This document shows positions 1 to 64,000 of a stretch of DNA of 64,000 bases, one piece after another. The translations under genes were made by a program, and so were the position numbers. The first letter of the stretch is position 1, and the number at the start of each line of letters is the position of its first letter. This DNA comes from Methylomonas subterranea. Its GTDB lineage: Bacteria > Pseudomonadota > Gammaproteobacteria > Methylococcales > Methylomonadaceae. The DNA is taken from the NCBI RefSeq assembly GCF_024505185.1, contig NZ_JANIBJ010000004.1, forward strand, positions 1 through 64,000. Reading direction: 5' to 3'. The notes under the pieces are model-generated. The model ran no database searches. It had not been told where the DNA came from and saw nothing but the letters and a program-made list of their open reading frames with translations.

Positions 1-24
1 AATTGATTGACGGACATGGAAGAA

Positions 25-52
25 GCCGTGCCGGCTGTCAAGCCGGCACGGC
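25..52. terminator. 12-bp perfect stem-loop downstream of htpX
   Basis: GCCGTGCCGGCT and its exact complement flank a 4-base loop, just beyond the htpX stop codon. On the plus strand a short T-run follows after a few bases; on the minus strand (the htpX direction) the sequence after the stem is only pyrimidine-rich. It could terminate in one or both directions, or simply protect the 3' end of the htpX mRNA. Confidence 0.5.
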
Positions 53-60
53 GAAGGTTT

Positions 61-936
61 TTAACGTTGGTTTCTCAAGGCTGCTATGCGCTCTTCCAAG
101 GGCGGGTGACTCATGAACAAGCGTTGCACGCCGCCGCCGTTGATGCCGAAGGCGGCCAGTTCGCCCGGCAATTGCGCCGGCTCGTGCGAGCGTTGCAGCG
201 CTTGCAAGGCGGAAATCATTTTTTGCCGACCGGCTAGTTTGGCGCCGCCGGCATCGGCGCGGAATTCGCGGTAGCGCGAGAACCACATCACCAGCATGGA
301 AGCCAGAATGGACAGGGCGATTTGCGCCACCATCTGAGTCACATAATAAGCCGGGCCGTAACCGCGCTCGGTCTTGAACACCAGCCGGTCGACGATGTGG
401 CCGATAATGGTGGCGAAGAAATACACAAAGGTATTCACCACGCCTTGCATCAGCGCCATGGTGACCATATCGCCGTTGGCCACGTGGCTGATTTCATGCC
501 CGACCACGGCTTCCACTTCGTCGGCGCTCATGCTCTGCAGCAAACCGGTGCTGACGGCGACCAGCGCGCTGTTGCGGTTGGCGCCGGTGGCGAAGGCATT
601 GGGTTCCGGCGCCTGGAAAATGCCGACTTCCGGCATGCCGATGCCGGCTTGTTGGGCCTGTCTGGCAACGACGCTCAGCAACCATTGTTCGGTCTGGTTT
701 TGCGGACGCTCGATCACGTGCACGCCCATCGCGCTCTTGGCCGACCATTTGGACATGAACAGCGAAATCACCGAGCCGGTCATGCCGATGATGGCGGACA
801 TGACCAGCAGGGCATCCAGGTTCAGGTCTACGCCTTGCGCATCGAGAGTGCTTTTCAGGCCGAGCAGGTTAAAAATTATTGTAATCGCAATCATGATGGC
901 CACGTTGGTGGCCATAAAAAGCAGTATTCTCATCAT
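61..936 (-). CDS. htpX: Membrane zinc metalloprotease HtpX
   Basis: HtpX is an inner-membrane M48 peptidase that degrades misfolded membrane proteins alongside FtsH. The protein starts MMRILLFM with two N-terminal hydrophobic segments (about residues 4-25 and 35-60), carries the zinc motif HEISH near residue 140, and has two more hydrophobic segments around 155-210 before the C-terminal domain ending in the usual FMSHPPLEERIAAL region. At 291 residues it is close to the usual family length of about 290. The frame stays open to 1020, but the start at 936 (or 933) has an AGGA ribosome site and matches the family N-terminus. It is transcribed divergently from the next gene. Confidence 0.95.
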   Translation of the reverse strand: MMRILLFMATNVAIMIAITIIFNLLGLKSTLDAQGVDLNLDALLVMSAIIGMTGSVISLFMSKWSAKSAMGVHVIERPQNQTEQWLLSVVARQAQQAGIGMPEVGIFQAPEPNAFATGANRNSALVAVSTGLLQSMSADEVEAVVGHEISHVANGDMVTMALMQGVVNTFVYFFATIIGHIVDRLVFKTERGYGPAYYVTQMVAQIALSILASMLVMWFSRYREFRADAGGAKLAGRQKMISALQALQRSHEPAQLPGELAAFGINGGGVQRLFMSHPPLEERIAALRNQR

Positions 937-1043
937 TTTAATTATCCTGTGTTGTGGTGATGGAACCGAGGTGGGTGCTGAATGGTTAAATTCAAGCCTT
1001 GGAGTGATAAGATGCGGCAAAGTTTATTTTAGGGGGCTAAAAA

Positions 1044-2153
1044 ATGAAAGGATTTAAGGCGATATTCTGGTTGATGGCGTTTTCTCCGCTTTGTTTTGCC
1101 GTCAAACCCGAGCATGAAGCAGTATTGAAGCAACTGCACTTACCCTTCGGCTTCAAGATTTCCATTTACGCCGACGATGTTCCGAATGCCCGGCAAATGG
1201 CGCTGGGCGAGCACGGTGTGCTGTTCGTCGGTACCCGCGACGGCAAGGTTTACGCCCTGCGGGACGGCGACGGCGATGGGGTGGCCGAACAACGTTATAC
1301 GCTGGCCAAGGAATTGTATTTGCCCAGCGGGGTGGCCTATAAAAGCGGCGCTTTGTACGTGGCGGAAGTTAATCGCATCATCCGTTTCGATGAAATTGAA
1401 GCCAACCTGGACCATCCTCCCCAACCGGTGGTGGTGTTCGACAAATTGCCGTCCGATAAGCACCATGGCTGGAAATACCTGAAATTCGGGCCGGACGGCA
1501 AGTTGTATAGCGCTATCGGTGCACCGTGCAATATTTGCAATCCGGAAGACAAGCTCTACGGTTCGCTGTTTAGTATCAATGCCGACGGCACGGGCTTTCA
1601 ACTATTGGCCCACGGCGTTCGCAATACCGTCGGCTTCGATTGGGAGCCCGGCACTCGGCATCTGTTTTTTAACGATAACGGCCGGGATAATCTGGGCGAC
1701 GACCTGCCGCCGGACGAATTGAACCAGTGGACCGGTTCCGAGCAACATTACGGCTTTCCCTTCTGTCACGCCGGCAGCATTCCCGACCCGGAATTCGGCG
1801 GCAAAATGAAATGCGGCCAGTTTCAAGGCCCGGTCTGGCGCTATAAGGCTCATGTCGCGCCGTTGGGCATGCGTTTTTACACAGGCCGGCAGTTTCCCGA
1901 GCACTATTACAAACAGCTTTTCGTGGCTCAGCACGGTTCCTGGAACCGCAGCGTGCCGCAAGGCTACCAAGTGGCCTTGGTCAAATTCAGCCAAGGCGAG
2001 CCGCTTAGCGAGCACGGCTTTGTTTCCGGCTGGTTGACGGCGTCCGGCGAGGTGTTGGGACGGCCGGTGGATGTGTTGCAGATGCCGGACGGCAGTTTGC
2101 TGGTCAGCGACGACAAACTGGGTGTGATTTACAAGATCGAGTATAAACAGTGA
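1044..2153 (+). CDS. Secreted sorbosone/PQQ-type sugar dehydrogenase family protein
   Basis: The 369-residue protein has a Sec signal peptide (hydrophobic FWLMAFSPLCFA, probable cleavage after CFA) and is therefore likely periplasmic. The mature part reads as a six-bladed beta-propeller of the glucose/sorbosone dehydrogenase type, with repeated strand patterns such as GVLFVGTRDGKVYAL and GVIYKIEY, and paired cysteines in the APCNIC and FCHAG...KCGQ regions typical of the sorbosone dehydrogenase subgroup. Such proteins oxidise sugars or aldehydes with PQQ, but the substrate here cannot be read from sequence. An AGGGGG ribosome site precedes the ATG. The stop overlaps the GTG start of nudF, so the two are probably co-translated. 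Confidence 0.82.
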   Translation: MKGFKAIFWLMAFSPLCFAVKPEHEAVLKQLHLPFGFKISIYADDVPNARQMALGEHGVLFVGTRDGKVYALRDGDGDGVAEQRYTLAKELYLPSGVAYKSGALYVAEVNRIIRFDEIEANLDHPPQPVVVFDKLPSDKHHGWKYLKFGPDGKLYSAIGAPCNICNPEDKLYGSLFSINADGTGFQLLAHGVRNTVGFDWEPGTRHLFFNDNGRDNLGDDLPPDELNQWTGSEQHYGFPFCHAGSIPDPEFGGKMKCGQFQGPVWRYKAHVAPLGMRFYTGRQFPEHYYKQLFVAQHGSWNRSVPQGYQVALVKFSQGEPLSEHGFVSGWLTASGEVLGRPVDVLQMPDGSLLVSDDKLGVIYKIEYKQ

Positions 2154-2764
2154 GCGAAAAACAGTTTGAAATACTGGCCAGGGAAACCGTTTACCAAGGC
2201 TTTTTCCGCCTGGAGCAATACACCCTGAAACATACTTTATATAGGGGGGGCTGGAGCCGGCCTATTACCCGCGAACTGTTTCGGCGCGGCAATTGCGTGG
2301 CGGTATTGTTGTACGATCCGGAGCGGGACGAAGTGGTGTTGATCGAGCAATTCCGAGTCGGTGCGGTTTTGCAACCTCGGCGCTCCTGGTTGATCGAAAT
2401 CGTGGCCGGCGCGATAGAAGAGGGTGAAACGGCGGCGGAAGTGGCTTACCGCGAAGCGCTGGAGGAAGCCGGTTGCGTGATCCAGGAGCTGTTGGAAATA
2501 CAGCAGTTTTACACCACGCCCGGCGGTTGTTCGGAACGCATCACGCTGTTCTGCGGCCGGGTGGATAGCCGGACGGTCGGCGGCGTGCACGGCTTGGCGG
2601 AAGAAGACGAGGACATCCACGTCACCGCGATTGAATTTGCCGAGGTTTTCCGCATGCTGGAGGACGGCAAAATCGAATCCGGGATTCCCATCATCGCCAT
2701 TCAATGGCTGTATATACACCGCGAAACATTAAGGGCGGCCTGGCTGAAAAAATCGGATGCCTGA
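2150..2764 (+). CDS. nudF: ADP-ribose pyrophosphatase (Nudix)
   Basis: NudF hydrolyses ADP-ribose to AMP and ribose 5-phosphate, clearing a reactive NAD breakdown product. The complete Nudix box is present (GAIEEGETAAEVAYREALEEAG region, about residues 84-106, with REALEEAG as the metal-binding core), preceded by the AVLLYDPERDEVVLIEQFR strand typical of this subfamily. Length is 204 residues against about 209 in E. coli. The start is GTG and overlaps the stop of the upstream dehydrogenase by four bases, which implies translational coupling. Assignment to ADP-ribose rather than another Nudix substrate rests on overall resemblance to NudF. Confidence 0.9.
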   Translation: MSEKQFEILARETVYQGFFRLEQYTLKHTLYRGGWSRPITRELFRRGNCVAVLLYDPERDEVVLIEQFRVGAVLQPRRSWLIEIVAGAIEEGETAAEVAYREALEEAGCVIQELLEIQQFYTTPGGCSERITLFCGRVDSRTVGGVHGLAEEDEDIHVTAIEFAEVFRMLEDGKIESGIPIIAIQWLYIHRETLRAAWLKKSDA

Positions 2765-2857
2765 GCTTGCGTCAAAGCCCGTACTTGTTGATTGTGCATT
2801 GAAATGGGATCATTTATGCGTCCTTGTCCAGATTGATATTCAACAGATAACCCGACC

Positions 2858-3499
2858 GTGGCCAATATTCTGATTTATTCCAACAATCCGCGGCTGCTTG
2901 CCGAGTGGATGCATGTCTTGATTGCGGATCACAGCGTAAGCCGGTTATTGAATGCTCGTAGCGAATATCGGGCGGATGCGGTGATTATCGATGCCGGTAA
3001 GCTGGATGAAGACGCCAGCCTGATGGCTGTTTTCTCCAACCCGAATGTGCGTTTTTTGGTGATGGGCAGTCACTGGCCCGAGCAAAAACAGGTCGAGGTC
3101 ATGTTGCGCGGCGCCGCCGGCTATTGCGAGGAAGCGGAAGCGGGGCAACTGCTGAAGAGGGCCGTAGAGTGTATTCTCAGGGGCGATATCTGGATACGCC
3201 GGTCTTTGGTACCCAAAGTGCTTGGGGTGTTGACCGGTCAAATGCAATCCAGCCAGGGTAATCATTTGTCGCTGGACGAGCGCGATAAATTGACGCGGAT
3301 GTCCAACTCATTGTCGGCCCGCGAACTGGAAGTGGCCAATATGATACGGCAGGGCAAAAGCAATCGCAGCATCGCCGAAGCCATGAGTATTTCCGAACGC
3401 ACCGTCAAGGCTCATCTGTCCTCCATTTTCAGAAAATTCGAAGTCGACGACCGTTTATGTTTGGCAATACGCCTGAAGGAAATCGACCAATACCGTTAA
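2858..3499 (+). CDS. LuxR/NarL-type regulator with degenerate receiver
   Basis: This 213-residue regulator has an N-terminal CheY-like domain (about 1-120) and a C-terminal LuxR helix-turn-helix (about 148-208, LSARELEVANMIRQGKSN and ISERTVKAHLSSIFRKF). The receiver looks non-canonical: the acidic pair after strand 1 is replaced by SNN, and the conserved lysine region after strand 5 reads GYCEEAEAG. A possible phospho-acceptor aspartate remains near residue 45 (VIID). It therefore probably acts without normal phosphorylation. The start is GTG, and no histidine kinase is adjacent. The regulated genes are unknown. Confidence 0.85.
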   Translation: MANILIYSNNPRLLAEWMHVLIADHSVSRLLNARSEYRADAVIIDAGKLDEDASLMAVFSNPNVRFLVMGSHWPEQKQVEVMLRGAAGYCEEAEAGQLLKRAVECILRGDIWIRRSLVPKVLGVLTGQMQSSQGNHLSLDERDKLTRMSNSLSARELEVANMIRQGKSNRSIAEAMSISERTVKAHLSSIFRKFEVDDRLCLAIRLKEIDQYR

Positions 3500-3579
3500 C
3501 CTGAAATTGGTGCGTTATTTATTCGAAAGTAATATGGCGGGGCTAGGTTGCTTGGCCGGCCAGCTTAGAACTCCGCTCC

Positions 3580-3738
3580 TAATTCTACTTTGTCACATTT
3601 AAAAACCGCCGTCAGGCCGCCTGGAAGGCGGGCATCCAGCGCCATGGATGGCAAGCTTTGGTCCAGCCATGGAGCCTGGATTCCGGCAATCCCCGCGGGA
3701 ATGACGAATTCCTTTAAGAATCTGACAAAGTAGAACTA
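3580..3738. repeat. MITE-like element with 20-bp terminal inverted repeats
   Basis: The left end (3580-3599) and right end (3719-3738) are inverted copies matching at 18 of 20 positions, with the core TTCTACTTTGTCA perfectly inverted. Between them lies about 119 bp containing internally symmetrical GGCATCCAGCGCCATGG and GCCATGGAGCCTGGATTCCGG segments and CCGCGGGAATGACG, a motif common in dispersed bacterial repeats. No coding capacity is seen. It directly abuts the next repeat element. Confidence 0.6.
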
Positions 3739-3964
3739 ACTTCCCTATTTATATCCTCCACCCTGGCCCTCTCCCGGAGGAGGGTGTCGAAAAGACAATC
3801 AGTCCCTTCTCCCGCCGCACCCGCGGGGCATAAAGGAGAAGGTTAGGATGAGGGTATATAAAACGATAGTTAACTGGTTTTTACCCCTCGCCCCAACCCT
3901 CTCCCGCAAGGAGAGGGAGCTTTTACGACAGCCTCCGGAGGGAGAAGGAACAGAATGCGGAAGT
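3738..3964. repeat. Composite CTCTCCC-type palindromic repeat
   Basis: The element begins AACTTCCCTATTTATATCC and ends GAATGCGGAAGTG, a near inverted pair of ends. Inside are two or more copies of the CCCTCTCCC / GGGAGAGGG hairpin family (around 3772 and 3897-3917) and a CCGCACCCGCGGGG palindrome. Related elements occur at about 15472, 26642, 51255 and 55228 in this window. Together with 3580-3738 it fills the region between the LuxR-type gene and rpiA; no gene was recognised there. Its hairpins may also terminate rpiA transcription from the other side. Confidence 0.7.
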
Positions 3965-4084
3965 GATTTTGTGCATATTTCTTGGACGGACGGATTAACC
4001 TCGTCCTGTTCGATGAGCAAGCTTACCCCCTTTTCGACTTTTCCTTCATGGGCCGGGCCGATAGCCTGCATGATCGTTGTGTTA

Positions 4085-4762
4085 TCAGTAAGTAATCACT
4101 TCCGAACCTTTGCCCACCAACACCACGTCGGCGTCGCGCATGGCGAACAAACCGTTGGTGATGACGCCGGGGATATTGTTGATGGTTTGTTCCATGCCTA
4201 TCGGGTCGACGATACTCAGATTGTAGACATCCAGAATTTCGCAGCCGTTATCGGTGATGTAGGAGGCGCCGGTGTCCTTGTTCATGCGCAATTCCGGGGT
4301 GCCGCCCAATTTGGCCAATTGTCTGGCCACGAAGCTGCGCGACAAGGGCAGCACTTCCACCGGCAAGGGAAATTTGCCCATCACTTCCACGCATTTGCTT
4401 TCGTCGACGATGCAGACGAATTTCTTGCTGGCGCCGGCAATGATTTTCTCGCGGGTCAAGGCACCGCCGCCGCCTTTCAGCATTTTTCTGTGCGGGGTGA
4501 CTTCGTCGGCACCGTCCACGTACACTTCCAAATCGCCGGTCTGGTTCAATTCCAAAACCTTGATGCCGATGGATTGCAGATGTTCGGTGGTTTTGATGGA
4601 GCTGGAAACCGCCGCTTCGATATCGTGTTTAAAATCGCAGTCGGCCAATTGGTTGATCAAATGGGTGACCGTGGAGCCGGTACCCATGCCGATGACGGGT
4701 ACGTTTTTCAGATATTGCAGAGCCGCTGCCGCTACTTGTTTTTTTAATTCATCTTGGGTCAT
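4085..4762 (-). CDS. rpiA: Ribose-5-phosphate isomerase A
   Basis: RpiA interconverts ribose 5-phosphate and ribulose 5-phosphate in the non-oxidative pentose phosphate pathway. The 225-residue protein has the family signatures IGMGTGSTV near the N-terminus, SSSIKTTEHL, DLEVYVDGADEV with the catalytic aspartate, LKGGGGALTREKI and the FVCIVDESK strand. The frame is open to 4849, but the start at 4762 (MTQDELKK, with an AGGA upstream) matches the family N-terminus. It is transcribed divergently from ilvA, with a promoter-sized gap between them. Confidence 0.95.
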   Translation of the reverse strand: MTQDELKKQVAAAALQYLKNVPVIGMGTGSTVTHLINQLADCDFKHDIEAAVSSSIKTTEHLQSIGIKVLELNQTGDLEVYVDGADEVTPHRKMLKGGGGALTREKIIAGASKKFVCIVDESKCVEVMGKFPLPVEVLPLSRSFVARQLAKLGGTPELRMNKDTGASYITDNGCEILDVYNLSIVDPIGMEQTINNIPGVITNGLFAMRDADVVLVGKGSEVITY

Positions 4763-4939
4763 TGTTGTTGTTCCTGATGAGGGGTGGTGTGAAATCCGGC
4801 CGCGACGATGTTGCCGCGAGGGTGTGGGATAATAACCGATTAGCGCCAATCCCTCAGCAGTTTTTACGCCGGCGGGGAGGAGGGGCCATACCGTTCAGGC
4901 TACACCGGTCAAAGGCTGTAGCCGGTACCGAGGATCAGA

Positions 4940-6463
4940 ATGCATCAATACATCGAAAAAATATTACGCGCCAAAGTGTACGACGTGGCGGAGGAAACCC
5001 CACTGGATTTCGCCCCCGGTTTGTCGGAAAGACTGGAAAATCGGGTGTATTTGAAACGGGAGGATTTACAGCCGGTGTTCTCCTTTAAATTACGCGGGGC
5101 CTATAACAAAATGGCCGCGCTGACGTCCGAGCAGGCCGGACGCGGCGTGATTGCCGCTTCGGCCGGCAATCACGCCCAAGGCGTGGCGCTGGCGGCGAAA
5201 AAACTCGGTATCAAGGCCTTGATCGTGATGCCCAAAACCACGCCGGAAATCAAGGTTAAATCCGTCAAGGCTCGCGGCGCCAAAATCGTGCTGCACGGCG
5301 ATTCTTACGACGACGCCTACAGCCACGCCCAGGAACTGGCCGGCGAAAAAGGCCTGGTATTCATTCATCCCTACGACGACCCGGAGGTGATTGCCGGCCA
5401 GGGCACGGTGGGGATGGAAATTCTGCGGCAGCATAACGGCGATATTCATGCCATTTTCGTGCCGGTGGGCGGCGGCGGACTGGTGGCCGGGATTGCCGCC
5501 TATGTGAAATTCGTCCGGCCGGAGATCAAGATTATTGCCGTGGAACCCGACGATGCCGATTGTCTAAATCAAGCCTTGCAAGCCGGTAAGCGGGTGGTGC
5601 TGCCGCAAGTCGGCCTGTTTGCCGACGGCGTGGCGGTAAAGCAGATAGGCGCCGAGCCGTTTCGCATTGCCCGGCAACACGTGGATGCAGTGATTACCGT
5701 CGGCACCGACGAGATTTGCGCCGCCATCAAGGACATATTCGACGATACCCGCTCGGTGGCGGAACCGGCCGGGGCGCTGGCGGTGGCCGGTTTGAAAAAG
5801 TATGTGGAATTAAGTGGCGCGCGGCAACAAACTCTGATTGCCATCGACAGCGGCGCCAACATCAATTTCGACCGCTTGCGCTATGTGGCCGAACGTACTC
5901 TGGTGGGCGAGCACAGGGAAATTCTGCTGGCGGTGGCGATTCCGGAACAGCCCGGCAGTTTTCTGAAATTTTGCAAAAAAATCGGCAAGCGCAGTATCAC
6001 CGAATTTAATTACCGCTATTTCGACCAACGGCTGGCGCAAGTGTTTGTCGGCATCAGCAGCAGCGGTCTGGAAGGGGACCGCGAGCAATTGATCGCTCAA
6101 TTGGGGGAAGACGGTTTTTTGGTAACCGATATGACTTTCAACGAACTGGCCAAGGACCATATCCGCCACATGGTCGGCGGGCATGGTCCGCGGCATTTGA
6201 ACGAAAGTGTCTATAGCGTGGAATTCCCGGAACGGCCCGGCGCATTACTCAAATTTTTGCTGTCGCTGGGCAGCCAATGGAACATCAGTTTGTTTCATTA
6301 TCGCAATCACGCCGCCGCATTCGGCAAGGTATTGATCGGTCTGCAAATGGCCGCCGCCGAATGCGCGGCTTTCGAACAATGTCTGCATGGCTTGGGCTTG
6401 GCGTTTCAACGGGAAACCGCCAATCCGGCCTACCGGTTGTTTGCCGGCGGCAGCGGCGGATAA
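4940..6463 (+). CDS. ilvA: Threonine ammonia-lyase, biosynthetic
   Basis: IlvA deaminates threonine to 2-oxobutanoate, the first committed step of isoleucine synthesis. The PLP domain occupies about residues 1-320: the Schiff-base lysine is in SFKLRGAYNKM, the substrate loop in SAGNHAQGVA and the glycine loop in VPVGGGGLVAGIA. Two ACT-like regulatory segments follow (about 325-405 and 420-500, each starting near PEQPGSF or PERPGAL), as expected for feedback inhibition by isoleucine and activation by valine. Length is 507 residues, compared with 514 in E. coli. The two regulatory segments separate it from the short catabolic enzyme. Confidence 0.95.
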   Translation: MHQYIEKILRAKVYDVAEETPLDFAPGLSERLENRVYLKREDLQPVFSFKLRGAYNKMAALTSEQAGRGVIAASAGNHAQGVALAAKKLGIKALIVMPKTTPEIKVKSVKARGAKIVLHGDSYDDAYSHAQELAGEKGLVFIHPYDDPEVIAGQGTVGMEILRQHNGDIHAIFVPVGGGGLVAGIAAYVKFVRPEIKIIAVEPDDADCLNQALQAGKRVVLPQVGLFADGVAVKQIGAEPFRIARQHVDAVITVGTDEICAAIKDIFDDTRSVAEPAGALAVAGLKKYVELSGARQQTLIAIDSGANINFDRLRYVAERTLVGEHREILLAVAIPEQPGSFLKFCKKIGKRSITEFNYRYFDQRLAQVFVGISSSGLEGDREQLIAQLGEDGFLVTDMTFNELAKDHIRHMVGGHGPRHLNESVYSVEFPERPGALLKFLLSLGSQWNISLFHYRNHAAAFGKVLIGLQMAAAECAAFEQCLHGLGLAFQRETANPAYRLFAGGSGG

Positions 6464-6743
6464 ATCAACCGTGCCGGCCGCGCGGAATATCGCTGTATGC
6501 GGCATGGAGGATACTTACCGATCGAACTGTGTTTTTTCCGCCGCCTTATGCACCGAATCTCGGCCTGAACGCCCGATTCCGGAAGACGCTATTACTAAAG
6601 CTTTTGCCGATTCAAAACGGCTCTCAGTCCGATTAAGTCAAACCGATGAACTACCGCGCCTATCAAGGAGCGTAAACAGTGCAATTTGACACATGATCAT
6701 TGATTTCTTCGAATGTGGTTGATCAAAATAAATTCATGGCAAG
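6464..6743. other. Intergenic stretch after ilvA, no feature recognised
   Basis: No credible gene, hairpin terminator or repeat could be seen between the ilvA stop and the remnant ORFs on the opposite strand. Short open frames here do not resemble proteins. Confidence 0.5.
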
Positions 6744-6926
6744 CTATTCCTCTTCGAACTCAGCATTCCCAGACTTCAAAACCCTGCAATTCTCTTTAAC
6801 AGCTCGTTGCATAGCATCATCAAACCCGTCCTTATTAGACGTGGCCTGAATCTCTATGGAAATTGATGTCATCGAACGGCAATGCGACTTCGATTAGTTT
6901 TTAGGGGTTTTAATCGGATAAGACAT
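6744..6926 (-). pseudogene. Remnant: DUF1156 methylase N-terminus joined to an unrelated C-terminal tail
   Basis: Reading the minus strand from ATG 6926, three bases after the vapC stop, gives [20 protein letters not shown], which I recognise as the characteristic N-terminus of DUF1156 adenine-specific DNA methylases (normally around 900 residues). The frame stops at 6835 after 30 residues. An overlapping second frame (6872 to 6744) encodes a 42-residue sequence containing [18 protein letters not shown] and an acidic end, which reads like the C-terminal tail of a large protein. I suspect a DUF499 ATPase, the usual partner, but only from memory. The arrangement suggests one large deletion that fused the start of one gene to the end of another. 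Confidence 0.55.
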
Positions 6927-6929
6927 GTG

Positions 6930-7331
6930 TCACCAAATACAAAGCAAGCCTGGATTGGCTCTCAATTTTTCATCTGCCGTAATCAGCGGCGCTTGATGCG
7001 CAATAGCCGTGGCGGCAATCAATCTATCGCCCGGATCGCCATGTGTCACAATGCCGCTTTCCGCCAGGGCCGCAATCGAAGGCGTCAGTTGCAGAATATT
7101 CAGACCCAGCGATTCAACGATGTCTTCCATGTACGACGTTGGGGTATAGTGTGCAGGTAGTATCAGGCGGTTTTTACGAAACAGCATAGCTATTTCCCAG
7201 AAGCTGATTGCGGCGCAGGCCAGAGAACCTTGTTCCCGTCCTTGATCTAAAGCTTGTTGGGCGGCAACTGTTAAACGGTTTCGGTTATCCGCCCAGAACA
7301 ACAGGACGTTGGTATCACAGATTGTCAGCAT
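6930..7331 (-). CDS. vapC: VapC-family PIN-domain ribonuclease toxin
   Basis: The 133-residue protein begins MLTICDTNVLLFWADN, the first strand of a PIN domain with its acidic residue (D6). It also carries AISFWEIAML with the second acidic residue, and HGDPGDRLIAATAIAHQAPLITADEKL with the third and fourth. PIN toxins of this type cleave RNA, often initiator tRNA or rRNA. The start at 7331 lies inside the end of the antitoxin gene (17-base overlap), the standard antitoxin-first order. The frame is open further upstream, but that would overlap the antitoxin much more. The gene sits between remnants of a defence locus. Confidence 0.88.
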   Translation of the reverse strand: MLTICDTNVLLFWADNRNRLTVAAQQALDQGREQGSLACAAISFWEIAMLFRKNRLILPAHYTPTSYMEDIVESLGLNILQLTPSIAALAESGIVTHGDPGDRLIAATAIAHQAPLITADEKLRANPGLLCIW

Positions 7332-7560
7332 CGGCCGTCCATTCCTCATCCAACGGAGCCAGAATATCGCCGACAATGACCGTCCCACGCAATGCTTCCA
7401 GGCGTTTTAAAGCTGCTTCGCGTTTACTTTCACGGTGATCGGGTACGATTCGAGCAATGGTTTTGCCGTGCAACGTAATCGCAATCTCTTCGCCTTGTTG
7501 CACTTGCTTAAGATAATCCGGCAAGTGTTGGCGTAGTTCAGTGACATTAACCGAGTTCAT
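7315..7560 (-). CDS. Phd/YefM-type antitoxin
   Basis: This 81-residue protein starts MNSVNVTELRQHLPDYLKQV, then GEEIAITLHGKTIARIVP, the canonical Phd/YefM DNA-binding fold in which a strand-helix pair dimerises on the operator. The C-terminal part (about 50-81) is charged and would wrap around and neutralise the VapC toxin encoded immediately downstream. A GGAG ribosome site precedes the ATG. Direct repeats upstream are a plausible autoregulatory site. Name by family only; the exact subclass is uncertain. Confidence 0.88.
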   Translation of the reverse strand: MNSVNVTELRQHLPDYLKQVQQGEEIAITLHGKTIARIVPDHRESKREAALKRLEALRGTVIVGDILAPLDEEWTADADNL

Positions 7561-7571
7561 ATATACTCCAA

Positions 7572-7593
7572 TTCTGTACAGTCGTTCTGTGCA
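7572..7593 (-). promoter_or_regulatory. Direct-repeat operator candidate of the toxin-antitoxin operon
   Basis: Two copies of TTCTGT(A/G)CA (plus-strand reading, 7572-7580 and 7585-7593) lie 13 bases apart, just upstream of the antitoxin ribosome site. Phd-type antitoxins bind short repeats at this position, so autoregulation is likely. The assignment is positional. Confidence 0.4.
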
Positions 7594-8240
7594 TTATAGG
7601 CTTTCGGCTCTGGAAAGTAAGTCTTCCAAATCGTAGTTAATGCTCGCGACGTCAAACTCAGGCTCCTGACTAAACCGATTTTTTCAGGTAATACGGGCCT
7701 TGGTGGCTATCGACAATGACGATGGCCAAAATGAATTTATCGGTTTGATTGAGGCCGTAGATGATTTCATTACGGCTAACGGTAATGGTAGATTGGCCTT
7801 TTGCTCGACCTTTGACCTCAATATGACGGGCCTGGGCGAGTTTGCCGTCGGCGCTTGGCGGTTGTGAAGTAATGTCCCAGCCGCATTTTTCCATCGATAC
7901 ATCTTTAATGGTGTGACCTAAACGGGTTTCGACATTGATGACCGCCTGCATGGCGATTTGTTCGATGCGTTTACGTGCGTCCGAATCTACTGTGAACGGC
8001 ACTTCGCCTTTACGTTGCGCCAATAGACCTTGCGGAATGACCAAGGCTCCACCGATGACCACCGGCTCCGGATACCACGTTAGCCATCGTATTGAGTTCT
8101 TTCTTGCGTTGTTCAAGGCGAGCCGTCAGTTCTTCGACGCGGCGCTTGGCGTTATCCGGTTGTAATCTTGGTTGCTTGCCAGCGGCTACATCGTCAGTAA
8201 TAAACATCTGGTAAAAACGATGCTTCTCTTGCGAACCATT
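7594..8240 (-). pseudogene. Remnant of a DUF3883-containing SNF2-type helicase (C-terminus)
   Basis: On the minus strand, three frames join into one protein tail. The first contains HRFYQMFITDDVAAG and [18 protein letters not shown] (8240 to about 8080). A shift near 8070 leads to [18 protein letters not shown] and the DUF3883 core with [23 protein letters not shown] second shift near 7672 leads to QEPEFDVASINYDLEDLL, ending at the stop at 7594. DUF3883 tails of this kind end large defence-associated helicases. Two frameshifts and loss of everything upstream (including the ATPase motifs) make it non-functional. A 148-residue frame from 8116 could still be translated but would be only the DUF3883 piece. 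Confidence 0.72.
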
Positions 8241-8453
8241 CAGGACTGGGGCTTAAAAGCCTCGCGTCCGCTCAAGAATCCCGCAAGGCTGAAGTTTACA
8301 TCCTCCGGTCAAAGGGTAAAAATAAAAAGTCTTGCCAATAAGATGGGTGCCGGGTATGGTTATTCGATGGATGGATAGGCAAAGTGGCGATGAATTTCTT
8401 TACCTCCATACATTAAATGGGTCTTACCCTCACAACAATGGAGGAAACACTTT

Positions 8454-9500
8454 GTGAAGCTCTTTTCGGATGCATATACCGACGCGAGAACCTGTCTCGC
8501 TTCAGCAACATTCTCCAGCGAGAAAGGTTGGGACGGAGTTATCAAGGGACTGCGTAGCCTGGTGCGGCAGGATGGCTTGGTAAAGAGTAAGAGTGGCAGT
8601 CTTGGCGACCTGCGAAAACGGATTAAGTCCGACAGCAAAAGCGGTAAGGAGTGCGATGGAATCATCGCGGGCGCGGGCGCCTGGGGCAGCAACGGCGCGG
8701 TAGCGGACGACGCGACGGCCAAGAAGCTGGGTACTCTGAAGCTTTTACGCCATACCTACAGTCTGACCAGTCGGGGCTCGCATCAGGTGTGGATCGTGTC
8801 CACTCCCGCCGCGATGCGTGAATGGCCGGCGGATGCCTATTCAGGCAAGAGTCTTCTCACCGTCAAGGACAGTTTAAGCGATCTGTCCGAGCAGTTCAGC
8901 AGTGAAGCAAAGAAGAACCTGTCCAAGGCGACGCAGGAGGGTGGTGCTTGGTGTCATAAGGCCATGATTGTGGCCGGTGCCTGCCTCAAGGGCAAAGGCA
9001 AGGGGATTGAGATCATCAAGCGTTGGTTTGCCGACGAGGATAATCAGGGCGAAGCCGAGCTTGCCGCCATCGCCACGAAGCTGAACGCCGGCTTCAAGAA
9101 GCTTGCGGGGGCCATGAACAAAGGTCATGTAATCCTGACCGACGTCCCGGCCATACGCGGGGACACCACAAACAGGATTTGGCTGTCCGAAGCCGCCGCG
9201 GCGCCGGGTTCCGCCGCAACCGACGGTATCCGGGTCGTCTACATCGAAAGCGCCTTCTTCGCCGATCAGAACGTGTTGTCGGGTAAGAAGAACTGGACTC
9301 GCATCCTGGTTCACGAAATGACGCATGTGGAACTTGCTACGGCCGACGTCCGTTACGCCCACGATTCGTTGGGAATGAAGCCGGAAAAAAACAACTTCAG
9401 CACAGCCACCTGCCTCACCAATGCGGAAAGTTGGGCGTTTTTTGCCGCTGACTGCGCGGGCGCCGTGGACGTGGGCATTCGGAACAGCGTTCTGAAATGA
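8454..9500 (+). CDS. M35-like zinc metallopeptidase domain protein
   Basis: The 348-residue protein has a C-terminal peptidase signature of the M35/lysine-specific metallo-endopeptidase type: HEMTH near residue 288, followed about ten residues later by TADVRYAH, which supplies the third zinc-ligand aspartate and a tyrosine, then NAESWAFFAA near the end. There is no signal peptide or membrane segment. The N-terminal 200 residues contain no domain I recognise. The start is GTG with a strong GGAGGA site. The downstream lipoprotein-like gene overlaps by four bases. Secreted toxins and type VI effectors use this peptidase fold, so an effector role is possible, but no secretion gene is adjacent. 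Confidence 0.7.
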   Translation: MKLFSDAYTDARTCLASATFSSEKGWDGVIKGLRSLVRQDGLVKSKSGSLGDLRKRIKSDSKSGKECDGIIAGAGAWGSNGAVADDATAKKLGTLKLLRHTYSLTSRGSHQVWIVSTPAAMREWPADAYSGKSLLTVKDSLSDLSEQFSSEAKKNLSKATQEGGAWCHKAMIVAGACLKGKGKGIEIIKRWFADEDNQGEAELAAIATKLNAGFKKLAGAMNKGHVILTDVPAIRGDTTNRIWLSEAAAAPGSAATDGIRVVYIESAFFADQNVLSGKKNWTRILVHEMTHVELATADVRYAHDSLGMKPEKNNFSTATCLTNAESWAFFAADCAGAVDVGIRNSVLK

Positions 9501-9946
9501 TCACGGGTGCATATCGCAAGGCCTTGGCTTTAATCGCCCTGGTAATGATTTTCGCGTCGGCGTGCGAGGCTGATGTCCAGCCCTCCCCGACGCCAACAGC
9601 AAAGGAGAAGCCCATGTCAGGCTTGATGTCCAGCCGCCCGCGCATACCCCAGGTGGCTCCGGTAACGATCGGTGCCGTACGCTACGAACCGACAGTCCAG
9701 ACTAGCACGCCCGGCCCCGAGCATGCGCCGGGCGTGCTCGGCGCCTACGATGCGGCCACCGGTGTTCGGCTTTGGACGCTCCAGGTGTATACACAGCCGA
9801 TCGATACCCGGCTGGAGACCGACGTCCAGGAAGATCATATCAACAGCCTGACCGCGACGCCCGACGGTAAGCTGAGTATCGTCACCGAAACCGGTCTTCG
9901 TTACGAAGTCGATCCGGGCTCGCGAAGCGCTCACGCACTACCTTAG
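9497..9946 (+). CDS. Small lipoprotein-like partner of the M35-like peptidase
   Basis: This 149-residue protein starts with a hydrophobic signal (ALALIALVMIFASAC) whose last residue could be a lipidated cysteine; the lipobox ASAC is weak. A proline-rich stretch follows, then a segment LGAYDAATGVRLWTLQVY that resembles one blade of a PQQ/beta-propeller repeat and a second strand pair near LTATPDGKLSIVTETG. ATGA overlap with the peptidase gene shows co-expression. An envelope protein paired with a peptidase fits an immunity protein, but this is inference; no characterised family was recognised. Confidence 0.6.
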   Translation: MITGAYRKALALIALVMIFASACEADVQPSPTPTAKEKPMSGLMSSRPRIPQVAPVTIGAVRYEPTVQTSTPGPEHAPGVLGAYDAATGVRLWTLQVYTQPIDTRLETDVQEDHINSLTATPDGKLSIVTETGLRYEVDPGSRSAHALP

Positions 9947-10291
9947 CAAGGTTCCGTGCTCAGGCGGTATTGAGTCGTCATGAACGTTTCAACCATGGGT
10001 AAAAGTTTGCCCAAACGTTTAGAGCGGGTTGAATAAGCCGCCCGGCGCCAGATCCGGATTTGAAGCGATGTCGCCGTTGGAGATGCTTTTGTCGTAATTG
10101 TGTTCGCTCTGCGCGCGGAACAGGTGAAACCGGCATAACCGCCTTACATCCTCCTCATCCTCAATAAGTCACGGCGATCCGTTGCGTATGACAGACCGAT
10201 TAATGCCATTGTTATACACGCCTAATTCCACTTGGCGGGCTCCCCGAATGCCGTCCGCCGACCCTCATGATTTACCGGCTATCGCGCGGCC
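9947..10291. other. Intergenic region between lipoprotein and sensor genes
   Basis: Apart from a short protein-like remnant on the minus strand (10019-10135), nothing is recognised. The lower part is low in stops by chance and shows no clear promoter or terminator. Confidence 0.4.
10019..10135 (-). pseudogene. Possible 3' remnant of an unidentified gene
   Basis: On the minus strand, a frame ending in TAA at 10019 encodes about 38 residues, CRFHLFRAQSEHNYDKSISN followed by GDIASNPDLAPGGLFNPL. The composition and its ending read like a genuine protein C-terminus, but nothing upstream is in frame and I cannot name a family. It may mark DNA lost on insertion of the neighbouring peptidase pair. 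Confidence 0.3.
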
Positions 10292-11974
10292 ATGATACGT
10301 AAAGCCCTGCTTTCGCTGCCGGCCAGATTCTTGGTGCCCTTGCTGTTCGGCGTTGCCGCCCTGTTGGCGGTCGCCGTCAATTATCGCTTGCTGGTCGAGC
10401 AATATGCCGAAACCATACTGTTTAGCGAGCAAAAGCGGCTGCGGGAACATTTGCGGATAGAACAAAGCCGGCTGCAACTTGAATGGGTGCGGGGGAACCG
10501 CTTGCAGGCGCAACGGCTGATTTCCGAATTGCCGTTGCTGAGCGGCATCACGCATGCCTGGTTGGTGGACGGAGCGGGCAGTATTGTGGCGGCCTTGTCC
10601 GGGGCGGAAACCGGGCAGCCGTTGAGCGGCATTCCGAGCGAACAGGCGCCGAGTTTACGCGCGGGCATGCCGCCGGAAGCTTTCGCCTGGCATCCCGACA
10701 TTCGTATTCGCGCCATCCCGGGCGAACAGGCCTTGCTGGGCGAAGTCGGCATTCGGCCCGACCTGGTTTTGCGGCTGAGGCTGGACTTGACGCCGGCCCT
10801 GGCCGAACGGTCGGCGTTGGGACAAGCCCATTTGCTCAGGCATGCCGGACTGATCGTAGTACTGACTCTATTGCTGGGCGGTTTGTTGCATGTTTTGTGG
10901 TTTCGCCGCGCCGCGCATCTGACGGCAACCGCCATTGCCATGAGCAAGGGCGATTTAGACTTGCGCGCGCATCTGCGGGGGGGCGACGAACTGGCCGCGA
11001 TTGGCGCGGCGCTGGATAGTCTGGCCGCCAATCAACAACGTTATCAGGCCGAGTTGCGGCAGTTGCTGCGTAAACTGGAAACCCTTGCCAATGCCTCTCC
11101 GGTGTTGTTTTGGTCTTCACGCCCGGACATGAGCTGTAAATGGTTCAATCAACGCTGGCTGGATTTTACCGGCCGCACGCTGGAGCAGGAACAAGGCCAC
11201 GGCTGGCTGGAAAATATACACCCCGAGGATGCCGAGCGGTTTTGGACGCTATATGCCCGTGCCTTCGCGGCGCGCGAGGCTTTTTTCCTGGAACATCGCT
11301 TGCGCCGTCATGACGGCGAATACCGCTGGCTGCTCAATCAAGCCATGCCGCGTTACGACGCCGACGGTCATTTTTTGGGCTATATCGGTTCCTGTCTGGA
11401 TATCAGCGAGCAAACGCAACTGCATCGGCGCCTGGCCGACAGCGAAGCTTATTACCGTTATCTGTTCGAGCACAATCCGGCGCCCATGCTGATATTCGAC
11501 CGGGAAGAATTGCGGTTGATGTCGGTGAATGAAGCGTTTTTGGAACACTACGGCTATAGCCGGGCGGAAGCGCAACAACTCAATCTGACGGATTTATATC
11601 CCGCTTCCGAACAGCCCGCCGTGCTCAGTCTGGCGCGGGACTTGACCTTTGACGGCGAGTGGCACCACCGCAAGAAAAACGGCGACTTTATCGATGTCGT
11701 CACCCACGCCCACGATCTGGTCTATGCCGAGCGCGGTTGCAGAGTCATGGTGATCGGCGACATCACCGAACGCAAGCGGGCGGAATTGATTCTGTACCAA
11801 CGCAATCGGGAACTGGAGCGCTTTAATGTAGCCTCGGTGGACCGGGAACTGGCGATGATAGATTTAAAGCGGCGCATCAATGCGCTAGCGGAGCAACTCG
11901 GACAGTCGCCGCCCTACGATCTGAGTTTTACCGAGAGCGGGATTGACCGGTCCGAATCCGGGCCTTCCTCATGA
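10292..11974 (+). CDS. Membrane sensor with HAMP and two PAS domains, no output domain
   Basis: The 560-residue protein has two transmembrane helices (about residues 10-30 and 190-210) enclosing a periplasmic sensing region, then a HAMP-like linker (about 210-260, AIAMSKGDLDLRAH) and two PAS domains (about 270-385 and 390-505, each ending in DISEQ or DITERK). A short coiled tail follows. There is no kinase, GGDEF, EAL or effector module. The stop overlaps the start of the following histidine kinase (ATGA), so the sensor probably feeds that kinase, perhaps by direct contact. The ligand is unknown. Confidence 0.8.
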   Translation: MIRKALLSLPARFLVPLLFGVAALLAVAVNYRLLVEQYAETILFSEQKRLREHLRIEQSRLQLEWVRGNRLQAQRLISELPLLSGITHAWLVDGAGSIVAALSGAETGQPLSGIPSEQAPSLRAGMPPEAFAWHPDIRIRAIPGEQALLGEVGIRPDLVLRLRLDLTPALAERSALGQAHLLRHAGLIVVLTLLLGGLLHVLWFRRAAHLTATAIAMSKGDLDLRAHLRGGDELAAIGAALDSLAANQQRYQAELRQLLRKLETLANASPVLFWSSRPDMSCKWFNQRWLDFTGRTLEQEQGHGWLENIHPEDAERFWTLYARAFAAREAFFLEHRLRRHDGEYRWLLNQAMPRYDADGHFLGYIGSCLDISEQTQLHRRLADSEAYYRYLFEHNPAPMLIFDREELRLMSVNEAFLEHYGYSRAEAQQLNLTDLYPASEQPAVLSLARDLTFDGEWHHRKKNGDFIDVVTHAHDLVYAERGCRVMVIGDITERKRAELILYQRNRELERFNVASVDRELAMIDLKRRINALAEQLGQSPPYDLSFTESGIDRSESGPSS

Positions 11975-14967
11975 CTATGTCGCGGCGCCAGCGTTACATC
12001 GTTCTGGCCTGTCTAGGCTATGTGGCGCTGGCGCTGGCCTGGATATTTCTTTCCGACCAATTGTTGCCCGCCTTGATCGATATGGCTGCCGTGGTTTGGC
12101 TGTCGTCCGCCAAGGGCGTGTTGTTTGTGCTGCTGAGCGGATTGGGCTTTTATTTCGTGTTGCAGGGGGTGCCGCCCGCCCTTGACGAGCCCGAGGCGGA
12201 TTATTCCCTGCTACAAGTGTTTGCCGCTCAACGCCTGCCCGGCTGGCTGGTGTATGTGCTGATGGCGGCCTTGGTGAGCATGGTGCAAATAGTCTACAGC
12301 CGGATTGCGGAAATATTCGACCATGCGCCGCTGCTGGTTTTATTCATGTTGCCGGTGATAGTTTCCGCCTTGCTGGGCGGACTTTGGCCGGGTTTGCTGG
12401 CGACCGCCGCGGTTGCCGTTGCATCGATCTACAACATGCAACCGGTTGGCCTGTTTGAGATCGGCAACCGGCTCGGCTTGTTTCATTGGAGTCTGTTGCT
12501 TGTTGACGGCCTCACCGTCAGTCTGATCAGCGAAGCCATGCACTCGGCCAGACGCCGGGATGTTCAGCGCAGACGGCAATTGGAACAGGCCTCCGAGGAA
12601 TTAAGCGCTAGCGAAGCGCGGTTTCGGCGTTTGTTTCAGGAAGCGCCGGTGGCCATGGCCTTGATTGACAAACAGCAGTACATCGCGGCGCGTAATCTTC
12701 GCTTCGACTCGCTGTTCGGCTACGAACCGACCGAACTGACCAGTCTGAGGGATTGGTGGCCCAGAGCTTACCCAGACCCGCATTATCGGGCCCAAGTCAA
12801 GGCGGAATGGGTCGGCGGCATGCGGGCGGCGCTCGAGCGGACCGACGATGTGCAGGGCGGCGAATATCGGGTGAGCTGCGCGAACGGCAGCGAAAAGCGG
12901 GTGCTGATTTACGCAATAAGCCTGCTGGATGGCATGTTGTTCAGTTTTTTGGATGTCACCGAATTCCGTCTGGTTGAACAGCGGCTGGGGTTATGGATGG
13001 AATCCTTCGAACAGGCTCAGGTCGGCTTGATCATTTCCGACGCCCAGGCCAACACTATCAGTCTGGTGAATCCGGCTTTTGCCCGGCAACGCGGCTACGG
13101 CCCCCACGAAATGACCGGCATGCCCCTGGCCCGCTTGTTTCCCATGGAACGGCAGAACGATATGCGGCACATCTTGCATGCCTTGAGCAAGAACGCGCAC
13201 GGGGTGTTCGAAACCGAGCATGTCAGAAAGGACGGCAGCCGTTTTCCGGTGCTGGTTGACGTTACGGTGTTGAGAAATCCGCAACAGCAGCCGCTGACGC
13301 GAGTGGCATTCGTGTTCGACTTGACCGAACGCAAGGCCGCCGAGCAAGCCTTGGCGGCGGTCCGGGCCCACTCGGCCGAGCAACAGGCCAGAGCCCGTCT
13401 GGCGCTGTTAAACCAAATGCAGGATGCCAATCTGGCCCGCTTGCGGGCCGAATCCGCCTTGGCCGCCCTGCGGGAAAGCGAGTCCCGCTTCAAGCTGTTT
13501 ATCGATTATGCGCCGGCTGCCCTGGCGATGTTCGATCGCGACATGCGCTATTTGGCCTTCAGCCGGCGCTGGCTGGACGACTATCGATTGGGCGAGCGGG
13601 ATTTATTCGGGTTGAGCCATTACGATGTGTTCCCGGAAATCGATGACCGCTTTAAGGCTATTCACCAACGCGGCATGAACGGCGAAATCGTCCGCATGGA
13701 AGAGGATTGCTTTCGGCGACACGATGGCGGCCAACAATGGTTGCGCTGGGAGGTAAGGCCCTGGTACCTGGATTCCGGCGGCGTGGGCGGCATCGTGATC
13801 TTTTCCGAGGACATCAGCGCGCGGCTGGCGGCCAAATCCGCGCTGCTGGACAGTGAAGCCCGTCTGCGCGCCCTGATCGGCACCATCCCCGACCTGATCT
13901 TTTTAAAGGATGTAAACGGGGTATATTTGTTGTGCAATCCTGTTTTGCAGCGGCTGGTCGGCGCGCCGGAATGCGATATTATCGGTCGTACCGATTTCGA
14001 TTTTTTCGACGCCGATCAAGCGGCGTCCTTCCGCGCCAACGATAAGCGCGCACTCGAGGCCGCGGTTCCGGTGGTCAACGAGGAGTGGCTGACTTTCGCC
14101 GAAGACGGCTATCGCGGCTTGTTCCAAACCGTGAAAACCCGGGTCGAGAATGCGGATGGGCAGTTGATAGGCATACTCGGTATCGGGCGCGATATCACCG
14201 TGTTGCGTCAGGCGGAACAGAGCCTGCGGCTAAGTAATGTCGACTTGGAGGCCAGGGTGGCGGAGAGAACCGCCGAGCTCGAAGCGTTGAATCAATCGCT
14301 GGAAAGCTTTGTGTATTCGGTGTCGCACGATTTGAAGGCGCCATTAAGGGGCATAGAAGGTTACAGTCAATTGCTGAAGGAAGACTATGGCGCCAGCCTG
14401 GACGAAGACGGGCGTTTTTTTATCGCCAACATTCGCACCGGCGTGGCGCGGATGAGCGAATTGATCGACGATCTGTTAGCCTATTCCCGCATGGAAAGGC
14501 GTAAGCTGGAGACGCTGCCGCTGGATTTGGCCGCCTTGATCGAGCAACTGCTGGCGGAGAAAGCCGACGATATCGCGGCGGCCGGCGCCGAAATCGTTAC
14601 CGACCTATCGTCCGTTTACGTGCAGGCCGACAGCAACGGTTTGGGCTTGGTCATGCGCAATTTGTTGGAAAATGCCCTCAAATTCAGCGCCAACAGCCTG
14701 CCGCCCCGCATCGAGATCAGCCTCGGTCGGCGGGGCGACCACGCCCTGGTACGGATTGCCGACAACGGTATCGGTTTCGATATGGCTTATCACGAACGGA
14801 TTTTCGAGATTTTTCAGCGCTTGCACCGGCAGGAAGATTATCCCGGTACCGGCATAGGCCTGGCCTTGGTCAAAAAGGCCATGCAACGCATGGGCGGCGA
14901 GGTGTGGGCCGAAAGCGCGCCGGGCCAGGGGGCGCGGTTTTATTTGCAACTGCCGGCGGTCGCTTAG
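11971..14967 (+). CDS. Multi-PAS membrane histidine kinase
   Basis: At 998 residues, this begins with several membrane helices (about 10-30, 40-60, 88-110, 120-170), then four PAS domains (approximately 210-335, 340-455, 500-620 and 630-750), a coiled-coil with VAERTAELEALNQSLE, a HisKA domain with the phospho-acceptor in VSHDLKAPLRGIEGY, and an HATPase domain with NLLENALKF, DNGIGFD and GTGIGLAL. The dimerisation/catalytic type resembles phytochrome-like kinases that signal to single-domain CheY-like regulators; just such a regulator is encoded next. It overlaps the upstream sensor by four bases. Confidence 0.9.
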   Translation: MTMSRRQRYIVLACLGYVALALAWIFLSDQLLPALIDMAAVVWLSSAKGVLFVLLSGLGFYFVLQGVPPALDEPEADYSLLQVFAAQRLPGWLVYVLMAALVSMVQIVYSRIAEIFDHAPLLVLFMLPVIVSALLGGLWPGLLATAAVAVASIYNMQPVGLFEIGNRLGLFHWSLLLVDGLTVSLISEAMHSARRRDVQRRRQLEQASEELSASEARFRRLFQEAPVAMALIDKQQYIAARNLRFDSLFGYEPTELTSLRDWWPRAYPDPHYRAQVKAEWVGGMRAALERTDDVQGGEYRVSCANGSEKRVLIYAISLLDGMLFSFLDVTEFRLVEQRLGLWMESFEQAQVGLIISDAQANTISLVNPAFARQRGYGPHEMTGMPLARLFPMERQNDMRHILHALSKNAHGVFETEHVRKDGSRFPVLVDVTVLRNPQQQPLTRVAFVFDLTERKAAEQALAAVRAHSAEQQARARLALLNQMQDANLARLRAESALAALRESESRFKLFIDYAPAALAMFDRDMRYLAFSRRWLDDYRLGERDLFGLSHYDVFPEIDDRFKAIHQRGMNGEIVRMEEDCFRRHDGGQQWLRWEVRPWYLDSGGVGGIVIFSEDISARLAAKSALLDSEARLRALIGTIPDLIFLKDVNGVYLLCNPVLQRLVGAPECDIIGRTDFDFFDADQAASFRANDKRALEAAVPVVNEEWLTFAEDGYRGLFQTVKTRVENADGQLIGILGIGRDITVLRQAEQSLRLSNVDLEARVAERTAELEALNQSLESFVYSVSHDLKAPLRGIEGYSQLLKEDYGASLDEDGRFFIANIRTGVARMSELIDDLLAYSRMERRKLETLPLDLAALIEQLLAEKADDIAAAGAEIVTDLSSVYVQADSNGLGLVMRNLLENALKFSANSLPPRIEISLGRRGDHALVRIADNGIGFDMAYHERIFEIFQRLHRQEDYPGTGIGLALVKKAMQRMGGEVWAESAPGQGARFYLQLPAVA

Positions 14968-15030
14968 ATTGATGTTATCGGCGCACAAAAACTTTCAGCG
15001 TTGCCAAGTGCGACGCAAGGCTTGCTACCC

Positions 15031-15456
15031 ATGACTGCCTATCCACCCATTCTGTTGGTCGAGGATAATCCCGTCGATGTCGATTTGACTTTGCGGGCCT
15101 TTAAACGCCGCAAGCTGGCCAATGAAGTATTGGTGGCGCGCGACGGCGAGGAAGCCTTGGCCTGGATTCCGCGCTGGGAAGCCGGCGAGGCCTTGCCGAC
15201 CGTCATATTGCTGGACTTGAATATGCCGCGGGTCGACGGCTTGAGCGTGCTGCGGGTCCTGAAAACCCATCCGCGCCTGCGCAGCGTACCGGTGGTGATT
15301 TTGACCACCTCCAAGGAAGACCGGGATGTCTCAACCGCTTACGACTTGGGGGCCAATTCCTATATCGTCAAACCGGTGGAGTTCGATAAATTCATGGAAG
15401 TGGCCCAGCAAATCGAATTGTATTGGTGCGTGTTTAATGAAATGCCCCGCGTATGA
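15031..15456 (+). CDS. Single-domain response regulator (Rcp1/CheY-like)
   Basis: The 141-residue protein is a lone receiver. The acidic pocket is in LLVEDNPVDVDL, the phospho-acceptor aspartate in VILLDLNMPRVDG, the threonine in ILTTSKEDRD and the lysine in YIVKPVEF. This subtype usually receives phosphate from kinases with the VSHDLKAPLR-type HisKA encoded just upstream. I take the ATG at 15031 as the start; the frame continues to a TTG at 15001. There is no output domain, so it probably acts through protein contact, possibly with the adjacent GGDEF-EAL protein. Confidence 0.88.
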   Translation: MTAYPPILLVEDNPVDVDLTLRAFKRRKLANEVLVARDGEEALAWIPRWEAGEALPTVILLDLNMPRVDGLSVLRVLKTHPRLRSVPVVILTTSKEDRDVSTAYDLGANSYIVKPVEFDKFMEVAQQIELYWCVFNEMPRV

Positions 15457-15471
15457 ACTGTTCCAGGTTTT

Positions 15472-15530
15472 TTATATCCCTCACCCTAGCCCTCTCCCGG
15501 AGGGAGAGGGAACGGAATGCGGAAATTATT
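15472..15530. repeat. CTCTCCC-type palindromic repeat
   Basis: TATATCCCTCACCCTAGC is followed by the hairpin CCCTCTCCCGGAGGGAGAGGG (at about 15490-15510) and then GAACGGAATGCGGAAATTAT. It belongs to the same family as the elements at 3738, 26642, 51255 and 55228. In this copy the purine run GGAGGGAGAGGG lies just ahead of an ATG that is in frame with the downstream gene. Confidence 0.75.
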
Positions 15531-15624
15531 TTTGGCGAAATCCTTATTCGCCCGTTATGTTGATGCTTTTCATGTGTTCCCACGGGCCATGCCTCCGCTC
15601 GGCTCCCGCTCCGGTTGCAGTGCC

Positions 15625-18600
15625 ATGAAAGTGCTGTATATCGAAGATTCGGCCAGCGATGCGGATCTTACCGCCCGCGCGTTAAGAAAGTCGGCTCCCG
15701 GGATAGAGCTGGATATCGCCAACACGCTGGCGGCCGGATTGGCGAGGCTGGCGCAACAGCAAGGCTATGATGTGGTGCTGTCCGATCTGTCGCTGCCCGA
15801 CGGCAGCGGCCTGGACGCCCTGGCCTATGTGCGGGAAAAGCAATTGCCGTCGGCGGTGGTGATAGTCACCGGCTCCGGCGATCAGGACGCCGCGATTGCG
15901 GCGCTGAAGGCCGGCGCCGACGACTATTTGGTCAAGCGGGAGCACTATTTAAGCAGGTTGCCCGCCGCGCTGGAACAGGTGGTGGCGAGGTTCAGGGAGC
16001 ATGTCGATCGCAATCGCCGCATACTCAGGGTACTGCAGGTCGAGCACAATACTTTCGACAGCGATTTGACCCGGCGGCATTTGGCGCAGCACGCGCCGCA
16101 TATCCGCCTCACGCTGGCGGTGACGGCCGATGACGCGTTGCGGCTGATGGGCGATGCCGGCAAGACAACGGATTTCGACGTAGTATTGGTCGATTATCGT
16201 TTGCCGGGCATGGACGGCCTGGAGTTGGCCAAAATTCTGCGGCACGAACGCGGCCTGGATGTGGCCATCGTCTTGGTGTCCGGCCAAGGCAGCGAGGAAG
16301 TGGCCGCCCGGGCGCTGCAGTTGGGGGTGGATGATTATCTGGCCAAGCATGAGGGTTATCTGTACGAACTGCCTGCAACCCTGGAAAAAGTGGCCCATCA
16401 AGTCGAATTGAACCGCGAGCGCGTGATGTTGAAACAGACCGCCAAGCGTCTGTCGCGGGTTTTGGCGGCCAGTCCCACCATACTCTACAACCTGCGATTT
16501 TCGGATCGGCACCTGGTGACCAGCTGGGTCAGCGACAATATTCAGCGTCAGTTGGGATATACCCCGGAGCAGGCCATGGGAGCGGATTGGTGGTTGACCC
16601 ATCTGCATCCGGACGATCTGCCAAAAGTCATCGAATATCAAGCCAAACTGATGAGAGACGGTCACCTGATCCACGAATACCGTTTCAGGCATGCGGACGG
16701 GCATTGGATGTGGGTGCGCGACGAGTTGCGCCTGATCCGGGACGGCGGCGGCGAGCCGATCGAAATCGTCGGCGCCTGGCTGGATATCAGCGAACAGAAG
16801 CGCACGGAAGCCCTGCGTTTGGCCCGTCAGGCAGCCTTGGACAGCATAGTCGCCAATCGGCCGCTGTCGCTGATTCTGGACGATATCGCCCGGCGGGTGG
16901 AGGCCATTTACCCAGACATGCGGGTTTCGGTTTTGCTGGTCGATCCCGTCAACGGCCGACTGACCCATGGCGCGGCACCGAGTCTGCCGGACTTTTACAA
17001 TCAAGCGGTGGAGCAACTGGAGCCGAAGTTGGGGCGGGGTTCCTGCGGAACCGCTGCCTGGTTGGGCGAAGCGGTCATAGTGACCGATATCGAACAGCAT
17101 CCTTATTGGGCGGAGTATCTGGATCTGGCCCGCCGGGCCGGTCTGGGGGCCTGTTGGTCGGTGCCGTTTAAAGACGAGGCGGGGCGGGTCTTGGGCACTT
17201 TCGGGATTTATCACGCCGGCAAGCGCGAACCGATCGCCGAGCAATTGGAGCTGATCGGCGAATTTGCCCGTATCGCCGCCTTGGCGGTACAAAAAGTGCG
17301 CGCCACGGAAACCCTGCGTCAGGCCGCGGCGGTATTCGACTCGACTCGCGAAGGCATTTTGATTACCGATCTGCAACCGCGCATCGTGGCCATCAATCGG
17401 GCGTATACCGAAATTACCGGTTACGGCGAAGCCGAATCCCTGGGCAAAAACCCCAACCTGATCCGCTCCGGCCGCCACGACAAACTGTTTTACCAAAACC
17501 TGTGGCATAAATTGTCGAGCAAGGGGCATTGGCAGGGCGAAATCTGGAACCGGCGCAAAAACGGCGAGTTTTATCCGCAGTGGTTGACCATCAATACCGT
17601 TTTCGACGAAAAGGGTCAGCCGTGCCAATACGTCGGCGTTTTCAGGGATATCTCGGAAATCAAGGAGTCCGAAGCTCGGCTGGAGCGTCTGGCCCACTTC
17701 GATACCTTGACCGATCTGCCCAACCGTCTGCTGGCGCGGTCGCGCCTGCAACACGCGGTCGAGCGCGCCGAGCGGCACGGGCATAAGGTGGGCGTGCTGT
17801 ATCTGGATTTGGATAGATTCAAGACGGTCAACGATAGTCTGGGGCATCCGAGCGGCGATGAGTTGCTGGGTTTACTGGCCGGCCGCCTGAACAAGCGCCT
17901 GCGTGATGAGGATACCCTGGCCCGCCTGGGCGGAGACGAATTCTTGCTGGTACTGGAGCATATCGAATCGCCGGTGACCGCCGCCACGGTGGCGCAATCC
18001 GTCATCGATCTGTTGTTGCCGCCGTTTCGGTTATCCGGCGGGCAGGAGATTTTTCTGGGGGTTAGTATCGGTATCAGCATCTACCCGGACGATGCCGGCG
18101 GCGTCACCGAATTGATACAGCACGCCGATATGGCCATGTATCTGGCCAAACAGGAGGGGCGCAATACCTATCGCTTCCACACCCAGGCCTTGAGCGATGC
18201 CGCCAGCCAGCGGCTCCAGCTGGAAACTCGCTTGCGCCGGGCATTGGCCGACGGCGAGTTCGTGCTGCACTATCAGTTGTTGATCGATGCTCAAACCGAA
18301 GCGCCCATCGGCGTCGAGGCGTTGGTGCGCTGGCAGCCGCCGGCCGAAGCCATGGTGCCGCCCGCCGCGTTCATTCCGCTCGCCGAGGAAACCGGGCTGA
18401 TCGTGCCGTTGGGCGAATGGGTGTTGCAACACGCCTGTCAACAGGGCCGGGCCTGGATCGATGCCGGTTTGCCGGCCATGATCATCGCGGTGAATTTATC
18501 GGTGCGGCAGTTCCAATCCGGCAATCTGGTGGATTTGGTGCGGCGGGTTTTGGCCGATTCGGGTTTTCCGGCCGATCGTCTGGAACTGGAGCTGACCGAA

Positions 18601-19014
18601 GGCATGTTGATGGAGGACGCCGAGCAAACCGTAGTCACCCTGAAGGCTTTAAAGGATTTGGGCATCCGCTTGTCCATAGATGATTTTGGTACCGGTTATT
18701 CGTCGCTGGCCTATCTGAAACGTTTTCCCATCGATAAACTGAAAATCGATCAAAGCTTTGTGCGTGGTTTGTATGACGACCTGAATGACAGGGAAATTAC
18801 CGCCACCATCATCGCCATGTCGCGCATTTTAAAGCTGGACGTCTTGGCGGAAGGCGTGGAAACCGAACAACAGCTGGCCTTTTTGCGGGACAGCGGCTGC
18901 GATTATTACCAGGGCTATTTGTTTCATAAACCGGAAGCCGCCGCCGATGTGGCAAAGCGGCTGGCGGAAACCCGCCGATCAATCCGGATGGCCGTCATTC
19001 CAGACCCAGAATAA
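15625..19014 (+). CDS. Hybrid c-di-GMP enzyme: REC-REC-PAS-GAF-PAS-GGDEF-EAL
   Basis: The protein is 1129 residues from this ATG. Two receivers (about 1-125 and 133-260) keep their phospho-aspartates (LSDLSLPDG and LVDYRLPGMDG). A PAS (about 270-395), a GAF (410-560, with GSCGTAAW) and a second PAS (565-690) follow. The diguanylate cyclase domain (695-855) has an intact GGDEF and an inhibitory-site RDED five residues ahead of it. The phosphodiesterase domain (870-1115) keeps the EAL, NLS, ELTEG, DDFGTGYSS, KIDQSF, EGVET and QGYLF motifs. It may therefore both make and degrade c-di-GMP. The frame continues upstream to 15517 within a repeat, an alternative start that would add 36 residues. Confidence 0.9.
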   Translation: MKVLYIEDSASDADLTARALRKSAPGIELDIANTLAAGLARLAQQQGYDVVLSDLSLPDGSGLDALAYVREKQLPSAVVIVTGSGDQDAAIAALKAGADDYLVKREHYLSRLPAALEQVVARFREHVDRNRRILRVLQVEHNTFDSDLTRRHLAQHAPHIRLTLAVTADDALRLMGDAGKTTDFDVVLVDYRLPGMDGLELAKILRHERGLDVAIVLVSGQGSEEVAARALQLGVDDYLAKHEGYLYELPATLEKVAHQVELNRERVMLKQTAKRLSRVLAASPTILYNLRFSDRHLVTSWVSDNIQRQLGYTPEQAMGADWWLTHLHPDDLPKVIEYQAKLMRDGHLIHEYRFRHADGHWMWVRDELRLIRDGGGEPIEIVGAWLDISEQKRTEALRLARQAALDSIVANRPLSLILDDIARRVEAIYPDMRVSVLLVDPVNGRLTHGAAPSLPDFYNQAVEQLEPKLGRGSCGTAAWLGEAVIVTDIEQHPYWAEYLDLARRAGLGACWSVPFKDEAGRVLGTFGIYHAGKREPIAEQLELIGEFARIAALAVQKVRATETLRQAAAVFDSTREGILITDLQPRIVAINRAYTEITGYGEAESLGKNPNLIRSGRHDKLFYQNLWHKLSSKGHWQGEIWNRRKNGEFYPQWLTINTVFDEKGQPCQYVGVFRDISEIKESEARLERLAHFDTLTDLPNRLLARSRLQHAVERAERHGHKVGVLYLDLDRFKTVNDSLGHPSGDELLGLLAGRLNKRLRDEDTLARLGGDEFLLVLEHIESPVTAATVAQSVIDLLLPPFRLSGGQEIFLGVSIGISIYPDDAGGVTELIQHADMAMYLAKQEGRNTYRFHTQALSDAASQRLQLETRLRRALADGEFVLHYQLLIDAQTEAPIGVEALVRWQPPAEAMVPPAAFIPLAEETGLIVPLGEWVLQHACQQGRAWIDAGLPAMIIAVNLSVRQFQSGNLVDLVRRVLADSGFPADRLELELTEGMLMEDAEQTVVTLKALKDLGIRLSIDDFGTGYSSLAYLKRFPIDKLKIDQSFVRGLYDDLNDREITATIIAMSRILKLDVLAEGVETEQQLAFLRDSGCDYYQGYLFHKPEAAADVAKRLAETRRSIRMAVIPDPE

Positions 19015-19453
19015 ATTCCCAATGGGCCGGACTGACCGGCATGATGGACAAACGGTTGCCGCGCCTGACCAGGGCCAAGTCGGCCAATTCCGCGTGCTGC
19101 TTGAGTTCCCGCAGGCTAATGGTGCGTTGCAGTTTGCGGACGAACTTGACGTCGACCATGTACCAGGTGGGTTTGTCGGGATGGCTTTTCGGATCGAAGT
19201 GTTTGTCGTCGGGATTGAAGGCGGTGAAGTCGGGGTAACTTTCCCTGGCCACTTCGGCAATGCCGACGATGCCGGGCAGTTCGCAGTTGGAATGGTAGAA
19301 AAACACCAGGTCGCCGATTTTCATCTCGTCGCGCATCATGTTGCGGGCTTGGTAATTGCGCACGCCGTCCCAATGCTCGGTTTGGCCGGGGCGCCCGGCC
19401 AGATCGTCGATGCCGAAGGCGTCGGGTTCGGATTTCATCAGCCAGTACTGCAT
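18995..19453 (-). CDS. EVE-domain protein
   Basis: The 152-residue protein is essentially one EVE domain, a PUA-related fold thought to bind modified bases in nucleic acids. It begins MQYWLMKSEPDAFGIDDL, with the aromatic pocket region HWDGVRNYQARNMMRD and the FFYHSNCELPGIVGIAEV strand; the end has LALVRRGNRLSIMPV. A GGAG ribosome site precedes the ATG at 19453; the frame extends further upstream without a family match. It converges with the GGDEF-EAL gene and overlaps its 3' end by 20 bases. Its biological role is not established. Confidence 0.88.
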   Translation of the reverse strand: MQYWLMKSEPDAFGIDDLAGRPGQTEHWDGVRNYQARNMMRDEMKIGDLVFFYHSNCELPGIVGIAEVARESYPDFTAFNPDDKHFDPKSHPDKPTWYMVDVKFVRKLQRTISLRELKQHAELADLALVRRGNRLSIMPVSPAHWEFILGLE

Positions 19454-19505
19454 AATTTCTCCAGGGGTAGGGGGGGTAAGTTTAACGGGGGCGGGATGCC
19501 GAGGG

Positions 19506-21731
19506 TCAAATTTGTTGCGGGCCCAACACGCGCAGGATTTCCTCGCAAGTGGTTTGGCCCGCCAGTACCTTGCCGAGTGCATCCTCCACGATGGTTTTAT
19601 AGCCGCTTTTGACGGCGGCCTGCTTGAATTCCAGATGGCCGGCCTGTCTGGCTATCATGTCGCGCAGTTCTTCGTTGGGAATCAGCATCTCGATCAGGCA
19701 AATCCGGCCGTGATAGCCGCTGGAACCGCAGTGTTCGCAACCTTGACCTTTAAACAGCGGTTGGGCGAGGTTGCTGAATAATGGCCCCAGCTGTTCCAGC
19801 AGGGCGGCATCGACCCGATCCGGCGCGCTGCAATGCGGGCAAACTTTACGCACCAGACGCTGGGAGATGATGCCTTCCAGGCTGCTGGCCAGGATGTAGG
19901 GTTTCAGGCCCAGATCGAACAGGCGGGCAATGGTGGCGATGGCCGAGTTGGTATGCAGGGTGGAATAGACCAGGTGGCCGGTCAAGGCGGCCTGAAAAGC
20001 TACTTCGGCGGTCTCCAGATCGCGTATTTCGCCCAACAGAATCACGTCCGGGTCCTGGCGCAGAGTCGCGCGCAAGACCACCGGAAAGGTCAGATCGATT
20101 TTGCCCTTGATGTTAACCTGGCCGGCGCTGTCCAAGTAATATTCCACCGGTTCTTCCAGCGTGACGAAATTTTTGCTGGGGCTGGCGGAATGTTGCAACA
20201 GGGAGTACAGGGTCGAGGTTTTGCCGCTGCCGGTGGGGCCGGTGGCCAGGATGATGCCCTGCGGTTTATTGATCAGCCTCTCGAGTTTCACCAAATCGGC
20301 GCCGGAAAAACCCAATTGATCGATGGGATGGATGGAGGCATTTTGGTCCAGAATCCGCATCACCACCTTCTCGCCGTTCAGGACCGGTAGGGTGGAGATG
20401 CGCAGGTCTATGATGCGGTTGGGGGTTTTTACCGTCACCCGGCCGTCTTGCGGGCGCCGGCGCTCGGCGATGTCCATTTCGGCCATGACCTTGATGCGGG
20501 ATACCAGCGGGCCGTGGAAATGATGCGGAATGTAAATTTTATCTTCCAGAATGCCGTCTATCCGGTAACGCACGGCGATGCTTTTGGCGCGCGGTTGGAT
20601 GTGTATGTCGCTGGCGCCCAGGCGAATGGCTTCCAGGATGACGGCGTTGACCAAACGTATCGCCGGTGGCTCCTCGGTTTGCTTTAGTAGTTGTCCAAGC
20701 GATAGGTTGCTGTCTTCTTCATCGATAACGATTTGTATGCTTTCGAAGGGGTCGCTGGTGCTGACGATTTCGTTGAAGTCGCTGAATGCTTGCATGCCGC
20801 CATAAACTTCCGCCACTTTGCGTTCGATATCCGCGACATTGGCCATCACGACTTTCAAGGGCAGGCCGCTCATAAAGCTCAACTCGGCTTGTAAATCCAG
20901 ATTGACCGGGTCGGCCACAGCAATCAGCAGGCGGCCGTTGTCGATTTTAAGCGGGATGACCGCGTGTTGTTCGCACAACGAATGCGGTATCAGGTTATGC
21001 ACTTCGGATTCGACCTGAAATTCGGCCAGGGCGATTTCCTCCACCAGCAAATCCTTGCGCAAGATCTCGCGGATTACCGCTTCGTCCACCCATTGCCGGT
21101 GCAGAATCAGTTTCAGTACCGAATCGTTGGTGTTTTGCTTGAGTTTGAACAATTCCCGCAGTTGGGCATCGTTGAGCAGGTTTTTGTTGTTCAGCAAGAT
21201 GGCGATCTGGCCGCCGTCCGAGCCCGCCGCTTTTCTGAGTTTGCCGATTTCCTTGGTTTTTTCCTGGTTTTCGAGTTTGAGCTGTTTATTTCTGGCTATC
21301 AGGTCGTATTGCTCCAGCGCCAGGCCGACGGTGACGCGCAAATCGTCGTCGTTCCAGGGTTTTAAAATGAATTTATACACCGCGCCTTCGTTGATGGCGC
21401 CCATCACCGCGCCGGTGTCGGCGTGACCGGTTAGCATGATGCGTATGGTGGCGGGGTGCAGGGCCTTGATGCGCTTTAACAATTCGGCACCGTTCATGTG
21501 CGGCATCCTGTGATCGGAAATAATCAGTTGATAGTCGTTTTCCTTGAACAATTGCAGGGCTTCCTGGCCCGACATGGCGGTATCGATGTGATAGTTCTCG
21601 CGGCGGAATATCCGCCGCAGCGCGCTCAACACATTGGGTTCGTCGTCGACGAACAGCAGGCGGTATTTGTGCTTGCCGCCGGCTTCGCTATCCAGGTTTC
21701 CGCCGGTAAACAGTGCGCTATATTTGGACAC
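19506..21731 (-). CDS. PilB/GspE-family ATPase with N-terminal receiver domain
   Basis: This 741-residue protein fuses a CheY-like receiver (about 20-145: LLFVDDEPNV, IISDHRMPHMNG, MLTGHAD, ILKPW, all key residues present) to a coiled linker, a degenerate MshEN/GspE N-domain (about 165-330) and a complete secretion-type ATPase (about 370-700). The ATPase has Walker A GPTGSGKTSTLY, an Asp box VTLEEPVEY, Walker B DPDVILLGEIRD, a His box STLHTNSA and a tetracysteine metal motif (CPHC...CEHC). Such motors drive type IV pilus or type II secretion assembly. The receiver suggests phospho-control by the kinase encoded three bases upstream. The start is GTG. Confidence 0.9.
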   Translation of the reverse strand: MSKYSALFTGGNLDSEAGGKHKYRLLFVDDEPNVLSALRRIFRRENYHIDTAMSGQEALQLFKENDYQLIISDHRMPHMNGAELLKRIKALHPATIRIMLTGHADTGAVMGAINEGAVYKFILKPWNDDDLRVTVGLALEQYDLIARNKQLKLENQEKTKEIGKLRKAAGSDGGQIAILLNNKNLLNDAQLRELFKLKQNTNDSVLKLILHRQWVDEAVIREILRKDLLVEEIALAEFQVESEVHNLIPHSLCEQHAVIPLKIDNGRLLIAVADPVNLDLQAELSFMSGLPLKVVMANVADIERKVAEVYGGMQAFSDFNEIVSTSDPFESIQIVIDEEDSNLSLGQLLKQTEEPPAIRLVNAVILEAIRLGASDIHIQPRAKSIAVRYRIDGILEDKIYIPHHFHGPLVSRIKVMAEMDIAERRRPQDGRVTVKTPNRIIDLRISTLPVLNGEKVVMRILDQNASIHPIDQLGFSGADLVKLERLINKPQGIILATGPTGSGKTSTLYSLLQHSASPSKNFVTLEEPVEYYLDSAGQVNIKGKIDLTFPVVLRATLRQDPDVILLGEIRDLETAEVAFQAALTGHLVYSTLHTNSAIATIARLFDLGLKPYILASSLEGIISQRLVRKVCPHCSAPDRVDAALLEQLGPLFSNLAQPLFKGQGCEHCGSSGYHGRICLIEMLIPNEELRDMIARQAGHLEFKQAAVKSGYKTIVEDALGKVLAGQTTCEEILRVLGPQQI

Positions 21732-21734
21732 GAT

Positions 21735-22967
21735 TCATCGGCCGGCTGGCAGCGGCAAGCTGATGGATACCAGCGTGCCGACATTCGGTTGACTTTTGAT
21801 TTCCAGGTCGCCCTGGTGGGCTTTGACGATGTTGCGGGCAACGCTCAGGCCCAGGCCCATGCCCTTGCCGACGTCCTTGGTGGTAAAAAACGGATCGAAG
21901 ATATGCGACATGTCGGAGGCGGGTATTCCGCGTCCGTTGTCGCGGATGTCGATTACGATACGATTTTCCCGGCACGCGCTGCGAATACGGATTTTGCCCG
22001 GAGCGGCCATGGCGTCCACCGCATTCATCAGCAGGCTTAAAAATACCTGACCCAGCTCGCCGGGATGGCAGTGCAGCAAGGGCAGTTGGCTCAGGTCCAG
22101 ATAGACTTCGGCCTTATCGCGTAGTTCGGCGGCGGCCACGTTGCAGACTTGCCTGATCAACTGGTTGAGATCGGCATCTTCCCAATCGGCGTCGTTGACG
22201 CGGGAAAAACCCTTTAAGTCCTTGACGATGGCGGCAATACGCTCCGCGCCGCCTATGCTCTCTTGCAGGATGTCTTGCATATCCTGTTGGATAAACGGCA
22301 TATCCTCCCGCTGCCAAGCGGCTTTTAAGCTGCTTAGGTCCGCACAGGTTTGCAGCAGTTCGTCGATTCTGTTCAACGCGGTCAAGTAGCCGGCGGCCGT
22401 GGACAGATTGCTGCGGATGAAACCGATCGGGTTGTTGATTTCGTGGGCGATGCCGGCCGCCAGACGGCCCACGGATGCCAGTTTTTCGGTTTCATAGAGT
22501 TTCAGCTGGGTGTTTTCTATGGTTTTGACCTGTTGCCGGACGCGAATTTCCAGGGTTTCCGCCAGGGCTTTATAGCGTTGTTCCGATTGTTCCAGGGCTT
22601 TATGCCGGCGTTGCAGTTCTTCGAAGTCGGCCTGTTGGGTTTGCAGGTGTAAGTCCGATGCCATCAGGTAGCGGGCATTGGCCCGCAATAATAACCTGAT
22701 TAAGTCGGCGGCGGCCTTTAAACGATTTTGCGGGATGGCGGCGCTGATCTGGCCTATGGGCTCCAACTCGCCGTACAGGGCTAGACTGGGGGCGTCGCCG
22801 GCCAAATCGGCCGCGCCCAGCAGGTATTCGCCGTTGTGATCGGAAACGGCGAAGGCGGTGCCTAGCAGGGCTTGCAAGGCGGATTCCAGCCGTTGTTTGT
22901 CTATTCCGCGCAACAGGTCCGCTAAGCTCAGATCGCGCTCGAAATCGTGCTCGGTGTCGCTGTTCAT
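21735..22967 (-). CDS. Cytoplasmic histidine kinase
   Basis: The 410-residue kinase has no membrane segments. An N-terminal region (about 1-110) of unknown fold with SLADLLRGIDKQRLESALQ leads to a coiled coil (about 110-165), a HisKA domain with the phospho-histidine in GIAHEINNPIGFI, and an HATPase domain with LLMNAVDAM, DNGRGIP and GMGLGLSVA. It lies between the MglA-like GTPase gene (four-base overlap) and the receiver-ATPase gene (three-base gap), so it is the probable kinase for that receiver. Its input may be the GTPase or an internal signal. Confidence 0.88.
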   Translation of the reverse strand: MNSDTEHDFERDLSLADLLRGIDKQRLESALQALLGTAFAVSDHNGEYLLGAADLAGDAPSLALYGELEPIGQISAAIPQNRLKAAADLIRLLLRANARYLMASDLHLQTQQADFEELQRRHKALEQSEQRYKALAETLEIRVRQQVKTIENTQLKLYETEKLASVGRLAAGIAHEINNPIGFIRSNLSTAAGYLTALNRIDELLQTCADLSSLKAAWQREDMPFIQQDMQDILQESIGGAERIAAIVKDLKGFSRVNDADWEDADLNQLIRQVCNVAAAELRDKAEVYLDLSQLPLLHCHPGELGQVFLSLLMNAVDAMAAPGKIRIRSACRENRIVIDIRDNGRGIPASDMSHIFDPFFTTKDVGKGMGLGLSVARNIVKAHQGDLEIKSQPNVGTLVSISLPLPAGR

Positions 22968-23629
22968 GGCGGGCTCCGGTCGATTTGGCCGCTGGCCTGG
23001 GCGATAAAGGCAGCTCGGCTCAAGTCATGCCGGGCTTGAAACTCGAACTCCCGGTCCAGGCTGTCGTATACCTGTTTCAACAAGGCATTAAAGGTTTCCA
23101 CCACGCCGTCGCCCACCAGCGCCGAGCTGAACAGCACGGGCCAGGGCGCGGCTTGCCAGCGCCGCAGGACTTCTTCCTCGCTCAGTATGCCGCTCAAATC
23201 GCGCTTGTTGAATTGCACGACCAGCGGCAAACGGTCGAAATCGATACCGACCCTGGCGGCGTTGTCTTCCAGGTTGGCAAAGGATTCGCCGTTATTGGTG
23301 CTTTGGCCGCGCTGCGAATCGGCGACGAATACCACACCGTCGGCTCGCGACAACACGGCCTTGCGGGTGCTGTCGTGCACTACCTGGCCGGGTACCGTAT
23401 AGAGCTTGAATTTGATCAGCAGGCCGGATGGGGCCTTGAAACCCAGCGGCAGCAAATCGAAAAACAGCGTGCGGTCGTTGGCGGTTTCCATCAGCATGAT
23501 GTCGCCCTTCAGATCGGGGCGCAGGATGTCGTGCAGACGCATCAGGTTGGTGGTTTTGCCGCTCTGCGCGGGGCCGTAATAAACCAGTTTGATGCTTAAG
23601 CGCTTGGATTCTTCGTCGAAAATTGCCAT
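22964..23629 (-). CDS. MglA-like small GTPase
   Basis: The 221-residue protein matches the bacterial Ras-like MglA family. Its P-loop is GPAQSGKTTN and the switch region has ETANDRTLFFDLLPL. LYTVPGQV and DGVVFVADSQRG are family signatures, and NKRDL provides guanine specificity. MglA proteins set cell polarity and direct type IV pili or gliding machinery. No MglB-like activating partner is seen in the window. The gene is first in a tight run with the histidine kinase and receiver-ATPase genes, which suggests the GTPase controls or positions that motor. Confidence 0.9.
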   Translation of the reverse strand: MAIFDEESKRLSIKLVYYGPAQSGKTTNLMRLHDILRPDLKGDIMLMETANDRTLFFDLLPLGFKAPSGLLIKFKLYTVPGQVVHDSTRKAVLSRADGVVFVADSQRGQSTNNGESFANLEDNAARVGIDFDRLPLVVQFNKRDLSGILSEEEVLRRWQAAPWPVLFSSALVGDGVVETFNALLKQVYDSLDREFEFQARHDLSRAAFIAQASGQIDRSPP

Positions 23630-23788
23630 GACATTTCATTGGCCCGTGCCGGAAGGGTGGCAAGATGATAAACCGTCAAGCGCAAGTTCGCTAAAAGAAT
23701 ATGCCGCGGCGGTTGGCGGCAAGCTAATGCCGGCGGCCGGTGGGCCGGCTTTTGCGGAGCGATTCGGCATGCCGCTAGCCCTGCCGGG

Positions 23789-24958
23789 CTATTCGTCGGC
23801 AATGATATCGACCAACAGGATGCGGTCGGCATCCAGTCGCAGAGAGAGGGTTTTGCACAACAATTCGCTGCCGAAGTCGCGGTAGCGCTCCGAGGTGACG
23901 ATGCGGTCCCTGTCGCCGGCGGCTTCCAGCGCCAGCAGTTGAAAAAAATAGGGTCGCCAGGACCAATTGAAGCCTATTTTGCGCGGGTCTGTAAACCATT
24001 GATTTTCCAAGAAACTGAAATCCGGCGACAACTGATTGCCCTGGTTGTCGCACAGATAAAAGCGGATCACATCGCTCTGGGCAAAATTCCAGCTGGCCAG
24101 TTCGTTCAGGTTGAAGTCGCCCTGCAAAACCTCGGCCAAGCGATAGATGAGTTGTTTGGTGGTGCTGATGGCGGTCACTTTGAGCTGCAGTTTCGCCACC
24201 GTATTTTTCAGGAATTTGTTGCGCAGGGAGATAATGTGTTGTTCGTATAATTGCGGCGGCTTGAATTCGGCTTGGGCGGGCGAAAACAGATAGCCCTGCA
24301 TGAACTGGGCTCCGCAGCTGAGGCCGAATAGAAATTCCTCATCGGTTTCCACGCCTTCGCAAATGATTTGGCAGCCGGTGCGCTTGCCCAGCCGGGTCAT
24401 TAGATGCACCACTTCGCTGGCGATACCTCCCTTGGTGGCTTGCTTGAACAGGCGCATGTCGATTTTGATAATGTCCGGCTGAATTGCCATGACTCTTTGC
24501 AATTGCGAGGAGCCGGCGCCAAAGTCGTCCAATGCCACTCGCAGGCCCTGCTTGCGGTAGCGTTTGACGATTTCCTTCAATTTACCCAGATCGGCATGGT
24601 CCTCGGTAATTTCTATAATGATACGCTGCCGGTCGATGTTCAGTTCTTCCAGCATCTTCAGGGTTGGCGATGCGTTTAAATGGCGCAGATTGTTGATCCA
24701 GGCGGCCGATATGTTGATCGCCAGATAGGTGTTGCCGTCCAGTTCGGCGAATTTTTGCAAGGCTTGCCAGCGGACTTGTCTATCCAGCTCCGTGCGTTGT
24801 TTTTCATCCAGGTTCGGCGAGGAAAATAGCGGACCCGCCGAGACGATTTGCTTGTTGGCGTTAAGTTGTCTGGCCAAGGCCTCGTAGCCGATGATTTTGC
24901 CATTGGCCACGCTGACGATGGGTTGGAAGTGCGGGAAGAGGTTTGTTGAGGGTTCCAT
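23789..24958 (-). CDS. EAL-domain c-di-GMP phosphodiesterase
   Basis: The EAL domain (about residues 1-240 of 389) keeps every catalytic motif: YEALAR, AINISAAW, IEITEDHAD, DDFGAGSS, IIKIDMRLF, CEGVETDEE and QGYLFSPA. It is thus predicted to hydrolyse c-di-GMP. The C-terminal part (about 250-389) contains an FYLCDNQGNQLSPDF segment and conserved aromatic residues and resembles the small sensory domain found behind some EAL domains. There is no GGDEF domain or membrane anchor. It is on the same strand as the GTPase gene about 160 bp downstream, so it may belong to the same transcription unit. Confidence 0.9.
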   Translation of the reverse strand: MEPSTNLFPHFQPIVSVANGKIIGYEALARQLNANKQIVSAGPLFSSPNLDEKQRTELDRQVRWQALQKFAELDGNTYLAINISAAWINNLRHLNASPTLKMLEELNIDRQRIIIEITEDHADLGKLKEIVKRYRKQGLRVALDDFGAGSSQLQRVMAIQPDIIKIDMRLFKQATKGGIASEVVHLMTRLGKRTGCQIICEGVETDEEFLFGLSCGAQFMQGYLFSPAQAEFKPPQLYEQHIISLRNKFLKNTVAKLQLKVTAISTTKQLIYRLAEVLQGDFNLNELASWNFAQSDVIRFYLCDNQGNQLSPDFSFLENQWFTDPRKIGFNWSWRPYFFQLLALEAAGDRDRIVTSERYRDFGSELLCKTLSLRLDADRILLVDIIADE

Positions 24959-25102
24959 AAATGATTGACTGGGCTTGGCTATCGTATGGGTTTGCGGAGT
25001 ATGGAGCTGAAAACGGGCGAAATGGTTAATTGCGGTCTACCCTTGGGTGATACGCTTTCGTGCATGGTAATTATGCTTCATTATTAACTAAAAGGAGGCT
25101 TT

Positions 25103-26248
25103 ATGTCCGATTATAAGCTCTATTATGCAACTAACCGTAAACACAAGGGGTCGCGTTGGCAACCGGACGGTTACGGTAAAAAGTTTAGCGACGACGGCAT
25201 GGAGAATCTACGCTTCGGCGTATTGACGGTCGCCGCCGACGATAATACCGTCGAAAAACATTTGAATACGCCCTTGAAGGATTGCGGCGTGGGGGACGGC
25301 GAAAATTTGGCCAAGTATCTGGCGGGATGCGCGGCGAAGGCCAAAATCGCGGCTTATGAAGAATCCATCAAGGCGGATATCGCCGAACAGGCCCAGGCCG
25401 ATACCAAATTGGGTTCCAAGGCCATGTTTGCCGATCTGATGCAAGACATGAAACACAGTAGCGATGTGCTGATTTATATTCATGGTTTTAATGTGGCCTG
25501 GACCGATGCGGTAGGCTCCGCGCTGGCGCTGCAGTTGATGTTGCGGAATGCGCCGACGCGGGACGAATCGCAGACGGTGCAAGTGGTGTTGTTCAGTTGG
25601 CCGTCCGACGGTCTGGCCTTGCCGTGGGTATCATATAAATCGGATCGTTCCGAGGCCAGCGGTTCCGGCGCGGCGGTCGGTCGCGGATTTTTGAAATTGC
25701 GGGATTTTCTGGCCGATTTGCGCGATAAGGCCAAAAAAGGCGGCGGCCAACCGTGCGGGCAGGATATCCATTTGTTGTGCCATTCGATGGGAAATTTTTT
25801 ATTGCAAAGTGCCTTGGCAAGAATCGCCGACTTCACACCGGGCAACAGTTTGCCGCGTATTTTCGAACACGTGTTTTTATGCGCGCCCGATGTCGACGAC
25901 AATGCGCTGGAACCCGGCCAGCCGCTGGGAAGCATCGACCAGATAGCCCGCAATGTCTCGCTGTACCATAATCGGGGGGACACCGCGATGGTGATATCCG
26001 ACTACAGCAAGGGGAATCCCGAGCGTCTGGGAGGTGCCGGCGCCGCGCACCCGGCCATGCTGCACAACAAGGTGCATCAGATTGACTGCACGCCGGTTGT
26101 GCACGGCCTTGTGGAGCATAGTTATTATTTGTCCGGTAAAGTGGCCGCCGATATCAGGGCCAGCATAGACGGTTGGGAGCAGGGCGATGCCCGCCGGGAA
26201 AGACAACGCGGCGCGACCTTGGAGAATGTTTGGGCGATGAGGAAGTAG
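25103..26248 (+). CDS. Alpha/beta hydrolase, DUF900-type
   Basis: The 381-residue protein has the alpha/beta hydrolase motifs of the DUF900 group. DVLIYIHGFNVAW gives the oxyanion region, VVLFSWPSDG is the next strand, IHLLCHSMGNFLL holds the nucleophilic serine, VFLCAPDVDD is a possible acid region and VEHSYYLSG contains the probable catalytic histidine. The N-terminus (YKLYYATNRKHKG) is also typical of these proteins. There is no signal peptide. A strong AAGGAGG site precedes the ATG. The substrate is unknown and the gene stands alone. Confidence 0.8.
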   Translation: MSDYKLYYATNRKHKGSRWQPDGYGKKFSDDGMENLRFGVLTVAADDNTVEKHLNTPLKDCGVGDGENLAKYLAGCAAKAKIAAYEESIKADIAEQAQADTKLGSKAMFADLMQDMKHSSDVLIYIHGFNVAWTDAVGSALALQLMLRNAPTRDESQTVQVVLFSWPSDGLALPWVSYKSDRSEASGSGAAVGRGFLKLRDFLADLRDKAKKGGGQPCGQDIHLLCHSMGNFLLQSALARIADFTPGNSLPRIFEHVFLCAPDVDDNALEPGQPLGSIDQIARNVSLYHNRGDTAMVISDYSKGNPERLGGAGAAHPAMLHNKVHQIDCTPVVHGLVEHSYYLSGKVAADIRASIDGWEQGDARRERQRGATLENVWAMRK

Positions 26249-26641
26249 GACCGAGGGTGCCGTCCGCCGGCTTGTGTTATCATTTCGGCCAGAATTTTGC
26301 TGATTGGGGTTCGCCTCGCGAGTTTTGTTTACCAGGATGGCGCGCTTTAATGCGGCGGCTATTCGACCGCTTGTTTGGAATTTACGAAGTTGCACCTGAG
26401 CGGTATAAGCACTAAAGTCCTTCGCCGGTTGGGTAGGGACGACCCGCGAGGTTCAAAGTGACACCAAATTTGGGTTTGATCTGTTTTTGATCTTGATTTT
26501 TAAGCGAATGCGCCTTGGTACAACTCAACGATGTGCTTTAAAGCAGCCTGGCAGCGCCCCGGGGCGGATGACGCAACGTTTTTGTTCGGAAAAATCGCGA
26601 GCGATTTTTTAAAATTTGCGGTAAGGATGCCGCCCAAAATG

Positions 26642-26709
26642 TCTTACGCATTCTGTTTCCTCTCCCTCCTCCGGGAGAGGGTAAGGTGAGGGATATAAAT
26701 AGGGAAGTC
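26642..26709. repeat. CTCTCCC-type palindromic repeat (inverted copy)
   Basis: It reads TTACGCATTCTG, then CTCTCCCTCCTCCGGGAGAGGG, then GTGAGGGATATAAATAGGGAAGT, which is the reverse orientation of the elements at 3738 and 51255. Confidence 0.75.
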
Positions 26710-26760
26710 ATTTGGGGTGGAATCCTAACGATCATGAAACAGGTGTATCAGCCCGACAAC

Positions 26761-26846
26761 TGAAAGACAGTCTAGTAGGAGCGACGCACAGTCGCGATGA
26801 TGACCTTACGAATCGCGGATGTTTGTCGCTCCCACCATGACTTTCA
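26761..26846. repeat. GTAGGAGCG-type REP-like palindrome, degenerate copy
   Basis: The outer ends TGAAAG and CTTTCA are inverted. Inside, AGGAGCGACGCACAGTCGCG has an imperfect inverted partner (CGCGGATGTTTGTCGCTCCC). It is homologous across most of its length to the perfect copy at 51165-51249. GTAG-headed REP palindromes of this type are mobilised in trans by RAYT transposases in other gammaproteobacteria. Confidence 0.75.
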
Positions 26847-27000
26847 GAGCGACTCCAGCCTACGTTTTCTTTGCTGTTTTGACTGAATCATTAAAAGTTG
26901 CGAAGAAAATCTGGATGTTGCTGTGATAAATCCCCAGGCAATGTCGGGCTAACAGGGGTTGTTTCTTGAGTTTTAATATAAAAAAGACGCTCGTCGTTTT

Positions 27001-27126
27001 ATGAGTCAGGTAGATGTAAATCAGCTAAAAATTGCCCTACAAATATATCAAAGAGCCTTTTGGCATCCGAGTGCTGGTAGTAACAAAACGGCGGGCTTTG
27101 ATACGGATAAATTCACCTCCGTCTAA
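27001..27126 (+). CDS. Small unidentified ORF, 41 residues
   Basis: ATG to TAA encodes 41 residues beginning MSQVDVNQLKIALQIYQRAF, with no recognised family. It lies directly before mntA with a nine-base gap. There is no obvious ribosome site. It may be a remnant or chance frame. Confidence 0.25.
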   Translation: MSQVDVNQLKIALQIYQRAFWHPSAGSNKTAGFDTDKFTSV

Positions 27127-27134
27127 AAAATGGC

Positions 27135-27554
27135 ATGGAGTTCAACAGCTTAAAAGCCCAATTAATTCAGCTGGCAAAAGCAAACGACAACATTGAATTG
27201 CTTTGGCTGTACGGCTCCCATGCAAAAGGCTGTGCGCATGAGAACAGCGATATCGACTTGGCGGTTGCGTTCAAAGCATGGGAGAGCGATGCGATTGAGC
27301 GCCGCTTAAGGCCGGAGCTGCTCGCCTTGGACTGGCAAAATACACTTAATTTGCCCGAGGGAAAATTAAGTGTATTGGATATCGATATCGCGCCGATTCC
27401 GCTGGCAATGTCCGTGTTGAAAAATGGCGAATTGTGGCTCAGTAAAAATGACTGCCGCCTAGCTCAAGAACTGCAACGTATCATGTCGAAATGGGAAATA
27501 GACTACCTGTATCACTATCAAAAGCAGCAGCTTATGAGTGCCGGTAATGGATGA
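27135..27554 (+). CDS. mntA: MntA-type nucleotidyltransferase antitoxin
   Basis: The 139-residue protein carries the minimal nucleotidyltransferase signature GSHAKGCAHENSDIDL (GS-X10-DXD) near residues 27-42, with a third acidic residue around VLDIDIAP. In the HepT/MntA systems this enzyme neutralises the HEPN ribonuclease by attaching AMP to its active-site tyrosine. It overlaps the start of the downstream hepT. A second GS or kinase domain is absent, so the pair is a stand-alone toxin-antitoxin module. Confidence 0.88.
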   Translation: MEFNSLKAQLIQLAKANDNIELLWLYGSHAKGCAHENSDIDLAVAFKAWESDAIERRLRPELLALDWQNTLNLPEGKLSVLDIDIAPIPLAMSVLKNGELWLSKNDCRLAQELQRIMSKWEIDYLYHYQKQQLMSAGNG

Positions 27555-27981
27555 AACCTATGTGTTTTCCATGCGGGAGCATCTTGCTGAATTGAAAAGC
27601 GAACTGCAAGGACTAACGGATATTGCCAATCAACGGGCATTAAGTCGTTACGAATATCGCGCCGCCGAGCGTACATTGCAAGTGCTTATAGAAGTTTGTA
27701 TCGGCATCGCCAAACACTGGAATTACTTTTTCTTTAAAACGGCACCCGCCGATGCCTATGCCGCGTTTGAAAAACTCTCTCGGCAAGGTGTTGAGAGGGT
27801 AAATGATGTAGAATGGCGGAAAATAATCGGTATGAGAAATGCCTTGGTACATGATTATCTCAACATTGAGCCCGAGATCATTAGGGCCGTAATAAAGAAA
27901 GCGGCTTATAAGGGTCTGCTTGAGTTTGCCGAATACGGATTAACGATATTGCAGTCGCCTGTCAATCGCGGATCAAATTAA
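27547..27981 (+). CDS. hepT: HepT-type HEPN ribonuclease toxin
   Basis: The 144-residue helical protein has the HEPN active site RNALVHDY, an exact RX4HXY match, near residue 100; the tyrosine is the residue modified by MntA. Helices around RALSRYEYRAAERTLQVLIE and LLEFAEYGLTIL fit the fold. I use the ATG at 27547, which overlaps mntA by eight bases; a GTG at 27538 is an alternative. The pair sits at the boundary of the polysaccharide locus, where such modules are often found. Confidence 0.88.
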   Translation: MDETYVFSMREHLAELKSELQGLTDIANQRALSRYEYRAAERTLQVLIEVCIGIAKHWNYFFFKTAPADAYAAFEKLSRQGVERVNDVEWRKIIGMRNALVHDYLNIEPEIIRAVIKKAAYKGLLEFAEYGLTILQSPVNRGSN

Positions 27982-28016
27982 TAATAAGTTCGACTTCTTA
28001 GCCGCGCGCAACAATA

Positions 28017-28053
28017 AAACAACTAAGCAAAAGCAGTGAATTTTTAGTTGTTT
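28017..28053. promoter_or_regulatory. 10-bp inverted repeat upstream of the ABC exporter genes
   Basis: AAACAACTAA and TTAGTTGTTT face each other across 17 bases, ending 28 bases before the wzm start. A TATAAAGAT sequence follows directly and could be a -10 box. It could be an operator or an mRNA hairpin at the head of the polysaccharide operon; no factor is assigned. Confidence 0.3.
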
Positions 28054-28081
28054 ATAGTTATAAAGATATTAGCCAATAAAT

Positions 28082-28915
28082 ATGACAAAACAACATCAGT
28101 TTCAATTCACAATAGAGGCAGGTAAAAGCGAAAGACATTATTGGATGGATTTATGGCGATACCGAGAGCTGTTTTATATTTTAGCTTGGCGTGATGTAGC
28201 CGTGCGGTACAAACAAACTGTCATCGGTTTGTTGTGGGCCATTATTCGGCCGTTGTTAACAATGGTGATATTTGTCATTGTTTTCGGTAAAATAGCCAAG
28301 CTTCCAAGCGAAGGGGTGCCTTACCCCATTTATGTATTTTCCGCTATGTTGCCCTGGACATTTTTTTCCAGTGCATTCGCCGATGCCAGTAACAGCCTGA
28401 TCAGTAACGCCAATCTGATTTCAAAAGTATACTTTCCCCGGCTTATTATTCCGGCGGCATCGGTTATGGTTGCCATGGTGGATTTTATAATTTCATTTGT
28501 TATTTTATTGATATTGATGGCTTGGTATCAATATTGGCCTAGCTGGAATCTATTGGCGCTGCCGTTGTTTTTAATACTGGGTTTTTTTGCCGCATTAGGT
28601 TCTGGACTGTTTGTAGCTTCATTAAATGTCAAATACAGAGATTTCAGGTATGTGGTTCCGTTTATTGTCCAATTGGGTTTGTATATTTCGCCTGTAGGCT
28701 TTAGTTCATCCGTGGTGCCGGAACAATATCAGAGCTTTTATTACCTGAATCCAATGGTGGCGGTTATTGACGGTTTTCGTTGGGTTATCAGCGGAGGGAG
28801 TACGGCGTTTAATAGTACGGAGTTAAATATATCCGTAATTGTCGTTTCTATAATCTGTGTAATTGGTGTGCTTCAATTTAGAAGAATGGAAAAAACCTTT
28901 GCGGATGTGATTTGA
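28082..28915 (+). CDS. wzm: Polysaccharide ABC transporter permease
   Basis: The 277-residue protein is an ABC-2-type permease with about six transmembrane helices and the family stretch YRELFYILAWRDVAVRYKQTV at the N-terminus, then LLWAIIRPL and later LGLYISPVGFSSSVVPEQYQ. With Wzt it exports undecaprenyl-linked polysaccharide (O-antigen-like glycan) across the inner membrane. The last codons overlap the wzt start (TGATG). Confidence 0.93.
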   Translation: MTKQHQFQFTIEAGKSERHYWMDLWRYRELFYILAWRDVAVRYKQTVIGLLWAIIRPLLTMVIFVIVFGKIAKLPSEGVPYPIYVFSAMLPWTFFSSAFADASNSLISNANLISKVYFPRLIIPAASVMVAMVDFIISFVILLILMAWYQYWPSWNLLALPLFLILGFFAALGSGLFVASLNVKYRDFRYVVPFIVQLGLYISPVGFSSSVVPEQYQSFYYLNPMVAVIDGFRWVISGGSTAFNSTELNISVIVVSIICVIGVLQFRRMEKTFADVI

Positions 28916-30192
28916 TGAGTGTTGCGATAAAAGTAGAAAGCCTGAGTAAAAAGTATATCATCCAGCATGAAAAAAAATCGGCGCATTACGAAACCTTGAG
29001 TGATTCTTTTATTCAAAGTGGTAAAAAATTTATAAATGGAATTAGCCATCCTTTCAGTCGTTCAAAATCGGAAGAACAAGCACAGGAAGAATTCTGGGCA
29101 TTAAAGGATATTAATTTTGAAATTATGCAAGGTGACAAGGTTGGTATTATTGGGCGTAATGGTGCTGGTAAATCGACTCTGTTAAAAATACTGTCGCGCA
29201 TTACCGATCCAACGTCTGGAAAAATTCATATCAACGGACGTATTGCAAGTTTATTGGAAGTAGGAACGGGATTTCATCCTGAATTAACGGGCAGGGAGAA
29301 TATTTACCTGAATGGCGCCATTTTAGGTATGGGGCGGAAAGAGATTAAAGCCAAGTTTGACGAAATTGTCGATTTTGCCGAGGTGGAGAAGTTTTTAGAT
29401 ACGCCGGTTAAACGCTATTCCAGCGGCATGTATGTGCGTCTTGCCTTTGCTGTAGCCGCGCACCTTGATCCCGAGATACTGATTGTTGATGAGGTGCTTG
29501 CTGTTGGCGATATGCAGTTTCAGAAGAAATGCTTAGGTAAAATGGAGGAAGTTAGCAATCAAGGGCGGACGGTTTTATTTGTTAGTCATAACATGGCGAT
29601 GATTTCTAATCTTTGCAAAAAAGGGGTTATGCTTAATGCCGGGCAACTAGAATTTCAGGGACAGATTTCGGAAGCCATACTGCATTATTATCAACAGCAA
29701 AACGAGCAAAGCGCCAGGGTTGGAAAATTATTTGAGAGTGATAATGCGGTGTTAATTAGGGGCGAATTAATTGGCTTAAGTGCCGCCTCGGATATAAGCA
29801 TTCACGACGAATTAATTGTACGAATGCTTTATAAGATTAAGAAGTCGATTGCCGGAAAATGTGTGCCTAATTTTCATTTTTCAACTTCCAGTGGAACGAC
29901 TGTGTTTGTATCGAGCGCTGAAGGGGTAACAAAAATGTCGCCTGGCCAATATGTTGCAGACTGTAAGATTCCAGGTCACCTGTTAAACGAAGGTGCTTAT
30001 TTTGTTGGATTGGCCTTGACTACTTATTTAGATTCAGGTTCTTTTGAGGTAGAGTTTTTCGATCAGAATGCGTTAACATTTAACGTAATCGATCCAATGG
30101 ATGAGCGGTCAAATCGTTACGGTTATGCCGGAATAGTTCCAGGTGTGGTACGGCCTAAATTGGTTTGGAATATTCACCAGGATATTAAATGA
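28915..30192 (+). CDS. wzt: Polysaccharide ABC transporter ATPase with C-terminal glycan-binding domain
   Basis: The nucleotide-binding domain (about 1-240 of 425 residues) has Walker [12 protein letters not shown], the signature [12 protein letters not shown] and Walker [14 protein letters not shown] with the H-loop FVSHNM. The extra C-terminal domain (about 270-425) is a beta-sandwich region like the Wzt domain that recognises the non-reducing end cap of the finished glycan. Presence of this domain implies that the exported chain carries a terminal modification, such as a methyl group; several methyltransferases lie downstream. It ends overlapping rfbF by four bases. Confidence 0.92.
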
Positions 30193-30956
30193 AAGTAGTC
30201 ATTCTTGCTGGTGGATTGGGCACTCGTATTAGTGAAGAGTCACACCTCAAACCCAAGCCAATGATTGAAATCGGCGGCAAGCCCATACTTTGGCACTTAA
30301 TGAAAATCTATTCCCACTACGGGATTAATGATTTCATTATTTGCTTGGGTTACAAGGGATATGTGATCAAAGAATATTTCGCTAACTATTTTTTGCATAT
30401 GTCGGATGTTACATTCGACATGGAAAGTAATCGTATGGAAGTTCACCAAAGAAATGCAGAGCCTTGGCGGGTGACTTTAGTCGATACAGGTGAATCCACG
30501 TTGACAGGTGGACGATTAAAACGAGTGCAAAGTTATGTAGGTGACGAAACCTTTTGTTTTACCTATGGCGATGGAGTGGCGGACGTCAATATTGCCGAGC
30601 AAATTGTTTACCATCGCAAAGCCGGGAAATACGCTACCGTAACCGCCATCCAACCCCCGGGCCGCTACGGCGCACTGAATTTGCAGGACAATTTGGTGCA
30701 CCACTTTCAAGAAAAACCGGCGGGTGATGGTTCATGGATCAATGGTGGTTTTTTTGTGTTGGAGCCGGATGTCTTCGATTACATTCAAAGTGATCAAACC
30801 AGCTGGGAGTCTCAGCCCTTGCAACGGCTAGCATCAGAGTCTCAACTTCTGGCATACCGTCACTCCGGGTTTTGGCAGGCGATGGATACCTTGCGGGATA
30901 AAAATCATCTTGAAGCACTTTGGGCAACCAATCCGCCCTGGAAAGTGTGGGCATGA
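30189..30956 (+). CDS. rfbF: Glucose-1-phosphate cytidylyltransferase
   Basis: RfbF makes CDP-glucose from CTP and glucose 1-phosphate, the entry into CDP-linked deoxysugars. The 255-residue protein has the nucleotide-binding start [20 protein letters not shown], the [17 protein letters not shown] motif and YGDGVADVN, all typical of this enzyme. It overlaps wzt and rfbG by four bases each, putting sugar synthesis and export under one transcript. Confidence 0.95.
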
Positions 30957-32032
30957 AGTTATTTGATAACCAATACCGCGGTCGCCGCGTATTGATAACG
31001 GGACATACCGGTTTCAAGGGGAGTTGGTTGGCGCTTTGGTTATCCAAACTTGGAGCCAATGTGTTTGGTTACTCTTTGCCTCCAGAAAGCACTCCGAACC
31101 ATTGGGATTTACTTCGCATCGGTATTCCGCAGTATTTACAGGATATTCGTGATGCGGAAACAATGACAAGGATTGTCGCGGAAGTCAGACCGGAAATAGT
31201 TTTTCATCTCGCCGCACAACCACTAGTCAGACGCTCCTATCGTGACCCACTTAAAACTTGGTCTACCAATGTCATGGGAACAGCCAATTTGCTGGAAGCC
31301 TGTCGGTACTCGCCAAATTTAAGGGCGATAGTGGTGGTGACTACCGACAAATGCTATGAAAACCAGGAATGGGCCTGGGGATATCGGGAGAATGATCGCT
31401 TGGGAGGGTATGACCCTTATAGTGCTTCCAAAGCGGCGGCTGAGCTGGTGGTCAATAGTTATCGTAAGGCTTTTTTTCAGCATGACGAGACGCCGTTGTT
31501 GGCGTCGGCTCGTGCCGGTAACGTAATTGGCGGTGGCGATTGGTCGGAAGATCGCCTGATACCCGACTTGGTGAGATCGTTGACGGAGCGGAAAACGCTC
31601 TTGATTCGCTCGCCGTCGGCAACTCGACCTTGGCAACATGTACTGGAATCGCTTAGTGGCTATCTATTGCTAGGACAAAAACTTTTACAAGGTAAAACGC
31701 AAATGGCCGATGCCTGGAATTTTGGTCCGGAAACCGAAGGAAACCGGACTGTGGCTGATGTTTTAGCAGGATTGCAAGTTAACTGGCCTGAAGTGAATTG
31801 GCAAACTACTGATCAGTCCCAGCCACACGAGGCCAATTTACTGTACCTGGATAGTGCCAAGGCTAAAGCCCAATTAGGCTGGAAGCCGGTCTGGAATTTC
31901 GATAAAACACTCGTGGCAACTGCACAGTGGTATCGTCAATACTATGAAAATGATCAGTTGCAGAGTGAGGCACAACTGGCCGATTACATCGCTTCTGCTC
32001 AAATGGCTGGAGTTGAGTGGGCGACTTCATGA
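30953..32032 (+). CDS. rfbG: CDP-glucose 4,6-dehydratase
   Basis: RfbG converts CDP-glucose to CDP-4-keto-6-deoxyglucose. The 359-residue short-chain dehydrogenase has the NAD motif [15 protein letters not shown] and catalytic triad elements [10 protein letters not shown] and [13 protein letters not shown] (YxxxK). The [10 protein letters not shown] region is typical of the CDP-specific group. I use the ATG at 30953 (overlapping the rfbF stop as ATGA) rather than an upstream TTG. RfbH, the usual 3-dehydratase of dideoxysugar pathways, is absent; an epimerase, a methyltransferase and an aminotransferase follow. Confidence 0.95.
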
Positions 32033-32580
32033 ACATTCGTCAGACGAAAATATCAGGTGTCGTCATTGTCGAAAGTGCAGTGTTTAAAGACCATCGCGGC
32101 GCATTTTCACGATTGTATTGTGAACAGGAGCTAAACGAAGTTATAGGCGCACGGCGAATAGTGCAAATCAACCATTCCCACACCAATTCTAAAGGAGCAG
32201 TGCGTGGCATGCATTTCCAGCATCCACCATATGCGGAAATGAAACTGATTCGCTGTTTAAAAGGGCGTGTATGGGACGTGGCTGTCGATTTGCGCGCGGA
32301 TTCAAGCACTTTCTTGCAATGGCATGCCGAGGAATTGAGTGCGGCAAACCACAAGATGATGGTGATTCCGGAAGGCTGTGCCCATGGATTTCAGGTATTG
32401 GAATCCGAAAGCGAACTGCTTTATCTGCATACCGCATTTTATCAGCCGTCTGCAGAGACGGGTATCCGCCATGACGACCCACGTTTGGCTATTACTTGGC
32501 CATTGCCAGTAGCGGATCTTTCCGCGCGCGATCAAAAGCATGCCTTGATCACTCCAGATTTTTCCGGAATTAGTTTATGA
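32029..32580 (+). CDS. RmlC-like sugar nucleotide epimerase
   Basis: The 183-residue cupin resembles dTDP-4-dehydrorhamnose 3,5-epimerase: FKDHRGAFSRLY at the N-terminus, KGAVRGMHFQHPP with the catalytic histidine, KGRVWDVAVDLR and the tyrosine-bearing TAFYQPSAETGIRHDDP. Because it is wedged between CDP-sugar genes with ATGA overlaps on both sides, its substrate is more likely a CDP-4-keto-6-deoxyhexose than dTDP-linked. It may invert one or both of C3 and C5. Confidence 0.85.
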   Translation: MNIRQTKISGVVIVESAVFKDHRGAFSRLYCEQELNEVIGARRIVQINHSHTNSKGAVRGMHFQHPPYAEMKLIRCLKGRVWDVAVDLRADSSTFLQWHAEELSAANHKMMVIPEGCAHGFQVLESESELLYLHTAFYQPSAETGIRHDDPRLAITWPLPVADLSARDQKHALITPDFSGISL

Positions 32581-33800
32581 ATTGTCGACATTGTCACGCG
32601 CCATTGGAAAATATTTTTCTCGATCTTGGCTTTGCACCACCTTCGAACGCGTATTTAACGACTGCCGATCTCAACAAGCCCGAACTTTATTTCCCGCTTA
32701 AATTGTTTGTCTGTGAGCAGTGCTGGCTGGTGCAAACCGAAGATTACGCCGAGGCCGATCAGCTTTTTAACCGCGATTACGCTTATTTTTCCTCCGTGTC
32801 CCAGAGTTGGCTGGATCACGCTGCGCGTTACGTCACCATGATTACCAAGCGGCTTGAGCTGGACAAAAATAGTCAGGTAATCGAAATTGCCTCCAATGAC
32901 GGCTACTTGCTGAAAAATTTTGTTGCATCAGGGATTCCCTGCCTCGGAATAGAACCCACCGACAGCACCGCTGCGGCAGCAGAGAAATTAGGTATTCCGG
33001 TAATGCGCGAATTTTTCGGTAAAAAGCTGGCCCAATGTCTTGTCGACCAGGGAAAGCAAGCCGATCTGATTATCGGCAACAATGTTTATGCTCATGTGCC
33101 GGATATCAACGATTTTACGGCCGGGCTTAAAACCGTGCTTAAACCCGATGGTACTATCACATTAGAATTTCCGCACTTGATGCGCCTGATCGAACATACC
33201 CAGTTCGACACCGTTTACCACGAACATTTCTCTTATCTTTCGTTATGGACGGTTAACCGGATTTTTCAGCAAGCCGGTTTACGGATTTATGATGTCGAAG
33301 AGTTGCCGACTCACGGAGGTAGCCTGCGCATTTACGGTTGTCATGCGGAAAAATCAATTTCAGCGACTTCCGCGGTCGACATTGTACTTGCCGCGGAAGC
33401 GCGACAAGGTCTGCGCGACTTGGTCATCTATCAAACTTTTCAGGTCAAGGCGGATCGAGTTAAGGATGATTTTCTTGGGTTTTTGATCGAGCAAAAGCGC
33501 GCTGGTAAAAAAGTGGTCGCCTATGGTGCGGCAGCCAAAGGTAATACCTTACTCAATTACGCCGGCATAAAGCCTGATTTATTGCCATATGTTTGTGATG
33601 CCGCTACATCCAAACAGGGCAAATTCATGCCGGGTAGTCATATTCCAATTTTGTCGCCCGAGGTGCTGCTTGAAGCGTGTCCTGATTATTTGGTGATTCT
33701 GCCTTGGAATATTGCGGCTGAGGTCAGAATCCAAAATGCAAAACTAGCTGAACTTGGGGTTAAGTTTGTCACCGCAGTGCCAAAATTGGAGACTCAATGA
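32577..33800 (+). CDS. NDP-sugar C-methyltransferase
   Basis: The 407-residue protein has the three-part structure of NovU/TylC3-type sugar C-methyltransferases. An N-terminal zinc-binding part has MNCRHCHAPLE and FVCEQCWLVQ. A central SAM domain has VIEIASNDGYLLKNF. The catalytic-region motif is YHEHFSYLSL, and a C-terminal part with VVAYGAAAKGNTLLNYAG follows. These enzymes add a methyl to carbon (usually C3) of a 4-keto sugar nucleotide. In this cassette the likely acceptor is CDP-4-keto-6-deoxyhexose, giving a branched sugar. The gene overlaps its neighbours by four bases on each side. Confidence 0.88.
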   Translation: MNCRHCHAPLENIFLDLGFAPPSNAYLTTADLNKPELYFPLKLFVCEQCWLVQTEDYAEADQLFNRDYAYFSSVSQSWLDHAARYVTMITKRLELDKNSQVIEIASNDGYLLKNFVASGIPCLGIEPTDSTAAAAEKLGIPVMREFFGKKLAQCLVDQGKQADLIIGNNVYAHVPDINDFTAGLKTVLKPDGTITLEFPHLMRLIEHTQFDTVYHEHFSYLSLWTVNRIFQQAGLRIYDVEELPTHGGSLRIYGCHAEKSISATSAVDIVLAAEARQGLRDLVIYQTFQVKADRVKDDFLGFLIEQKRAGKKVVAYGAAAKGNTLLNYAGIKPDLLPYVCDAATSKQGKFMPGSHIPILSPEVLLEACPDYLVILPWNIAAEVRIQNAKLAELGVKFVTAVPKLETQ

Positions 33801-34903
33801 AGCCGCGCATACATTACACCAAACCTTCGATCACCGAATTGGAAGTCCGCTACGCCACCGACGCGGCGGCGAATGGTTGGGGCGACAAATGCTACGACTA
33901 TATCAACCGCTTTGAAGAGGCGTTTAAAGCCCATCTAGGTGTCAAATATGCCATTGCCACATCGAGTTGTACCGGTGCGTTGCATATGGGTATGGCGGCG
34001 ATGGGTATTGGGCCAGGAGATGAGGTCATCATGGCTGATACCAATTGGATTGCCACAGCTGCGCCCATTGTTCATCTGGGAGCCAAACCGGTATTTATCG
34101 ATATTCTTCCAGATTCCTGGTGCCTTGATCCGGAATTGGTTGAGCAAGCCATTACGCCCCGAACCAAAGCGATTGTTGCTGTTCACCTTTACGGAAATCT
34201 TTGTGAGATGGATCGATTGCTCGAAATTGGCGAAAAATACGGTATTTCAGTGATTGAAGATGCGGCAGAAGCAATTGGTTCTGTGTATCATGGAAAACGC
34301 GCTGGTTCTATGGGTAAGTTCGGAGCATTTTCGTTTCATGGTACCAAAACACTCACAACGGGTGAAGGCGGGATGTTTGTTACCAACGATCCAGACTTAT
34401 ACGAACATGTCCTTACCTTGAGTAACCATGGACGGGCGCGTGGACAGACCAAACAGTTTTGGCCGGACATGGTTGGTTTTAAGTACAAGATGTCCAATAT
34501 TCAAGCGGCGATTGGTTGTGCTCAAGTTGAACGTATAGATAATTTAACAGCGCGCAAACATGAAATTTTTTCATATTATCGAGAGCATTTGGCAGTTCTT
34601 CCGGGGCTAATTATGAATCCAGAGTCATTAGGTAAAATCAATGGAGCTTGGATGCCTACGGCGGTTTTTAATCAGTCAGTTGGTGTTACGAGTGAGAAAC
34701 TTCAGAGCGCCTTTAAGGCTGAGAATATCGATGCGCGTGTCTTTTTCTGGCCCCTTTCAGGGATGCAAATGTTTGAGTCGGTACCTATCAATATAAACGC
34801 TTGGCATATTCCGGAGCGGGCTATTAATCTACCTAGTTACCACGATATAACTGAAATTGAGCAGGATAGAGTGATCAAGGTAATAAAAAATTTACTGTCT
34901 TGA
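33797..34903 (+). CDS. DegT/DnrJ-type sugar aminotransferase
   Basis: This 368-residue PLP enzyme of the perosamine/4-amino-sugar family has SSCTGALHMGM, IEDAAEAIGS with the PLP-ring aspartate, and FSFHGTKTLTTGEGGM with the Schiff-base lysine. It would transfer an amino group to a keto sugar, most likely C4 of the nucleotide sugar produced by the upstream genes. It overlaps the C-methyltransferase by four bases and closes the CDP-sugar cassette. Confidence 0.9.
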   Translation: MKPRIHYTKPSITELEVRYATDAAANGWGDKCYDYINRFEEAFKAHLGVKYAIATSSCTGALHMGMAAMGIGPGDEVIMADTNWIATAAPIVHLGAKPVFIDILPDSWCLDPELVEQAITPRTKAIVAVHLYGNLCEMDRLLEIGEKYGISVIEDAAEAIGSVYHGKRAGSMGKFGAFSFHGTKTLTTGEGGMFVTNDPDLYEHVLTLSNHGRARGQTKQFWPDMVGFKYKMSNIQAAIGCAQVERIDNLTARKHEIFSYYREHLAVLPGLIMNPESLGKINGAWMPTAVFNQSVGVTSEKLQSAFKAENIDARVFFWPLSGMQMFESVPININAWHIPERAINLPSYHDITEIEQDRVIKVIKNLLS

Positions 34904-34990
34904 CTTAAATGTAAGACAGAGAACGAAGTTTCTGAGTAGTTTATACAGTCTCTTTGATATCATCGACCACTTTTATAACGAGATAAAATT

Positions 34991-35761
34991 ATGGATCAGT
35001 CTGACAAGAAAAACTATTTGCACCCAGAGCAAGAGTTTTTCGAGAATATTGAAGAATATTTTCAAAGCTCTTCTTCAAGTTATGGTCAGAAGATGCATGC
35101 GTTTCCCCGTTTTGTGCCTCGACAGGCAATCAGTTACTTTCTTGCTAGAAACGAGATATTTAAAAATATTATTTCGATTCATGGTTCAATAATGGACTTC
35201 GGTGTTTATCGAGGGTCTTCTCTTTTTACTTGGCACCAACTTAGCGCAATTTATGAGCCATATAACCATGTTCGGAGAATTATTGGTTTCGATTCTTTTG
35301 CTGGCTTTTCTGAGTTAGACGAAAATGATTTTGGGGAAGATGGAAAAAAATTCGATCTTAAAAGACCTGGGGCAATGGAATTTCAAGATGGCCAGAGAGA
35401 GTTGGAAAGGGGAATCGCTCTGTGTGACCTCAATCGTCCGTTAGGTCATGTCGCTAGAGCTCAAATTGAAGAGGGTGTCTTGCCGGATTCGGTAGAACGG
35501 TATTTGGGCGCACATCAGGAGACAATAGTTGCAATGGCTAATTTCGGACTGGGTTTATATATGCCGACTAAGAAGATTCTTCAGATTATTAAGCCAAGGT
35601 TACAACGTGGCAGTATTCTGGTGTTTGAAGAACTTAACCAAGCAATGTGGCCTGGTGAAACTAAGGCTTTGATCGAGGTTTTTGGGGCAGAGAACGTTCG
35701 TCTGCATAGAATTCCATATTGTCCGCATATTAGCTGGATGCAAGTCGGGGGAACAGACTAA
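34991..35761 (+). CDS. TylF/MycF-like methyltransferase family protein
   Basis: The 256-residue protein has a GSIMDFGVYRGSSLFTWHQL region and RRIIGFDSFAGF, which match the SAM-binding segments of macrocin O-methyltransferase (TylF)-like proteins, and RGSILVFEELNQAMWPGE near the end. Such enzymes O-methylate sugars. The exact residues that bind metal are less clear than in characterised TylF. Low-GC codon use matches the following genes. It is followed after one base by the FAD protein. Confidence 0.7.
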   Translation: MDQSDKKNYLHPEQEFFENIEEYFQSSSSSYGQKMHAFPRFVPRQAISYFLARNEIFKNIISIHGSIMDFGVYRGSSLFTWHQLSAIYEPYNHVRRIIGFDSFAGFSELDENDFGEDGKKFDLKRPGAMEFQDGQRELERGIALCDLNRPLGHVARAQIEEGVLPDSVERYLGAHQETIVAMANFGLGLYMPTKKILQIIKPRLQRGSILVFEELNQAMWPGETKALIEVFGAENVRLHRIPYCPHISWMQVGGTD

Positions 35762-35762
35762 G

Positions 35763-37091
35763 GTGAATAAACATATCGCTGTCGTTGGCGCTTCTATAGG
35801 GGGGCTTGTTGCTGCCGCTGAGTTGAGGTCAAAAGGGTTTGATGTAACCTTGATAGAAAAAGGTAAAGCGGTTGCGGGACTTTACGGCAAGGTAGATACA
35901 CCATTTGGAAAACAAGAGTTGGGTATGCATGTGCTGTATCTTACCGAGCAACATTACAAGCATTTGTGTGCAATATTCGGATCTGATGTTTTTCAAGTGT
36001 GGAGTGGATATAGGGTTGATATAGGATCTGCCTATAACTTCAACAAAAATTCCTTTAATAGTATTTATCCAGATGTGCGGGAATTGCCTGAGCAGAAGGA
36101 AATTCTCGCACAGATAATGTGTGGCGGAAGTGACGCTTATAATCCCGGTAATGCTTTGGAGGCTGTGAATGCAAGATTTGGTAGAATTGCCGGAGAGAAA
36201 GTTTTTGCGCCTATTCTGAAGAAGTTATGGAAAACAGAACCAGCACAATTAAGTTCGGATGCTATTCATTGTTTTTACGATTTAAGACGTGTTGTGGTTT
36301 GTGATAAGCAAGAGGCAGACAGTTTAAAACAAGATAACTGGCTGGATAAGGTGATAGCAAATCCAGATCAATCTCAGCCTTCCGGTGTTGTGTTCAATGG
36401 CAGAATGGCTGCCAGATTCAAGAACACTTGTGGCGACCTCTCTGAGATAGTCATGAACTGGCTTAAAGAACAGAACATACGGGTTTGTTTTAACAGTTCA
36501 ATAATGATCACAGATAACAAAGTGATGTTTAACGGTGTGCCAATAAATGAGCAGTTTGATGCATGTATTATCGCGTCACCGCTTGCTGCGATTGTCCCGA
36601 ATTCCCAGAATTCTATGGATTTACTTGAGTTAAGCATTTATTACTTTAAGCTTGCCAAGAATATTACAGATGAGTTCCCTGCATATTACATGTTGTGCCA
36701 TGATGCCGAGACTTTGTCTTCCCGCATCGTTAATTATGATGCATATGGTATTGAAAACTCGGATGATCATTCTGTGGTTATTTCTGTCGAGGTAACTCAT
36801 GACATAGGGAACGCTCCGCTGATTCAAGATGTAGAAGTTGAGTTGAAAAGAATTCTGCCCTTTGCTTCTATTGTAGACTCCTATACATTACCGACCACGT
36901 TACGGGTACCTATACCCAGTTTAAAAAATGCAGCGCTTCTCGATAAATATACCGAGTTACTAACGTTGAGCAACCCCCAACAACCAATCTTCTTTTCGGG
37001 TATGAGAACTGACAAAGGGGTTTTTTTCTCACATCATACTATCGGGTTGGCATATGACTCAGCGGTGGAATGTTCAGCAAGACTCTCTTGA
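35763..37091 (+). CDS. FAD/NAD(P)-dependent oxidoreductase, amine oxidase-like
   Basis: The 442-residue protein begins with a Rossmann dinucleotide fold IAVVGASIGGLVAAAELRSK, then VTLIEKGKAVAGLYG and GKQELGMHVLYL, the pattern of protoporphyrinogen oxidase/phytoene desaturase/UDP-galactopyranose mutase-like flavoproteins. The C-terminal IFFSGMRTDKG segment supports FAD binding. Within a glycan locus it might oxidise or isomerise a sugar or lipid intermediate; the substrate is unknown. The start is GTG at 35763, one base after the upstream stop. It overlaps the next gene by 38 bases if that gene starts at 37054. Confidence 0.72.
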   Translation: MNKHIAVVGASIGGLVAAAELRSKGFDVTLIEKGKAVAGLYGKVDTPFGKQELGMHVLYLTEQHYKHLCAIFGSDVFQVWSGYRVDIGSAYNFNKNSFNSIYPDVRELPEQKEILAQIMCGGSDAYNPGNALEAVNARFGRIAGEKVFAPILKKLWKTEPAQLSSDAIHCFYDLRRVVVCDKQEADSLKQDNWLDKVIANPDQSQPSGVVFNGRMAARFKNTCGDLSEIVMNWLKEQNIRVCFNSSIMITDNKVMFNGVPINEQFDACIIASPLAAIVPNSQNSMDLLELSIYYFKLAKNITDEFPAYYMLCHDAETLSSRIVNYDAYGIENSDDHSVVISVEVTHDIGNAPLIQDVEVELKRILPFASIVDSYTLPTTLRVPIPSLKNAALLDKYTELLTLSNPQQPIFFSGMRTDKGVFFSHHTIGLAYDSAVECSARLS

Positions 37092-38196
37092 AATCCTGGA
37101 AATGCCTTTTTATTGGAGGCTTTCCAATTCCGTAGGTACATCAAAAATACCAGTTCGTTTGCCAATCAGGATTACAGCTAGACTGGAATATGACTATCTT
37201 GAGTTTCGTCCTACTGATGTCGAATGGCAGGCAATCAATAATGCGTATCAGCAAAATGCGAATATAGGATTTTTGAACCCGGAGTCGGGGCAAATCAATA
37301 CTTATGGTTCAAGTGTAAATCGCTTCTTTCTTGAAGTTGTTGAGACATATGCGCCTGAGAAAACATTTGAGATCGGATGCGGGGCTGGTTTCAGCATTCA
37401 GTTTTTGAGGGCGCACGGATTCAAGGTAATTGGTATTGATCCTTCTGAATATTCACTGGAATGGAGTAAAAGACTTGGTTTCGAGCTAATAAACGATTTC
37501 TTTGATGAGCATCTTATTTACGGGAAAGCAGATTTAATTTTTTGTAATGATGTTTTTGAACATGTGCCTCAGGTGGATCAATTTTCGAAGGCAGTTTATA
37601 AATCACTAAAGCAGGGTGGAGTCTTTTGTTTTTCAACCACCAATTCAACCCAGTCAATTGCTCTGGGTGATATTTCTATGCTTGAGCACCAGCACGTCAA
37701 TATGTTTACTGAGGCCTCTATTTATCTTCTGCTTGCGAATGCGGGGTTCTCAGACATATCGGTGAAGTCTGGTTCATATGGAAATACTTTCCATGTGATT
37801 GCGCGAAAAAAAGATTCAGTAATACGTAAGATTGAATCTATAAAGTTGGCTTCATGCAAGGGTTTTTTTGAAAGAGCATACCAGAAATTAACTGCATTTG
37901 GGGATTTCTATCAAAAACTGGGGTATTCTAGCCATTACTATGTTCCATTGAGATGTATTCCATATCTCGCGACGGTGGGAAATTTTGGCGACAGCGATCT
38001 TTATGATTCGAATATGTCGTGGCAAGGGAAATATATAGATGGCTACGCTCGCCCCATTAAATCCTTATCAGACATAGAATATGTGGCTAATGGAAGTTTT
38101 TTTATTGGCTCAATGACTTTTCATGATGAAATCAAACGTACTTTGATAGCACACGGTTATCCTGAAAAGAGCATACATTCCGTTTATACTCTGTAA
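37054..38196 (+). CDS. Class I SAM methyltransferase with unknown C-terminal half
   Basis: The 380-residue protein has a central SAM fold: FEIGCGAGFSIQFLRAHGFK, VIGIDPSEYS, LIFCNDVFEHV and LKQGGVFCFSTTN. Residues after about 235 (from VIARKKDSVIRK) form an additional domain I do not recognise, containing PLRCIPYLATVGNFGDSD. The first ATG overlaps the previous gene by 38 bases; a second at 37102 would avoid overlap. It probably modifies a sugar or lipid of the surface glycan. Confidence 0.72.
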   Translation: MTQRWNVQQDSLEILEMPFYWRLSNSVGTSKIPVRLPIRITARLEYDYLEFRPTDVEWQAINNAYQQNANIGFLNPESGQINTYGSSVNRFFLEVVETYAPEKTFEIGCGAGFSIQFLRAHGFKVIGIDPSEYSLEWSKRLGFELINDFFDEHLIYGKADLIFCNDVFEHVPQVDQFSKAVYKSLKQGGVFCFSTTNSTQSIALGDISMLEHQHVNMFTEASIYLLLANAGFSDISVKSGSYGNTFHVIARKKDSVIRKIESIKLASCKGFFERAYQKLTAFGDFYQKLGYSSHYYVPLRCIPYLATVGNFGDSDLYDSNMSWQGKYIDGYARPIKSLSDIEYVANGSFFIGSMTFHDEIKRTLIAHGYPEKSIHSVYTL

Positions 38197-38229
38197 TAAT
38201 ATTTGCAAGGCGTTTTTTAATAAAGATTT

Positions 38230-38943
38230 ATGAATGTTGTTATTTCTCAATCAATGCTGTTTCCATGGGTGGGACTATTGGAACAGTTGAAGCTTGCTGA
38301 TGTGTTTGTGCATTATGACGATGTGCAGTTCTCGAAAGGAAGTTTCGTAAATAGAGTGCAATTGAAACTCCCGGATAACAAAAAGTGGATGACTGTGCCT
38401 TTGGCGAAGCTTCATTTGGGACAGCGTATCAACGAAGTACAGCCTAAGGGCGGAAGCGATTGGAAGCGACAGCATTTTGACCTAATGAAACGTAGTTTTG
38501 CCGATGCACCTTATGCTGAGGACGCTTTAAAGATTGTTGAAAAGGTTTATAGCCAGGAATATAAAGATATCGGCATGCTCGCCAGAGCGTCCATGATTGA
38601 ATTGACCAGATATTTTGGTATCGCTACCGATACTCGGTTTGTGGATATTACAAGTATGAATATTACCGGAGCTAGCAGTGAAAGAGTACTGGATACAGTC
38701 AAGGCTTTGCAGGGAAATGTTTATATCACAGGACATGGCGCTGCTCGCTACTTAAACCACGCATTATTTGAATATGAAGGCGTTGACGTCCGCTATATGG
38801 ATTATCAGCTTAAGCCTTATCCCCAGCCTTATGGTGAGTTCACTCCTTACGTTTCCAGCCTCGATCTAGTGGCTAATTGTGGACGAAATGGTATTGAATT
38901 CATCTGTTCAAGCACCCTGCCATGGAGAAAGTTTATTAAATGA
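38230..38943 (+). CDS. WbqC-family protein
   Basis: WbqC proteins occur in O-antigen loci and are proposed to act in amino-sugar modification, but their reaction is not settled. The 237-residue sequence has the hallmark start VVISQSMLFPWVGLLEQL, VHYDDVQFSKGSFVNRVQL, WMTVPL and a C-terminal SSLDLVANCG region. The stop overlaps the next ATG by four bases. Confidence 0.88.
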   Translation: MNVVISQSMLFPWVGLLEQLKLADVFVHYDDVQFSKGSFVNRVQLKLPDNKKWMTVPLAKLHLGQRINEVQPKGGSDWKRQHFDLMKRSFADAPYAEDALKIVEKVYSQEYKDIGMLARASMIELTRYFGIATDTRFVDITSMNITGASSERVLDTVKALQGNVYITGHGAARYLNHALFEYEGVDVRYMDYQLKPYPQPYGEFTPYVSSLDLVANCGRNGIEFICSSTLPWRKFIK

Positions 38944-39719
38944 ACGCGACTGAACAATTTAAACAAGACGTAGACAAGAGTATTGATGGACTGGGAAAAG
39001 ATAAGGATTTACAGGCCTTATCAAGAATATGGCTAAGACAAATTGCAACGCATAAATATTCCCACAATTATAATTGGAGTGGAAGACCCATTATACAAGT
39101 GCCACAGGATATCGTTGCAATGCAGGAGTTGATCTGGCAAATAAAGCCCGATCTAATCATAGAAACAGGTATTGCCCACGGCGGTTCTTTGATCTTCAGT
39201 GCTTCCATGTTGGCGCAATTGGATATGTGCGATGCTATCGAAGCGGGTGCGACATTCGATCCGAGTGTTTCCAGTCGTAAGGTTCTAGGAATCGATATCG
39301 ACATCCGCGCCCACAATCGCGCCGCAATTGAGTCGCACCCAATGGCGTCGCGGATTCAAATGATTCAAGGCTCCAGTATTGCGCAGGGTGTTATCGAGCA
39401 GGTTCACGCGATAGCCGCCAATTATTCCCGAGTTTTGGTTTGCCTGGACAGTAACCATACCCATGAACATGTACTGGCCGAATTAAATGCCTATGCGCCA
39501 CTTGCTAGCAAAGATAGTTACTGCGTGGTTTTCGATACTCTTATTGAAGACATGCCCGCCGAGATGTTTCCTGACCGTCCATGGGGGCCTGGCAATAATC
39601 CTAAAACCGCCGTATGGGAATATCTAAAATCGCATCCGGAATTTGAAATTGACAAGACCATACAAAACAAACTGCTCATAACAGTTGCACCGGATGGTTA
39701 TTTGAGGCGATTGGACTGA
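38940..39719 (+). CDS. CmcI-like (cephalosporin hydroxylase family) methyltransferase
   Basis: The 259-residue protein has LIIETGIAHGGSLIFSASML for SAM binding, VLGIDIDIRAHN, IQGSS, VLVCLDSNHTHEHV with the metal-binding histidines, and FPDRPWGPGNNPKTAVWEYL. Despite its family name this group includes rhamnosyl O-methyltransferases. A role in methylating a glycan sugar fits the context. It overlaps both neighbours by a few bases. Confidence 0.87.
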   Translation: MNATEQFKQDVDKSIDGLGKDKDLQALSRIWLRQIATHKYSHNYNWSGRPIIQVPQDIVAMQELIWQIKPDLIIETGIAHGGSLIFSASMLAQLDMCDAIEAGATFDPSVSSRKVLGIDIDIRAHNRAAIESHPMASRIQMIQGSSIAQGVIEQVHAIAANYSRVLVCLDSNHTHEHVLAELNAYAPLASKDSYCVVFDTLIEDMPAEMFPDRPWGPGNNPKTAVWEYLKSHPEFEIDKTIQNKLLITVAPDGYLRRLD

Positions 39720-40762
39720 TGAGCAGTAAGGTTACTATCGGTATTCCGCAGTACAACGAGGAAAAATTCATCGAGGAAGCGATCCGTTCCGCCGCACCTC
39801 AATGTGACACCTTATGGATTTCTGACAATGCATCGACTGATGGCTCGGCGGCTATTTGCGAGAAATTAAGTCGAGAATATTCCAATGTGCATTTCGTGCG
39901 ACAGCCTTATAACCTAGGCTCGGTTGCCAATTTCAAGTACTTGCTGGATAAAGCCGACACGCCATTCTTCATGTGGCTTGGCAGTCATGACGCACTACCC
40001 GATTGTTATGTCAGGCAACTAACACAACTTCTTGAAAATTGCTCTGAGGCAGTATTGGCTTATGGTGTCGCACTTCACGTGGATGTTGATGGTCGCCCGA
40101 CCGGAAGCTACGGATATTATGATTACCATGAGTCTTTAGCCGACAAGGAACCCACAACGCGCATATTGGGGCTCCTTCGTTATTTGCATGATTTTGCGCT
40201 TGTGTATGGAGTATTTCGAACGGATGCATTACGCAAAGCATGGGATGACGCGGGAATAGGGGCGTATATCGCTACGGATTTCATTCTGTTGACACACTGT
40301 GCAAAAGCAGGGCGTTTCTTATATACCCCGGAAACACATTTGATTTGCCGCGATGTACATCCGGGAGACACTTATGAGAAGTCGCTGAAGAGAATGCATG
40401 CGCGCGACCCTAGCAGTGTGAAATTTCCCCGGCGAGAAATGTTATGCCGTCAGCGCGCACTAATTGCTTCGGTTTCGAAAGGTACTGGTATGTCCGGGTT
40501 CTTATTTCGATTGAAAGCTCGAGCTTTTTTGGTCATGCGTTATGGTCCTATTGACGATGCTTTAATGACACGAAATTTGGAAAGATTATTTTTTATGTTT
40601 TATTCCATATTCTTGTTTTTGCAGCCAACCTCTTTTTCTAATGTGTTAAAAACCCCCTTGCCGGATTTGCCATTAAAAGTGTTTAAGGTCGTGCGCCACG
40701 GGATTCCCTACAGAGTACGCAAGCTTAAGCAATTATTAAAAAAATGCATAGAAGGTAACTAG
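39719..40762 (+). CDS. Family 2 glycosyltransferase
   Basis: The 347-residue GT-A protein opens KVTIGIPQYNEEKFIEEAIRS, with ISDNASTDGS and FMWLGSHDALPD as the nucleotide and acceptor regions. It lacks a classic DXD but has the SHD triplet at that position. The C-terminal 100 residues are basic and hydrophobic, suggesting membrane association. It would transfer one sugar to the growing chain in the cytoplasm. A 170-bp AT-rich gap follows. Confidence 0.85.
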   Translation: MSSKVTIGIPQYNEEKFIEEAIRSAAPQCDTLWISDNASTDGSAAICEKLSREYSNVHFVRQPYNLGSVANFKYLLDKADTPFFMWLGSHDALPDCYVRQLTQLLENCSEAVLAYGVALHVDVDGRPTGSYGYYDYHESLADKEPTTRILGLLRYLHDFALVYGVFRTDALRKAWDDAGIGAYIATDFILLTHCAKAGRFLYTPETHLICRDVHPGDTYEKSLKRMHARDPSSVKFPRREMLCRQRALIASVSKGTGMSGFLFRLKARAFLVMRYGPIDDALMTRNLERLFFMFYSIFLFLQPTSFSNVLKTPLPDLPLKVFKVVRHGIPYRVRKLKQLLKKCIEGN

Positions 40763-40934
40763 CATATAATTTGATTAATTCGATTATTTTTGTTCAATAG
40801 AAACTTTATTTGAATAGAATTTTGCTTGGTTTTATGGAAATAACTATTGAATCGGTAATCATGAATGAGTTCTGCAAATAATAATAAAATTTTAGCTTAA
40901 TAATTTATATCGCAAAATCATAGAGTACTGTTCC

Positions 40935-42017
40935 TTGAAAAATAATCGAATAGTCGTAACCGGCGCTTGCGGCACGATCGGCGCCGAACTGATATCCCAA
41001 CTGTTGGCCGATCCGGTTCATACGCCGGAAGAAGTAATCGGGTTGGACAATAATGAAAGTCAGCTTTTCTTCATGGAACAGCGGTATCTGGACGATCCAC
41101 GAGTGCGTTTCTATGTGGCGGATATTCGCGACCGCGACGAACTCTTGCGCAAGATGAAGGGCGTTGACATTGTCTTCCACACGGCAGCGTTGAAGCATGT
41201 CATTCTCTCCGAGCGTTCGCCTGAACAAGTGGTGCAAACGAATATCCAAGGTGTGCAGAATGTGATTGCAGCATCAACGGAGCGGGGAGTAAAAAGAGTG
41301 GTTTTTACCAGTTCAGACAAAGCCGTGAATCCAACCAATGTCATGGGCACTTCCAAGCTCATGGGAGAGCGCCTGATTACGGCAGCCAATAGCCACAAGC
41401 GCGGCAACGGGCCTATATTTACCTCTACCAGATTTGGCAATGTATTGGGTTCAAATGGTTCGGTTGTGCCGGTTTTTCGCGATCAGATTGCAAAAGGTGG
41501 CCCAGTTACGGTAACGGATCCCGAAATGACGCGTTTTGTCATGAGTGTTTCCCAGGCAGTTCGCCTGGTGATCGATTCCGTGGCATTAGCCTACGGTGGC
41601 GAGGTATTTATTACCAAGATGCCAGTGGTAAGGATCGTCGATTTAGCTAAAGCAATGATAGAGGACCTGGCCCCGCAATATGGCTTCGATCCGGAGCAAG
41701 TGGAAATCAGGTTTATTGGTGCCAAAGCAGGCGAAAAGCTATACGAGGAGTTGATGAGTCAAGAGGAAATCCGTCGTGCTATCGAGTTGAAGGATTACTT
41801 CGCGGTATTGCCTGCTTTCCGTGGCGTGTATCATGATATTGCCTATGACTATTCCGATATCCTGAACGGAGTGGTTTCCAAGCCCTACGTTTCTGCAGAG
41901 GAGTCTTTCATGTCTATCCCAGACATCAAGGTATTCCTCCGTGAAAATCATTTGCTGGATGCCCCCGTGTTGCCCGACGTGATTCATTCATCAACAAAAA
42001 AGGAGTTTCGCCAATGA
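40935..42017 (+). CDS. CapD/FlaA1-like nucleotide-sugar dehydratase
   Basis: The 360-residue short-chain dehydrogenase has IVVTGACGTIGAELISQLL and the distinctive active site SSDKAVNPTNVMGTSK, in which a DKx and MGxxK replace the usual YxxxK. FGNVLGSNGSVVP and EKLYEELMSQEEI are further family marks. It lacks the membrane part of WbpM, so it is a soluble UDP-hexosamine 4,6-dehydratase-type enzyme. It starts at TTG and overlaps the SQD1-like gene by four bases. Confidence 0.85.
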   Translation: MKNNRIVVTGACGTIGAELISQLLADPVHTPEEVIGLDNNESQLFFMEQRYLDDPRVRFYVADIRDRDELLRKMKGVDIVFHTAALKHVILSERSPEQVVQTNIQGVQNVIAASTERGVKRVVFTSSDKAVNPTNVMGTSKLMGERLITAANSHKRGNGPIFTSTRFGNVLGSNGSVVPVFRDQIAKGGPVTVTDPEMTRFVMSVSQAVRLVIDSVALAYGGEVFITKMPVVRIVDLAKAMIEDLAPQYGFDPEQVEIRFIGAKAGEKLYEELMSQEEIRRAIELKDYFAVLPAFRGVYHDIAYDYSDILNGVVSKPYVSAEESFMSIPDIKVFLRENHLLDAPVLPDVIHSSTKKEFRQ

Positions 42018-43168
42018 GAATACTGATCCTCGGTGGAGACGGTTATTTGGGCTGGCCCACGGCCATGGCTTTTGCGTCGGCTGGTCACGAAGTTTGTGTC
42101 ATGGATAATTACCTCAGGCGGAATATTGCCCGAGAGACATGTTCCGAGCCTCTTGTCCAAGCACCAAATCTGCATGACCGGGCGGAAATATTTGAGGCGA
42201 CACTTGGAAAGAAAATTCGGGTTGAAATCGGGGACTGTGCGAATTTTAGTGCTTTGGAAACATTGGTGCGTGACTTCAGTCCCGAAGCAGTCGTGCATTA
42301 TGCGGAACAACCTTCAGCGCCTTATTCGATGAAAGGTTTTCGGGAAGCGCAAGTTACCTTCCAGAATAACCTGGGCGCTACCTTCAATCTTATTTGGGCT
42401 ATCACCCAACATGCACCCGACTGTCACATTATCAAACTGGGCACGATGGGCGAATATGGTACGCCGAACATAGACATCGAAGAAGGATGGATTGATATTA
42501 CCCACAATGGCCGGACGCAAAAATTCTTGTATCCGCGTCAGGCTGGCAGCCTCTATCACACGACGAAGGTTCTGGATACTGACCTTCTCTGGTTTTATGT
42601 CAGGGTTTATGGCTTGAGCGTTACTGACTTGATGCAAGGACCGGTATACGGGCTTTCCACCTCAGAAGCAGAGATTGATGAAAGGCTACTTCCTAATTTT
42701 CACTATGATGATATTTTCGGAACGGTAATCAACCGCTTCCTAGTGCAAGCTGTTGCTGGCATACCGCTGACCGTTTACGGGAAGGGTGGGCAAACGCGCG
42801 GATATTTGAACCTGAAAGACACGCTGCAGTGTGTCAGTCTGGCAATGCAGCATCCGGCAGGAAAAGGCGAATTGAGGGTGCTTAACCAATTTACGGAACA
42901 ATTCACCGTCAATTCATTGGCCGAACGAATACAGCGGGTGGGCAACTCAATGAACCTTGGGGTTCGGGTAGCTAACATTGAAAATCCAAGAAAAGAGATG
43001 GAAGATCATTACTATAACGCCATGCATACCGGATTATTGGAGCTAGGACTCAAGCCGCATTATTTAACGGATGAAGTCGTTGCATCAATGCTCGAAAGAG
43101 TCATCAAATATAAGGATGCAATTGACCACCGGATAGTCATGCCCCGGGTTCGCTGGAACGAAAAATAA
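42014..43168 (+). CDS. UDP-sulfoquinovose synthase-like (SQD1/SqdB family)
   Basis: The 384-residue protein closely follows SQD1: GGDGYLGWPTAMAFASAGH, MDNYLRRN, HYAEQPSAPYSM, IKLGTMGEYGTPN, FLYPRQAGSLYHTTKVLD (YxxxK), LMQGPVYG and FTVNSLAERIQ. SQD1 joins sulfite to UDP-glucose to give UDP-sulfoquinovose, best known for plant and cyanobacterial sulfolipid. Here no sulfolipid synthase is next to it; it lies between a dehydratase and a glycosyltransferase, so the sugar may enter the surface polysaccharide. That it uses sulfite is inference from the family. Confidence 0.88.
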   Translation: MRILILGGDGYLGWPTAMAFASAGHEVCVMDNYLRRNIARETCSEPLVQAPNLHDRAEIFEATLGKKIRVEIGDCANFSALETLVRDFSPEAVVHYAEQPSAPYSMKGFREAQVTFQNNLGATFNLIWAITQHAPDCHIIKLGTMGEYGTPNIDIEEGWIDITHNGRTQKFLYPRQAGSLYHTTKVLDTDLLWFYVRVYGLSVTDLMQGPVYGLSTSEAEIDERLLPNFHYDDIFGTVINRFLVQAVAGIPLTVYGKGGQTRGYLNLKDTLQCVSLAMQHPAGKGELRVLNQFTEQFTVNSLAERIQRVGNSMNLGVRVANIENPRKEMEDHYYNAMHTGLLELGLKPHYLTDEVVASMLERVIKYKDAIDHRIVMPRVRWNEK

Positions 43169-43175
43169 GGTGGCT

Positions 43176-44195
43176 ATGGATATGAATGGGTTTAATGTAC
43201 CAGTAGCCATATTAAACTTTAATCGACCTCAAATGACGAGACGTGTTTTTGAGATGGTCAAGCAGATTAAACCACGTAAGCTCTTGCTGGTTGCCGATGG
43301 GCCGAGACCAAATCGACCGGATGACGTTCGGCTCTGTGCCGAAGTTCGTTCCATCTTCAATGAAATTGATTGGGAATGCGAAGTCCACAAAAAGTTTTCC
43401 GACATCAATCTGGGTAGCTTCAAGAGCAACTCAAGCGGTCTAAACTGGATCTTCGATACTGTAGAGGAGGCTATCATTATCGAGGATGATTGCGTTCCTT
43501 CTGTATCATTTTTTCGCTACTGCGAGGAGTTGCTCGAGCGCTATAGGGATAACCCAAATGTTGGGGTCATAACTGGCTACAACCTTGGATTCCCTGCCGT
43601 TAAAAATAATGAGAGCTACTTCTTTTCGGCATACACGCTGAACTGGGCTTGGGCGTCCTGGCGACGTGTTTGGAAGCAAGTGGATATGGATATGTCCTGG
43701 TGGGAGCCGCGCGCTGGTAAAAGAATGTTGCAAGCTCTATTTCCGAAGCGTAAAGAGTGGACCTACTGGTTTAAGCTGTATGAGCAAATTCGGAAGGGCG
43801 ATCGGAGAAATGCATGGGATTATCAGCTGATACTCTCAGCTTTTAAACATTCCCAGTATTGCATTATCCCAAGTGTAAATATGGTGTCCAACATTGGCTT
43901 TGGCCCTGAGGGTACCAATTGTTTCGATGATTCATCCCCCATGCATAACCAGAGGATGTTTGAGCTACAATTCCCCCTGATACACCCTCCGTTAGTGCAG
44001 CGTAGTGGTCAGGTAGATTATGCGGTCTTCAAATCCCGGTTTTATCACTATGTTCCATTTTCGCTGCATTGGCAGATTTTGAGCCGTATTAGCCTTCTTA
44101 TAAAAACGATCAGCCCTTCGTTGCATGCTGGCTTGAAAGTAAATTTTGGAAAATGGAGAAGCACGGTAAACCGCAAGAAGTTTAATCATTCTTGA
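43176..44195 (+). CDS. Glycosyltransferase, GT-A fold
   Basis: The 339-residue protein starts VPVAILNFNRPQMTRRVFEM, has a glycine-rich GSFKSNSSGLNWIF segment and the nucleotide-sugar motif AIIIEDDCVPSVSFF, characteristic of sugar transferases of the group related to GNT-I and hemolysin-like glycosyltransferases. WAWASWRRVWK near the centre is a common acceptor-side motif. I use the ATG at 43176 with an AAGG site; a GTG six bases upstream is an alternative. Confidence 0.82.
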   Translation: MDMNGFNVPVAILNFNRPQMTRRVFEMVKQIKPRKLLLVADGPRPNRPDDVRLCAEVRSIFNEIDWECEVHKKFSDINLGSFKSNSSGLNWIFDTVEEAIIIEDDCVPSVSFFRYCEELLERYRDNPNVGVITGYNLGFPAVKNNESYFFSAYTLNWAWASWRRVWKQVDMDMSWWEPRAGKRMLQALFPKRKEWTYWFKLYEQIRKGDRRNAWDYQLILSAFKHSQYCIIPSVNMVSNIGFGPEGTNCFDDSSPMHNQRMFELQFPLIHPPLVQRSGQVDYAVFKSRFYHYVPFSLHWQILSRISLLIKTISPSLHAGLKVNFGKWRSTVNRKKFNHS

Positions 44196-44555
44196 AAAAT
44201 GTGCTCTGTTTCGCGAAAACCGTAAACGCAATATCAGGGCATACTGCAAACGTCTGTTTGGTGTAGCTGCGGTGGTAAGAATAGCCTTGGGCAAGGTTGT
44301 CCTATTAGCTCATCGGAGCAAAATATCTGATTATACTAATGCCCTATTGATGAATTTGGTTTACAGACCAACAAGCCATCCAGCATCAACGTTCGTTCTA
44401 TGCTATTGGGTACTCGGCCCAAGAACAGCTAAACATGTACAACTGCCTTTATGGAACCATGTAAAAGGCAAGTTACTCTCAAAAAGCAAATTGATTTAGC
44501 GCTTAACTGCGCTAGAAAGATTATTCATTCATGATGATACTATAAGCCTGTAACA
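44196..44555. other. Gap with an unassigned open frame
   Basis: A frame open from about 44196 to 44499 (ATG at 44272, GLFR/KRLFGVAAVVRIALGK-like content) encodes up to about 100 residues with no recognised family and no ribosome site. It may be a decayed gene or chance. No repeat or terminator was seen. Confidence 0.35.
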
Positions 44556-45494
44556 ATGATTCAGAGTGCTAACTTGGTTCAAATAGATGCGTTGAAATGC
44601 CGTGTTTGCGGTCATGGCGAAGCTGAATCTCTGGGGCAAATACCGGATTGCGGGGAGTTTGCGGGGCAACCGGTATCGCCGCCTATAAAGGGTGGAGAGT
44701 TATGGGAATGCAGGGAATGCGGTTCCTTGTTTCGGCATCCCACTCTGTCTGCAAATGACTATATTTCATTATATGAAAAGGCCCCCAATACGGTTTGGGT
44801 GGGCAATGAAAAAGAGCGTAACGACTTTGCGACGATATATGAGTATTTGCAAGAACATAAAGGTGGTTCGATACTCGATATCGGCTGCTACTCTGGCTGC
44901 TTTCTTGCGGGTTTGTCAGATAAGTTCATGAAGTATGGCATAGAGCCGTCGGTCTCGGCTTCGATGATCGCAACATCAAAGGGTATTGTTGTACTTGGGA
45001 AAACCCTTGAGGAAATGGAGTCCGGCAAGATTTTTGATGTGGTCGTTGCAATCGATATAATTGAGCATGTGCTTGATGTTGAAAAATTCATGAGCCAGGC
45101 TTTAGCGAGGGTAAAGAGCAATGGTTTTTTGATAATTTCTACGGGTAACCCCGACTGTTACATCTGGAAAAAAATATTTAAGTCAAAATTTTGGTACAAC
45201 TATTTTCCCGAGCACGTGACCTTCCCAAGCTTTAGTTTTTTCCTTGAGTTTTCAAGGCGCCAACGATTGCAAGCGCCAGTTCGAATACGATTTAGTTATC
45301 TGAAATTGAAGTTAATAAGTAGACTAGTATCGATCTTTCGTTTTGTTTATTACTATGCAATATACAAAAGCTTGAAAATAGTACGTGGAATTACATCAGG
45401 CAATGTTGCGAATAGTCCAGTAATGGGCAATGGAAGCCTGATCGGCGTATTCAAAGACCACCATATCGTTATTTTTAAAAATAAGAGTTTGTGA
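44556..45494 (+). CDS. Class I SAM methyltransferase with N-terminal zinc ribbon
   Basis: The 312-residue protein has two CXXC pairs at the N-terminus (CRVCGHGE and WECRECGSLF), then a SAM domain with ILDIGCYSGCFLAGL, YGIEPSVSAS, VVAIDIIEHVLD and LIISTGNPD. This arrangement is common in polysaccharide methyltransferases that follow a Methyltransf_23 pattern. It overlaps the FkbM-like gene (TGATG). Confidence 0.82.
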   Translation: MIQSANLVQIDALKCRVCGHGEAESLGQIPDCGEFAGQPVSPPIKGGELWECRECGSLFRHPTLSANDYISLYEKAPNTVWVGNEKERNDFATIYEYLQEHKGGSILDIGCYSGCFLAGLSDKFMKYGIEPSVSASMIATSKGIVVLGKTLEEMESGKIFDVVVAIDIIEHVLDVEKFMSQALARVKSNGFLIISTGNPDCYIWKKIFKSKFWYNYFPEHVTFPSFSFFLEFSRRQRLQAPVRIRFSYLKLKLISRLVSIFRFVYYYAIYKSLKIVRGITSGNVANSPVMGNGSLIGVFKDHHIVIFKNKSL

Positions 45495-46216
45495 TGAAGT
45501 TAAAGGAAGTTATTAGACAGATGTTGCGGAAACTCGGGCTAGACGTTCATCGTTACGTTCCTCCACTACCAACCATTTCCCCAATTGTTACGTCACTACA
45601 CAAATTCGAGATCGATCTAATTTTCGATATTGGTGCTAATAAAGGTCAGTTTGCCTCCGAAATGCGTCAATATGGATATGAAGGAAAAATTGTGTCATTC
45701 GAACCACTATCTAAGGCTCACGAAGAACTGCTGCTATCGAGTTCCGACGACCCCAAATGGGATGTTTATCCCATTTGTGCCTTGGGAGATCATGAGGGTG
45801 AGGTCGAAATTAATATTGCTGGAAATTCCGAAAGTAGCTCTATTTTGCCCATGCTGGATGCTCATCGAAATGCCGCTCCTGAATCGGCATACCAAGGTAG
45901 GGAGATTGTCTGCATCAAAACTTTGGACTCCATCGCTGCCGAATATTTGAAAGATGCTCGCGCGCCTTTCCTGAAAATTGATACCCAAGGTTTTGAATGG
46001 GAAGTGTTAAACGGTGCGAGAAACACATTACCACATATAAAAGGCATATTGATCGAGTTATCTTTAGTTTCCCTTTATGACGGTCAACATCTATGGCGGG
46101 ATGTTATTGAGCGTTTGGAAAGCTTGGGGTTTATCTTGTGGGCTTTTAAGCCCGTTTTTTCAGATCAATCATCTGGACGTACGCTCCAGATAGACGGTAT
46201 TTTTTTTCGGATATAG
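45494..46216 (+). CDS. FkbM-family methyltransferase
   Basis: The 240-residue protein has LIFDIGANKGQFASEMRQYG, KIVSFEPLSKAHEELL, ICALGDHEGEVEINIAG and FLKIDTQGFEWEVLNGA, all standard for FkbM methyltransferases, which methylate sugar or polyketide hydroxyls. The ATG overlaps the previous stop as TGATG. It may cap or decorate the glycan. Confidence 0.9.
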   Translation: MKLKEVIRQMLRKLGLDVHRYVPPLPTISPIVTSLHKFEIDLIFDIGANKGQFASEMRQYGYEGKIVSFEPLSKAHEELLLSSSDDPKWDVYPICALGDHEGEVEINIAGNSESSSILPMLDAHRNAAPESAYQGREIVCIKTLDSIAAEYLKDARAPFLKIDTQGFEWEVLNGARNTLPHIKGILIELSLVSLYDGQHLWRDVIERLESLGFILWAFKPVFSDQSSGRTLQIDGIFFRI

Positions 46217-46310
46217 TGGTTTAGTAATGGTGTGACCATTCAATATATTACGCTCACAAGATAAAGATGATATGTGGATTTTTTATAAAAACTTAAAATA
46301 AAAAAAGTTA

Positions 46311-47099
46311 GTGAATTACAACTCTCTGAATAATATTGCAAAAACTCCAAGGGTTTCAATAGGCATTGTTGTTTATAATGGTGTCGCGCATATTGGGAGT
46401 GCATTAAGAAGCGTAGTAAATCAAGATTATAAAAATATCGAGATCATTGTTGTTGATGGCGGTTCGTCAGACGGAACCTTAAATATTTTGGAGGAGTTTT
46501 CACAATATTTAACTGTAAAAATTAGCGAGCCGGATTTGGGTATATACGACGCAATGAATAAGGTATGTTCATTAGCGACAGGCGACTGGCTGATTTTTCT
46601 GGGATGTGATGATGTGCTGCTTAATACCATTGACAAAGTTGTTATGAAAATGAATTCGCCAGATGTTGTATATTATGGCGATGTGATTTTTGGGTCAACA
46701 GGTGCTTTCTATGGTGGTGAGTTTTCGAAGCGTAGACTATTGAAAATGAATATCTGCCATCAGGCTTTGTTTTATCCAAAGTCTATTTATAAGTCATACC
46801 TTTATGATTTGAAATATAAATGGTTGGCCGATTATGCCCTAAATATTAAATTGTTTGGACTCGGTGTTCCCTTCTTTTATACCAATGTGATGGTTTCAAT
46901 TTATAATGATAAGGGTGGTTCGTCGCAGGGTGATGCTGATTTTGAGAAAGCAAGGTTGAGTTTGATACGCTCCGCTTTTGGCTTGATGTATGTCGCTATT
47001 TATGTTTTCGATAAAACCACGGAAAAACTAAAAATTCGTGCAAGTTTATTTTTAAAACGATTGCTTGGAAAAAATAATTTATTACGTTGTTTTTTGTAA
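46311..47099 (+). CDS. Family 2 glycosyltransferase
   Basis: The 262-residue GT-A protein reads VSIGIVVYNGVAHIGSALRS, IVVDGGSSDGTLNIL and FLGCDDVLL. The C-terminal third is short. The pattern resembles WcaE-like glycosyltransferases (EPDLGIYDAMNK). The start is GTG; an AT-rich gap of about 95 bp precedes it. Donor and acceptor are unknown. Confidence 0.88.
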   Translation: MNYNSLNNIAKTPRVSIGIVVYNGVAHIGSALRSVVNQDYKNIEIIVVDGGSSDGTLNILEEFSQYLTVKISEPDLGIYDAMNKVCSLATGDWLIFLGCDDVLLNTIDKVVMKMNSPDVVYYGDVIFGSTGAFYGGEFSKRRLLKMNICHQALFYPKSIYKSYLYDLKYKWLADYALNIKLFGLGVPFFYTNVMVSIYNDKGGSSQGDADFEKARLSLIRSAFGLMYVAIYVFDKTTEKLKIRASLFLKRLLGKNNLLRCFL

Positions 47100-47102
47100 T
47101 AT

Positions 47103-48089
47103 ATGACTAACTCTTTAATAAGTGTTGTAATGGCTACCTATAATGGGGGGGCATATTTACGCGAACAGCTTGATAGTATTCTTAATCAAACCCATCACAA
47201 TTTCGAGCTAATTGTTGTTGACGATGGCTCTAATGATGAAACGCTGGCTATTCTGAATGAATATTCGCGGATTGACGAGAGAGTTCATGTATTTCCATCG
47301 GTAGAGAATTTAGGCGTCGTTAAAAATTTCGAACGCGGACTTAGATTAACAAATGGTGATTTTATAGTTCTCTCCGATCAGGATGATATATTTAGGAGAG
47401 ACAAGTTCGAAGTGCTTTTAAATACGCTACGAAATAATCCAAATTGCGATATGGTGGTATCGGATTTATCATTAATTGATGATAATGGGAAAGAATTTGA
47501 AAAATCGTTCTGGAAATATCAGCATTTAAAGCCTGTTGTAGGTAAGCCTTTTCGCCGCTTAATGTATAGTAACTTTGTTACCGGATGTGCCGCGATGTTC
47601 ACTCGTCGACTTTTAAACGTAGCCCTGCCTTTTCCCAATGATTGTAAAGTGCATGATTGGTGGTTAGCCGTGGTTGCGGCCAGTTCAAGAGGAGGGGGGA
47701 TTTGCTTGATAGGTGAGCCGTTGGTTTTTTATCGCCAGCATGATAATAATGTTATAGGTGCCAAGAAAGCTATTAAGCTATCTGTTTTGAATTGGAGTTA
47801 TATTAATTATTTTTTATTTGACAAGAATATTTTAGAGAAAAGAAAGCGCTGTTTTTGCTATCAAGCAGAGAGATTGTCCTCGTATTTGGAAAGTGATGCA
47901 TGGACATCGTCCGAAAAGAGAATTATTGAAAGAAGCAGAGAGCTTTTTTTGAGTTATGCGAATGAAAGTCAAGAAAACATGATTGAAAGATTTAGTAAAT
48001 TATTACCAAGGTTACAATATGGATTTTGCGTTGGTGGGGTCCGTTCAGCTTTGGGGGTTGTTTTTAGAACTCTATTTCCATTATTATGA
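47103..48089 (+). CDS. Family 2 glycosyltransferase (rhamnosyltransferase-like)
   Basis: The 328-residue protein has ISVVMATYNGGAYLREQLDS, VVDDGSNDETL, VLSDQDDIFR as the metal-binding motif, and KVHDWWLAVVA with VFYRQHDNNVIGA further on. This combination is found in O-antigen rhamnosyltransferases. The next gene shares the whole pattern, so the two are probably duplicates. Confidence 0.87.
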   Translation: MTNSLISVVMATYNGGAYLREQLDSILNQTHHNFELIVVDDGSNDETLAILNEYSRIDERVHVFPSVENLGVVKNFERGLRLTNGDFIVLSDQDDIFRRDKFEVLLNTLRNNPNCDMVVSDLSLIDDNGKEFEKSFWKYQHLKPVVGKPFRRLMYSNFVTGCAAMFTRRLLNVALPFPNDCKVHDWWLAVVAASSRGGGICLIGEPLVFYRQHDNNVIGAKKAIKLSVLNWSYINYFLFDKNILEKRKRCFCYQAERLSSYLESDAWTSSEKRIIERSRELFLSYANESQENMIERFSKLLPRLQYGFCVGGVRSALGVVFRTLFPLL

Positions 48090-48112
48090 GTTTTGGCTCT
48101 TAATTTCCCTCG

Positions 48113-49027
48113 ATGACGTCTTTAAGAAATATCTCGGTTTTGTTGTCTACTTACAATGGAAGTCGATATTTAAATTATCAGTTGGATAGCTTGATTAACC
48201 AAACCTATCCCGATTTGAATATTCTAGTGCGTGATGACGGTTCGACCGATTCCACATTGGAAATTCTTAAAGCAGAAAAAGCCAAGACCAAATTGGATGT
48301 CTTGGGGAATCATAATAATTTAGGTGTCACAGGTAGCTTTTTCGAGTTGCTTCGTCATGCCGCATCAACCGATACAGAGTATGTCGCTTTTTGTGACCAA
48401 GACGACGTATGGCTTCCTACCAAAATTGAGGCGGCCATAAGCGCCTTGTCATCATTTTCAGATACTCCGTCCTTGTATTGCTCTCGCCAGGAGTTTGTCG
48501 ACGAACACCTGAATCATTTGGGATTTAGCAGTATTCCCAAAAAAATGGGGTTTGGTAACGCGCTTTTTGAAAATATTGCGGTTGGCTGTACCATGGTTTT
48601 GAACAGAAAGGCAGTCGACTTGTTATGCAAACAGCGATTGCCGAATGAAGTGTATGTGCACGATTGGTGGTGTTTTTTAGTGTTGAGTTGCTTCGGAAAA
48701 ATCATATTTGACGATCGGGCACTTATTAAATATCGACAACATTCCGGCAACGCAATCGGTGCTTCAAGCAGTTATTTAGGAATCTTGAAAAGAAAGCTTG
48801 ATAGGCTGTTTAATGGTAAGTTATGGATCAGTGAACAAGCAACTGTGTTTTACAGTTTATTTGCTGATCGATTATCGCCGAATGATAGGACGCTAGTGGA
48901 ATTGTTACTGAAGGCAAAATCCTCTTTTTGGCATCGGCTGGTCTTGGCATTTTCAAGAAACATCTGGCGTCAAAAGTTCTTGGATAATTTGATTTTACGC
49001 CTGGTGATTTTGTTAAATCGCTTTTAG
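48113..49027 (+). CDS. Family 2 glycosyltransferase (paralogue of upstream gene)
   Basis: The 304-residue protein has SVLLSTYNGSRYLNYQLDS, RDDGSTDSTLEIL, AFCDQDDVWLPTK and VYVHDWWCFLV with IKYRQHSGNAIGA, matching the upstream glycosyltransferase motif by motif. The two probably add adjacent, related sugars. Short 23-bp spacing to the upstream gene. Confidence 0.87.
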   Translation: MTSLRNISVLLSTYNGSRYLNYQLDSLINQTYPDLNILVRDDGSTDSTLEILKAEKAKTKLDVLGNHNNLGVTGSFFELLRHAASTDTEYVAFCDQDDVWLPTKIEAAISALSSFSDTPSLYCSRQEFVDEHLNHLGFSSIPKKMGFGNALFENIAVGCTMVLNRKAVDLLCKQRLPNEVYVHDWWCFLVLSCFGKIIFDDRALIKYRQHSGNAIGASSSYLGILKRKLDRLFNGKLWISEQATVFYSLFADRLSPNDRTLVELLLKAKSSFWHRLVLAFSRNIWRQKFLDNLILRLVILLNRF

Positions 49028-49035
49028 AGAATATC

Positions 49036-49968
49036 GTGATTGTTGCTGTGACCGGCGGTACCGGATTTATTGGAAGGCACCTGATAAAATTTCATCTTGA
49101 TGTCGGTGATGAAGTGCGGTATTTGACTCGTAGCACAGCTCTACCCCTTGATATGCGTGCAAGACCAATATGTGGTGCTTTAAGCGACAAGGAAATTCTT
49201 GATAAATTGGTCGATGGAGTCGATGTGTTGTATCACTGTGCGGCCGAGTTACATGACGCAACAAAAATACATGAAACTAACGTAATTGGTACAAAAAACC
49301 TGCTCGATGCAGCCGCTGGAAAAATCAGCCGATGGGTTCAACTCAGTAGTACAGGTGTTTACGGGAGCAAGCCTTTACATGATGTCAATGAAAACACACC
49401 GATTAATCCGGGAAATGCTTATGAGTGTTCAAAGGCGGAGGCGGATGAGTTGGTTTTTGAATATGCCTCAAACGGACATTTTGAAGCTGTAATACTGCGG
49501 CCATCCAACGTCTATGGGATCGATATGCCGAATCAATCCTTATTTCAGTTAATCAAAATGGTTAAAAAAGGCTTGTTTTTTTTTATCGGTAAGGGAAATG
49601 CTACCGTAAATTATATTCATGTCAATAACGTTGTTCATGCTTTGGCGTTATGCGCGACAAAGCCTTTGCCTGGCAAAGGGTGTAATATATATATAATTTC
49701 CGATTTTATGAGACTTGAGGATTTTATATCCGTCATTGCATCGGCAGTTTCAGTGCCGCGCCCAAGGTTTCACTTCCCTGAACCATTGATTAGATTGATC
49801 GCCAGTTTTGGACGCTATTTTCCTAAATTTCCGCTACGACCTTCCCGCGTGGATGCTTTGACTTATATCCATCATTATGAAACCCAGAAAATTCAGTCCG
49901 AATTGGGCTATCAACACCAAGTTTCCATGGAAGAGGGAATACAAGAATTAGCCCGCCATGCAAAATAG
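49036..49968 (+). CDS. NAD-dependent epimerase/dehydratase
   Basis: The 310-residue short-chain dehydrogenase has VAVTGGTGFIGRHLIKF, a YECSKAEADEL active site (YxxxK), LSSTGVYG and RPSNVYGIDM. It probably interconverts a nucleotide sugar. The start is GTG. The last ten bases overlap the next glycosyltransferase. The exact substrate is unknown. Confidence 0.82.
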   Translation: MIVAVTGGTGFIGRHLIKFHLDVGDEVRYLTRSTALPLDMRARPICGALSDKEILDKLVDGVDVLYHCAAELHDATKIHETNVIGTKNLLDAAAGKISRWVQLSSTGVYGSKPLHDVNENTPINPGNAYECSKAEADELVFEYASNGHFEAVILRPSNVYGIDMPNQSLFQLIKMVKKGLFFFIGKGNATVNYIHVNNVVHALALCATKPLPGKGCNIYIISDFMRLEDFISVIASAVSVPRPRFHFPEPLIRLIASFGRYFPKFPLRPSRVDALTYIHHYETQKIQSELGYQHQVSMEEGIQELARHAK

Positions 49969-51118
49969 AAAGCCAAGGGTTGTCAGGGTCGTAACAGCTT
50001 CCTATGTAGTGCCGTGGCATTTGGGAAATACGTTAAAAAGAATAACAAAAGATTTCGATGTTTGCGTTGTCGGTCAAAATGTTTCAATTTACGCCAAAGA
50101 TTATCCCGGAGTTGAGTGGTTCGATATCGATTTAAATAGGAAAATAAGCATTATTGCTGATTTCAGTAGTCTGATTAAATTAATCGTATTTTTAAGGCGT
50201 TACAAGCCGGACATTGTGCATTCCATTATGCCCAAGGCCGGGCTGCTGGCTGCCTTGGCGGGAATTATCGGTTTTGTGCCGGTTAGGCTTCATACTTTCA
50301 CGGGACAGGTTTGGGTTGGAAATAAATCGATATTTAAATGGATTTTTTATGTTTTCGACTGGCTAATTAACAAATTGAATACCGTATGTTTGACTGATAG
50401 CCCGTCGCAATCGAAATTTCTGTTTGATTTTGGTATTAGTCATTACGGTAAGCCCTTGCCCGTTTTAGGGATCGGGTCCTTATCCGGTGTCGACTTGTCT
50501 CGATTTAATGCGGACAAGATGGTAGATAAAAAAGCACGGCTTTCCGAAACATTGCATATTAAAGACGAGCAATTCGTTTTTGCTTTTGTTGCCCGCAAAA
50601 CCCGGGAAAAGGGTGCTTTCGATGTGCTTCAGGCATTTTCCCGCTTGGTCAAAAGTTATCCGGACTGTTTGTTATTGTTCGTCGGACCCGATGAGTCCGA
50701 TGGCGAACTTGCAGCATTATCGTTGAACGACCCGGCTTTATTTCAGCAGGTCATTTCAGTAGGCCAGGTCGATAATCACGAAGCCTATTTGGCCATTGCG
50801 GATGTCCTGTGTTTGCCAAGCTATAGGGAAGGTTTTGGTACCATCGTCATAGATGCGGCGGCTATGGCCAAGCCAACCATAGGTTCCGATATCGTGGGAT
50901 TGGTAGACTCCATTGATAATCACAAAACCGGTCTGTTATTTCCCGCTGGGGATGTTGAGGCCCTTGCCGAGGCGATGATGTCATTTTTAGTTAATTCCGA
51001 GCAACTGGATGCAATGGGAACGGCAGCCAGAAATCGGGCCGAAAAATTCTTTTCCGCCGACATCCTCTACGACGAATTAAAAAAATTATATTTCGACCTG
51101 TGTAAAAGGTCATTTTAG
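49958..51118 (+). CDS. Family 4 (GT-B) glycosyltransferase
   Basis: The 386-residue protein has two Rossmann halves: the acceptor half with VVTASYVVPWHLGNTL and DIVHSIMPKAGLLAAL, and the donor half with FAFVARKTREKGAFDVLQAF, LCLPSYREGFGTIVIDAAAM (the EX7E-type segment) and TGLLFPAGDVEALA. It resembles Wbp/CapM-like transferases in O-antigen assembly. It overlaps the epimerase gene by 11 bases. Confidence 0.88.
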   Translation: MQNRKPRVVRVVTASYVVPWHLGNTLKRITKDFDVCVVGQNVSIYAKDYPGVEWFDIDLNRKISIIADFSSLIKLIVFLRRYKPDIVHSIMPKAGLLAALAGIIGFVPVRLHTFTGQVWVGNKSIFKWIFYVFDWLINKLNTVCLTDSPSQSKFLFDFGISHYGKPLPVLGIGSLSGVDLSRFNADKMVDKKARLSETLHIKDEQFVFAFVARKTREKGAFDVLQAFSRLVKSYPDCLLLFVGPDESDGELAALSLNDPALFQQVISVGQVDNHEAYLAIADVLCLPSYREGFGTIVIDAAAMAKPTIGSDIVGLVDSIDNHKTGLLFPAGDVEALAEAMMSFLVNSEQLDAMGTAARNRAEKFFSADILYDELKKLYFDLCKRSF

Positions 51119-51164
51119 GATTTCGTTGCTAACGGTTGTGACACTGGCGCATCGCCCAGGCAAA

Positions 51165-51249
51165 TGAAAGGCAGTCTCGTAGGAGCGACGCACAGTCGCG
51201 ACGATGGCCTTGCGAATCGCGACTGTGCGTCGCTCCTAGTGCGCTTTCA
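51165..51249. repeat. GTAGGAGCG-type REP-like palindrome, perfect copy
   Basis: A perfect 20-bp inverted repeat (51181-51200 against 51218-51237) encloses a 17-base loop, flanked by TGAAAG and CTTTCA. It is related to the degenerate copy at 26761-26846, including the flanks. No gene lies within it. Confidence 0.85.
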
Positions 51250-51254
51250 GAGTA

Positions 51255-51321
51255 ATAACTTCCCTATCTATATCCCTGATCCGAACCCTTTTCCAGAGAG
51301 GGAGCAGAATGCGGAAGTTAT
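51255..51321. repeat. CTCTCCC-family element with perfect 9-bp terminal repeats
   Basis: ATAACTTCC (51255-51263) and GGAAGTTAT (51313-51321) are exact inverted ends. The internal hairpin is degenerate (CCCTTTTCCAGAGAGGG). It lies six bases after the GTAGGAGCG-type element. Confidence 0.75.
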
Positions 51322-51374
51322 CGCGGGGCGGAATCCTTAGCAGGGTTTGGAGCTTTCATTTGGAATGATCGATT

Positions 51375-52340
51375 ATGGCAAAAAAAGCATTAGTAACTGG
51401 AGCATCAGGTTTCATCGGCACTAGCTTGGTAAAATATTTACGGCAAGGCGATTATGATGTTTATCGCGCCAGTCGATCGATGCCAATTAAAGACTCCAAG
51501 CATTTTTTACTGGATTTGGCCAATCCCATTGGATTACCTGACATATTGAGTGATACCGAGGTTATTTTCCATCTCGCCGGCAAAGCCCACGCACTCGCGG
51601 AAAACCGACAGGATGAAAACGAATATTTTCTAGTTAACACCGAAGGTACCCGCAAATTATTGGAAGCCGCGAAGGCTGCTGGTGTACAGAAGTTCATTTA
51701 TTTCAGCAGTGTCAAAGCGGTGGGTGACAGTGATCAGCAACCCATGGATGAAACCGTTGATACCGTTGCCGATACGCCTTACGGACGATCCAAATATGCG
51801 GCGGAACAGTTGGTATTACACGGCGGTTATGTGCCGCACCCGGTCGTGATTCGGCCCAGCATGGTGTACGGGAATACTGAAAAAGGCAATTTGCCGCGCA
51901 TGATCAAGGCCATACAGCGTGGACTGTTTCCACCGTTGCCGGAAACAAATAATCGGCGTTCCATGGTACACGTGGACGATGTAATTCAGGCGGCCCTGTT
52001 GGCAGCGGAAACTCCGGAAGCGGCGGGGCGGATTTATATTGTTACCGATGACCATGCATACTCTACCCGGCAAATTTATGACTGGATCAGGCAGGCGTTG
52101 GGAAAAACGGCTCCGGGCTGGCAAATTCCGATGACTTTGCTGAATGTTCTGGCCAAAACCGGCGATGCTATCGGCCATACACTCGGTCGCCGCTTCCCCT
52201 TCGATAGTGCCGCATTGGATAAATTATCCGGTTCGGCATGGTATTCCTCTGCTAAAATCCAACGCGAATTGGGCTTTCGGCCCCGGCATTCGCTGCAATC
52301 CTCCATACCGGACATTGTCCATTTTTTAAAAACTAAATAG
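51375..52340 (+). CDS. NAD-dependent epimerase/dehydratase (WbpV-like)
   Basis: The 321-residue short-chain dehydrogenase has ALVTGASGFIGTSLVKYLR, YFSSVKAVGD, YGRSKYAAEQL (YxxxK) and VIRPSMVYGNTEKGN. Its place directly before a WecA/WbpL-like transferase and a WbpM-like dehydratase repeats the wbpV-wbpL-wbpM order of some Pseudomonas O-antigen loci, where WbpV makes an N-acetylated deoxyhexosamine precursor. The name is therefore suggested by order as well as fold. A one-base overlap joins it to the next gene. Confidence 0.82.
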   Translation: MAKKALVTGASGFIGTSLVKYLRQGDYDVYRASRSMPIKDSKHFLLDLANPIGLPDILSDTEVIFHLAGKAHALAENRQDENEYFLVNTEGTRKLLEAAKAAGVQKFIYFSSVKAVGDSDQQPMDETVDTVADTPYGRSKYAAEQLVLHGGYVPHPVVIRPSMVYGNTEKGNLPRMIKAIQRGLFPPLPETNNRRSMVHVDDVIQAALLAAETPEAAGRIYIVTDDHAYSTRQIYDWIRQALGKTAPGWQIPMTLLNVLAKTGDAIGHTLGRRFPFDSAALDKLSGSAWYSSAKIQRELGFRPRHSLQSSIPDIVHFLKTK

Positions 52341-53371
52341 TGCTGTTTTATTTTGTCTTGGTTTTGCTCGCGTCAATCATATTGACGGGCGTAATCCGTT
52401 CCTATGCCCTGGCTCGCAAGGTGCTGGATATCCCCAATCAGCGTAGTTCGCATGCGGCGCCGACGCCGAGAGGGGGTGGCTTGGCTATCGTGTTGGCGTT
52501 CGGCTTTGCAATGCTGTTACTTGGGTTTCGGCAATTGATCGATGACCGTGCCCTGATTTTGATGGGAATCAGTTTATGCGTGGCCGGCATCGGTTTCTGT
52601 GACGATCACAGCCACGTGCCGGCCCGCTGGCGATTTTTGATCCATGCGTTGGCGGCAATATCGATCCTGCTCTTGCTGAGCGGATTTCCGTTGTTGCTAT
52701 TGCCGAGTCCGCTGGATGGCTTAATGCAGCGGGGACTCGTCGATTTGGCTTGGTTAGGCTATCCGCTGGGAATAGTTGGGCTGGTGTGGTTTTTGAATCT
52801 GTTCAATTTTATGGACGGTATCGATGGCATAGCGGCCTCGGAGTCTTTATTTATGTGTTTGGCTTTGGCCGTTTACGCATACTATCTGGATGGTTCGTTG
52901 TTTTACATTTGCATATCGCTGGCGGCGGCCACCGGGGGATTTTTGGCTTGGAACTGGCCCAGGGCCAAAATTTTCATGGGCGATGTCGGCAGCGGATTTT
53001 TAGGTTTATGGATGGGTTTGTTGATAATGCTGGCTGCCCGGCAAGCGGCCGTATTACTGTATTGCGGGTTGATTTTGTTCGGTATTTTCCTGGTTGATGC
53101 CACCTATACGCTAGCTGTGCGTATTCTGTCCGGCCAGAAATGGTATGAGGCCCATTGTTCGCATGCCTACCAACGCGCCGCCAAGCGGTTTGGACATTTG
53201 CGGGTCTTGTTGGCGTGCTGGCTGATTAATGTGGCTTGGTTGCTGCCTCTGTCGTTTTGGGTGTTTACTCACCCCAGTCATGCCTTGGCGGGTTTGCTGA
53301 CCGCTTATTTGCCCTTGGTATATTTGGCATATCGATTCAAGGCCGGGCTGGCGGATAGGCCGGCATCATGA
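52340..53371 (+). CDS. Undecaprenyl-phosphate sugar-1-phosphate transferase (WbpL/WecA family)
   Basis: The 343-residue membrane protein (about ten helices) has the family motifs SSHAAPTPRGGGLAIV, FCDDHSHVPARWRF with the catalytic aspartates, FNFMDGIDGIAASE, FMGDVGSGFLGLWMG and CSHAYQRAAKR. It starts glycan synthesis by placing an amino-sugar 1-phosphate on undecaprenyl phosphate. The start is GTG overlapping the previous stop by one base; it overlaps the dehydratase by four bases. Confidence 0.92.
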   Translation: MLFYFVLVLLASIILTGVIRSYALARKVLDIPNQRSSHAAPTPRGGGLAIVLAFGFAMLLLGFRQLIDDRALILMGISLCVAGIGFCDDHSHVPARWRFLIHALAAISILLLLSGFPLLLLPSPLDGLMQRGLVDLAWLGYPLGIVGLVWFLNLFNFMDGIDGIAASESLFMCLALAVYAYYLDGSLFYICISLAAATGGFLAWNWPRAKIFMGDVGSGFLGLWMGLLIMLAARQAAVLLYCGLILFGIFLVDATYTLAVRILSGQKWYEAHCSHAYQRAAKRFGHLRVLLACWLINVAWLLPLSFWVFTHPSHALAGLLTAYLPLVYLAYRFKAGLADRPAS

Positions 53372-55227
53372 AGTTCAAGTTTCGTTCACGCACTTCAATA
53401 TTCCTGCACGATTTACTGATGGTGCCATTGGCCTGGTTTGGCGCTTATTGGCTCAGGTTCAATCTGGATGAAATTCCGGATGAGTATTTTTATTCGGCTT
53501 TGTTGTTTCTGCCGGTGGTGATAGCCATCCAGGTTTCGGCATTCTGGACCTTCGGCCTCTATCGAGGGGTTTGGCGTTTTTCTTCCATGCCCGATCTGGT
53601 GCGCATCGCGAAATCGGTGAACGCCGGTATCTTTTTTATCGCCGGTTCCCTGTTTCTCTACAACAGGCTGGAGGGCTTGCCCCGTTCCGTCATACCGCTG
53701 TATGTGTTGATTTTGTTGGCTTTACTATGTGTTCCGCGCTTTGTGTATCGATTTTGGAAAGAACGGGCTCTGGTCGACCGGATCGGCTTAAGGGCATTGA
53801 TCGTCGGAGCCGGTTCGGCGGGAGACATGCTGGTGAGGGATTTGTTATCCAATCCCGACAGCGGTTATATCCCTGTCATATTTGCCGATGATAATCCGGG
53901 TAAATTGAATCGGGAGATACGCGGCATTCGAGTGGCCGGCACGCTGGAGAGAATTCCTGCATTAATCGAGCAGTGGGAAATCGAGGTGGTGTTGATTGCG
54001 GTGCCTTCCGCCACAGATGCGCAAATGCGCCGTATCGTGGAAATCTGCGAGGAGTCCGGCGTTTCATTTCAGACGCTGCCGTCGGTGAAGGAATTGCTGA
54101 GCGGGGCGGTGACCAAGGCCAGCCTCAGGAATGTCTCTATAACGGATATTTTAGGCAGGGCGCCGGTACGACTGGATTGGGACGGCATTCAAGCCAGTTT
54201 GCATGGCAAAACCATTTTAGTAACCGGCGGTGGTGGCTCGATAGGCTCGGAGCTCTGTAAACAATTGGCCAAGGTTCAGCCGAGTAAATTGATTGTGTTC
54301 GATCAATGCGAATTCAATTTATACAAAATAGATGCCGAATTGTCGCGTCAATATCCGCGGGTTCCGCACTTGGCGGTATTGGGCGATGTGACTGACGCCT
54401 TGACTGTGCAACAGATCATAGTGGGGCAGAAGCCGCAAGTGATTTTCCATGCCGCCGCCTATAAACACGTACCCTTGTTGGAAGGTCAGGCCAGAGAGGC
54501 GGTGCATAATAATCTGATCGGCACCAAGATCGTCGCCGAGGCGGCTATCGCGGCGGGTGTGGCGCGGTTTGTGTTGATCTCCACCGACAAGGCGGTAAAC
54601 CCAACCAATGTGATGGGTGCCACCAAAAGGGCGGCGGAGATTTTATGCCAAAATTTGGACAATACCAGCGCGACCCGTTTCACCACGGTTCGATTCGGCA
54701 ATGTATTGGATTCCGCCGGCAGCGTGGTGCCCTTGTTTCGGGAACAGATTCAAGCGGGCGGGCCGCTTACCGTCACGCATCCTGATATTACGCGCTATTT
54801 CATGACCATTCCGGAAGCCTGCCAGTTGATTATGCAGGCGGAAACCGCCGGCAAGGGCGGGGAAGTGTTTGTGTTGGATATGGGCGAGCCGGTCAAGATC
54901 GTTTATCTAGCCGAGCAAATGATACGCTTGAGCGGCAAAATCCCAGGCAAGGATATTACGATTGAATTTGTCGGTTTGCGGCCGGGGGAAAAGTTATACG
55001 AAGAGTTGTTTCATACTGAAGAGCAACTGCTGGAAACCGGTTACACCAAATTGCGCTTGGCCAAGGCCAGAATCTATCAGGACGATGCGTGGTGCGGTGC
55101 TATCCAGGCGCTAGAAAATGCCTGCCAACAGCAAGATCAGCAGGGTATCGTCTTGCTATTGAAGCAACTGGTACCCGAATTTAAATCAGGGGAATATACT
55201 CATAGCACTTCAAATTTCGGTTTTTAA
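53368..55227 (+). CDS. Membrane-bound UDP-GlcNAc 4,6-dehydratase (WbpM/CapD family)
   Basis: The 619-residue protein has four N-terminal membrane helices (about 10-130), a first Rossmann-like domain (LIVGAGSAGDMLVRDLL) and the catalytic domain with TGGGGSIGSELCKQLA and STDKAVNPTNVMGATKR, in which DK and MxxxK replace the usual YxxxK. It would make the UDP-4-keto-6-deoxy-N-acetylhexosamine precursor of QuiNAc/FucNAc. It ends the plus-strand locus, just before repeat hairpins. Confidence 0.93.
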   Translation: MKFKFRSRTSIFLHDLLMVPLAWFGAYWLRFNLDEIPDEYFYSALLFLPVVIAIQVSAFWTFGLYRGVWRFSSMPDLVRIAKSVNAGIFFIAGSLFLYNRLEGLPRSVIPLYVLILLALLCVPRFVYRFWKERALVDRIGLRALIVGAGSAGDMLVRDLLSNPDSGYIPVIFADDNPGKLNREIRGIRVAGTLERIPALIEQWEIEVVLIAVPSATDAQMRRIVEICEESGVSFQTLPSVKELLSGAVTKASLRNVSITDILGRAPVRLDWDGIQASLHGKTILVTGGGGSIGSELCKQLAKVQPSKLIVFDQCEFNLYKIDAELSRQYPRVPHLAVLGDVTDALTVQQIIVGQKPQVIFHAAAYKHVPLLEGQAREAVHNNLIGTKIVAEAAIAAGVARFVLISTDKAVNPTNVMGATKRAAEILCQNLDNTSATRFTTVRFGNVLDSAGSVVPLFREQIQAGGPLTVTHPDITRYFMTIPEACQLIMQAETAGKGGEVFVLDMGEPVKIVYLAEQMIRLSGKIPGKDITIEFVGLRPGEKLYEELFHTEEQLLETGYTKLRLAKARIYQDDAWCGAIQALENACQQQDQQGIVLLLKQLVPEFKSGEYTHSTSNFGF

Positions 55228-55430
55228 TTTCCTCACCCCATCCTTCTCCCGCAGGAGGCTGTCGTAAAAGCTCCCTCTCCTTGCGGGAGAGGGTTGGGGA
55301 GAGGGGGAATATAAGGTAAGACGTTGATTTTTATACCCTCACCCAGCCCTCTCCCGGAGGGAGAGGGTTATGTTATGGCTTTTAGAACACCCTCCGTAGG
55401 GCGAGGGGGCAGATGTGCAGAAAGTTGAAG
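55228..55430. repeat. Composite CTCTCCC-type hairpin repeats, possible terminator
   Basis: Several CCCTCTCC...GGAGAGGG hairpins in tandem lie between the converging dehydratase gene and the small membrane-protein operon (stems at about 55272-55293 and 55347-55368, the second CCCTCTCCCGGAGGGAGAGGG). The position at a convergent junction suggests transcription termination or mRNA protection. Confidence 0.7.
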
Positions 55431-55472
55431 TTAAAAAGTATAGTCGGCGAGTTGATTCCGCCGCAGCGGGAA

Positions 55473-55973
55473 CTAATCAAACACATCCCCCCAATCCGGT
55501 TCGGGAATGGTGTTTTCGCCGGTCGTGGAGTCCTTGGCGTTTTCTTTTGCGTCGATGGTGTTTGCTCCGTCTGGGGATGTCGATGAATCGGTAGCGCGTG
55601 GTTGGGATGTCAGTTTGTTAAGGTAGTAGTCCAATAATTCGCACAATTGATCGTAAACGATATCGTTGGGTTTTTGTTGTAACAGTTGATCGATGTAGTG
55701 TTTTAAAAATAGCTTTTCCGCGCCGATTAATTGGCTGCTGATGCCTTGTGCATCGCTTTCCGACAGCTTGAAATGGCGGCCGAGCTTTCTCGATAGCTTG
55801 TTTTTGCGGCTGTTTTGCCTTTCCCTGATTTCGTCCAGCAAGTGTTCCAGCTGTTTATGCTGTTGCCGCTTGATGTACCAGCTGTAACATAGAAAGCCGA
55901 TGATGGTGAATAAAACCAGGCCGGTAACCGTTACCCCAGTCAAAAATAGCCAGTTCATCTCAGTCATTTGCAT
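55473..55973 (-). CDS. Single-pass membrane protein, unknown function (third in VWA operon)
   Basis: The 166-residue protein has one N-terminal membrane helix (about 8-30, WLFLTGVTVTGLVLFTIIG), then a basic helical region (about 33-115, HKQLEHLLDEIRERQNS) and an acidic disordered tail ending PEPDWGDVFD. It shares its plan with the upstream 205-residue protein. Start at 55973 overlaps the previous gene; ATGs at 55967 and 55958 are alternatives. Confidence 0.6.
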   Translation of the reverse strand: MQMTEMNWLFLTGVTVTGLVLFTIIGFLCYSWYIKRQQHKQLEHLLDEIRERQNSRKNKLSRKLGRHFKLSESDAQGISSQLIGAEKLFLKHYIDQLLQQKPNDIVYDQLCELLDYYLNKLTSQPRATDSSTSPDGANTIDAKENAKDSTTGENTIPEPDWGDVFD

Positions 55974-56577
55974 CAGGGTGCAGAATATTGCGCTCGGTAT
56001 CCTGAAAAATCTTCAGCATTTTTTTTCGGCTGTTTTCCAGTTCCAGCGCGGTCTGATTGCCGCTGAAAACCCGCGTATATTCGGCGGTGATTTCGTCTAT
56101 GGTTTGCATCGCCGTATCCAGCTGTTGTATCAACTGTTGGTTGATGCGCTCCAGTCCTTGCGCGGGACTACTTGAGTGAGTCGAGTTGGTCGACGTGGCC
56201 TGCATATTAGTAAGCAACTCGCAATAAGGAGTAGATAAGTCGTTGATGCGCTTATCAATTTGGTGCAATAGGGATATTTCGCGCCGCAAAAAGAGTTTGA
56301 TGATGTGCTGCATCAGCGCGCGCTCGCAGTCGCTTACATCTTTTAGTGTTTGCTCCACCATCTCTTGGTCCAGGCCGCATGTTTCGGAAAGCAGTTGATG
56401 TAAGGGTTGGTTTTTAAAAGAATTCTGGTCGGTATACTGGCCTATGAAGCTTTCGATTGCCCGCATTTCCTTGTTGCGCTTTTTTCTGGAGAAAAACAGC
56501 CAGCCGGCGCAAAATAAAAGCAATACACCCAAGGCTTCGGCGAGAATTATCACCAGTGCGGCGTCCAAGGTCATCAT
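55960..56577 (-). CDS. Single-pass membrane protein with helical cytoplasmic region
   Basis: The 205-residue protein begins with a membrane helix (about 5-27, AALVIILAEALGVLLLFCAGWLFF) followed by a basic stop and long helices (about 40-110 and 140-200). It overlaps the VWA gene stop at its start, and its stop overlaps the following gene. A physical partnership with the VWA protein is inferred from the tight operon. No family was identified. Confidence 0.62.
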   Translation of the reverse strand: MMTLDAALVIILAEALGVLLLFCAGWLFFSRKKRNKEMRAIESFIGQYTDQNSFKNQPLHQLLSETCGLDQEMVEQTLKDVSDCERALMQHIIKLFLRREISLLHQIDKRINDLSTPYCELLTNMQATSTNSTHSSSPAQGLERINQQLIQQLDTAMQTIDEITAEYTRVFSGNQTALELENSRKKMLKIFQDTERNILHPDAND

Positions 56578-58346
56578 CCCAATTTCTCCAATAATTCTTG
56601 TTGTTTGTTGTCGATGGATCGTTTGAGTAGTTTGTAAATGACAAAGCCGATACCGCAAAGCAGAATATTGATGGCCAAGACGACGCCGATAGTAAGGCCC
56701 CAGTTGGTATCATTTTGTGAACCCGGTGGTGTTATTGGATTGTTTGATTCTGATTCTACGGTTTGCCCGGAAGCGGTTTCCATAGCGGCGTTTGGAACTT
56801 GTTGGGGTGGGCTGACAGTGTCGGCGGGCGCAAAAATGTCGTCGTCCAGCCTGATCGGGCCCAGCACGGGCGAGACGGAGCTTCCATCGATGTTTTTGGC
56901 GGTGGCATCAAAGTTGACTAATATCGCCCCGCCTTGCGCTAATCTGGGCAATTTTAAAAGCCATTCGCCGTCTTGCTCCATAATTATTTGAGATTCCGGT
57001 TCATGGCCGGATTGAGTTATTTTGGCCGTGATGGATAGGCTTGATGCGTCGAGAACCGCGATGTCCGGATGAAATTTCAGTGTTACATCGCGGCTGGCAT
57101 TGTCGACAAGAGTTTCAATCGTTATCGGCGCGGAAACGACTTCAAAATCCTGCTTGATTTCCCTTTTAAAGGTGTTTCCGTCGGCGACGATGGTAAGAGC
57201 GTGTCTACCTATCGCCAAGTTTTCCAGTGTTTTGGAAAAAAAGCCCGCTTCCGTGCCGCTGGGTTCAATTCCGACTGGCGGCTGTTGGTCAAGGTTGAGG
57301 GTAAGGTTAACCAAATCGAGAAAATCGGCTCGGCTGATCAACTTGTCCTGTTCGGTGAAATGCAGCTTCAAGGTCAGCGGCTGTTTGTCGCCGATTGTGC
57401 TGGCAATTTCATTGAGCTGTAATTTCAGATCGGTCAGTATCATTACCTGATTGTCCGGATCAAAGGCTGCTTCAATGCGCCATTGGCCGGCCATGGGCTG
57501 TTTTACGGTGATCAAATCATAACCGCCGGTCTCCAGCCAGGATATGGCATCAGACACGCCTGTTTTGCTGATCTTATGTTGGTCGGGTTGGATTAGTTGG
57601 GTCGGCGATGCGTTCTTTTGCTTGAATAACAGCACCGAAAACTCCTTGATACCGCTATCCACTTTGAAGGTGTTGTTTTCAAGCGGTAATAAGTCTTTCG
57701 GCGCAATTTTTAGAGCGGTTTTCAGAAACAGGCGCTGCAGCTGGTCGGCGGATTGAGCGGTTTCGCTCCAGCCGCCGGTGTCATATGCCAGTTTATCCAG
57801 CAATTCCTTGTCTACCTGATCGGACAAGGCAATGGTTTGAACCTTGATTTTTTGCAGCTGCAATTTGGGTATCCATTCGCTTAGAATGCGTTCCCTGGAA
57901 TCCGCGCTGACCATGATGTCTTTGGAAATGTCCACCAAACCGTCGGTCAGAATAATCAGGCTTTTAGCCCCATTGCCGGCAAAGCCTTGTTCAACTGTCG
58001 TTTGAATCGCATCCTCTAAGTGAGTATAAACACCATGCGAATGGATATTGTTGCTGGCTTTTAAAGCTTCCTGTCGCCATACTTCGTTTGCGGCATCCGT
58101 GTGACTGAGTAACGAAGTCTTCTCCGCAAACAGCCATAACGAAACGTTGGCACTGTCCGGCAGTAGATTGATTAATAGCTGGGTGGCCGCCACCCGCAGA
58201 TTTTGCGGGTCGTTTTGCTTCATGCTGCCGGAGACGTCGATAAGGACCTGAATTTCGTCAGCGCTTGAATTGGTTGCGGCCAAGGTTTGCGCTAAACCTA
58301 GATTCACTGATAGGCTAAAAAAGATAACAGCGGCTATGAGTTTCAT
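56574..58346 (-). CDS. Von Willebrand factor A domain membrane protein
   Basis: The 590-residue protein has a signal peptide (LIAAVIFFSLSVNLGLAQ), a VWA domain (about 30-210) with a MIDAS motif DVSGSMKQND and later TDG and DLEDAIQT regions, a beta-rich middle (about 220-500) and a C-terminal membrane helix (about 555-580, TIGVVLAINILLCGIGFVIY). It is thus periplasmic or outward-facing and anchored at the inner membrane. VWA-MIDAS proteins bind partners through a metal ion. Two small membrane proteins follow in the operon. The frame opens at 58364; the start at 58346 places the signal peptide correctly. Confidence 0.82.
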   Translation of the reverse strand: MKLIAAVIFFSLSVNLGLAQTLAATNSSADEIQVLIDVSGSMKQNDPQNLRVAATQLLINLLPDSANVSLWLFAEKTSLLSHTDAANEVWRQEALKASNNIHSHGVYTHLEDAIQTTVEQGFAGNGAKSLIILTDGLVDISKDIMVSADSRERILSEWIPKLQLQKIKVQTIALSDQVDKELLDKLAYDTGGWSETAQSADQLQRLFLKTALKIAPKDLLPLENNTFKVDSGIKEFSVLLFKQKNASPTQLIQPDQHKISKTGVSDAISWLETGGYDLITVKQPMAGQWRIEAAFDPDNQVMILTDLKLQLNEIASTIGDKQPLTLKLHFTEQDKLISRADFLDLVNLTLNLDQQPPVGIEPSGTEAGFFSKTLENLAIGRHALTIVADGNTFKREIKQDFEVVSAPITIETLVDNASRDVTLKFHPDIAVLDASSLSITAKITQSGHEPESQIIMEQDGEWLLKLPRLAQGGAILVNFDATAKNIDGSSVSPVLGPIRLDDDIFAPADTVSPPQQVPNAAMETASGQTVESESNNPITPPGSQNDTNWGLTIGVVLAINILLCGIGFVIYKLLKRSIDNKQQELLEKLG

Positions 58347-58545
58347 GAATAACCAGTATAACAATCAATGCCTGAACTATAGACCAATGGTCCGATTAAG
58401 CGAAAAGTAAAATAATGCGCTACAAAAATAGCCGGGTTGATAAGTCGATATTCGACTACACTGACTGCGGCTTCGTGACGTTTACCCAAACCGTATTGGC
58501 CGTTGTTTTATTAACCGAACTCAAACCTTAATTGTTCACCCGATC

Positions 58546-59535
58546 ATGAAGCAGGCATTTCTACTCAAGCTTTTGCAACCGTTGGCAAGCTTTGCCAGCG
58601 GTATCGGCAAACGGAAAAAATTATTAATCATGATTTATCACCGCGTGCTGGACGAGCCGGATTTCATGCGGCCCGGCGAAGTGGATAAGGAAAAATTTAC
58701 ATGGCAAATGGAATTGCTAGCCAAGCATTTCAATGTGTTGCCATTGCCGGAAGCGTTGGAGCGCATGCAAAGTGACACATTACCGTCCAGAGCTGTATGT
58801 ATTACCTTTGACGACGGTTATGCCGACAACTACACCAACGCACTGCCAATACTGCAACAATTCAATTTAAAAGCCACCTTTTTTATCGCCAGCGGGTTTT
58901 TGGACGGTGGCAGAATGTGGAACGATACGGTCATTGAATCCGTGCGCAACTTGTCGACGCCAATTTTAGATCTCGCTCAGCAAGGTTTAGGCGTTTTCGA
59001 AATAGCCAACGAAACCCAGAAATCTCTAGCCGCCCAGCAGATCATTCAAAAAATCAAACATCTGGATTTTGCCGAGCGCGCCCACTACGTAGAAGCTATC
59101 GCCGTAAAATCCGAAAACCTGCCCGAGGATTTAATGATGACCAGCGAGCAAGTTAAAAAACTGCATATAAGCGGCATGGAAATTGGTGGGCATACGGTAA
59201 ATCACCCTATATTGGCAAAATTGGACGATGAAATAGCAAAATGGGAGATTGGGGAAAATAAGAAGTTTCTGGAGAATTTGTTGGGAATTGAGTTGAGATG
59301 TTTCGCATATCCAAATGGGAAGCCGGAAATTGATTATGGTTGGTTTCATACTGAGTTGGTAAAACAAAGCGGCTTCCATTCAGCTGTATCTACCCAGTGG
59401 AACGTAGCAACAAAACACAGTAATTTTTATGAGTTGCCGCGGTTTACCCCGTGGGATACCGAAAGAGTTAAATTTATGGCTAGATTGATTTTTTTCATCA
59501 AAAAACAAAGTTGTCTGCCATATTTTGCAATATAG
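58546..59535 (+). CDS. Polysaccharide deacetylase (CE4)
   Basis: The 329-residue protein has the CE4 motifs ITFDDGYADNYTNALPIL (TFDDGY) and GGHTVNHPIL, with LLIMIYHRVL at the start and CFAYPNGKPEIDYG near the end. It removes N-acetyl (or other acyl) groups from amino sugars, here probably in an exopolysaccharide. No signal peptide is evident, suggesting a cytoplasmic role. It begins the second polysaccharide block. Confidence 0.88.
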   Translation: MKQAFLLKLLQPLASFASGIGKRKKLLIMIYHRVLDEPDFMRPGEVDKEKFTWQMELLAKHFNVLPLPEALERMQSDTLPSRAVCITFDDGYADNYTNALPILQQFNLKATFFIASGFLDGGRMWNDTVIESVRNLSTPILDLAQQGLGVFEIANETQKSLAAQQIIQKIKHLDFAERAHYVEAIAVKSENLPEDLMMTSEQVKKLHISGMEIGGHTVNHPILAKLDDEIAKWEIGENKKFLENLLGIELRCFAYPNGKPEIDYGWFHTELVKQSGFHSAVSTQWNVATKHSNFYELPRFTPWDTERVKFMARLIFFIKKQSCLPYFAI

Positions 59536-59555
59536 GTTCGGCATTTGGTGGTTTT

Positions 59556-60527
59556 GTGAACAACGATTTAAAGAAGCAATATAATTCAATACCCACTTGG
59601 GCTGTATGTGTTTTTACATCGAGAGAATCATTGCCACAATTAATGGGTTCTATTCATGCGATTTTTGTCGCGTGTAAACATCATAATGTTTGTATCGATG
59701 TATTGGTCAACGGTAGCCAAAAATTATGTGAAGAGTTATGTAATGAATTGAATGGAGCAAAGGTTAGCGCTCATTATACCATTAGGGTTTGGTTTCTTGA
59801 GTTCGGTGACAAGGCCAATGCATGGAATGAATATTTACATGATATATGGCCTGGAGCAGAAAAAACCTTCTTTTTAGACGGCTATGTCAAAGTAAGACCG
59901 AATGCACTGGAATTATTGTCCGATAATTTAATTGATTATGATGTGTTAGCTGCTACCGGCATACCGAGTGTTGGGATGGGGGCTAAAACGCAAAGACAAC
60001 AAATGACCCGGCAAGGCGGTCTGCATGGTAATTTGTTTGCACTGCCTCGGTCTAGCATGCGTCAGTTACGAAAGGCATTGTTCAGATTACCCAAGGGTAT
60101 TTACAGAACTGACTCAACAATAGGCGCAATATTGAACTTTAATTTCGATCCGACTACATACTCCTGGAACCCCGCGCGAATAGCTGTAAACCCAAATGTA
60201 ACCTGGGATAGAGACAGTCTCAAGTGGTACAGGTTTAAAGATCTCGTAGTGCATATCAAACGAATATATAGGCAAGCGCAGGGTAAGCTTGAAAATGCTG
60301 CCATAAAAGACCATTTCGCCATTAACAAAAAACCAGCCTTAGAATTGGAAGATAACGTCCATGCGTTAATAGAGAATTGGGTCAATAGGAATAAGACTCA
60401 GGCATTTTGGATGTTTTGCCGGAGTCCATTGGTATATTTTGCATGGTTAAAGATTAAGGCTATGAATTTAAAGTCGCTTGGGCAACTTGGCAAACCTATT
60501 TTGATCGTATCTTATTTAGATAACTAG
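59556..60527 (+). CDS. GT-A glycosyltransferase-like protein
   Basis: The 323-residue protein has AVCVFTSRESLPQLMGSIHA, then a VLVNGSQKL strand and FFLDGYVKVRPNALELLSDN as the likely metal and donor region, with a hydrophobic tail. It most resembles family 2 transferases used in exopolysaccharide assembly. I take the GTG at 59556 as the start, after the deacetylase stop; an in-frame TTG lies at 59511 inside it. Confidence 0.7.
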   Translation: MNNDLKKQYNSIPTWAVCVFTSRESLPQLMGSIHAIFVACKHHNVCIDVLVNGSQKLCEELCNELNGAKVSAHYTIRVWFLEFGDKANAWNEYLHDIWPGAEKTFFLDGYVKVRPNALELLSDNLIDYDVLAATGIPSVGMGAKTQRQQMTRQGGLHGNLFALPRSSMRQLRKALFRLPKGIYRTDSTIGAILNFNFDPTTYSWNPARIAVNPNVTWDRDSLKWYRFKDLVVHIKRIYRQAQGKLENAAIKDHFAINKKPALELEDNVHALIENWVNRNKTQAFWMFCRSPLVYFAWLKIKAMNLKSLGQLGKPILIVSYLDN

Positions 60528-60851
60528 AACGAAAAATGGGAAAAATTATGATTGACAGTCCTTAATTAGTAAGGAATATACATGCTGTGAGTTTTTCGCC
60601 ATGAATGCGTTGGCGAGATAGGCCGCTAAAATCCGGGCTAAAATAATAATCAGGGGTTTATGATTTAAATCGCAGATATCGCTGGGGATGGAATAGTTTT
60701 ATTAAATGGCGCAATTCTACAAATTACTTGTTCCCATCTAAAAAAACGTTTCTGATTCGGCTATAAGCGGATTTCGTGCATGGATAATATATTTACCGGC
60801 GGGTTACGAAATTGTTAAATCTGATTAAGACATATAGATGAAATAAGGAAA
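60528..60851. other. Intergenic region before the flippase gene
   Basis: No gene was recognised. The only structure noted is a small CCTTA/TAAGG inverted repeat near 60559. It ends with an AATAAGGAAA ribosome site for the flippase and could hold its promoter. Confidence 0.4.
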
Positions 60852-62321
60852 ATGCAAAGTATAACCAATAAGATGGCAAAAGGGGCGGCTTGGATGGTTG
60901 CCTTTAAAATGATTGAACGTAGTATTGGGCTGTTAAGTACAATAATTCTGGCGCGATTATTGGAGCCGGATGATTTCGGCTTGGTGGCCATGGCGACGGC
61001 ATTCCTGGGATTACTTTTATTATTGACGAGCTTTAGTTTTGACGTGGCGCTGATTCAAAAACAGGAACCGGATAGAGCGTTATATGACACTGCCTGGACA
61101 TTTAATGTCATTTTTGGAGCCCTGTTAGCTATCATATTAGCGGTGGCTGCGGGTCCTCTGGTGGGCTTTTATAATGAGCCAAGGCTGGAGGATATTTTAT
61201 ATATTTTGGCATTTGGCACTTTTTTGGGCGGTTTTGGAAATATTGGCCCTGTTGCATTTAGAAAGGACTTACAATTTCATAAAGAGTTTTATTTTTTACT
61301 AGGAAAAAAAATATCAGGCTTTATTGTATGTATGATACTTGCGTTTTCCATGAGAAACTACTGGGCGCTGGTATTTGGGACGTTTGCTAGTACGATTGCG
61401 GAATTGGCTTTAAGTTATGCAGTTCATTCCTATAGGCCACGCTTTTGTCTGAAGGGACGTAAAGAGTTGTTTGGCTATTCGATGTGGCTATTTATTAACA
61501 ATACGATTTTTTTTACCTATCACCGTATGGCAGACTTTATCATTAGCAAAACCCTTGGTAGTCATACCCTAGGTGTCTATACTGTTGCCTATGAATTGTC
61601 AAATTTACCAACCACAGAATTGGTTGCTCCGATTAATCGTGCGGTGTTTCCTGGTTATTCGAAATTAGCCAATAATCCTGATGATATTCGCCATGGCTTT
61701 TTAAGTGTTCTGGGTATGATTGCTTTATGTGCAATACCAGCAGGGTTGGGTATTGCATTGGTTGCGGATGTATTGGTGCCTGTTGTATTGGGAAATAAGT
61801 GGCTTGAAAGTGTACCTCTTATCCAGATGTTGGCGATGTCGGGTGTATTTGTAGCGTTACAAACGAATACCGGCTCTCTCTATATGGCGATAGGAAAACC
61901 TAGTTATTTGACTATGATTTCATTGTTTCATGTCTTTGTGGTATTCATACCTCTATTTTTATATCTAATGGAGTTGAATGGGGTTTTTGGTGTGACACAA
62001 GCTTATTTGTTTAGCAACATCATTATTTGGCCGATAAATTTCTTTGTTGTTTCATCTGTTATTAAGCTTAAATGGCGTTCTATATTTTTTGTATTATGGA
62101 GGCCTATTATTGGATGTTTTGTTATGACCGCTGTTTTGAGATCTGATTGGATTTCCATGTTTAGTGGGTTATTAGAATTGGACTGGCTATGTTTGGTATT
62201 TAAAGTTTTTATTGGTGTGGTTGTGTATTCTTTTACCGTATTATTATGTTGGTTTGTTTTTCGCAAACCGGAAGGGGCAGAAAAAACTATTGTGAATAGG
62301 TTGTTTTATTCGCCAAATTGA
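60852..62321 (+). CDS. Wzx-type oligosaccharide flippase
   Basis: The 489-residue protein has about 12-14 hydrophobic segments and the polysaccharide-transporter pattern at its N-terminus (AWMVAFKMIERSIGLLSTII, ARLLEPDDFGLVAMATAFLG). It would flip lipid-linked glycan units across the inner membrane. It differs from the Wzm/Wzt ABC exporter at 28082, so the window encodes two alternative export routes. A ribosome site AAGGAAA precedes ATG. Confidence 0.9.
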   Translation: MQSITNKMAKGAAWMVAFKMIERSIGLLSTIILARLLEPDDFGLVAMATAFLGLLLLLTSFSFDVALIQKQEPDRALYDTAWTFNVIFGALLAIILAVAAGPLVGFYNEPRLEDILYILAFGTFLGGFGNIGPVAFRKDLQFHKEFYFLLGKKISGFIVCMILAFSMRNYWALVFGTFASTIAELALSYAVHSYRPRFCLKGRKELFGYSMWLFINNTIFFTYHRMADFIISKTLGSHTLGVYTVAYELSNLPTTELVAPINRAVFPGYSKLANNPDDIRHGFLSVLGMIALCAIPAGLGIALVADVLVPVVLGNKWLESVPLIQMLAMSGVFVALQTNTGSLYMAIGKPSYLTMISLFHVFVVFIPLFLYLMELNGVFGVTQAYLFSNIIIWPINFFVVSSVIKLKWRSIFFVLWRPIIGCFVMTAVLRSDWISMFSGLLELDWLCLVFKVFIGVVVYSFTVLLCWFVFRKPEGAEKTIVNRLFYSPN

Positions 62322-62355
62322 GTGTTTTTGAAATTAGATTGGGCATTCTGGAGAA

Positions 62356-63102
62356 ATGATGGGAAGAACTGTAGTTAAAACTGGCCTTTTTTCGCGTATG
62401 GGTGACCTAGATACAGGTGGGATGGAAAAAAATTACAAGGGATTGGCTATACATGCATTAAATGGACTGCACGAGTTTGTTGGGGATAAAGTAAAGGAGT
62501 TGTTTTTTGATTCTGCGAATTTATTGGATCTTGCCGCAGGTAGTGGTGCGTTGTCTCTTCGGCTACAGGATATGGGGTTTAAGATAACCGCCTATGATTA
62601 TGAAGAAAATAACTTTCGACTTAAGCAGTCTATCAAATTCAATCAAGTAGATTTAAATAACGACTTTTCGAAGATATCTGATTGTTTGTACGACGGAGTT
62701 ATAGCTGTTGAAATAATTGAGCATCTGGAAAATCCGCGCCATTTAATTAGAGAGATCTATGATTCGTTGGTGCCAGGGGGCAAGGTGTTAATAACAACGC
62801 CAAATATAGATAATCCGGTTTCACTTGCTTTCTATGTTCGATTTGGTTGGTTTCAATGGTTTAGTGATGAAAACTATAATAACGAAGGCCATATAACACC
62901 TGTTTCCCAGCACTGGATGAATAAATTTCTGCTTGAGGCCGGTTTTGTAGATGTTGATTTTGTAAGTTACGGAGACCCGTTTCGTGTATTAGTTGGATGG
63001 CCCAAGATGAAATATTTTGCTCGTCTCTTAAGTTTTTTGACATCTATAGATAAAAGTAAACAAGGGGAAATAATGGTTGTGTCTGCGCGCAAGCCTAATT
63101 AA
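62356..63102 (+). CDS. Class I SAM methyltransferase
   Basis: The 248-residue protein has LLDLAAGSGALSLRLQDMGF, ITAYDYEENN, GVIAVEIIEHLENPRHLI and PGGKVLITTPNIDNPVS, a UbiG-like SAM fold used widely in glycan loci. It probably methylates a sugar in the second polysaccharide block. GGAGAA precedes the ATG. Confidence 0.85.
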   Translation: MMGRTVVKTGLFSRMGDLDTGGMEKNYKGLAIHALNGLHEFVGDKVKELFFDSANLLDLAAGSGALSLRLQDMGFKITAYDYEENNFRLKQSIKFNQVDLNNDFSKISDCLYDGVIAVEIIEHLENPRHLIREIYDSLVPGGKVLITTPNIDNPVSLAFYVRFGWFQWFSDENYNNEGHITPVSQHWMNKFLLEAGFVDVDFVSYGDPFRVLVGWPKMKYFARLLSFLTSIDKSKQGEIMVVSARKPN

Positions 63103-63635
63103 CGTTGACGGTGCTCTGGTTATCATTGTAAGAGTTATTACAATTCAAAGCGAAAAATTTACAATCACTAATGCGCCATATAAATGAATTATTGGTCTTT
63201 TTATTCGCTCTGCAGAAAGGAAGTTATTCTAATGAGTCAATATTTGGCGGTGAAGGCAGGTTTAAGTGAATATGATGTGCTTGGATATGTGTATTCTGAT
63301 TATGCGGTCATTTAAAAGCATAAATATTTAGTGTGTGTGTAAATATGGCCATTATAGAGTCGGTGCTCTAATAATTTCGAGTTTGTTATAGCCATTACTG
63401 GTAACGTTTTTGATGATATTGCTTTAACGCCAGTTGATCTGCATTAAGGAAGGGGTTGGGGATGCATTTAATCATTTAGAATAGCTATAATATTAATTAT
63501 CGATTTTTTGTTCCTATTCATTGATTAAAACTTTTTATGCGTGGTTAGATACTTGTGTATATCAGTATTATTTTCTTGGCAATTTGTGATAAATTTATTG
63601 TTAAGTTTCTATATATTTGTAGCAGTTGTTGAATT
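63103..63635. other. AT-rich gap
   Basis: About 530 bp, strongly AT-rich. A 27-residue frame at 63232-63315 (MSQYLAVKAGLSEYDVLGYV) has an AAGGAAG site but no family match and could be a remnant. No terminator or repeat was recognised; the promoter of the next gene may lie here. Confidence 0.4.
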
Positions 63636-64000
63636 ATGAGCCAAAAAAATAAATGGCTTTTCGTACTTCCCTGGGAAATATCTTATCCTGGTGGGGTTAA
63701 TCAGGTAGTCAGCAATTTGCTTGCAGAGTTTGATAAGGACCCTGAGGTGAAAGGTGGCTTACTTATAGATTGCCATTATAAAGGAAGCGACGAAAACACA
63801 GGTGTAGATCGTATTTTGCTTAGCAATCCTTTTTGGTCTCCCGGACTGATAGGACTTGTTAAGTACATCGTTAAAATCCCCGGTATATTTTTGAAATTAA
63901 GAACAATTATTTCTGGTGACGTTGTTTGTGTTAATTCGCATTATCCGTCTTTGAATGTAATAAACTATATTTTTTACAAACGTGTATTTTTATGTAAGTG
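63636..64000 (+). CDS. Glycosyltransferase, 5' part (cut by window edge)
   Basis: The frame is open from ATG 63636 to the edge (121 codons). It begins KWLFVLPWEISYPGGVNQVV, which fits the acceptor half of GT-B glycosyltransferases (a glycine-rich PGGVNQ loop after strand 1) and continues with GDVVCVNSHYPSLNVI. The family 4 assignment is probable but the donor half is outside the window. Confidence 0.65.
   Translation, partial: MSQKNKWLFVLPWEISYPGGVNQVVSNLLAEFDKDPEVKGGLLIDCHYKGSDENTGVDRILLSNPFWSPGLIGLVKYIVKIPGIFLKLRTIISGDVVCVNSHYPSLNVINYIFYKRVFLCK

Follow-up and report, generated by a model that had tools for sequence, protein, structure and literature searches.

Known control of pilus extension motors

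Adaptors, c-di-GMP and localisation are known means of steering pilus extension motors. The locus described here, an MglA-family GTPase, a histidine kinase and a receiver-fused PilB/GspE-type ATPase encoded side by side in Methylomonas subterranea, bears a likeness to several described systems and differs from each of them. In Myxococcus, MglA and SgmX recruit PilB (PMC11580455), and the available parts of the work on M. xanthus portray a Group 1 GTPase tied, through MglA, SgmX, FrzS and PilB, to an extension ATPase and a receiver-type protein, much as is seen here (PMC11580455, PMC7668184). MglA in that species works via adaptors, with MglB as GAP, and mglA does not lie close to the genes of its response-regulator partners according to the part of PMC4316618 at hand, whereas here the GTPase, kinase and motor genes are clustered and their contig holds no roadblock match. 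In Acinetobacter, efficient piliation depends on TfpB, a second extension motor, and TfpB of A. baylyi, like the ATPase considered here, is an extra extension-type ATPase that is not platform-adjacent in a genome that also encodes PilB (PMC8213720). The available text of that paper mentions neither a receiver nor an MglA/kinase operon for TfpB; the triad motor has both, and it forms a separate clade.

Further likenesses are found in the Xanthomonas pathways PdeK-PdeR-FimX-PilZ-PilB and RpfC-RpfG-PilZ-PilT/PilU, in which two-component EAL or HD-GYP phosphodiesterases act on pilus motors; these pathways use adaptors, and the parts of the sources available mention no small GTPase and no motor receiver (PMC11656802, PMC3749722). 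The actinobacterial conservons CvnA-D likewise place a histidine kinase gene beside an MglA-family GTPase gene, but as far as their description was accessible they comprise a Group 2 GTPase (GTPGQ) accompanied by MglB-like and CvnC proteins and lack a response regulator (PMC4316618), whereas the GTPase here has TVPGQ, its contig lacks a roadblock match and the output is a receiver-motor. The MshEN and T2SSE architecture of the motor is that of the MshE-type c-di-GMP-binding ATPases, as described in the portion of PMC4624772 available, although the c-di-GMP motif of those proteins is wanting in the motor. Among open-licence papers, neither a receiver-fused PilB/GspE nor such an operon appears in the titles and abstract openings of the matches listed, and the words MglA and receiver are absent from a review of PilB (PMC11656802).

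The locus in Methylomonas subterranea

The window analysed is the stretch of 64,000 nucleotides at positions 1 to 64,000 of contig NZ_JANIBJ010000004.1, and it contains four intact minus-strand genes at 19506-24958, with the following features.

19506..21731, minus strand: receiver-MshEN-T2SSE ATPase, a receiver-fused pilus-type motor, 741 aa, GTG start
19530..20681, minus strand: T2SSE ATPase domain of the motor (Pfam match and motif residues)
20793..21035, minus strand: MshEN domain match of the motor, residues 233-313 (Pfam match; c-di-GMP motif below cut-off)
21330..21656, minus strand: receiver (CheY-like) domain of the motor, residues 26-134 (Pfam match and alignment)
21735..22967, minus strand: histidine kinase, 410 aa
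22653..22910, minus strand: N-terminal domain of the kinase (residues 20-105 approximately), a small alpha/beta fold, probably of GAF/roadblock type by fold comparison
22964..22967, minus strand: ATGA, the four bases shared by the GTPase stop and the kinase start
22964..23629, minus strand: MglA-family small GTPase, 221 aa
23789..24958, minus strand: EAL phosphodiesterase of 389 aa that includes a YkuI_C domain

A preliminary description of this DNA had reported four same-strand genes, the last three joined by a four-base overlap and a three-base gap. Profile matches and frame positions bear out the former, and the coordinates the latter, with three bases (21732-21734) separating the kinase stop from the GTG at which the ATPase starts. 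These three genes are the core of the locus, hereafter the triad. The EAL gene lies 159 bases upstream of the triad and, because of this spacing, is possibly a separate transcription unit; a promoter and terminator scan gave counts no different from those of shuffles. It had also been said that all catalytic motifs are present, which holds by alignment for the triad (motif positions of all three proteins were picked after the first alignments), one kinase glycine excepted, and which for the EAL protein was judged by eye only. A local assembly error, named in the same description as a possible source of the receiver-ATPase fusion, is rejected, as the fusion recurs in other genomes: receiver and ATPase are in frame in 22 of 23 genomes carrying the triad, a count that includes one (L037) whose frame is cut late by a contig end, and in the remaining genome (G016/L033) the contig ends within the fusion frame after 165 residues.

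A proposed control unit

The reading that we favour, giving it about an even chance, is that the triad forms a control unit dedicated to an orphan accessory type IVa pilus extension motor, switched by phosphorylation, gated by the GTPase and accompanied by a branch that lowers c-di-GMP. The kinase would phosphorylate D73 in the receiver of the fused ATPase, and phosphorylation of D73 would alter either the engagement of the pilus base by the hexamer or the hydrolysis of ATP, such that one phosphotransfer would switch pilus extension with no transcription step. The MglA-family GTPase would gate place or timing, whether by gathering kinase and motor at one pole or through an action on the N-terminal domain of the kinase, and a sister two-component branch (a kinase with a receiver-HD-GYP protein; the EAL gene in the host species) would simultaneously lower c-di-GMP. 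Phosphotransfer and its sign, the partner of the GTPase, the pilus target, the phosphodiesterase activity and the phenotype are the parts of this scheme that we infer.

The MglA-family GTPase

The GTPase matches Arf in Pfam (28.8 bits), and a profile of its family returned four solved MglA sequences at 175-186 bits, the next best scoring 28.1. It carries the Group 1 signature R53-T54, TVPGQ and NKRD; the Arg beside the G2 Thr, which the available part of PMC4316618 gives as a Group 1 criterion, is found in 23/23 genomes, as are T78, P80, G81 and Q82 of the G3 motif (V79 in 13/13 aligned), and altogether 13 of 13 motif positions are identical in all 23. The usual coupling of the MglA family, an MglB gene within four genes of the GTPase, is absent in the host, where a genome-wide search for Robl_LC7 (MglB-like) gave four matches, on contigs C1, C25 and C32, and none on the triad contig, C4. 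Such coupling is typical without being required, being recorded for 390/449 in the MglA family in the text at hand (PMC4316618).

Of the triad proteins the GTPase shows the highest conservation, with a mean column identity of 77% (13 sequences) against 61% for the kinase (13 sequences) and 72% for the motor (11 sequences). Its conservation would suit a scheme in which the motor is really regulated by the GTPase, through polar recruitment by MglA-GTP, the kinase and receiver only tuning and the receiver serving mainly for docking, and so would the control of PilB localisation by MglA via SgmX and the pseudo-receiver protein FrzS, as set out in the accessible parts of PMC11580455 and PMC7668184. 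It is nevertheless an unlikely scheme: the acceptor and switch residues of the receiver are kept in 23/23 genomes, unlike those of FrzS, and a motif-intact kinase gene always lies between the GTPase and motor genes.

The histidine kinase

Judged by the look of its sequence the histidine kinase is probably cytoplasmic, and it matches HATPase_c (93.1 bits) and HisKA (26.9 bits, exactly at the HisKA cut-off); its best NCBIfam match, NF038348 (T2SS_HK), reaches 240.7 bits against a cut-off of 450 and covers residues 110-406 only. Ten of eleven motif positions are identical in 23/23 genomes, and G345 in 22. In unrooted trees the 23 triad kinases split from 23 sister kinases of the HD-GYP branch, taken as those scoring >290 bits with one query, with support 1.0, and the receivers of all 23 motors separate from those of HD-GYP proteins (14) and from small receivers (8) with support 0.965. 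Both splits fit what a dedicated kinase-to-motor link would be expected to leave in the sequences.

Foldseek found nothing at E <= 0.001 for the N-terminal domain. VIA-align gave Z up to 6.0 with MglB (rmsd 2.5, 75 aligned, 16% identity), up to 6.4 with Ragulator and up to 7.3 with GAF domains, which leaves the GAF and roadblock folds tied, and Pfam searches with the N-termini of 13 members named three implausible families, one member each, and neither roadblock nor GAF. It is a rather unlikely extension of the favoured scheme that this domain is a reduced roadblock/GAF-type fold sensing the GTPase or switching it off, in which case one operon would encode a GTPase-to-kinase-to-motor relay paired with a c-di-GMP-destroying branch.

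The receiver-fused motor and its proposed target

The motor matches Response_reg (93.4 bits), MshEN (67.7 bits) and T2SSE (421.9 bits, cut-off 24.9). In the alignment its receiver residues D29, D30, D73, T101 and K124, which by position we take to be the acidic pair, the Asp acceptor and the Thr and Lys switch residues, are identical in 23/23 genomes (5/5); the acidic pair, Asp, Thr and Lys of a phosphorylatable response regulator are present in every carrier. The T2SSE motif positions, Walker A, the catalytic Glu and the His box among them, are kept in 22/22 readable genomes (14/14). Scores fall under the curated cut-offs of the PilB (TIGR02538; 536.8 against 675.65 bits), GspE (TIGR02533; 530.4 against 630.25) and TfpB (NF053534; 443.2 against 850) equivalogs, and the motors form one clade with support 1.000, apart from PilB, GspE, MshE and TfpB, in a tree that took in 14 of the 23 and from which PilU is absent. 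The preliminary description had proposed c-di-GMP as a further input. A direct route through the MshEN domain is probably not taken and is left unsupported by the binding motif NF053729, which scores 12.1 bits against a cut-off of 38, compared with 78.4 for the host MshE control, 21.9 for a relative (L035) and 16.5 for the PilB of carrier G289.

That the motor might act on machinery elsewhere in the genome, as had been suggested, gains support from this one carrier. Nine of ten carriers checked have more than one platform (T2SSF) gene, the host having five, and the tenth, G289 (99% complete), has a single one, which adjoins a PilB scoring 864.0 bits against the cut-off of 675.65. If the receiver-fused protein of G289 is a motor, the type IVa pilus is probably the machine that it serves. 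The type IVa pilus as target rests on one small genome, and a third extension-type ATPase is encoded there.

As targets, type II secretion and MSHA-like machines are rather improbable alternatives to the type IVa pilus. Such a reading would draw on the five T2SSF genes of the host, one of which (contig C23) lies among pseudopilin-like frames without an adjoining ATPase, on the MshEN and ATPase domains common to secretion and MSHA machines, and on the similar scores of the GspE and PilB models. Against it, the triad in G289 accompanies a sole platform gene that adjoins PilB, and the C23 gene has a more obvious partner in an orphan ATPase on contig C3 that exceeds the GspE cut-off (652.3 against 630.25 bits). 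For the N-terminal part of the motor, moreover, the PilB model gives the highest score (61.6 bits), ahead of TfpB (23.8) and GspE (18.0), the last comparison being unfair as the GspE model starts later. The host has a TfpB of its own on contig C36 (891.3 bits).

G289, where a single platform gene is accompanied by three extension-type ATPases, also accords with a fusion that mixes as a subunit with PilB, acting as brake or starter and not as a stand-alone motor, and mixed oligomers of extension ATPases are described as an open question in the part of PMC11656802 available. We consider this quite improbable, as retention of all 14 ATPase motif positions in 22/22 genomes would be needless for a pure brake.

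Phosphodiesterase neighbours

The control unit that we favour includes a c-di-GMP-lowering branch, and the c-di-GMP input proposed earlier extends to more phosphodiesterase genes than the EAL gene. A gene with a phosphodiesterase domain lies <=3 kb upstream of the triad in 18/23 carriers, and none is found upstream in the other five; the EAL gene (EAL, 161.7 bits) adjoins the triad in only three of the 23, other phosphodiesterase-domain genes being there in 15 more. The upstream protein is of EAL type in the host and mostly receiver-HD-GYP in other carriers, and the branch of kinase and receiver-HD-GYP is found by the triad in 13/23. The sole HD_5 match of the G289 genome adjoins the triad. 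Adjacency of HD-GYP genes was observed in 9/11 carriers against 0.034 genomes expected, a post hoc figure that assumes an even spread of genes and comes from related genomes, and in 9/15 when G008, G014, G009 and G029, all four without HD-GYP, are counted; the expectation is given no weight here.

Spread of the triad

The preliminary description had named loss of the genes as neighbours in relatives as grounds for refutation; the triad is found on one strand and in identical order in 23/23 carriers, Methylomonas, Gallionella and Rhodocyclales records among them. These 23 are not independent, six being of one genus and some forming near-identical pairs. GTPase and fusion co-occur: both turn up in the same 6 of 61 relatives and, with the GTPase taken at >350 bits, in 7 of 369 class genomes, again the same ones for each. 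Between the three proteins, pairwise distances are correlated (r 0.72-0.82, 0/2000 permutations, 16 of the 23 genomes, shared phylogeny uncorrected). Neighbouring genes are co-inherited even without direct interaction, which weighs against reading this correlation as interaction.

One genome (G096) has the GTPase alone, 56% identical over 181 residues and with none of its partners from the triad within the 20 kb looked at, and the GTPases of carriers G583, G779 and G548 are about as close, at 57-58%. In G395 the GTPase is broken into pieces. Outside the 23, thirty loci (L044-L073), nearly all Chloroflexota by title and one Gracilibacteria, contain relatives of the GTPase that are 37-45% identical but no triad in the DNA at hand, which is partly short; L074 was left out as a weak match. 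A plasmid collection yielded a single relative, from Deinococcus, at 42.4% identity. Chance neighbours or local rearrangement, for which occurrence of the triad in only 6/37 genus-group genomes and of the EAL neighbour in 3/23 might speak, are barely credible and are refuted for the triad, though not for the EAL gene, by an order and strand kept in carriers of which 15 span eight family codes.

Significance

Gallionella, Ferrigenium and Methylomonas, named carriers of the triad, live on surfaces and gradients. The triad supplies defined proteins for phosphotransfer and ATPase assays, from environmental bacteria that are harmless, and, if wired as proposed, a motor that bears a phosphorylation domain, a kinase and a polarity-type GTPase would together constitute a minimal signal-to-pilus-extension system.

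Gene organization of the triad

The genome that holds the window comprises 4.4 Mb in 104 contigs. The coordinates assigned in the preliminary description to four minus-strand genes were all confirmed, as were the two junctions it had reported, a four-base overlap (the ATGA common to the GTPase and kinase genes) and a three-base gap between the end of the kinase gene and the start of the motor gene. The EAL gene lies 159 bases upstream of the triad formed by the other three, and the Pfam content of the four is as follows.

EAL gene, minus strand: EAL and YkuI_C
GTPase gene, minus strand: Arf
Kinase gene, minus strand: HisKA and HATPase_c
Motor gene, minus strand: Response_reg, MshEN and T2SSE in one 741-residue frame

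Near these genes, window positions 15517-19014 encode a protein of 1165 residues in which PAS, GAF, GGDEF and EAL domains accompany two receivers; in two other carriers of the triad, G008 and G014, the flanks conserve this protein together with an EVE-domain gene and a DUF900 hydrolase, and these flanks were not found in the stretch from the carrier G009. The G+C content of the first 24 kb is mostly 54-60% (one bin, 50%). It falls to 35-52% across positions 28000-64000, an extended stretch in which most genes lie on the plus strand and which has the appearance of a separate cluster, possibly acquired.

Distribution and conservation

Of 61 relatives, six have the GTPase, each of them one of the 37 genomes of the same genus, and a search of the relatives for the motor receiver returned these six at more than 200 bits and three others at 109-119 bits. 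Six peptide patterns taken from the GTPase, a method that can overlook relatives, were scanned against a species-genome collection and matched 43 loci: 12 proteobacterial at 64-92% identity, 30 at 37-45% and one weak match. The triad occupies one strand in all 12 of the former, two of which are cut by contig ends, and was seen in none of the 30. Among 369 genomes drawn evenly from the class, the GTPase was found in nine at E <= 1e-30, exceeding 350 bits in seven, and the full-length fusion (E <= 1e-165) in exactly those seven, the window's genome among them. A fusion search in a draw of 398 phylum genomes brought three more carriers, each a member of that class, and the triad is present in each. 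Other kinds of receiver-ATPase fusion could be missed in both draws, because scoring was confined to the two best candidates of each genome, under a strict E-value limit. Once four double counts are removed there are 23 distinct carriers, not independent since six belong to one genus, and the three genes share one strand in every one. Fifteen of the carriers fall in eight family codes. A local assembly error is rejected as the origin of the fusion.

The remaining two GTPase-bearing class genomes are G096 (228 bits), where the gene lies near kinases and a receiver-HD-GYP gene at a locus (L094) without triad partners or a kinase-motor pair, and G395 (112 bits), which has short GTPase and ATPase pieces only. 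At its locus, L095, these pieces adjoin a kinase/HD-GYP set; the two loci are possibly stages of triad loss.

At motif positions chosen after the first alignments had been inspected, 13 in the GTPase and five in the receiver are invariant in all 23 carriers, as are 10 of 11 in the kinase (residue G345 is alanine in one), and 14 in the ATPase are conserved in all 22 genomes that allow them to be read. Judged by these residues, GTPase, kinase and motor all look catalytically alive.

The GTPase and the kinase N-terminus

With an arginine beside the G2 threonine and the motif TVPGQ, the GTPase belongs to MglA Group 1 by the criteria of PMC4316618, a survey in which Group 1 gene neighbourhoods vary widely and now and then include PATAN proteins. 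The window's contig has no roadblock match; four lie elsewhere in the genome. Kinase residues 1-106, modelled by AlphaFold2 with 13 sequences (mean pLDDT 85.4), take the order alpha-beta-beta-beta-beta-alpha. VIA-align matched the model to GAF domains (Z up to 7.3) and to roadblock proteins (up to 6.4 for Ragulator and 5.5 to 6.0 for the MglB proteins of Thermus and Myxococcus), a tie between the two folds; Z scores below 8 may reflect no more than a shared arrangement. One possible interpretation of this model is a GTPase-reading domain.

The motor and its candidate machinery

The motor falls below the cut-offs of the PilB, GspE and TfpB models. In a FastTree phylogeny of ATPase cores (14 of the 23 triad motors, nine other extension-type ATPases and PilT), the triad motors form one clade, support 1.000, apart from PilB, GspE, MshE and TfpB. 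Seven extension-type ATPases and five T2SSF platform genes are encoded in the window genome. Four of the ATPases adjoin a platform gene, and the three orphans are the triad motor, a TfpB on contig C36 and a GspE-like protein on contig C3 (L026:9000-10706, above the GspE cut-off). A stand-alone receiver gene (L028:4793-5347) directly precedes the TfpB gene (5416-7197), a pair that amounts to the receiver and orphan-motor combination split over two genes. On contig C23 (L096, about 8902-17649) a T2SSF gene is accompanied by pseudopilin-like frames without an adjoining ATPase.

Among ten carriers checked for platform genes (the window genome and nine others), the number of T2SSF genes is one only in G289 (1.9 Mb, 99% complete), where it is seen as two matches in one frame, directly after a PilB that scores above its cut-off; the same contig has two PilT-size T2SSE matches at other sites. 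Any platform that the fusion drives there would be that of a type IVa pilus, a reading that comes from one genome and fails if the search overlooked a divergent platform protein. A third extension-type ATPase of G289, 807 residues long (L099:3797-6220, contig C9), has two c-di-GMP motif matches.

Two proposed signalling branches

An upstream gene with a c-di-GMP phosphodiesterase domain, on the same strand within 3 kb, accompanies the triad in 18 of 23 carriers (called by BLAST, with Pfam for part). These predicted phosphodiesterases are HD-GYP proteins in 13 and EAL proteins in five, and the latter include the EAL gene of the window with its two counterparts, one in G008 and one in G014. No such gene was found within 3 kb in G009, G029 (where the contig extends about 1.1 kb upstream), G308 or the loci L036 and L042. 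G289 has a sole HD_5 match in its genome, beside the triad. The motor's own MshEN domain scores 12.1 bits for the c-di-GMP motif, below the cut-off of 38; the MshE of the window genome, as positive control, scores 78.4 and the G289 PilB 16.5.

In a tree of 23 motor receivers, 14 HD-GYP proteins and eight small receiver genes, receivers sort by output, with splits supported at 0.965, 0.985 and 0.947, and the receiver encoded beside TfpB of the window genome groups with the small receivers, which lie next to the triad in other genomes. The 23 triad kinases likewise split from 23 sister kinases of the neighbouring receiver-HD-GYP branch (support 1.0). Such a pattern would be expected of two insulated, duplicated pathways, but it does not establish which kinase phosphorylates which receiver.

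Proposed mechanism

Among the literature matches listed, the portions available (including those of PMC4624772 and PMC10333796) hold no description of a GTPase, kinase and receiver-fused motor in combination. Precedents exist for the parts of the mechanism proposed here. The motor would be an orphan accessory extension motor, TfpB being an additional extension motor (PMC8213720), and phosphorylation of its own receiver would switch it. The GTPase would set place or timing; PilB is recruited by MglA and SgmX, with FrzS assisting, according to PMC11580455 and PMC7668184. The phosphodiesterase branch would run in parallel, and pilus motors are acted on by two-component phosphodiesterases in PMC11656802 and PMC3749722.
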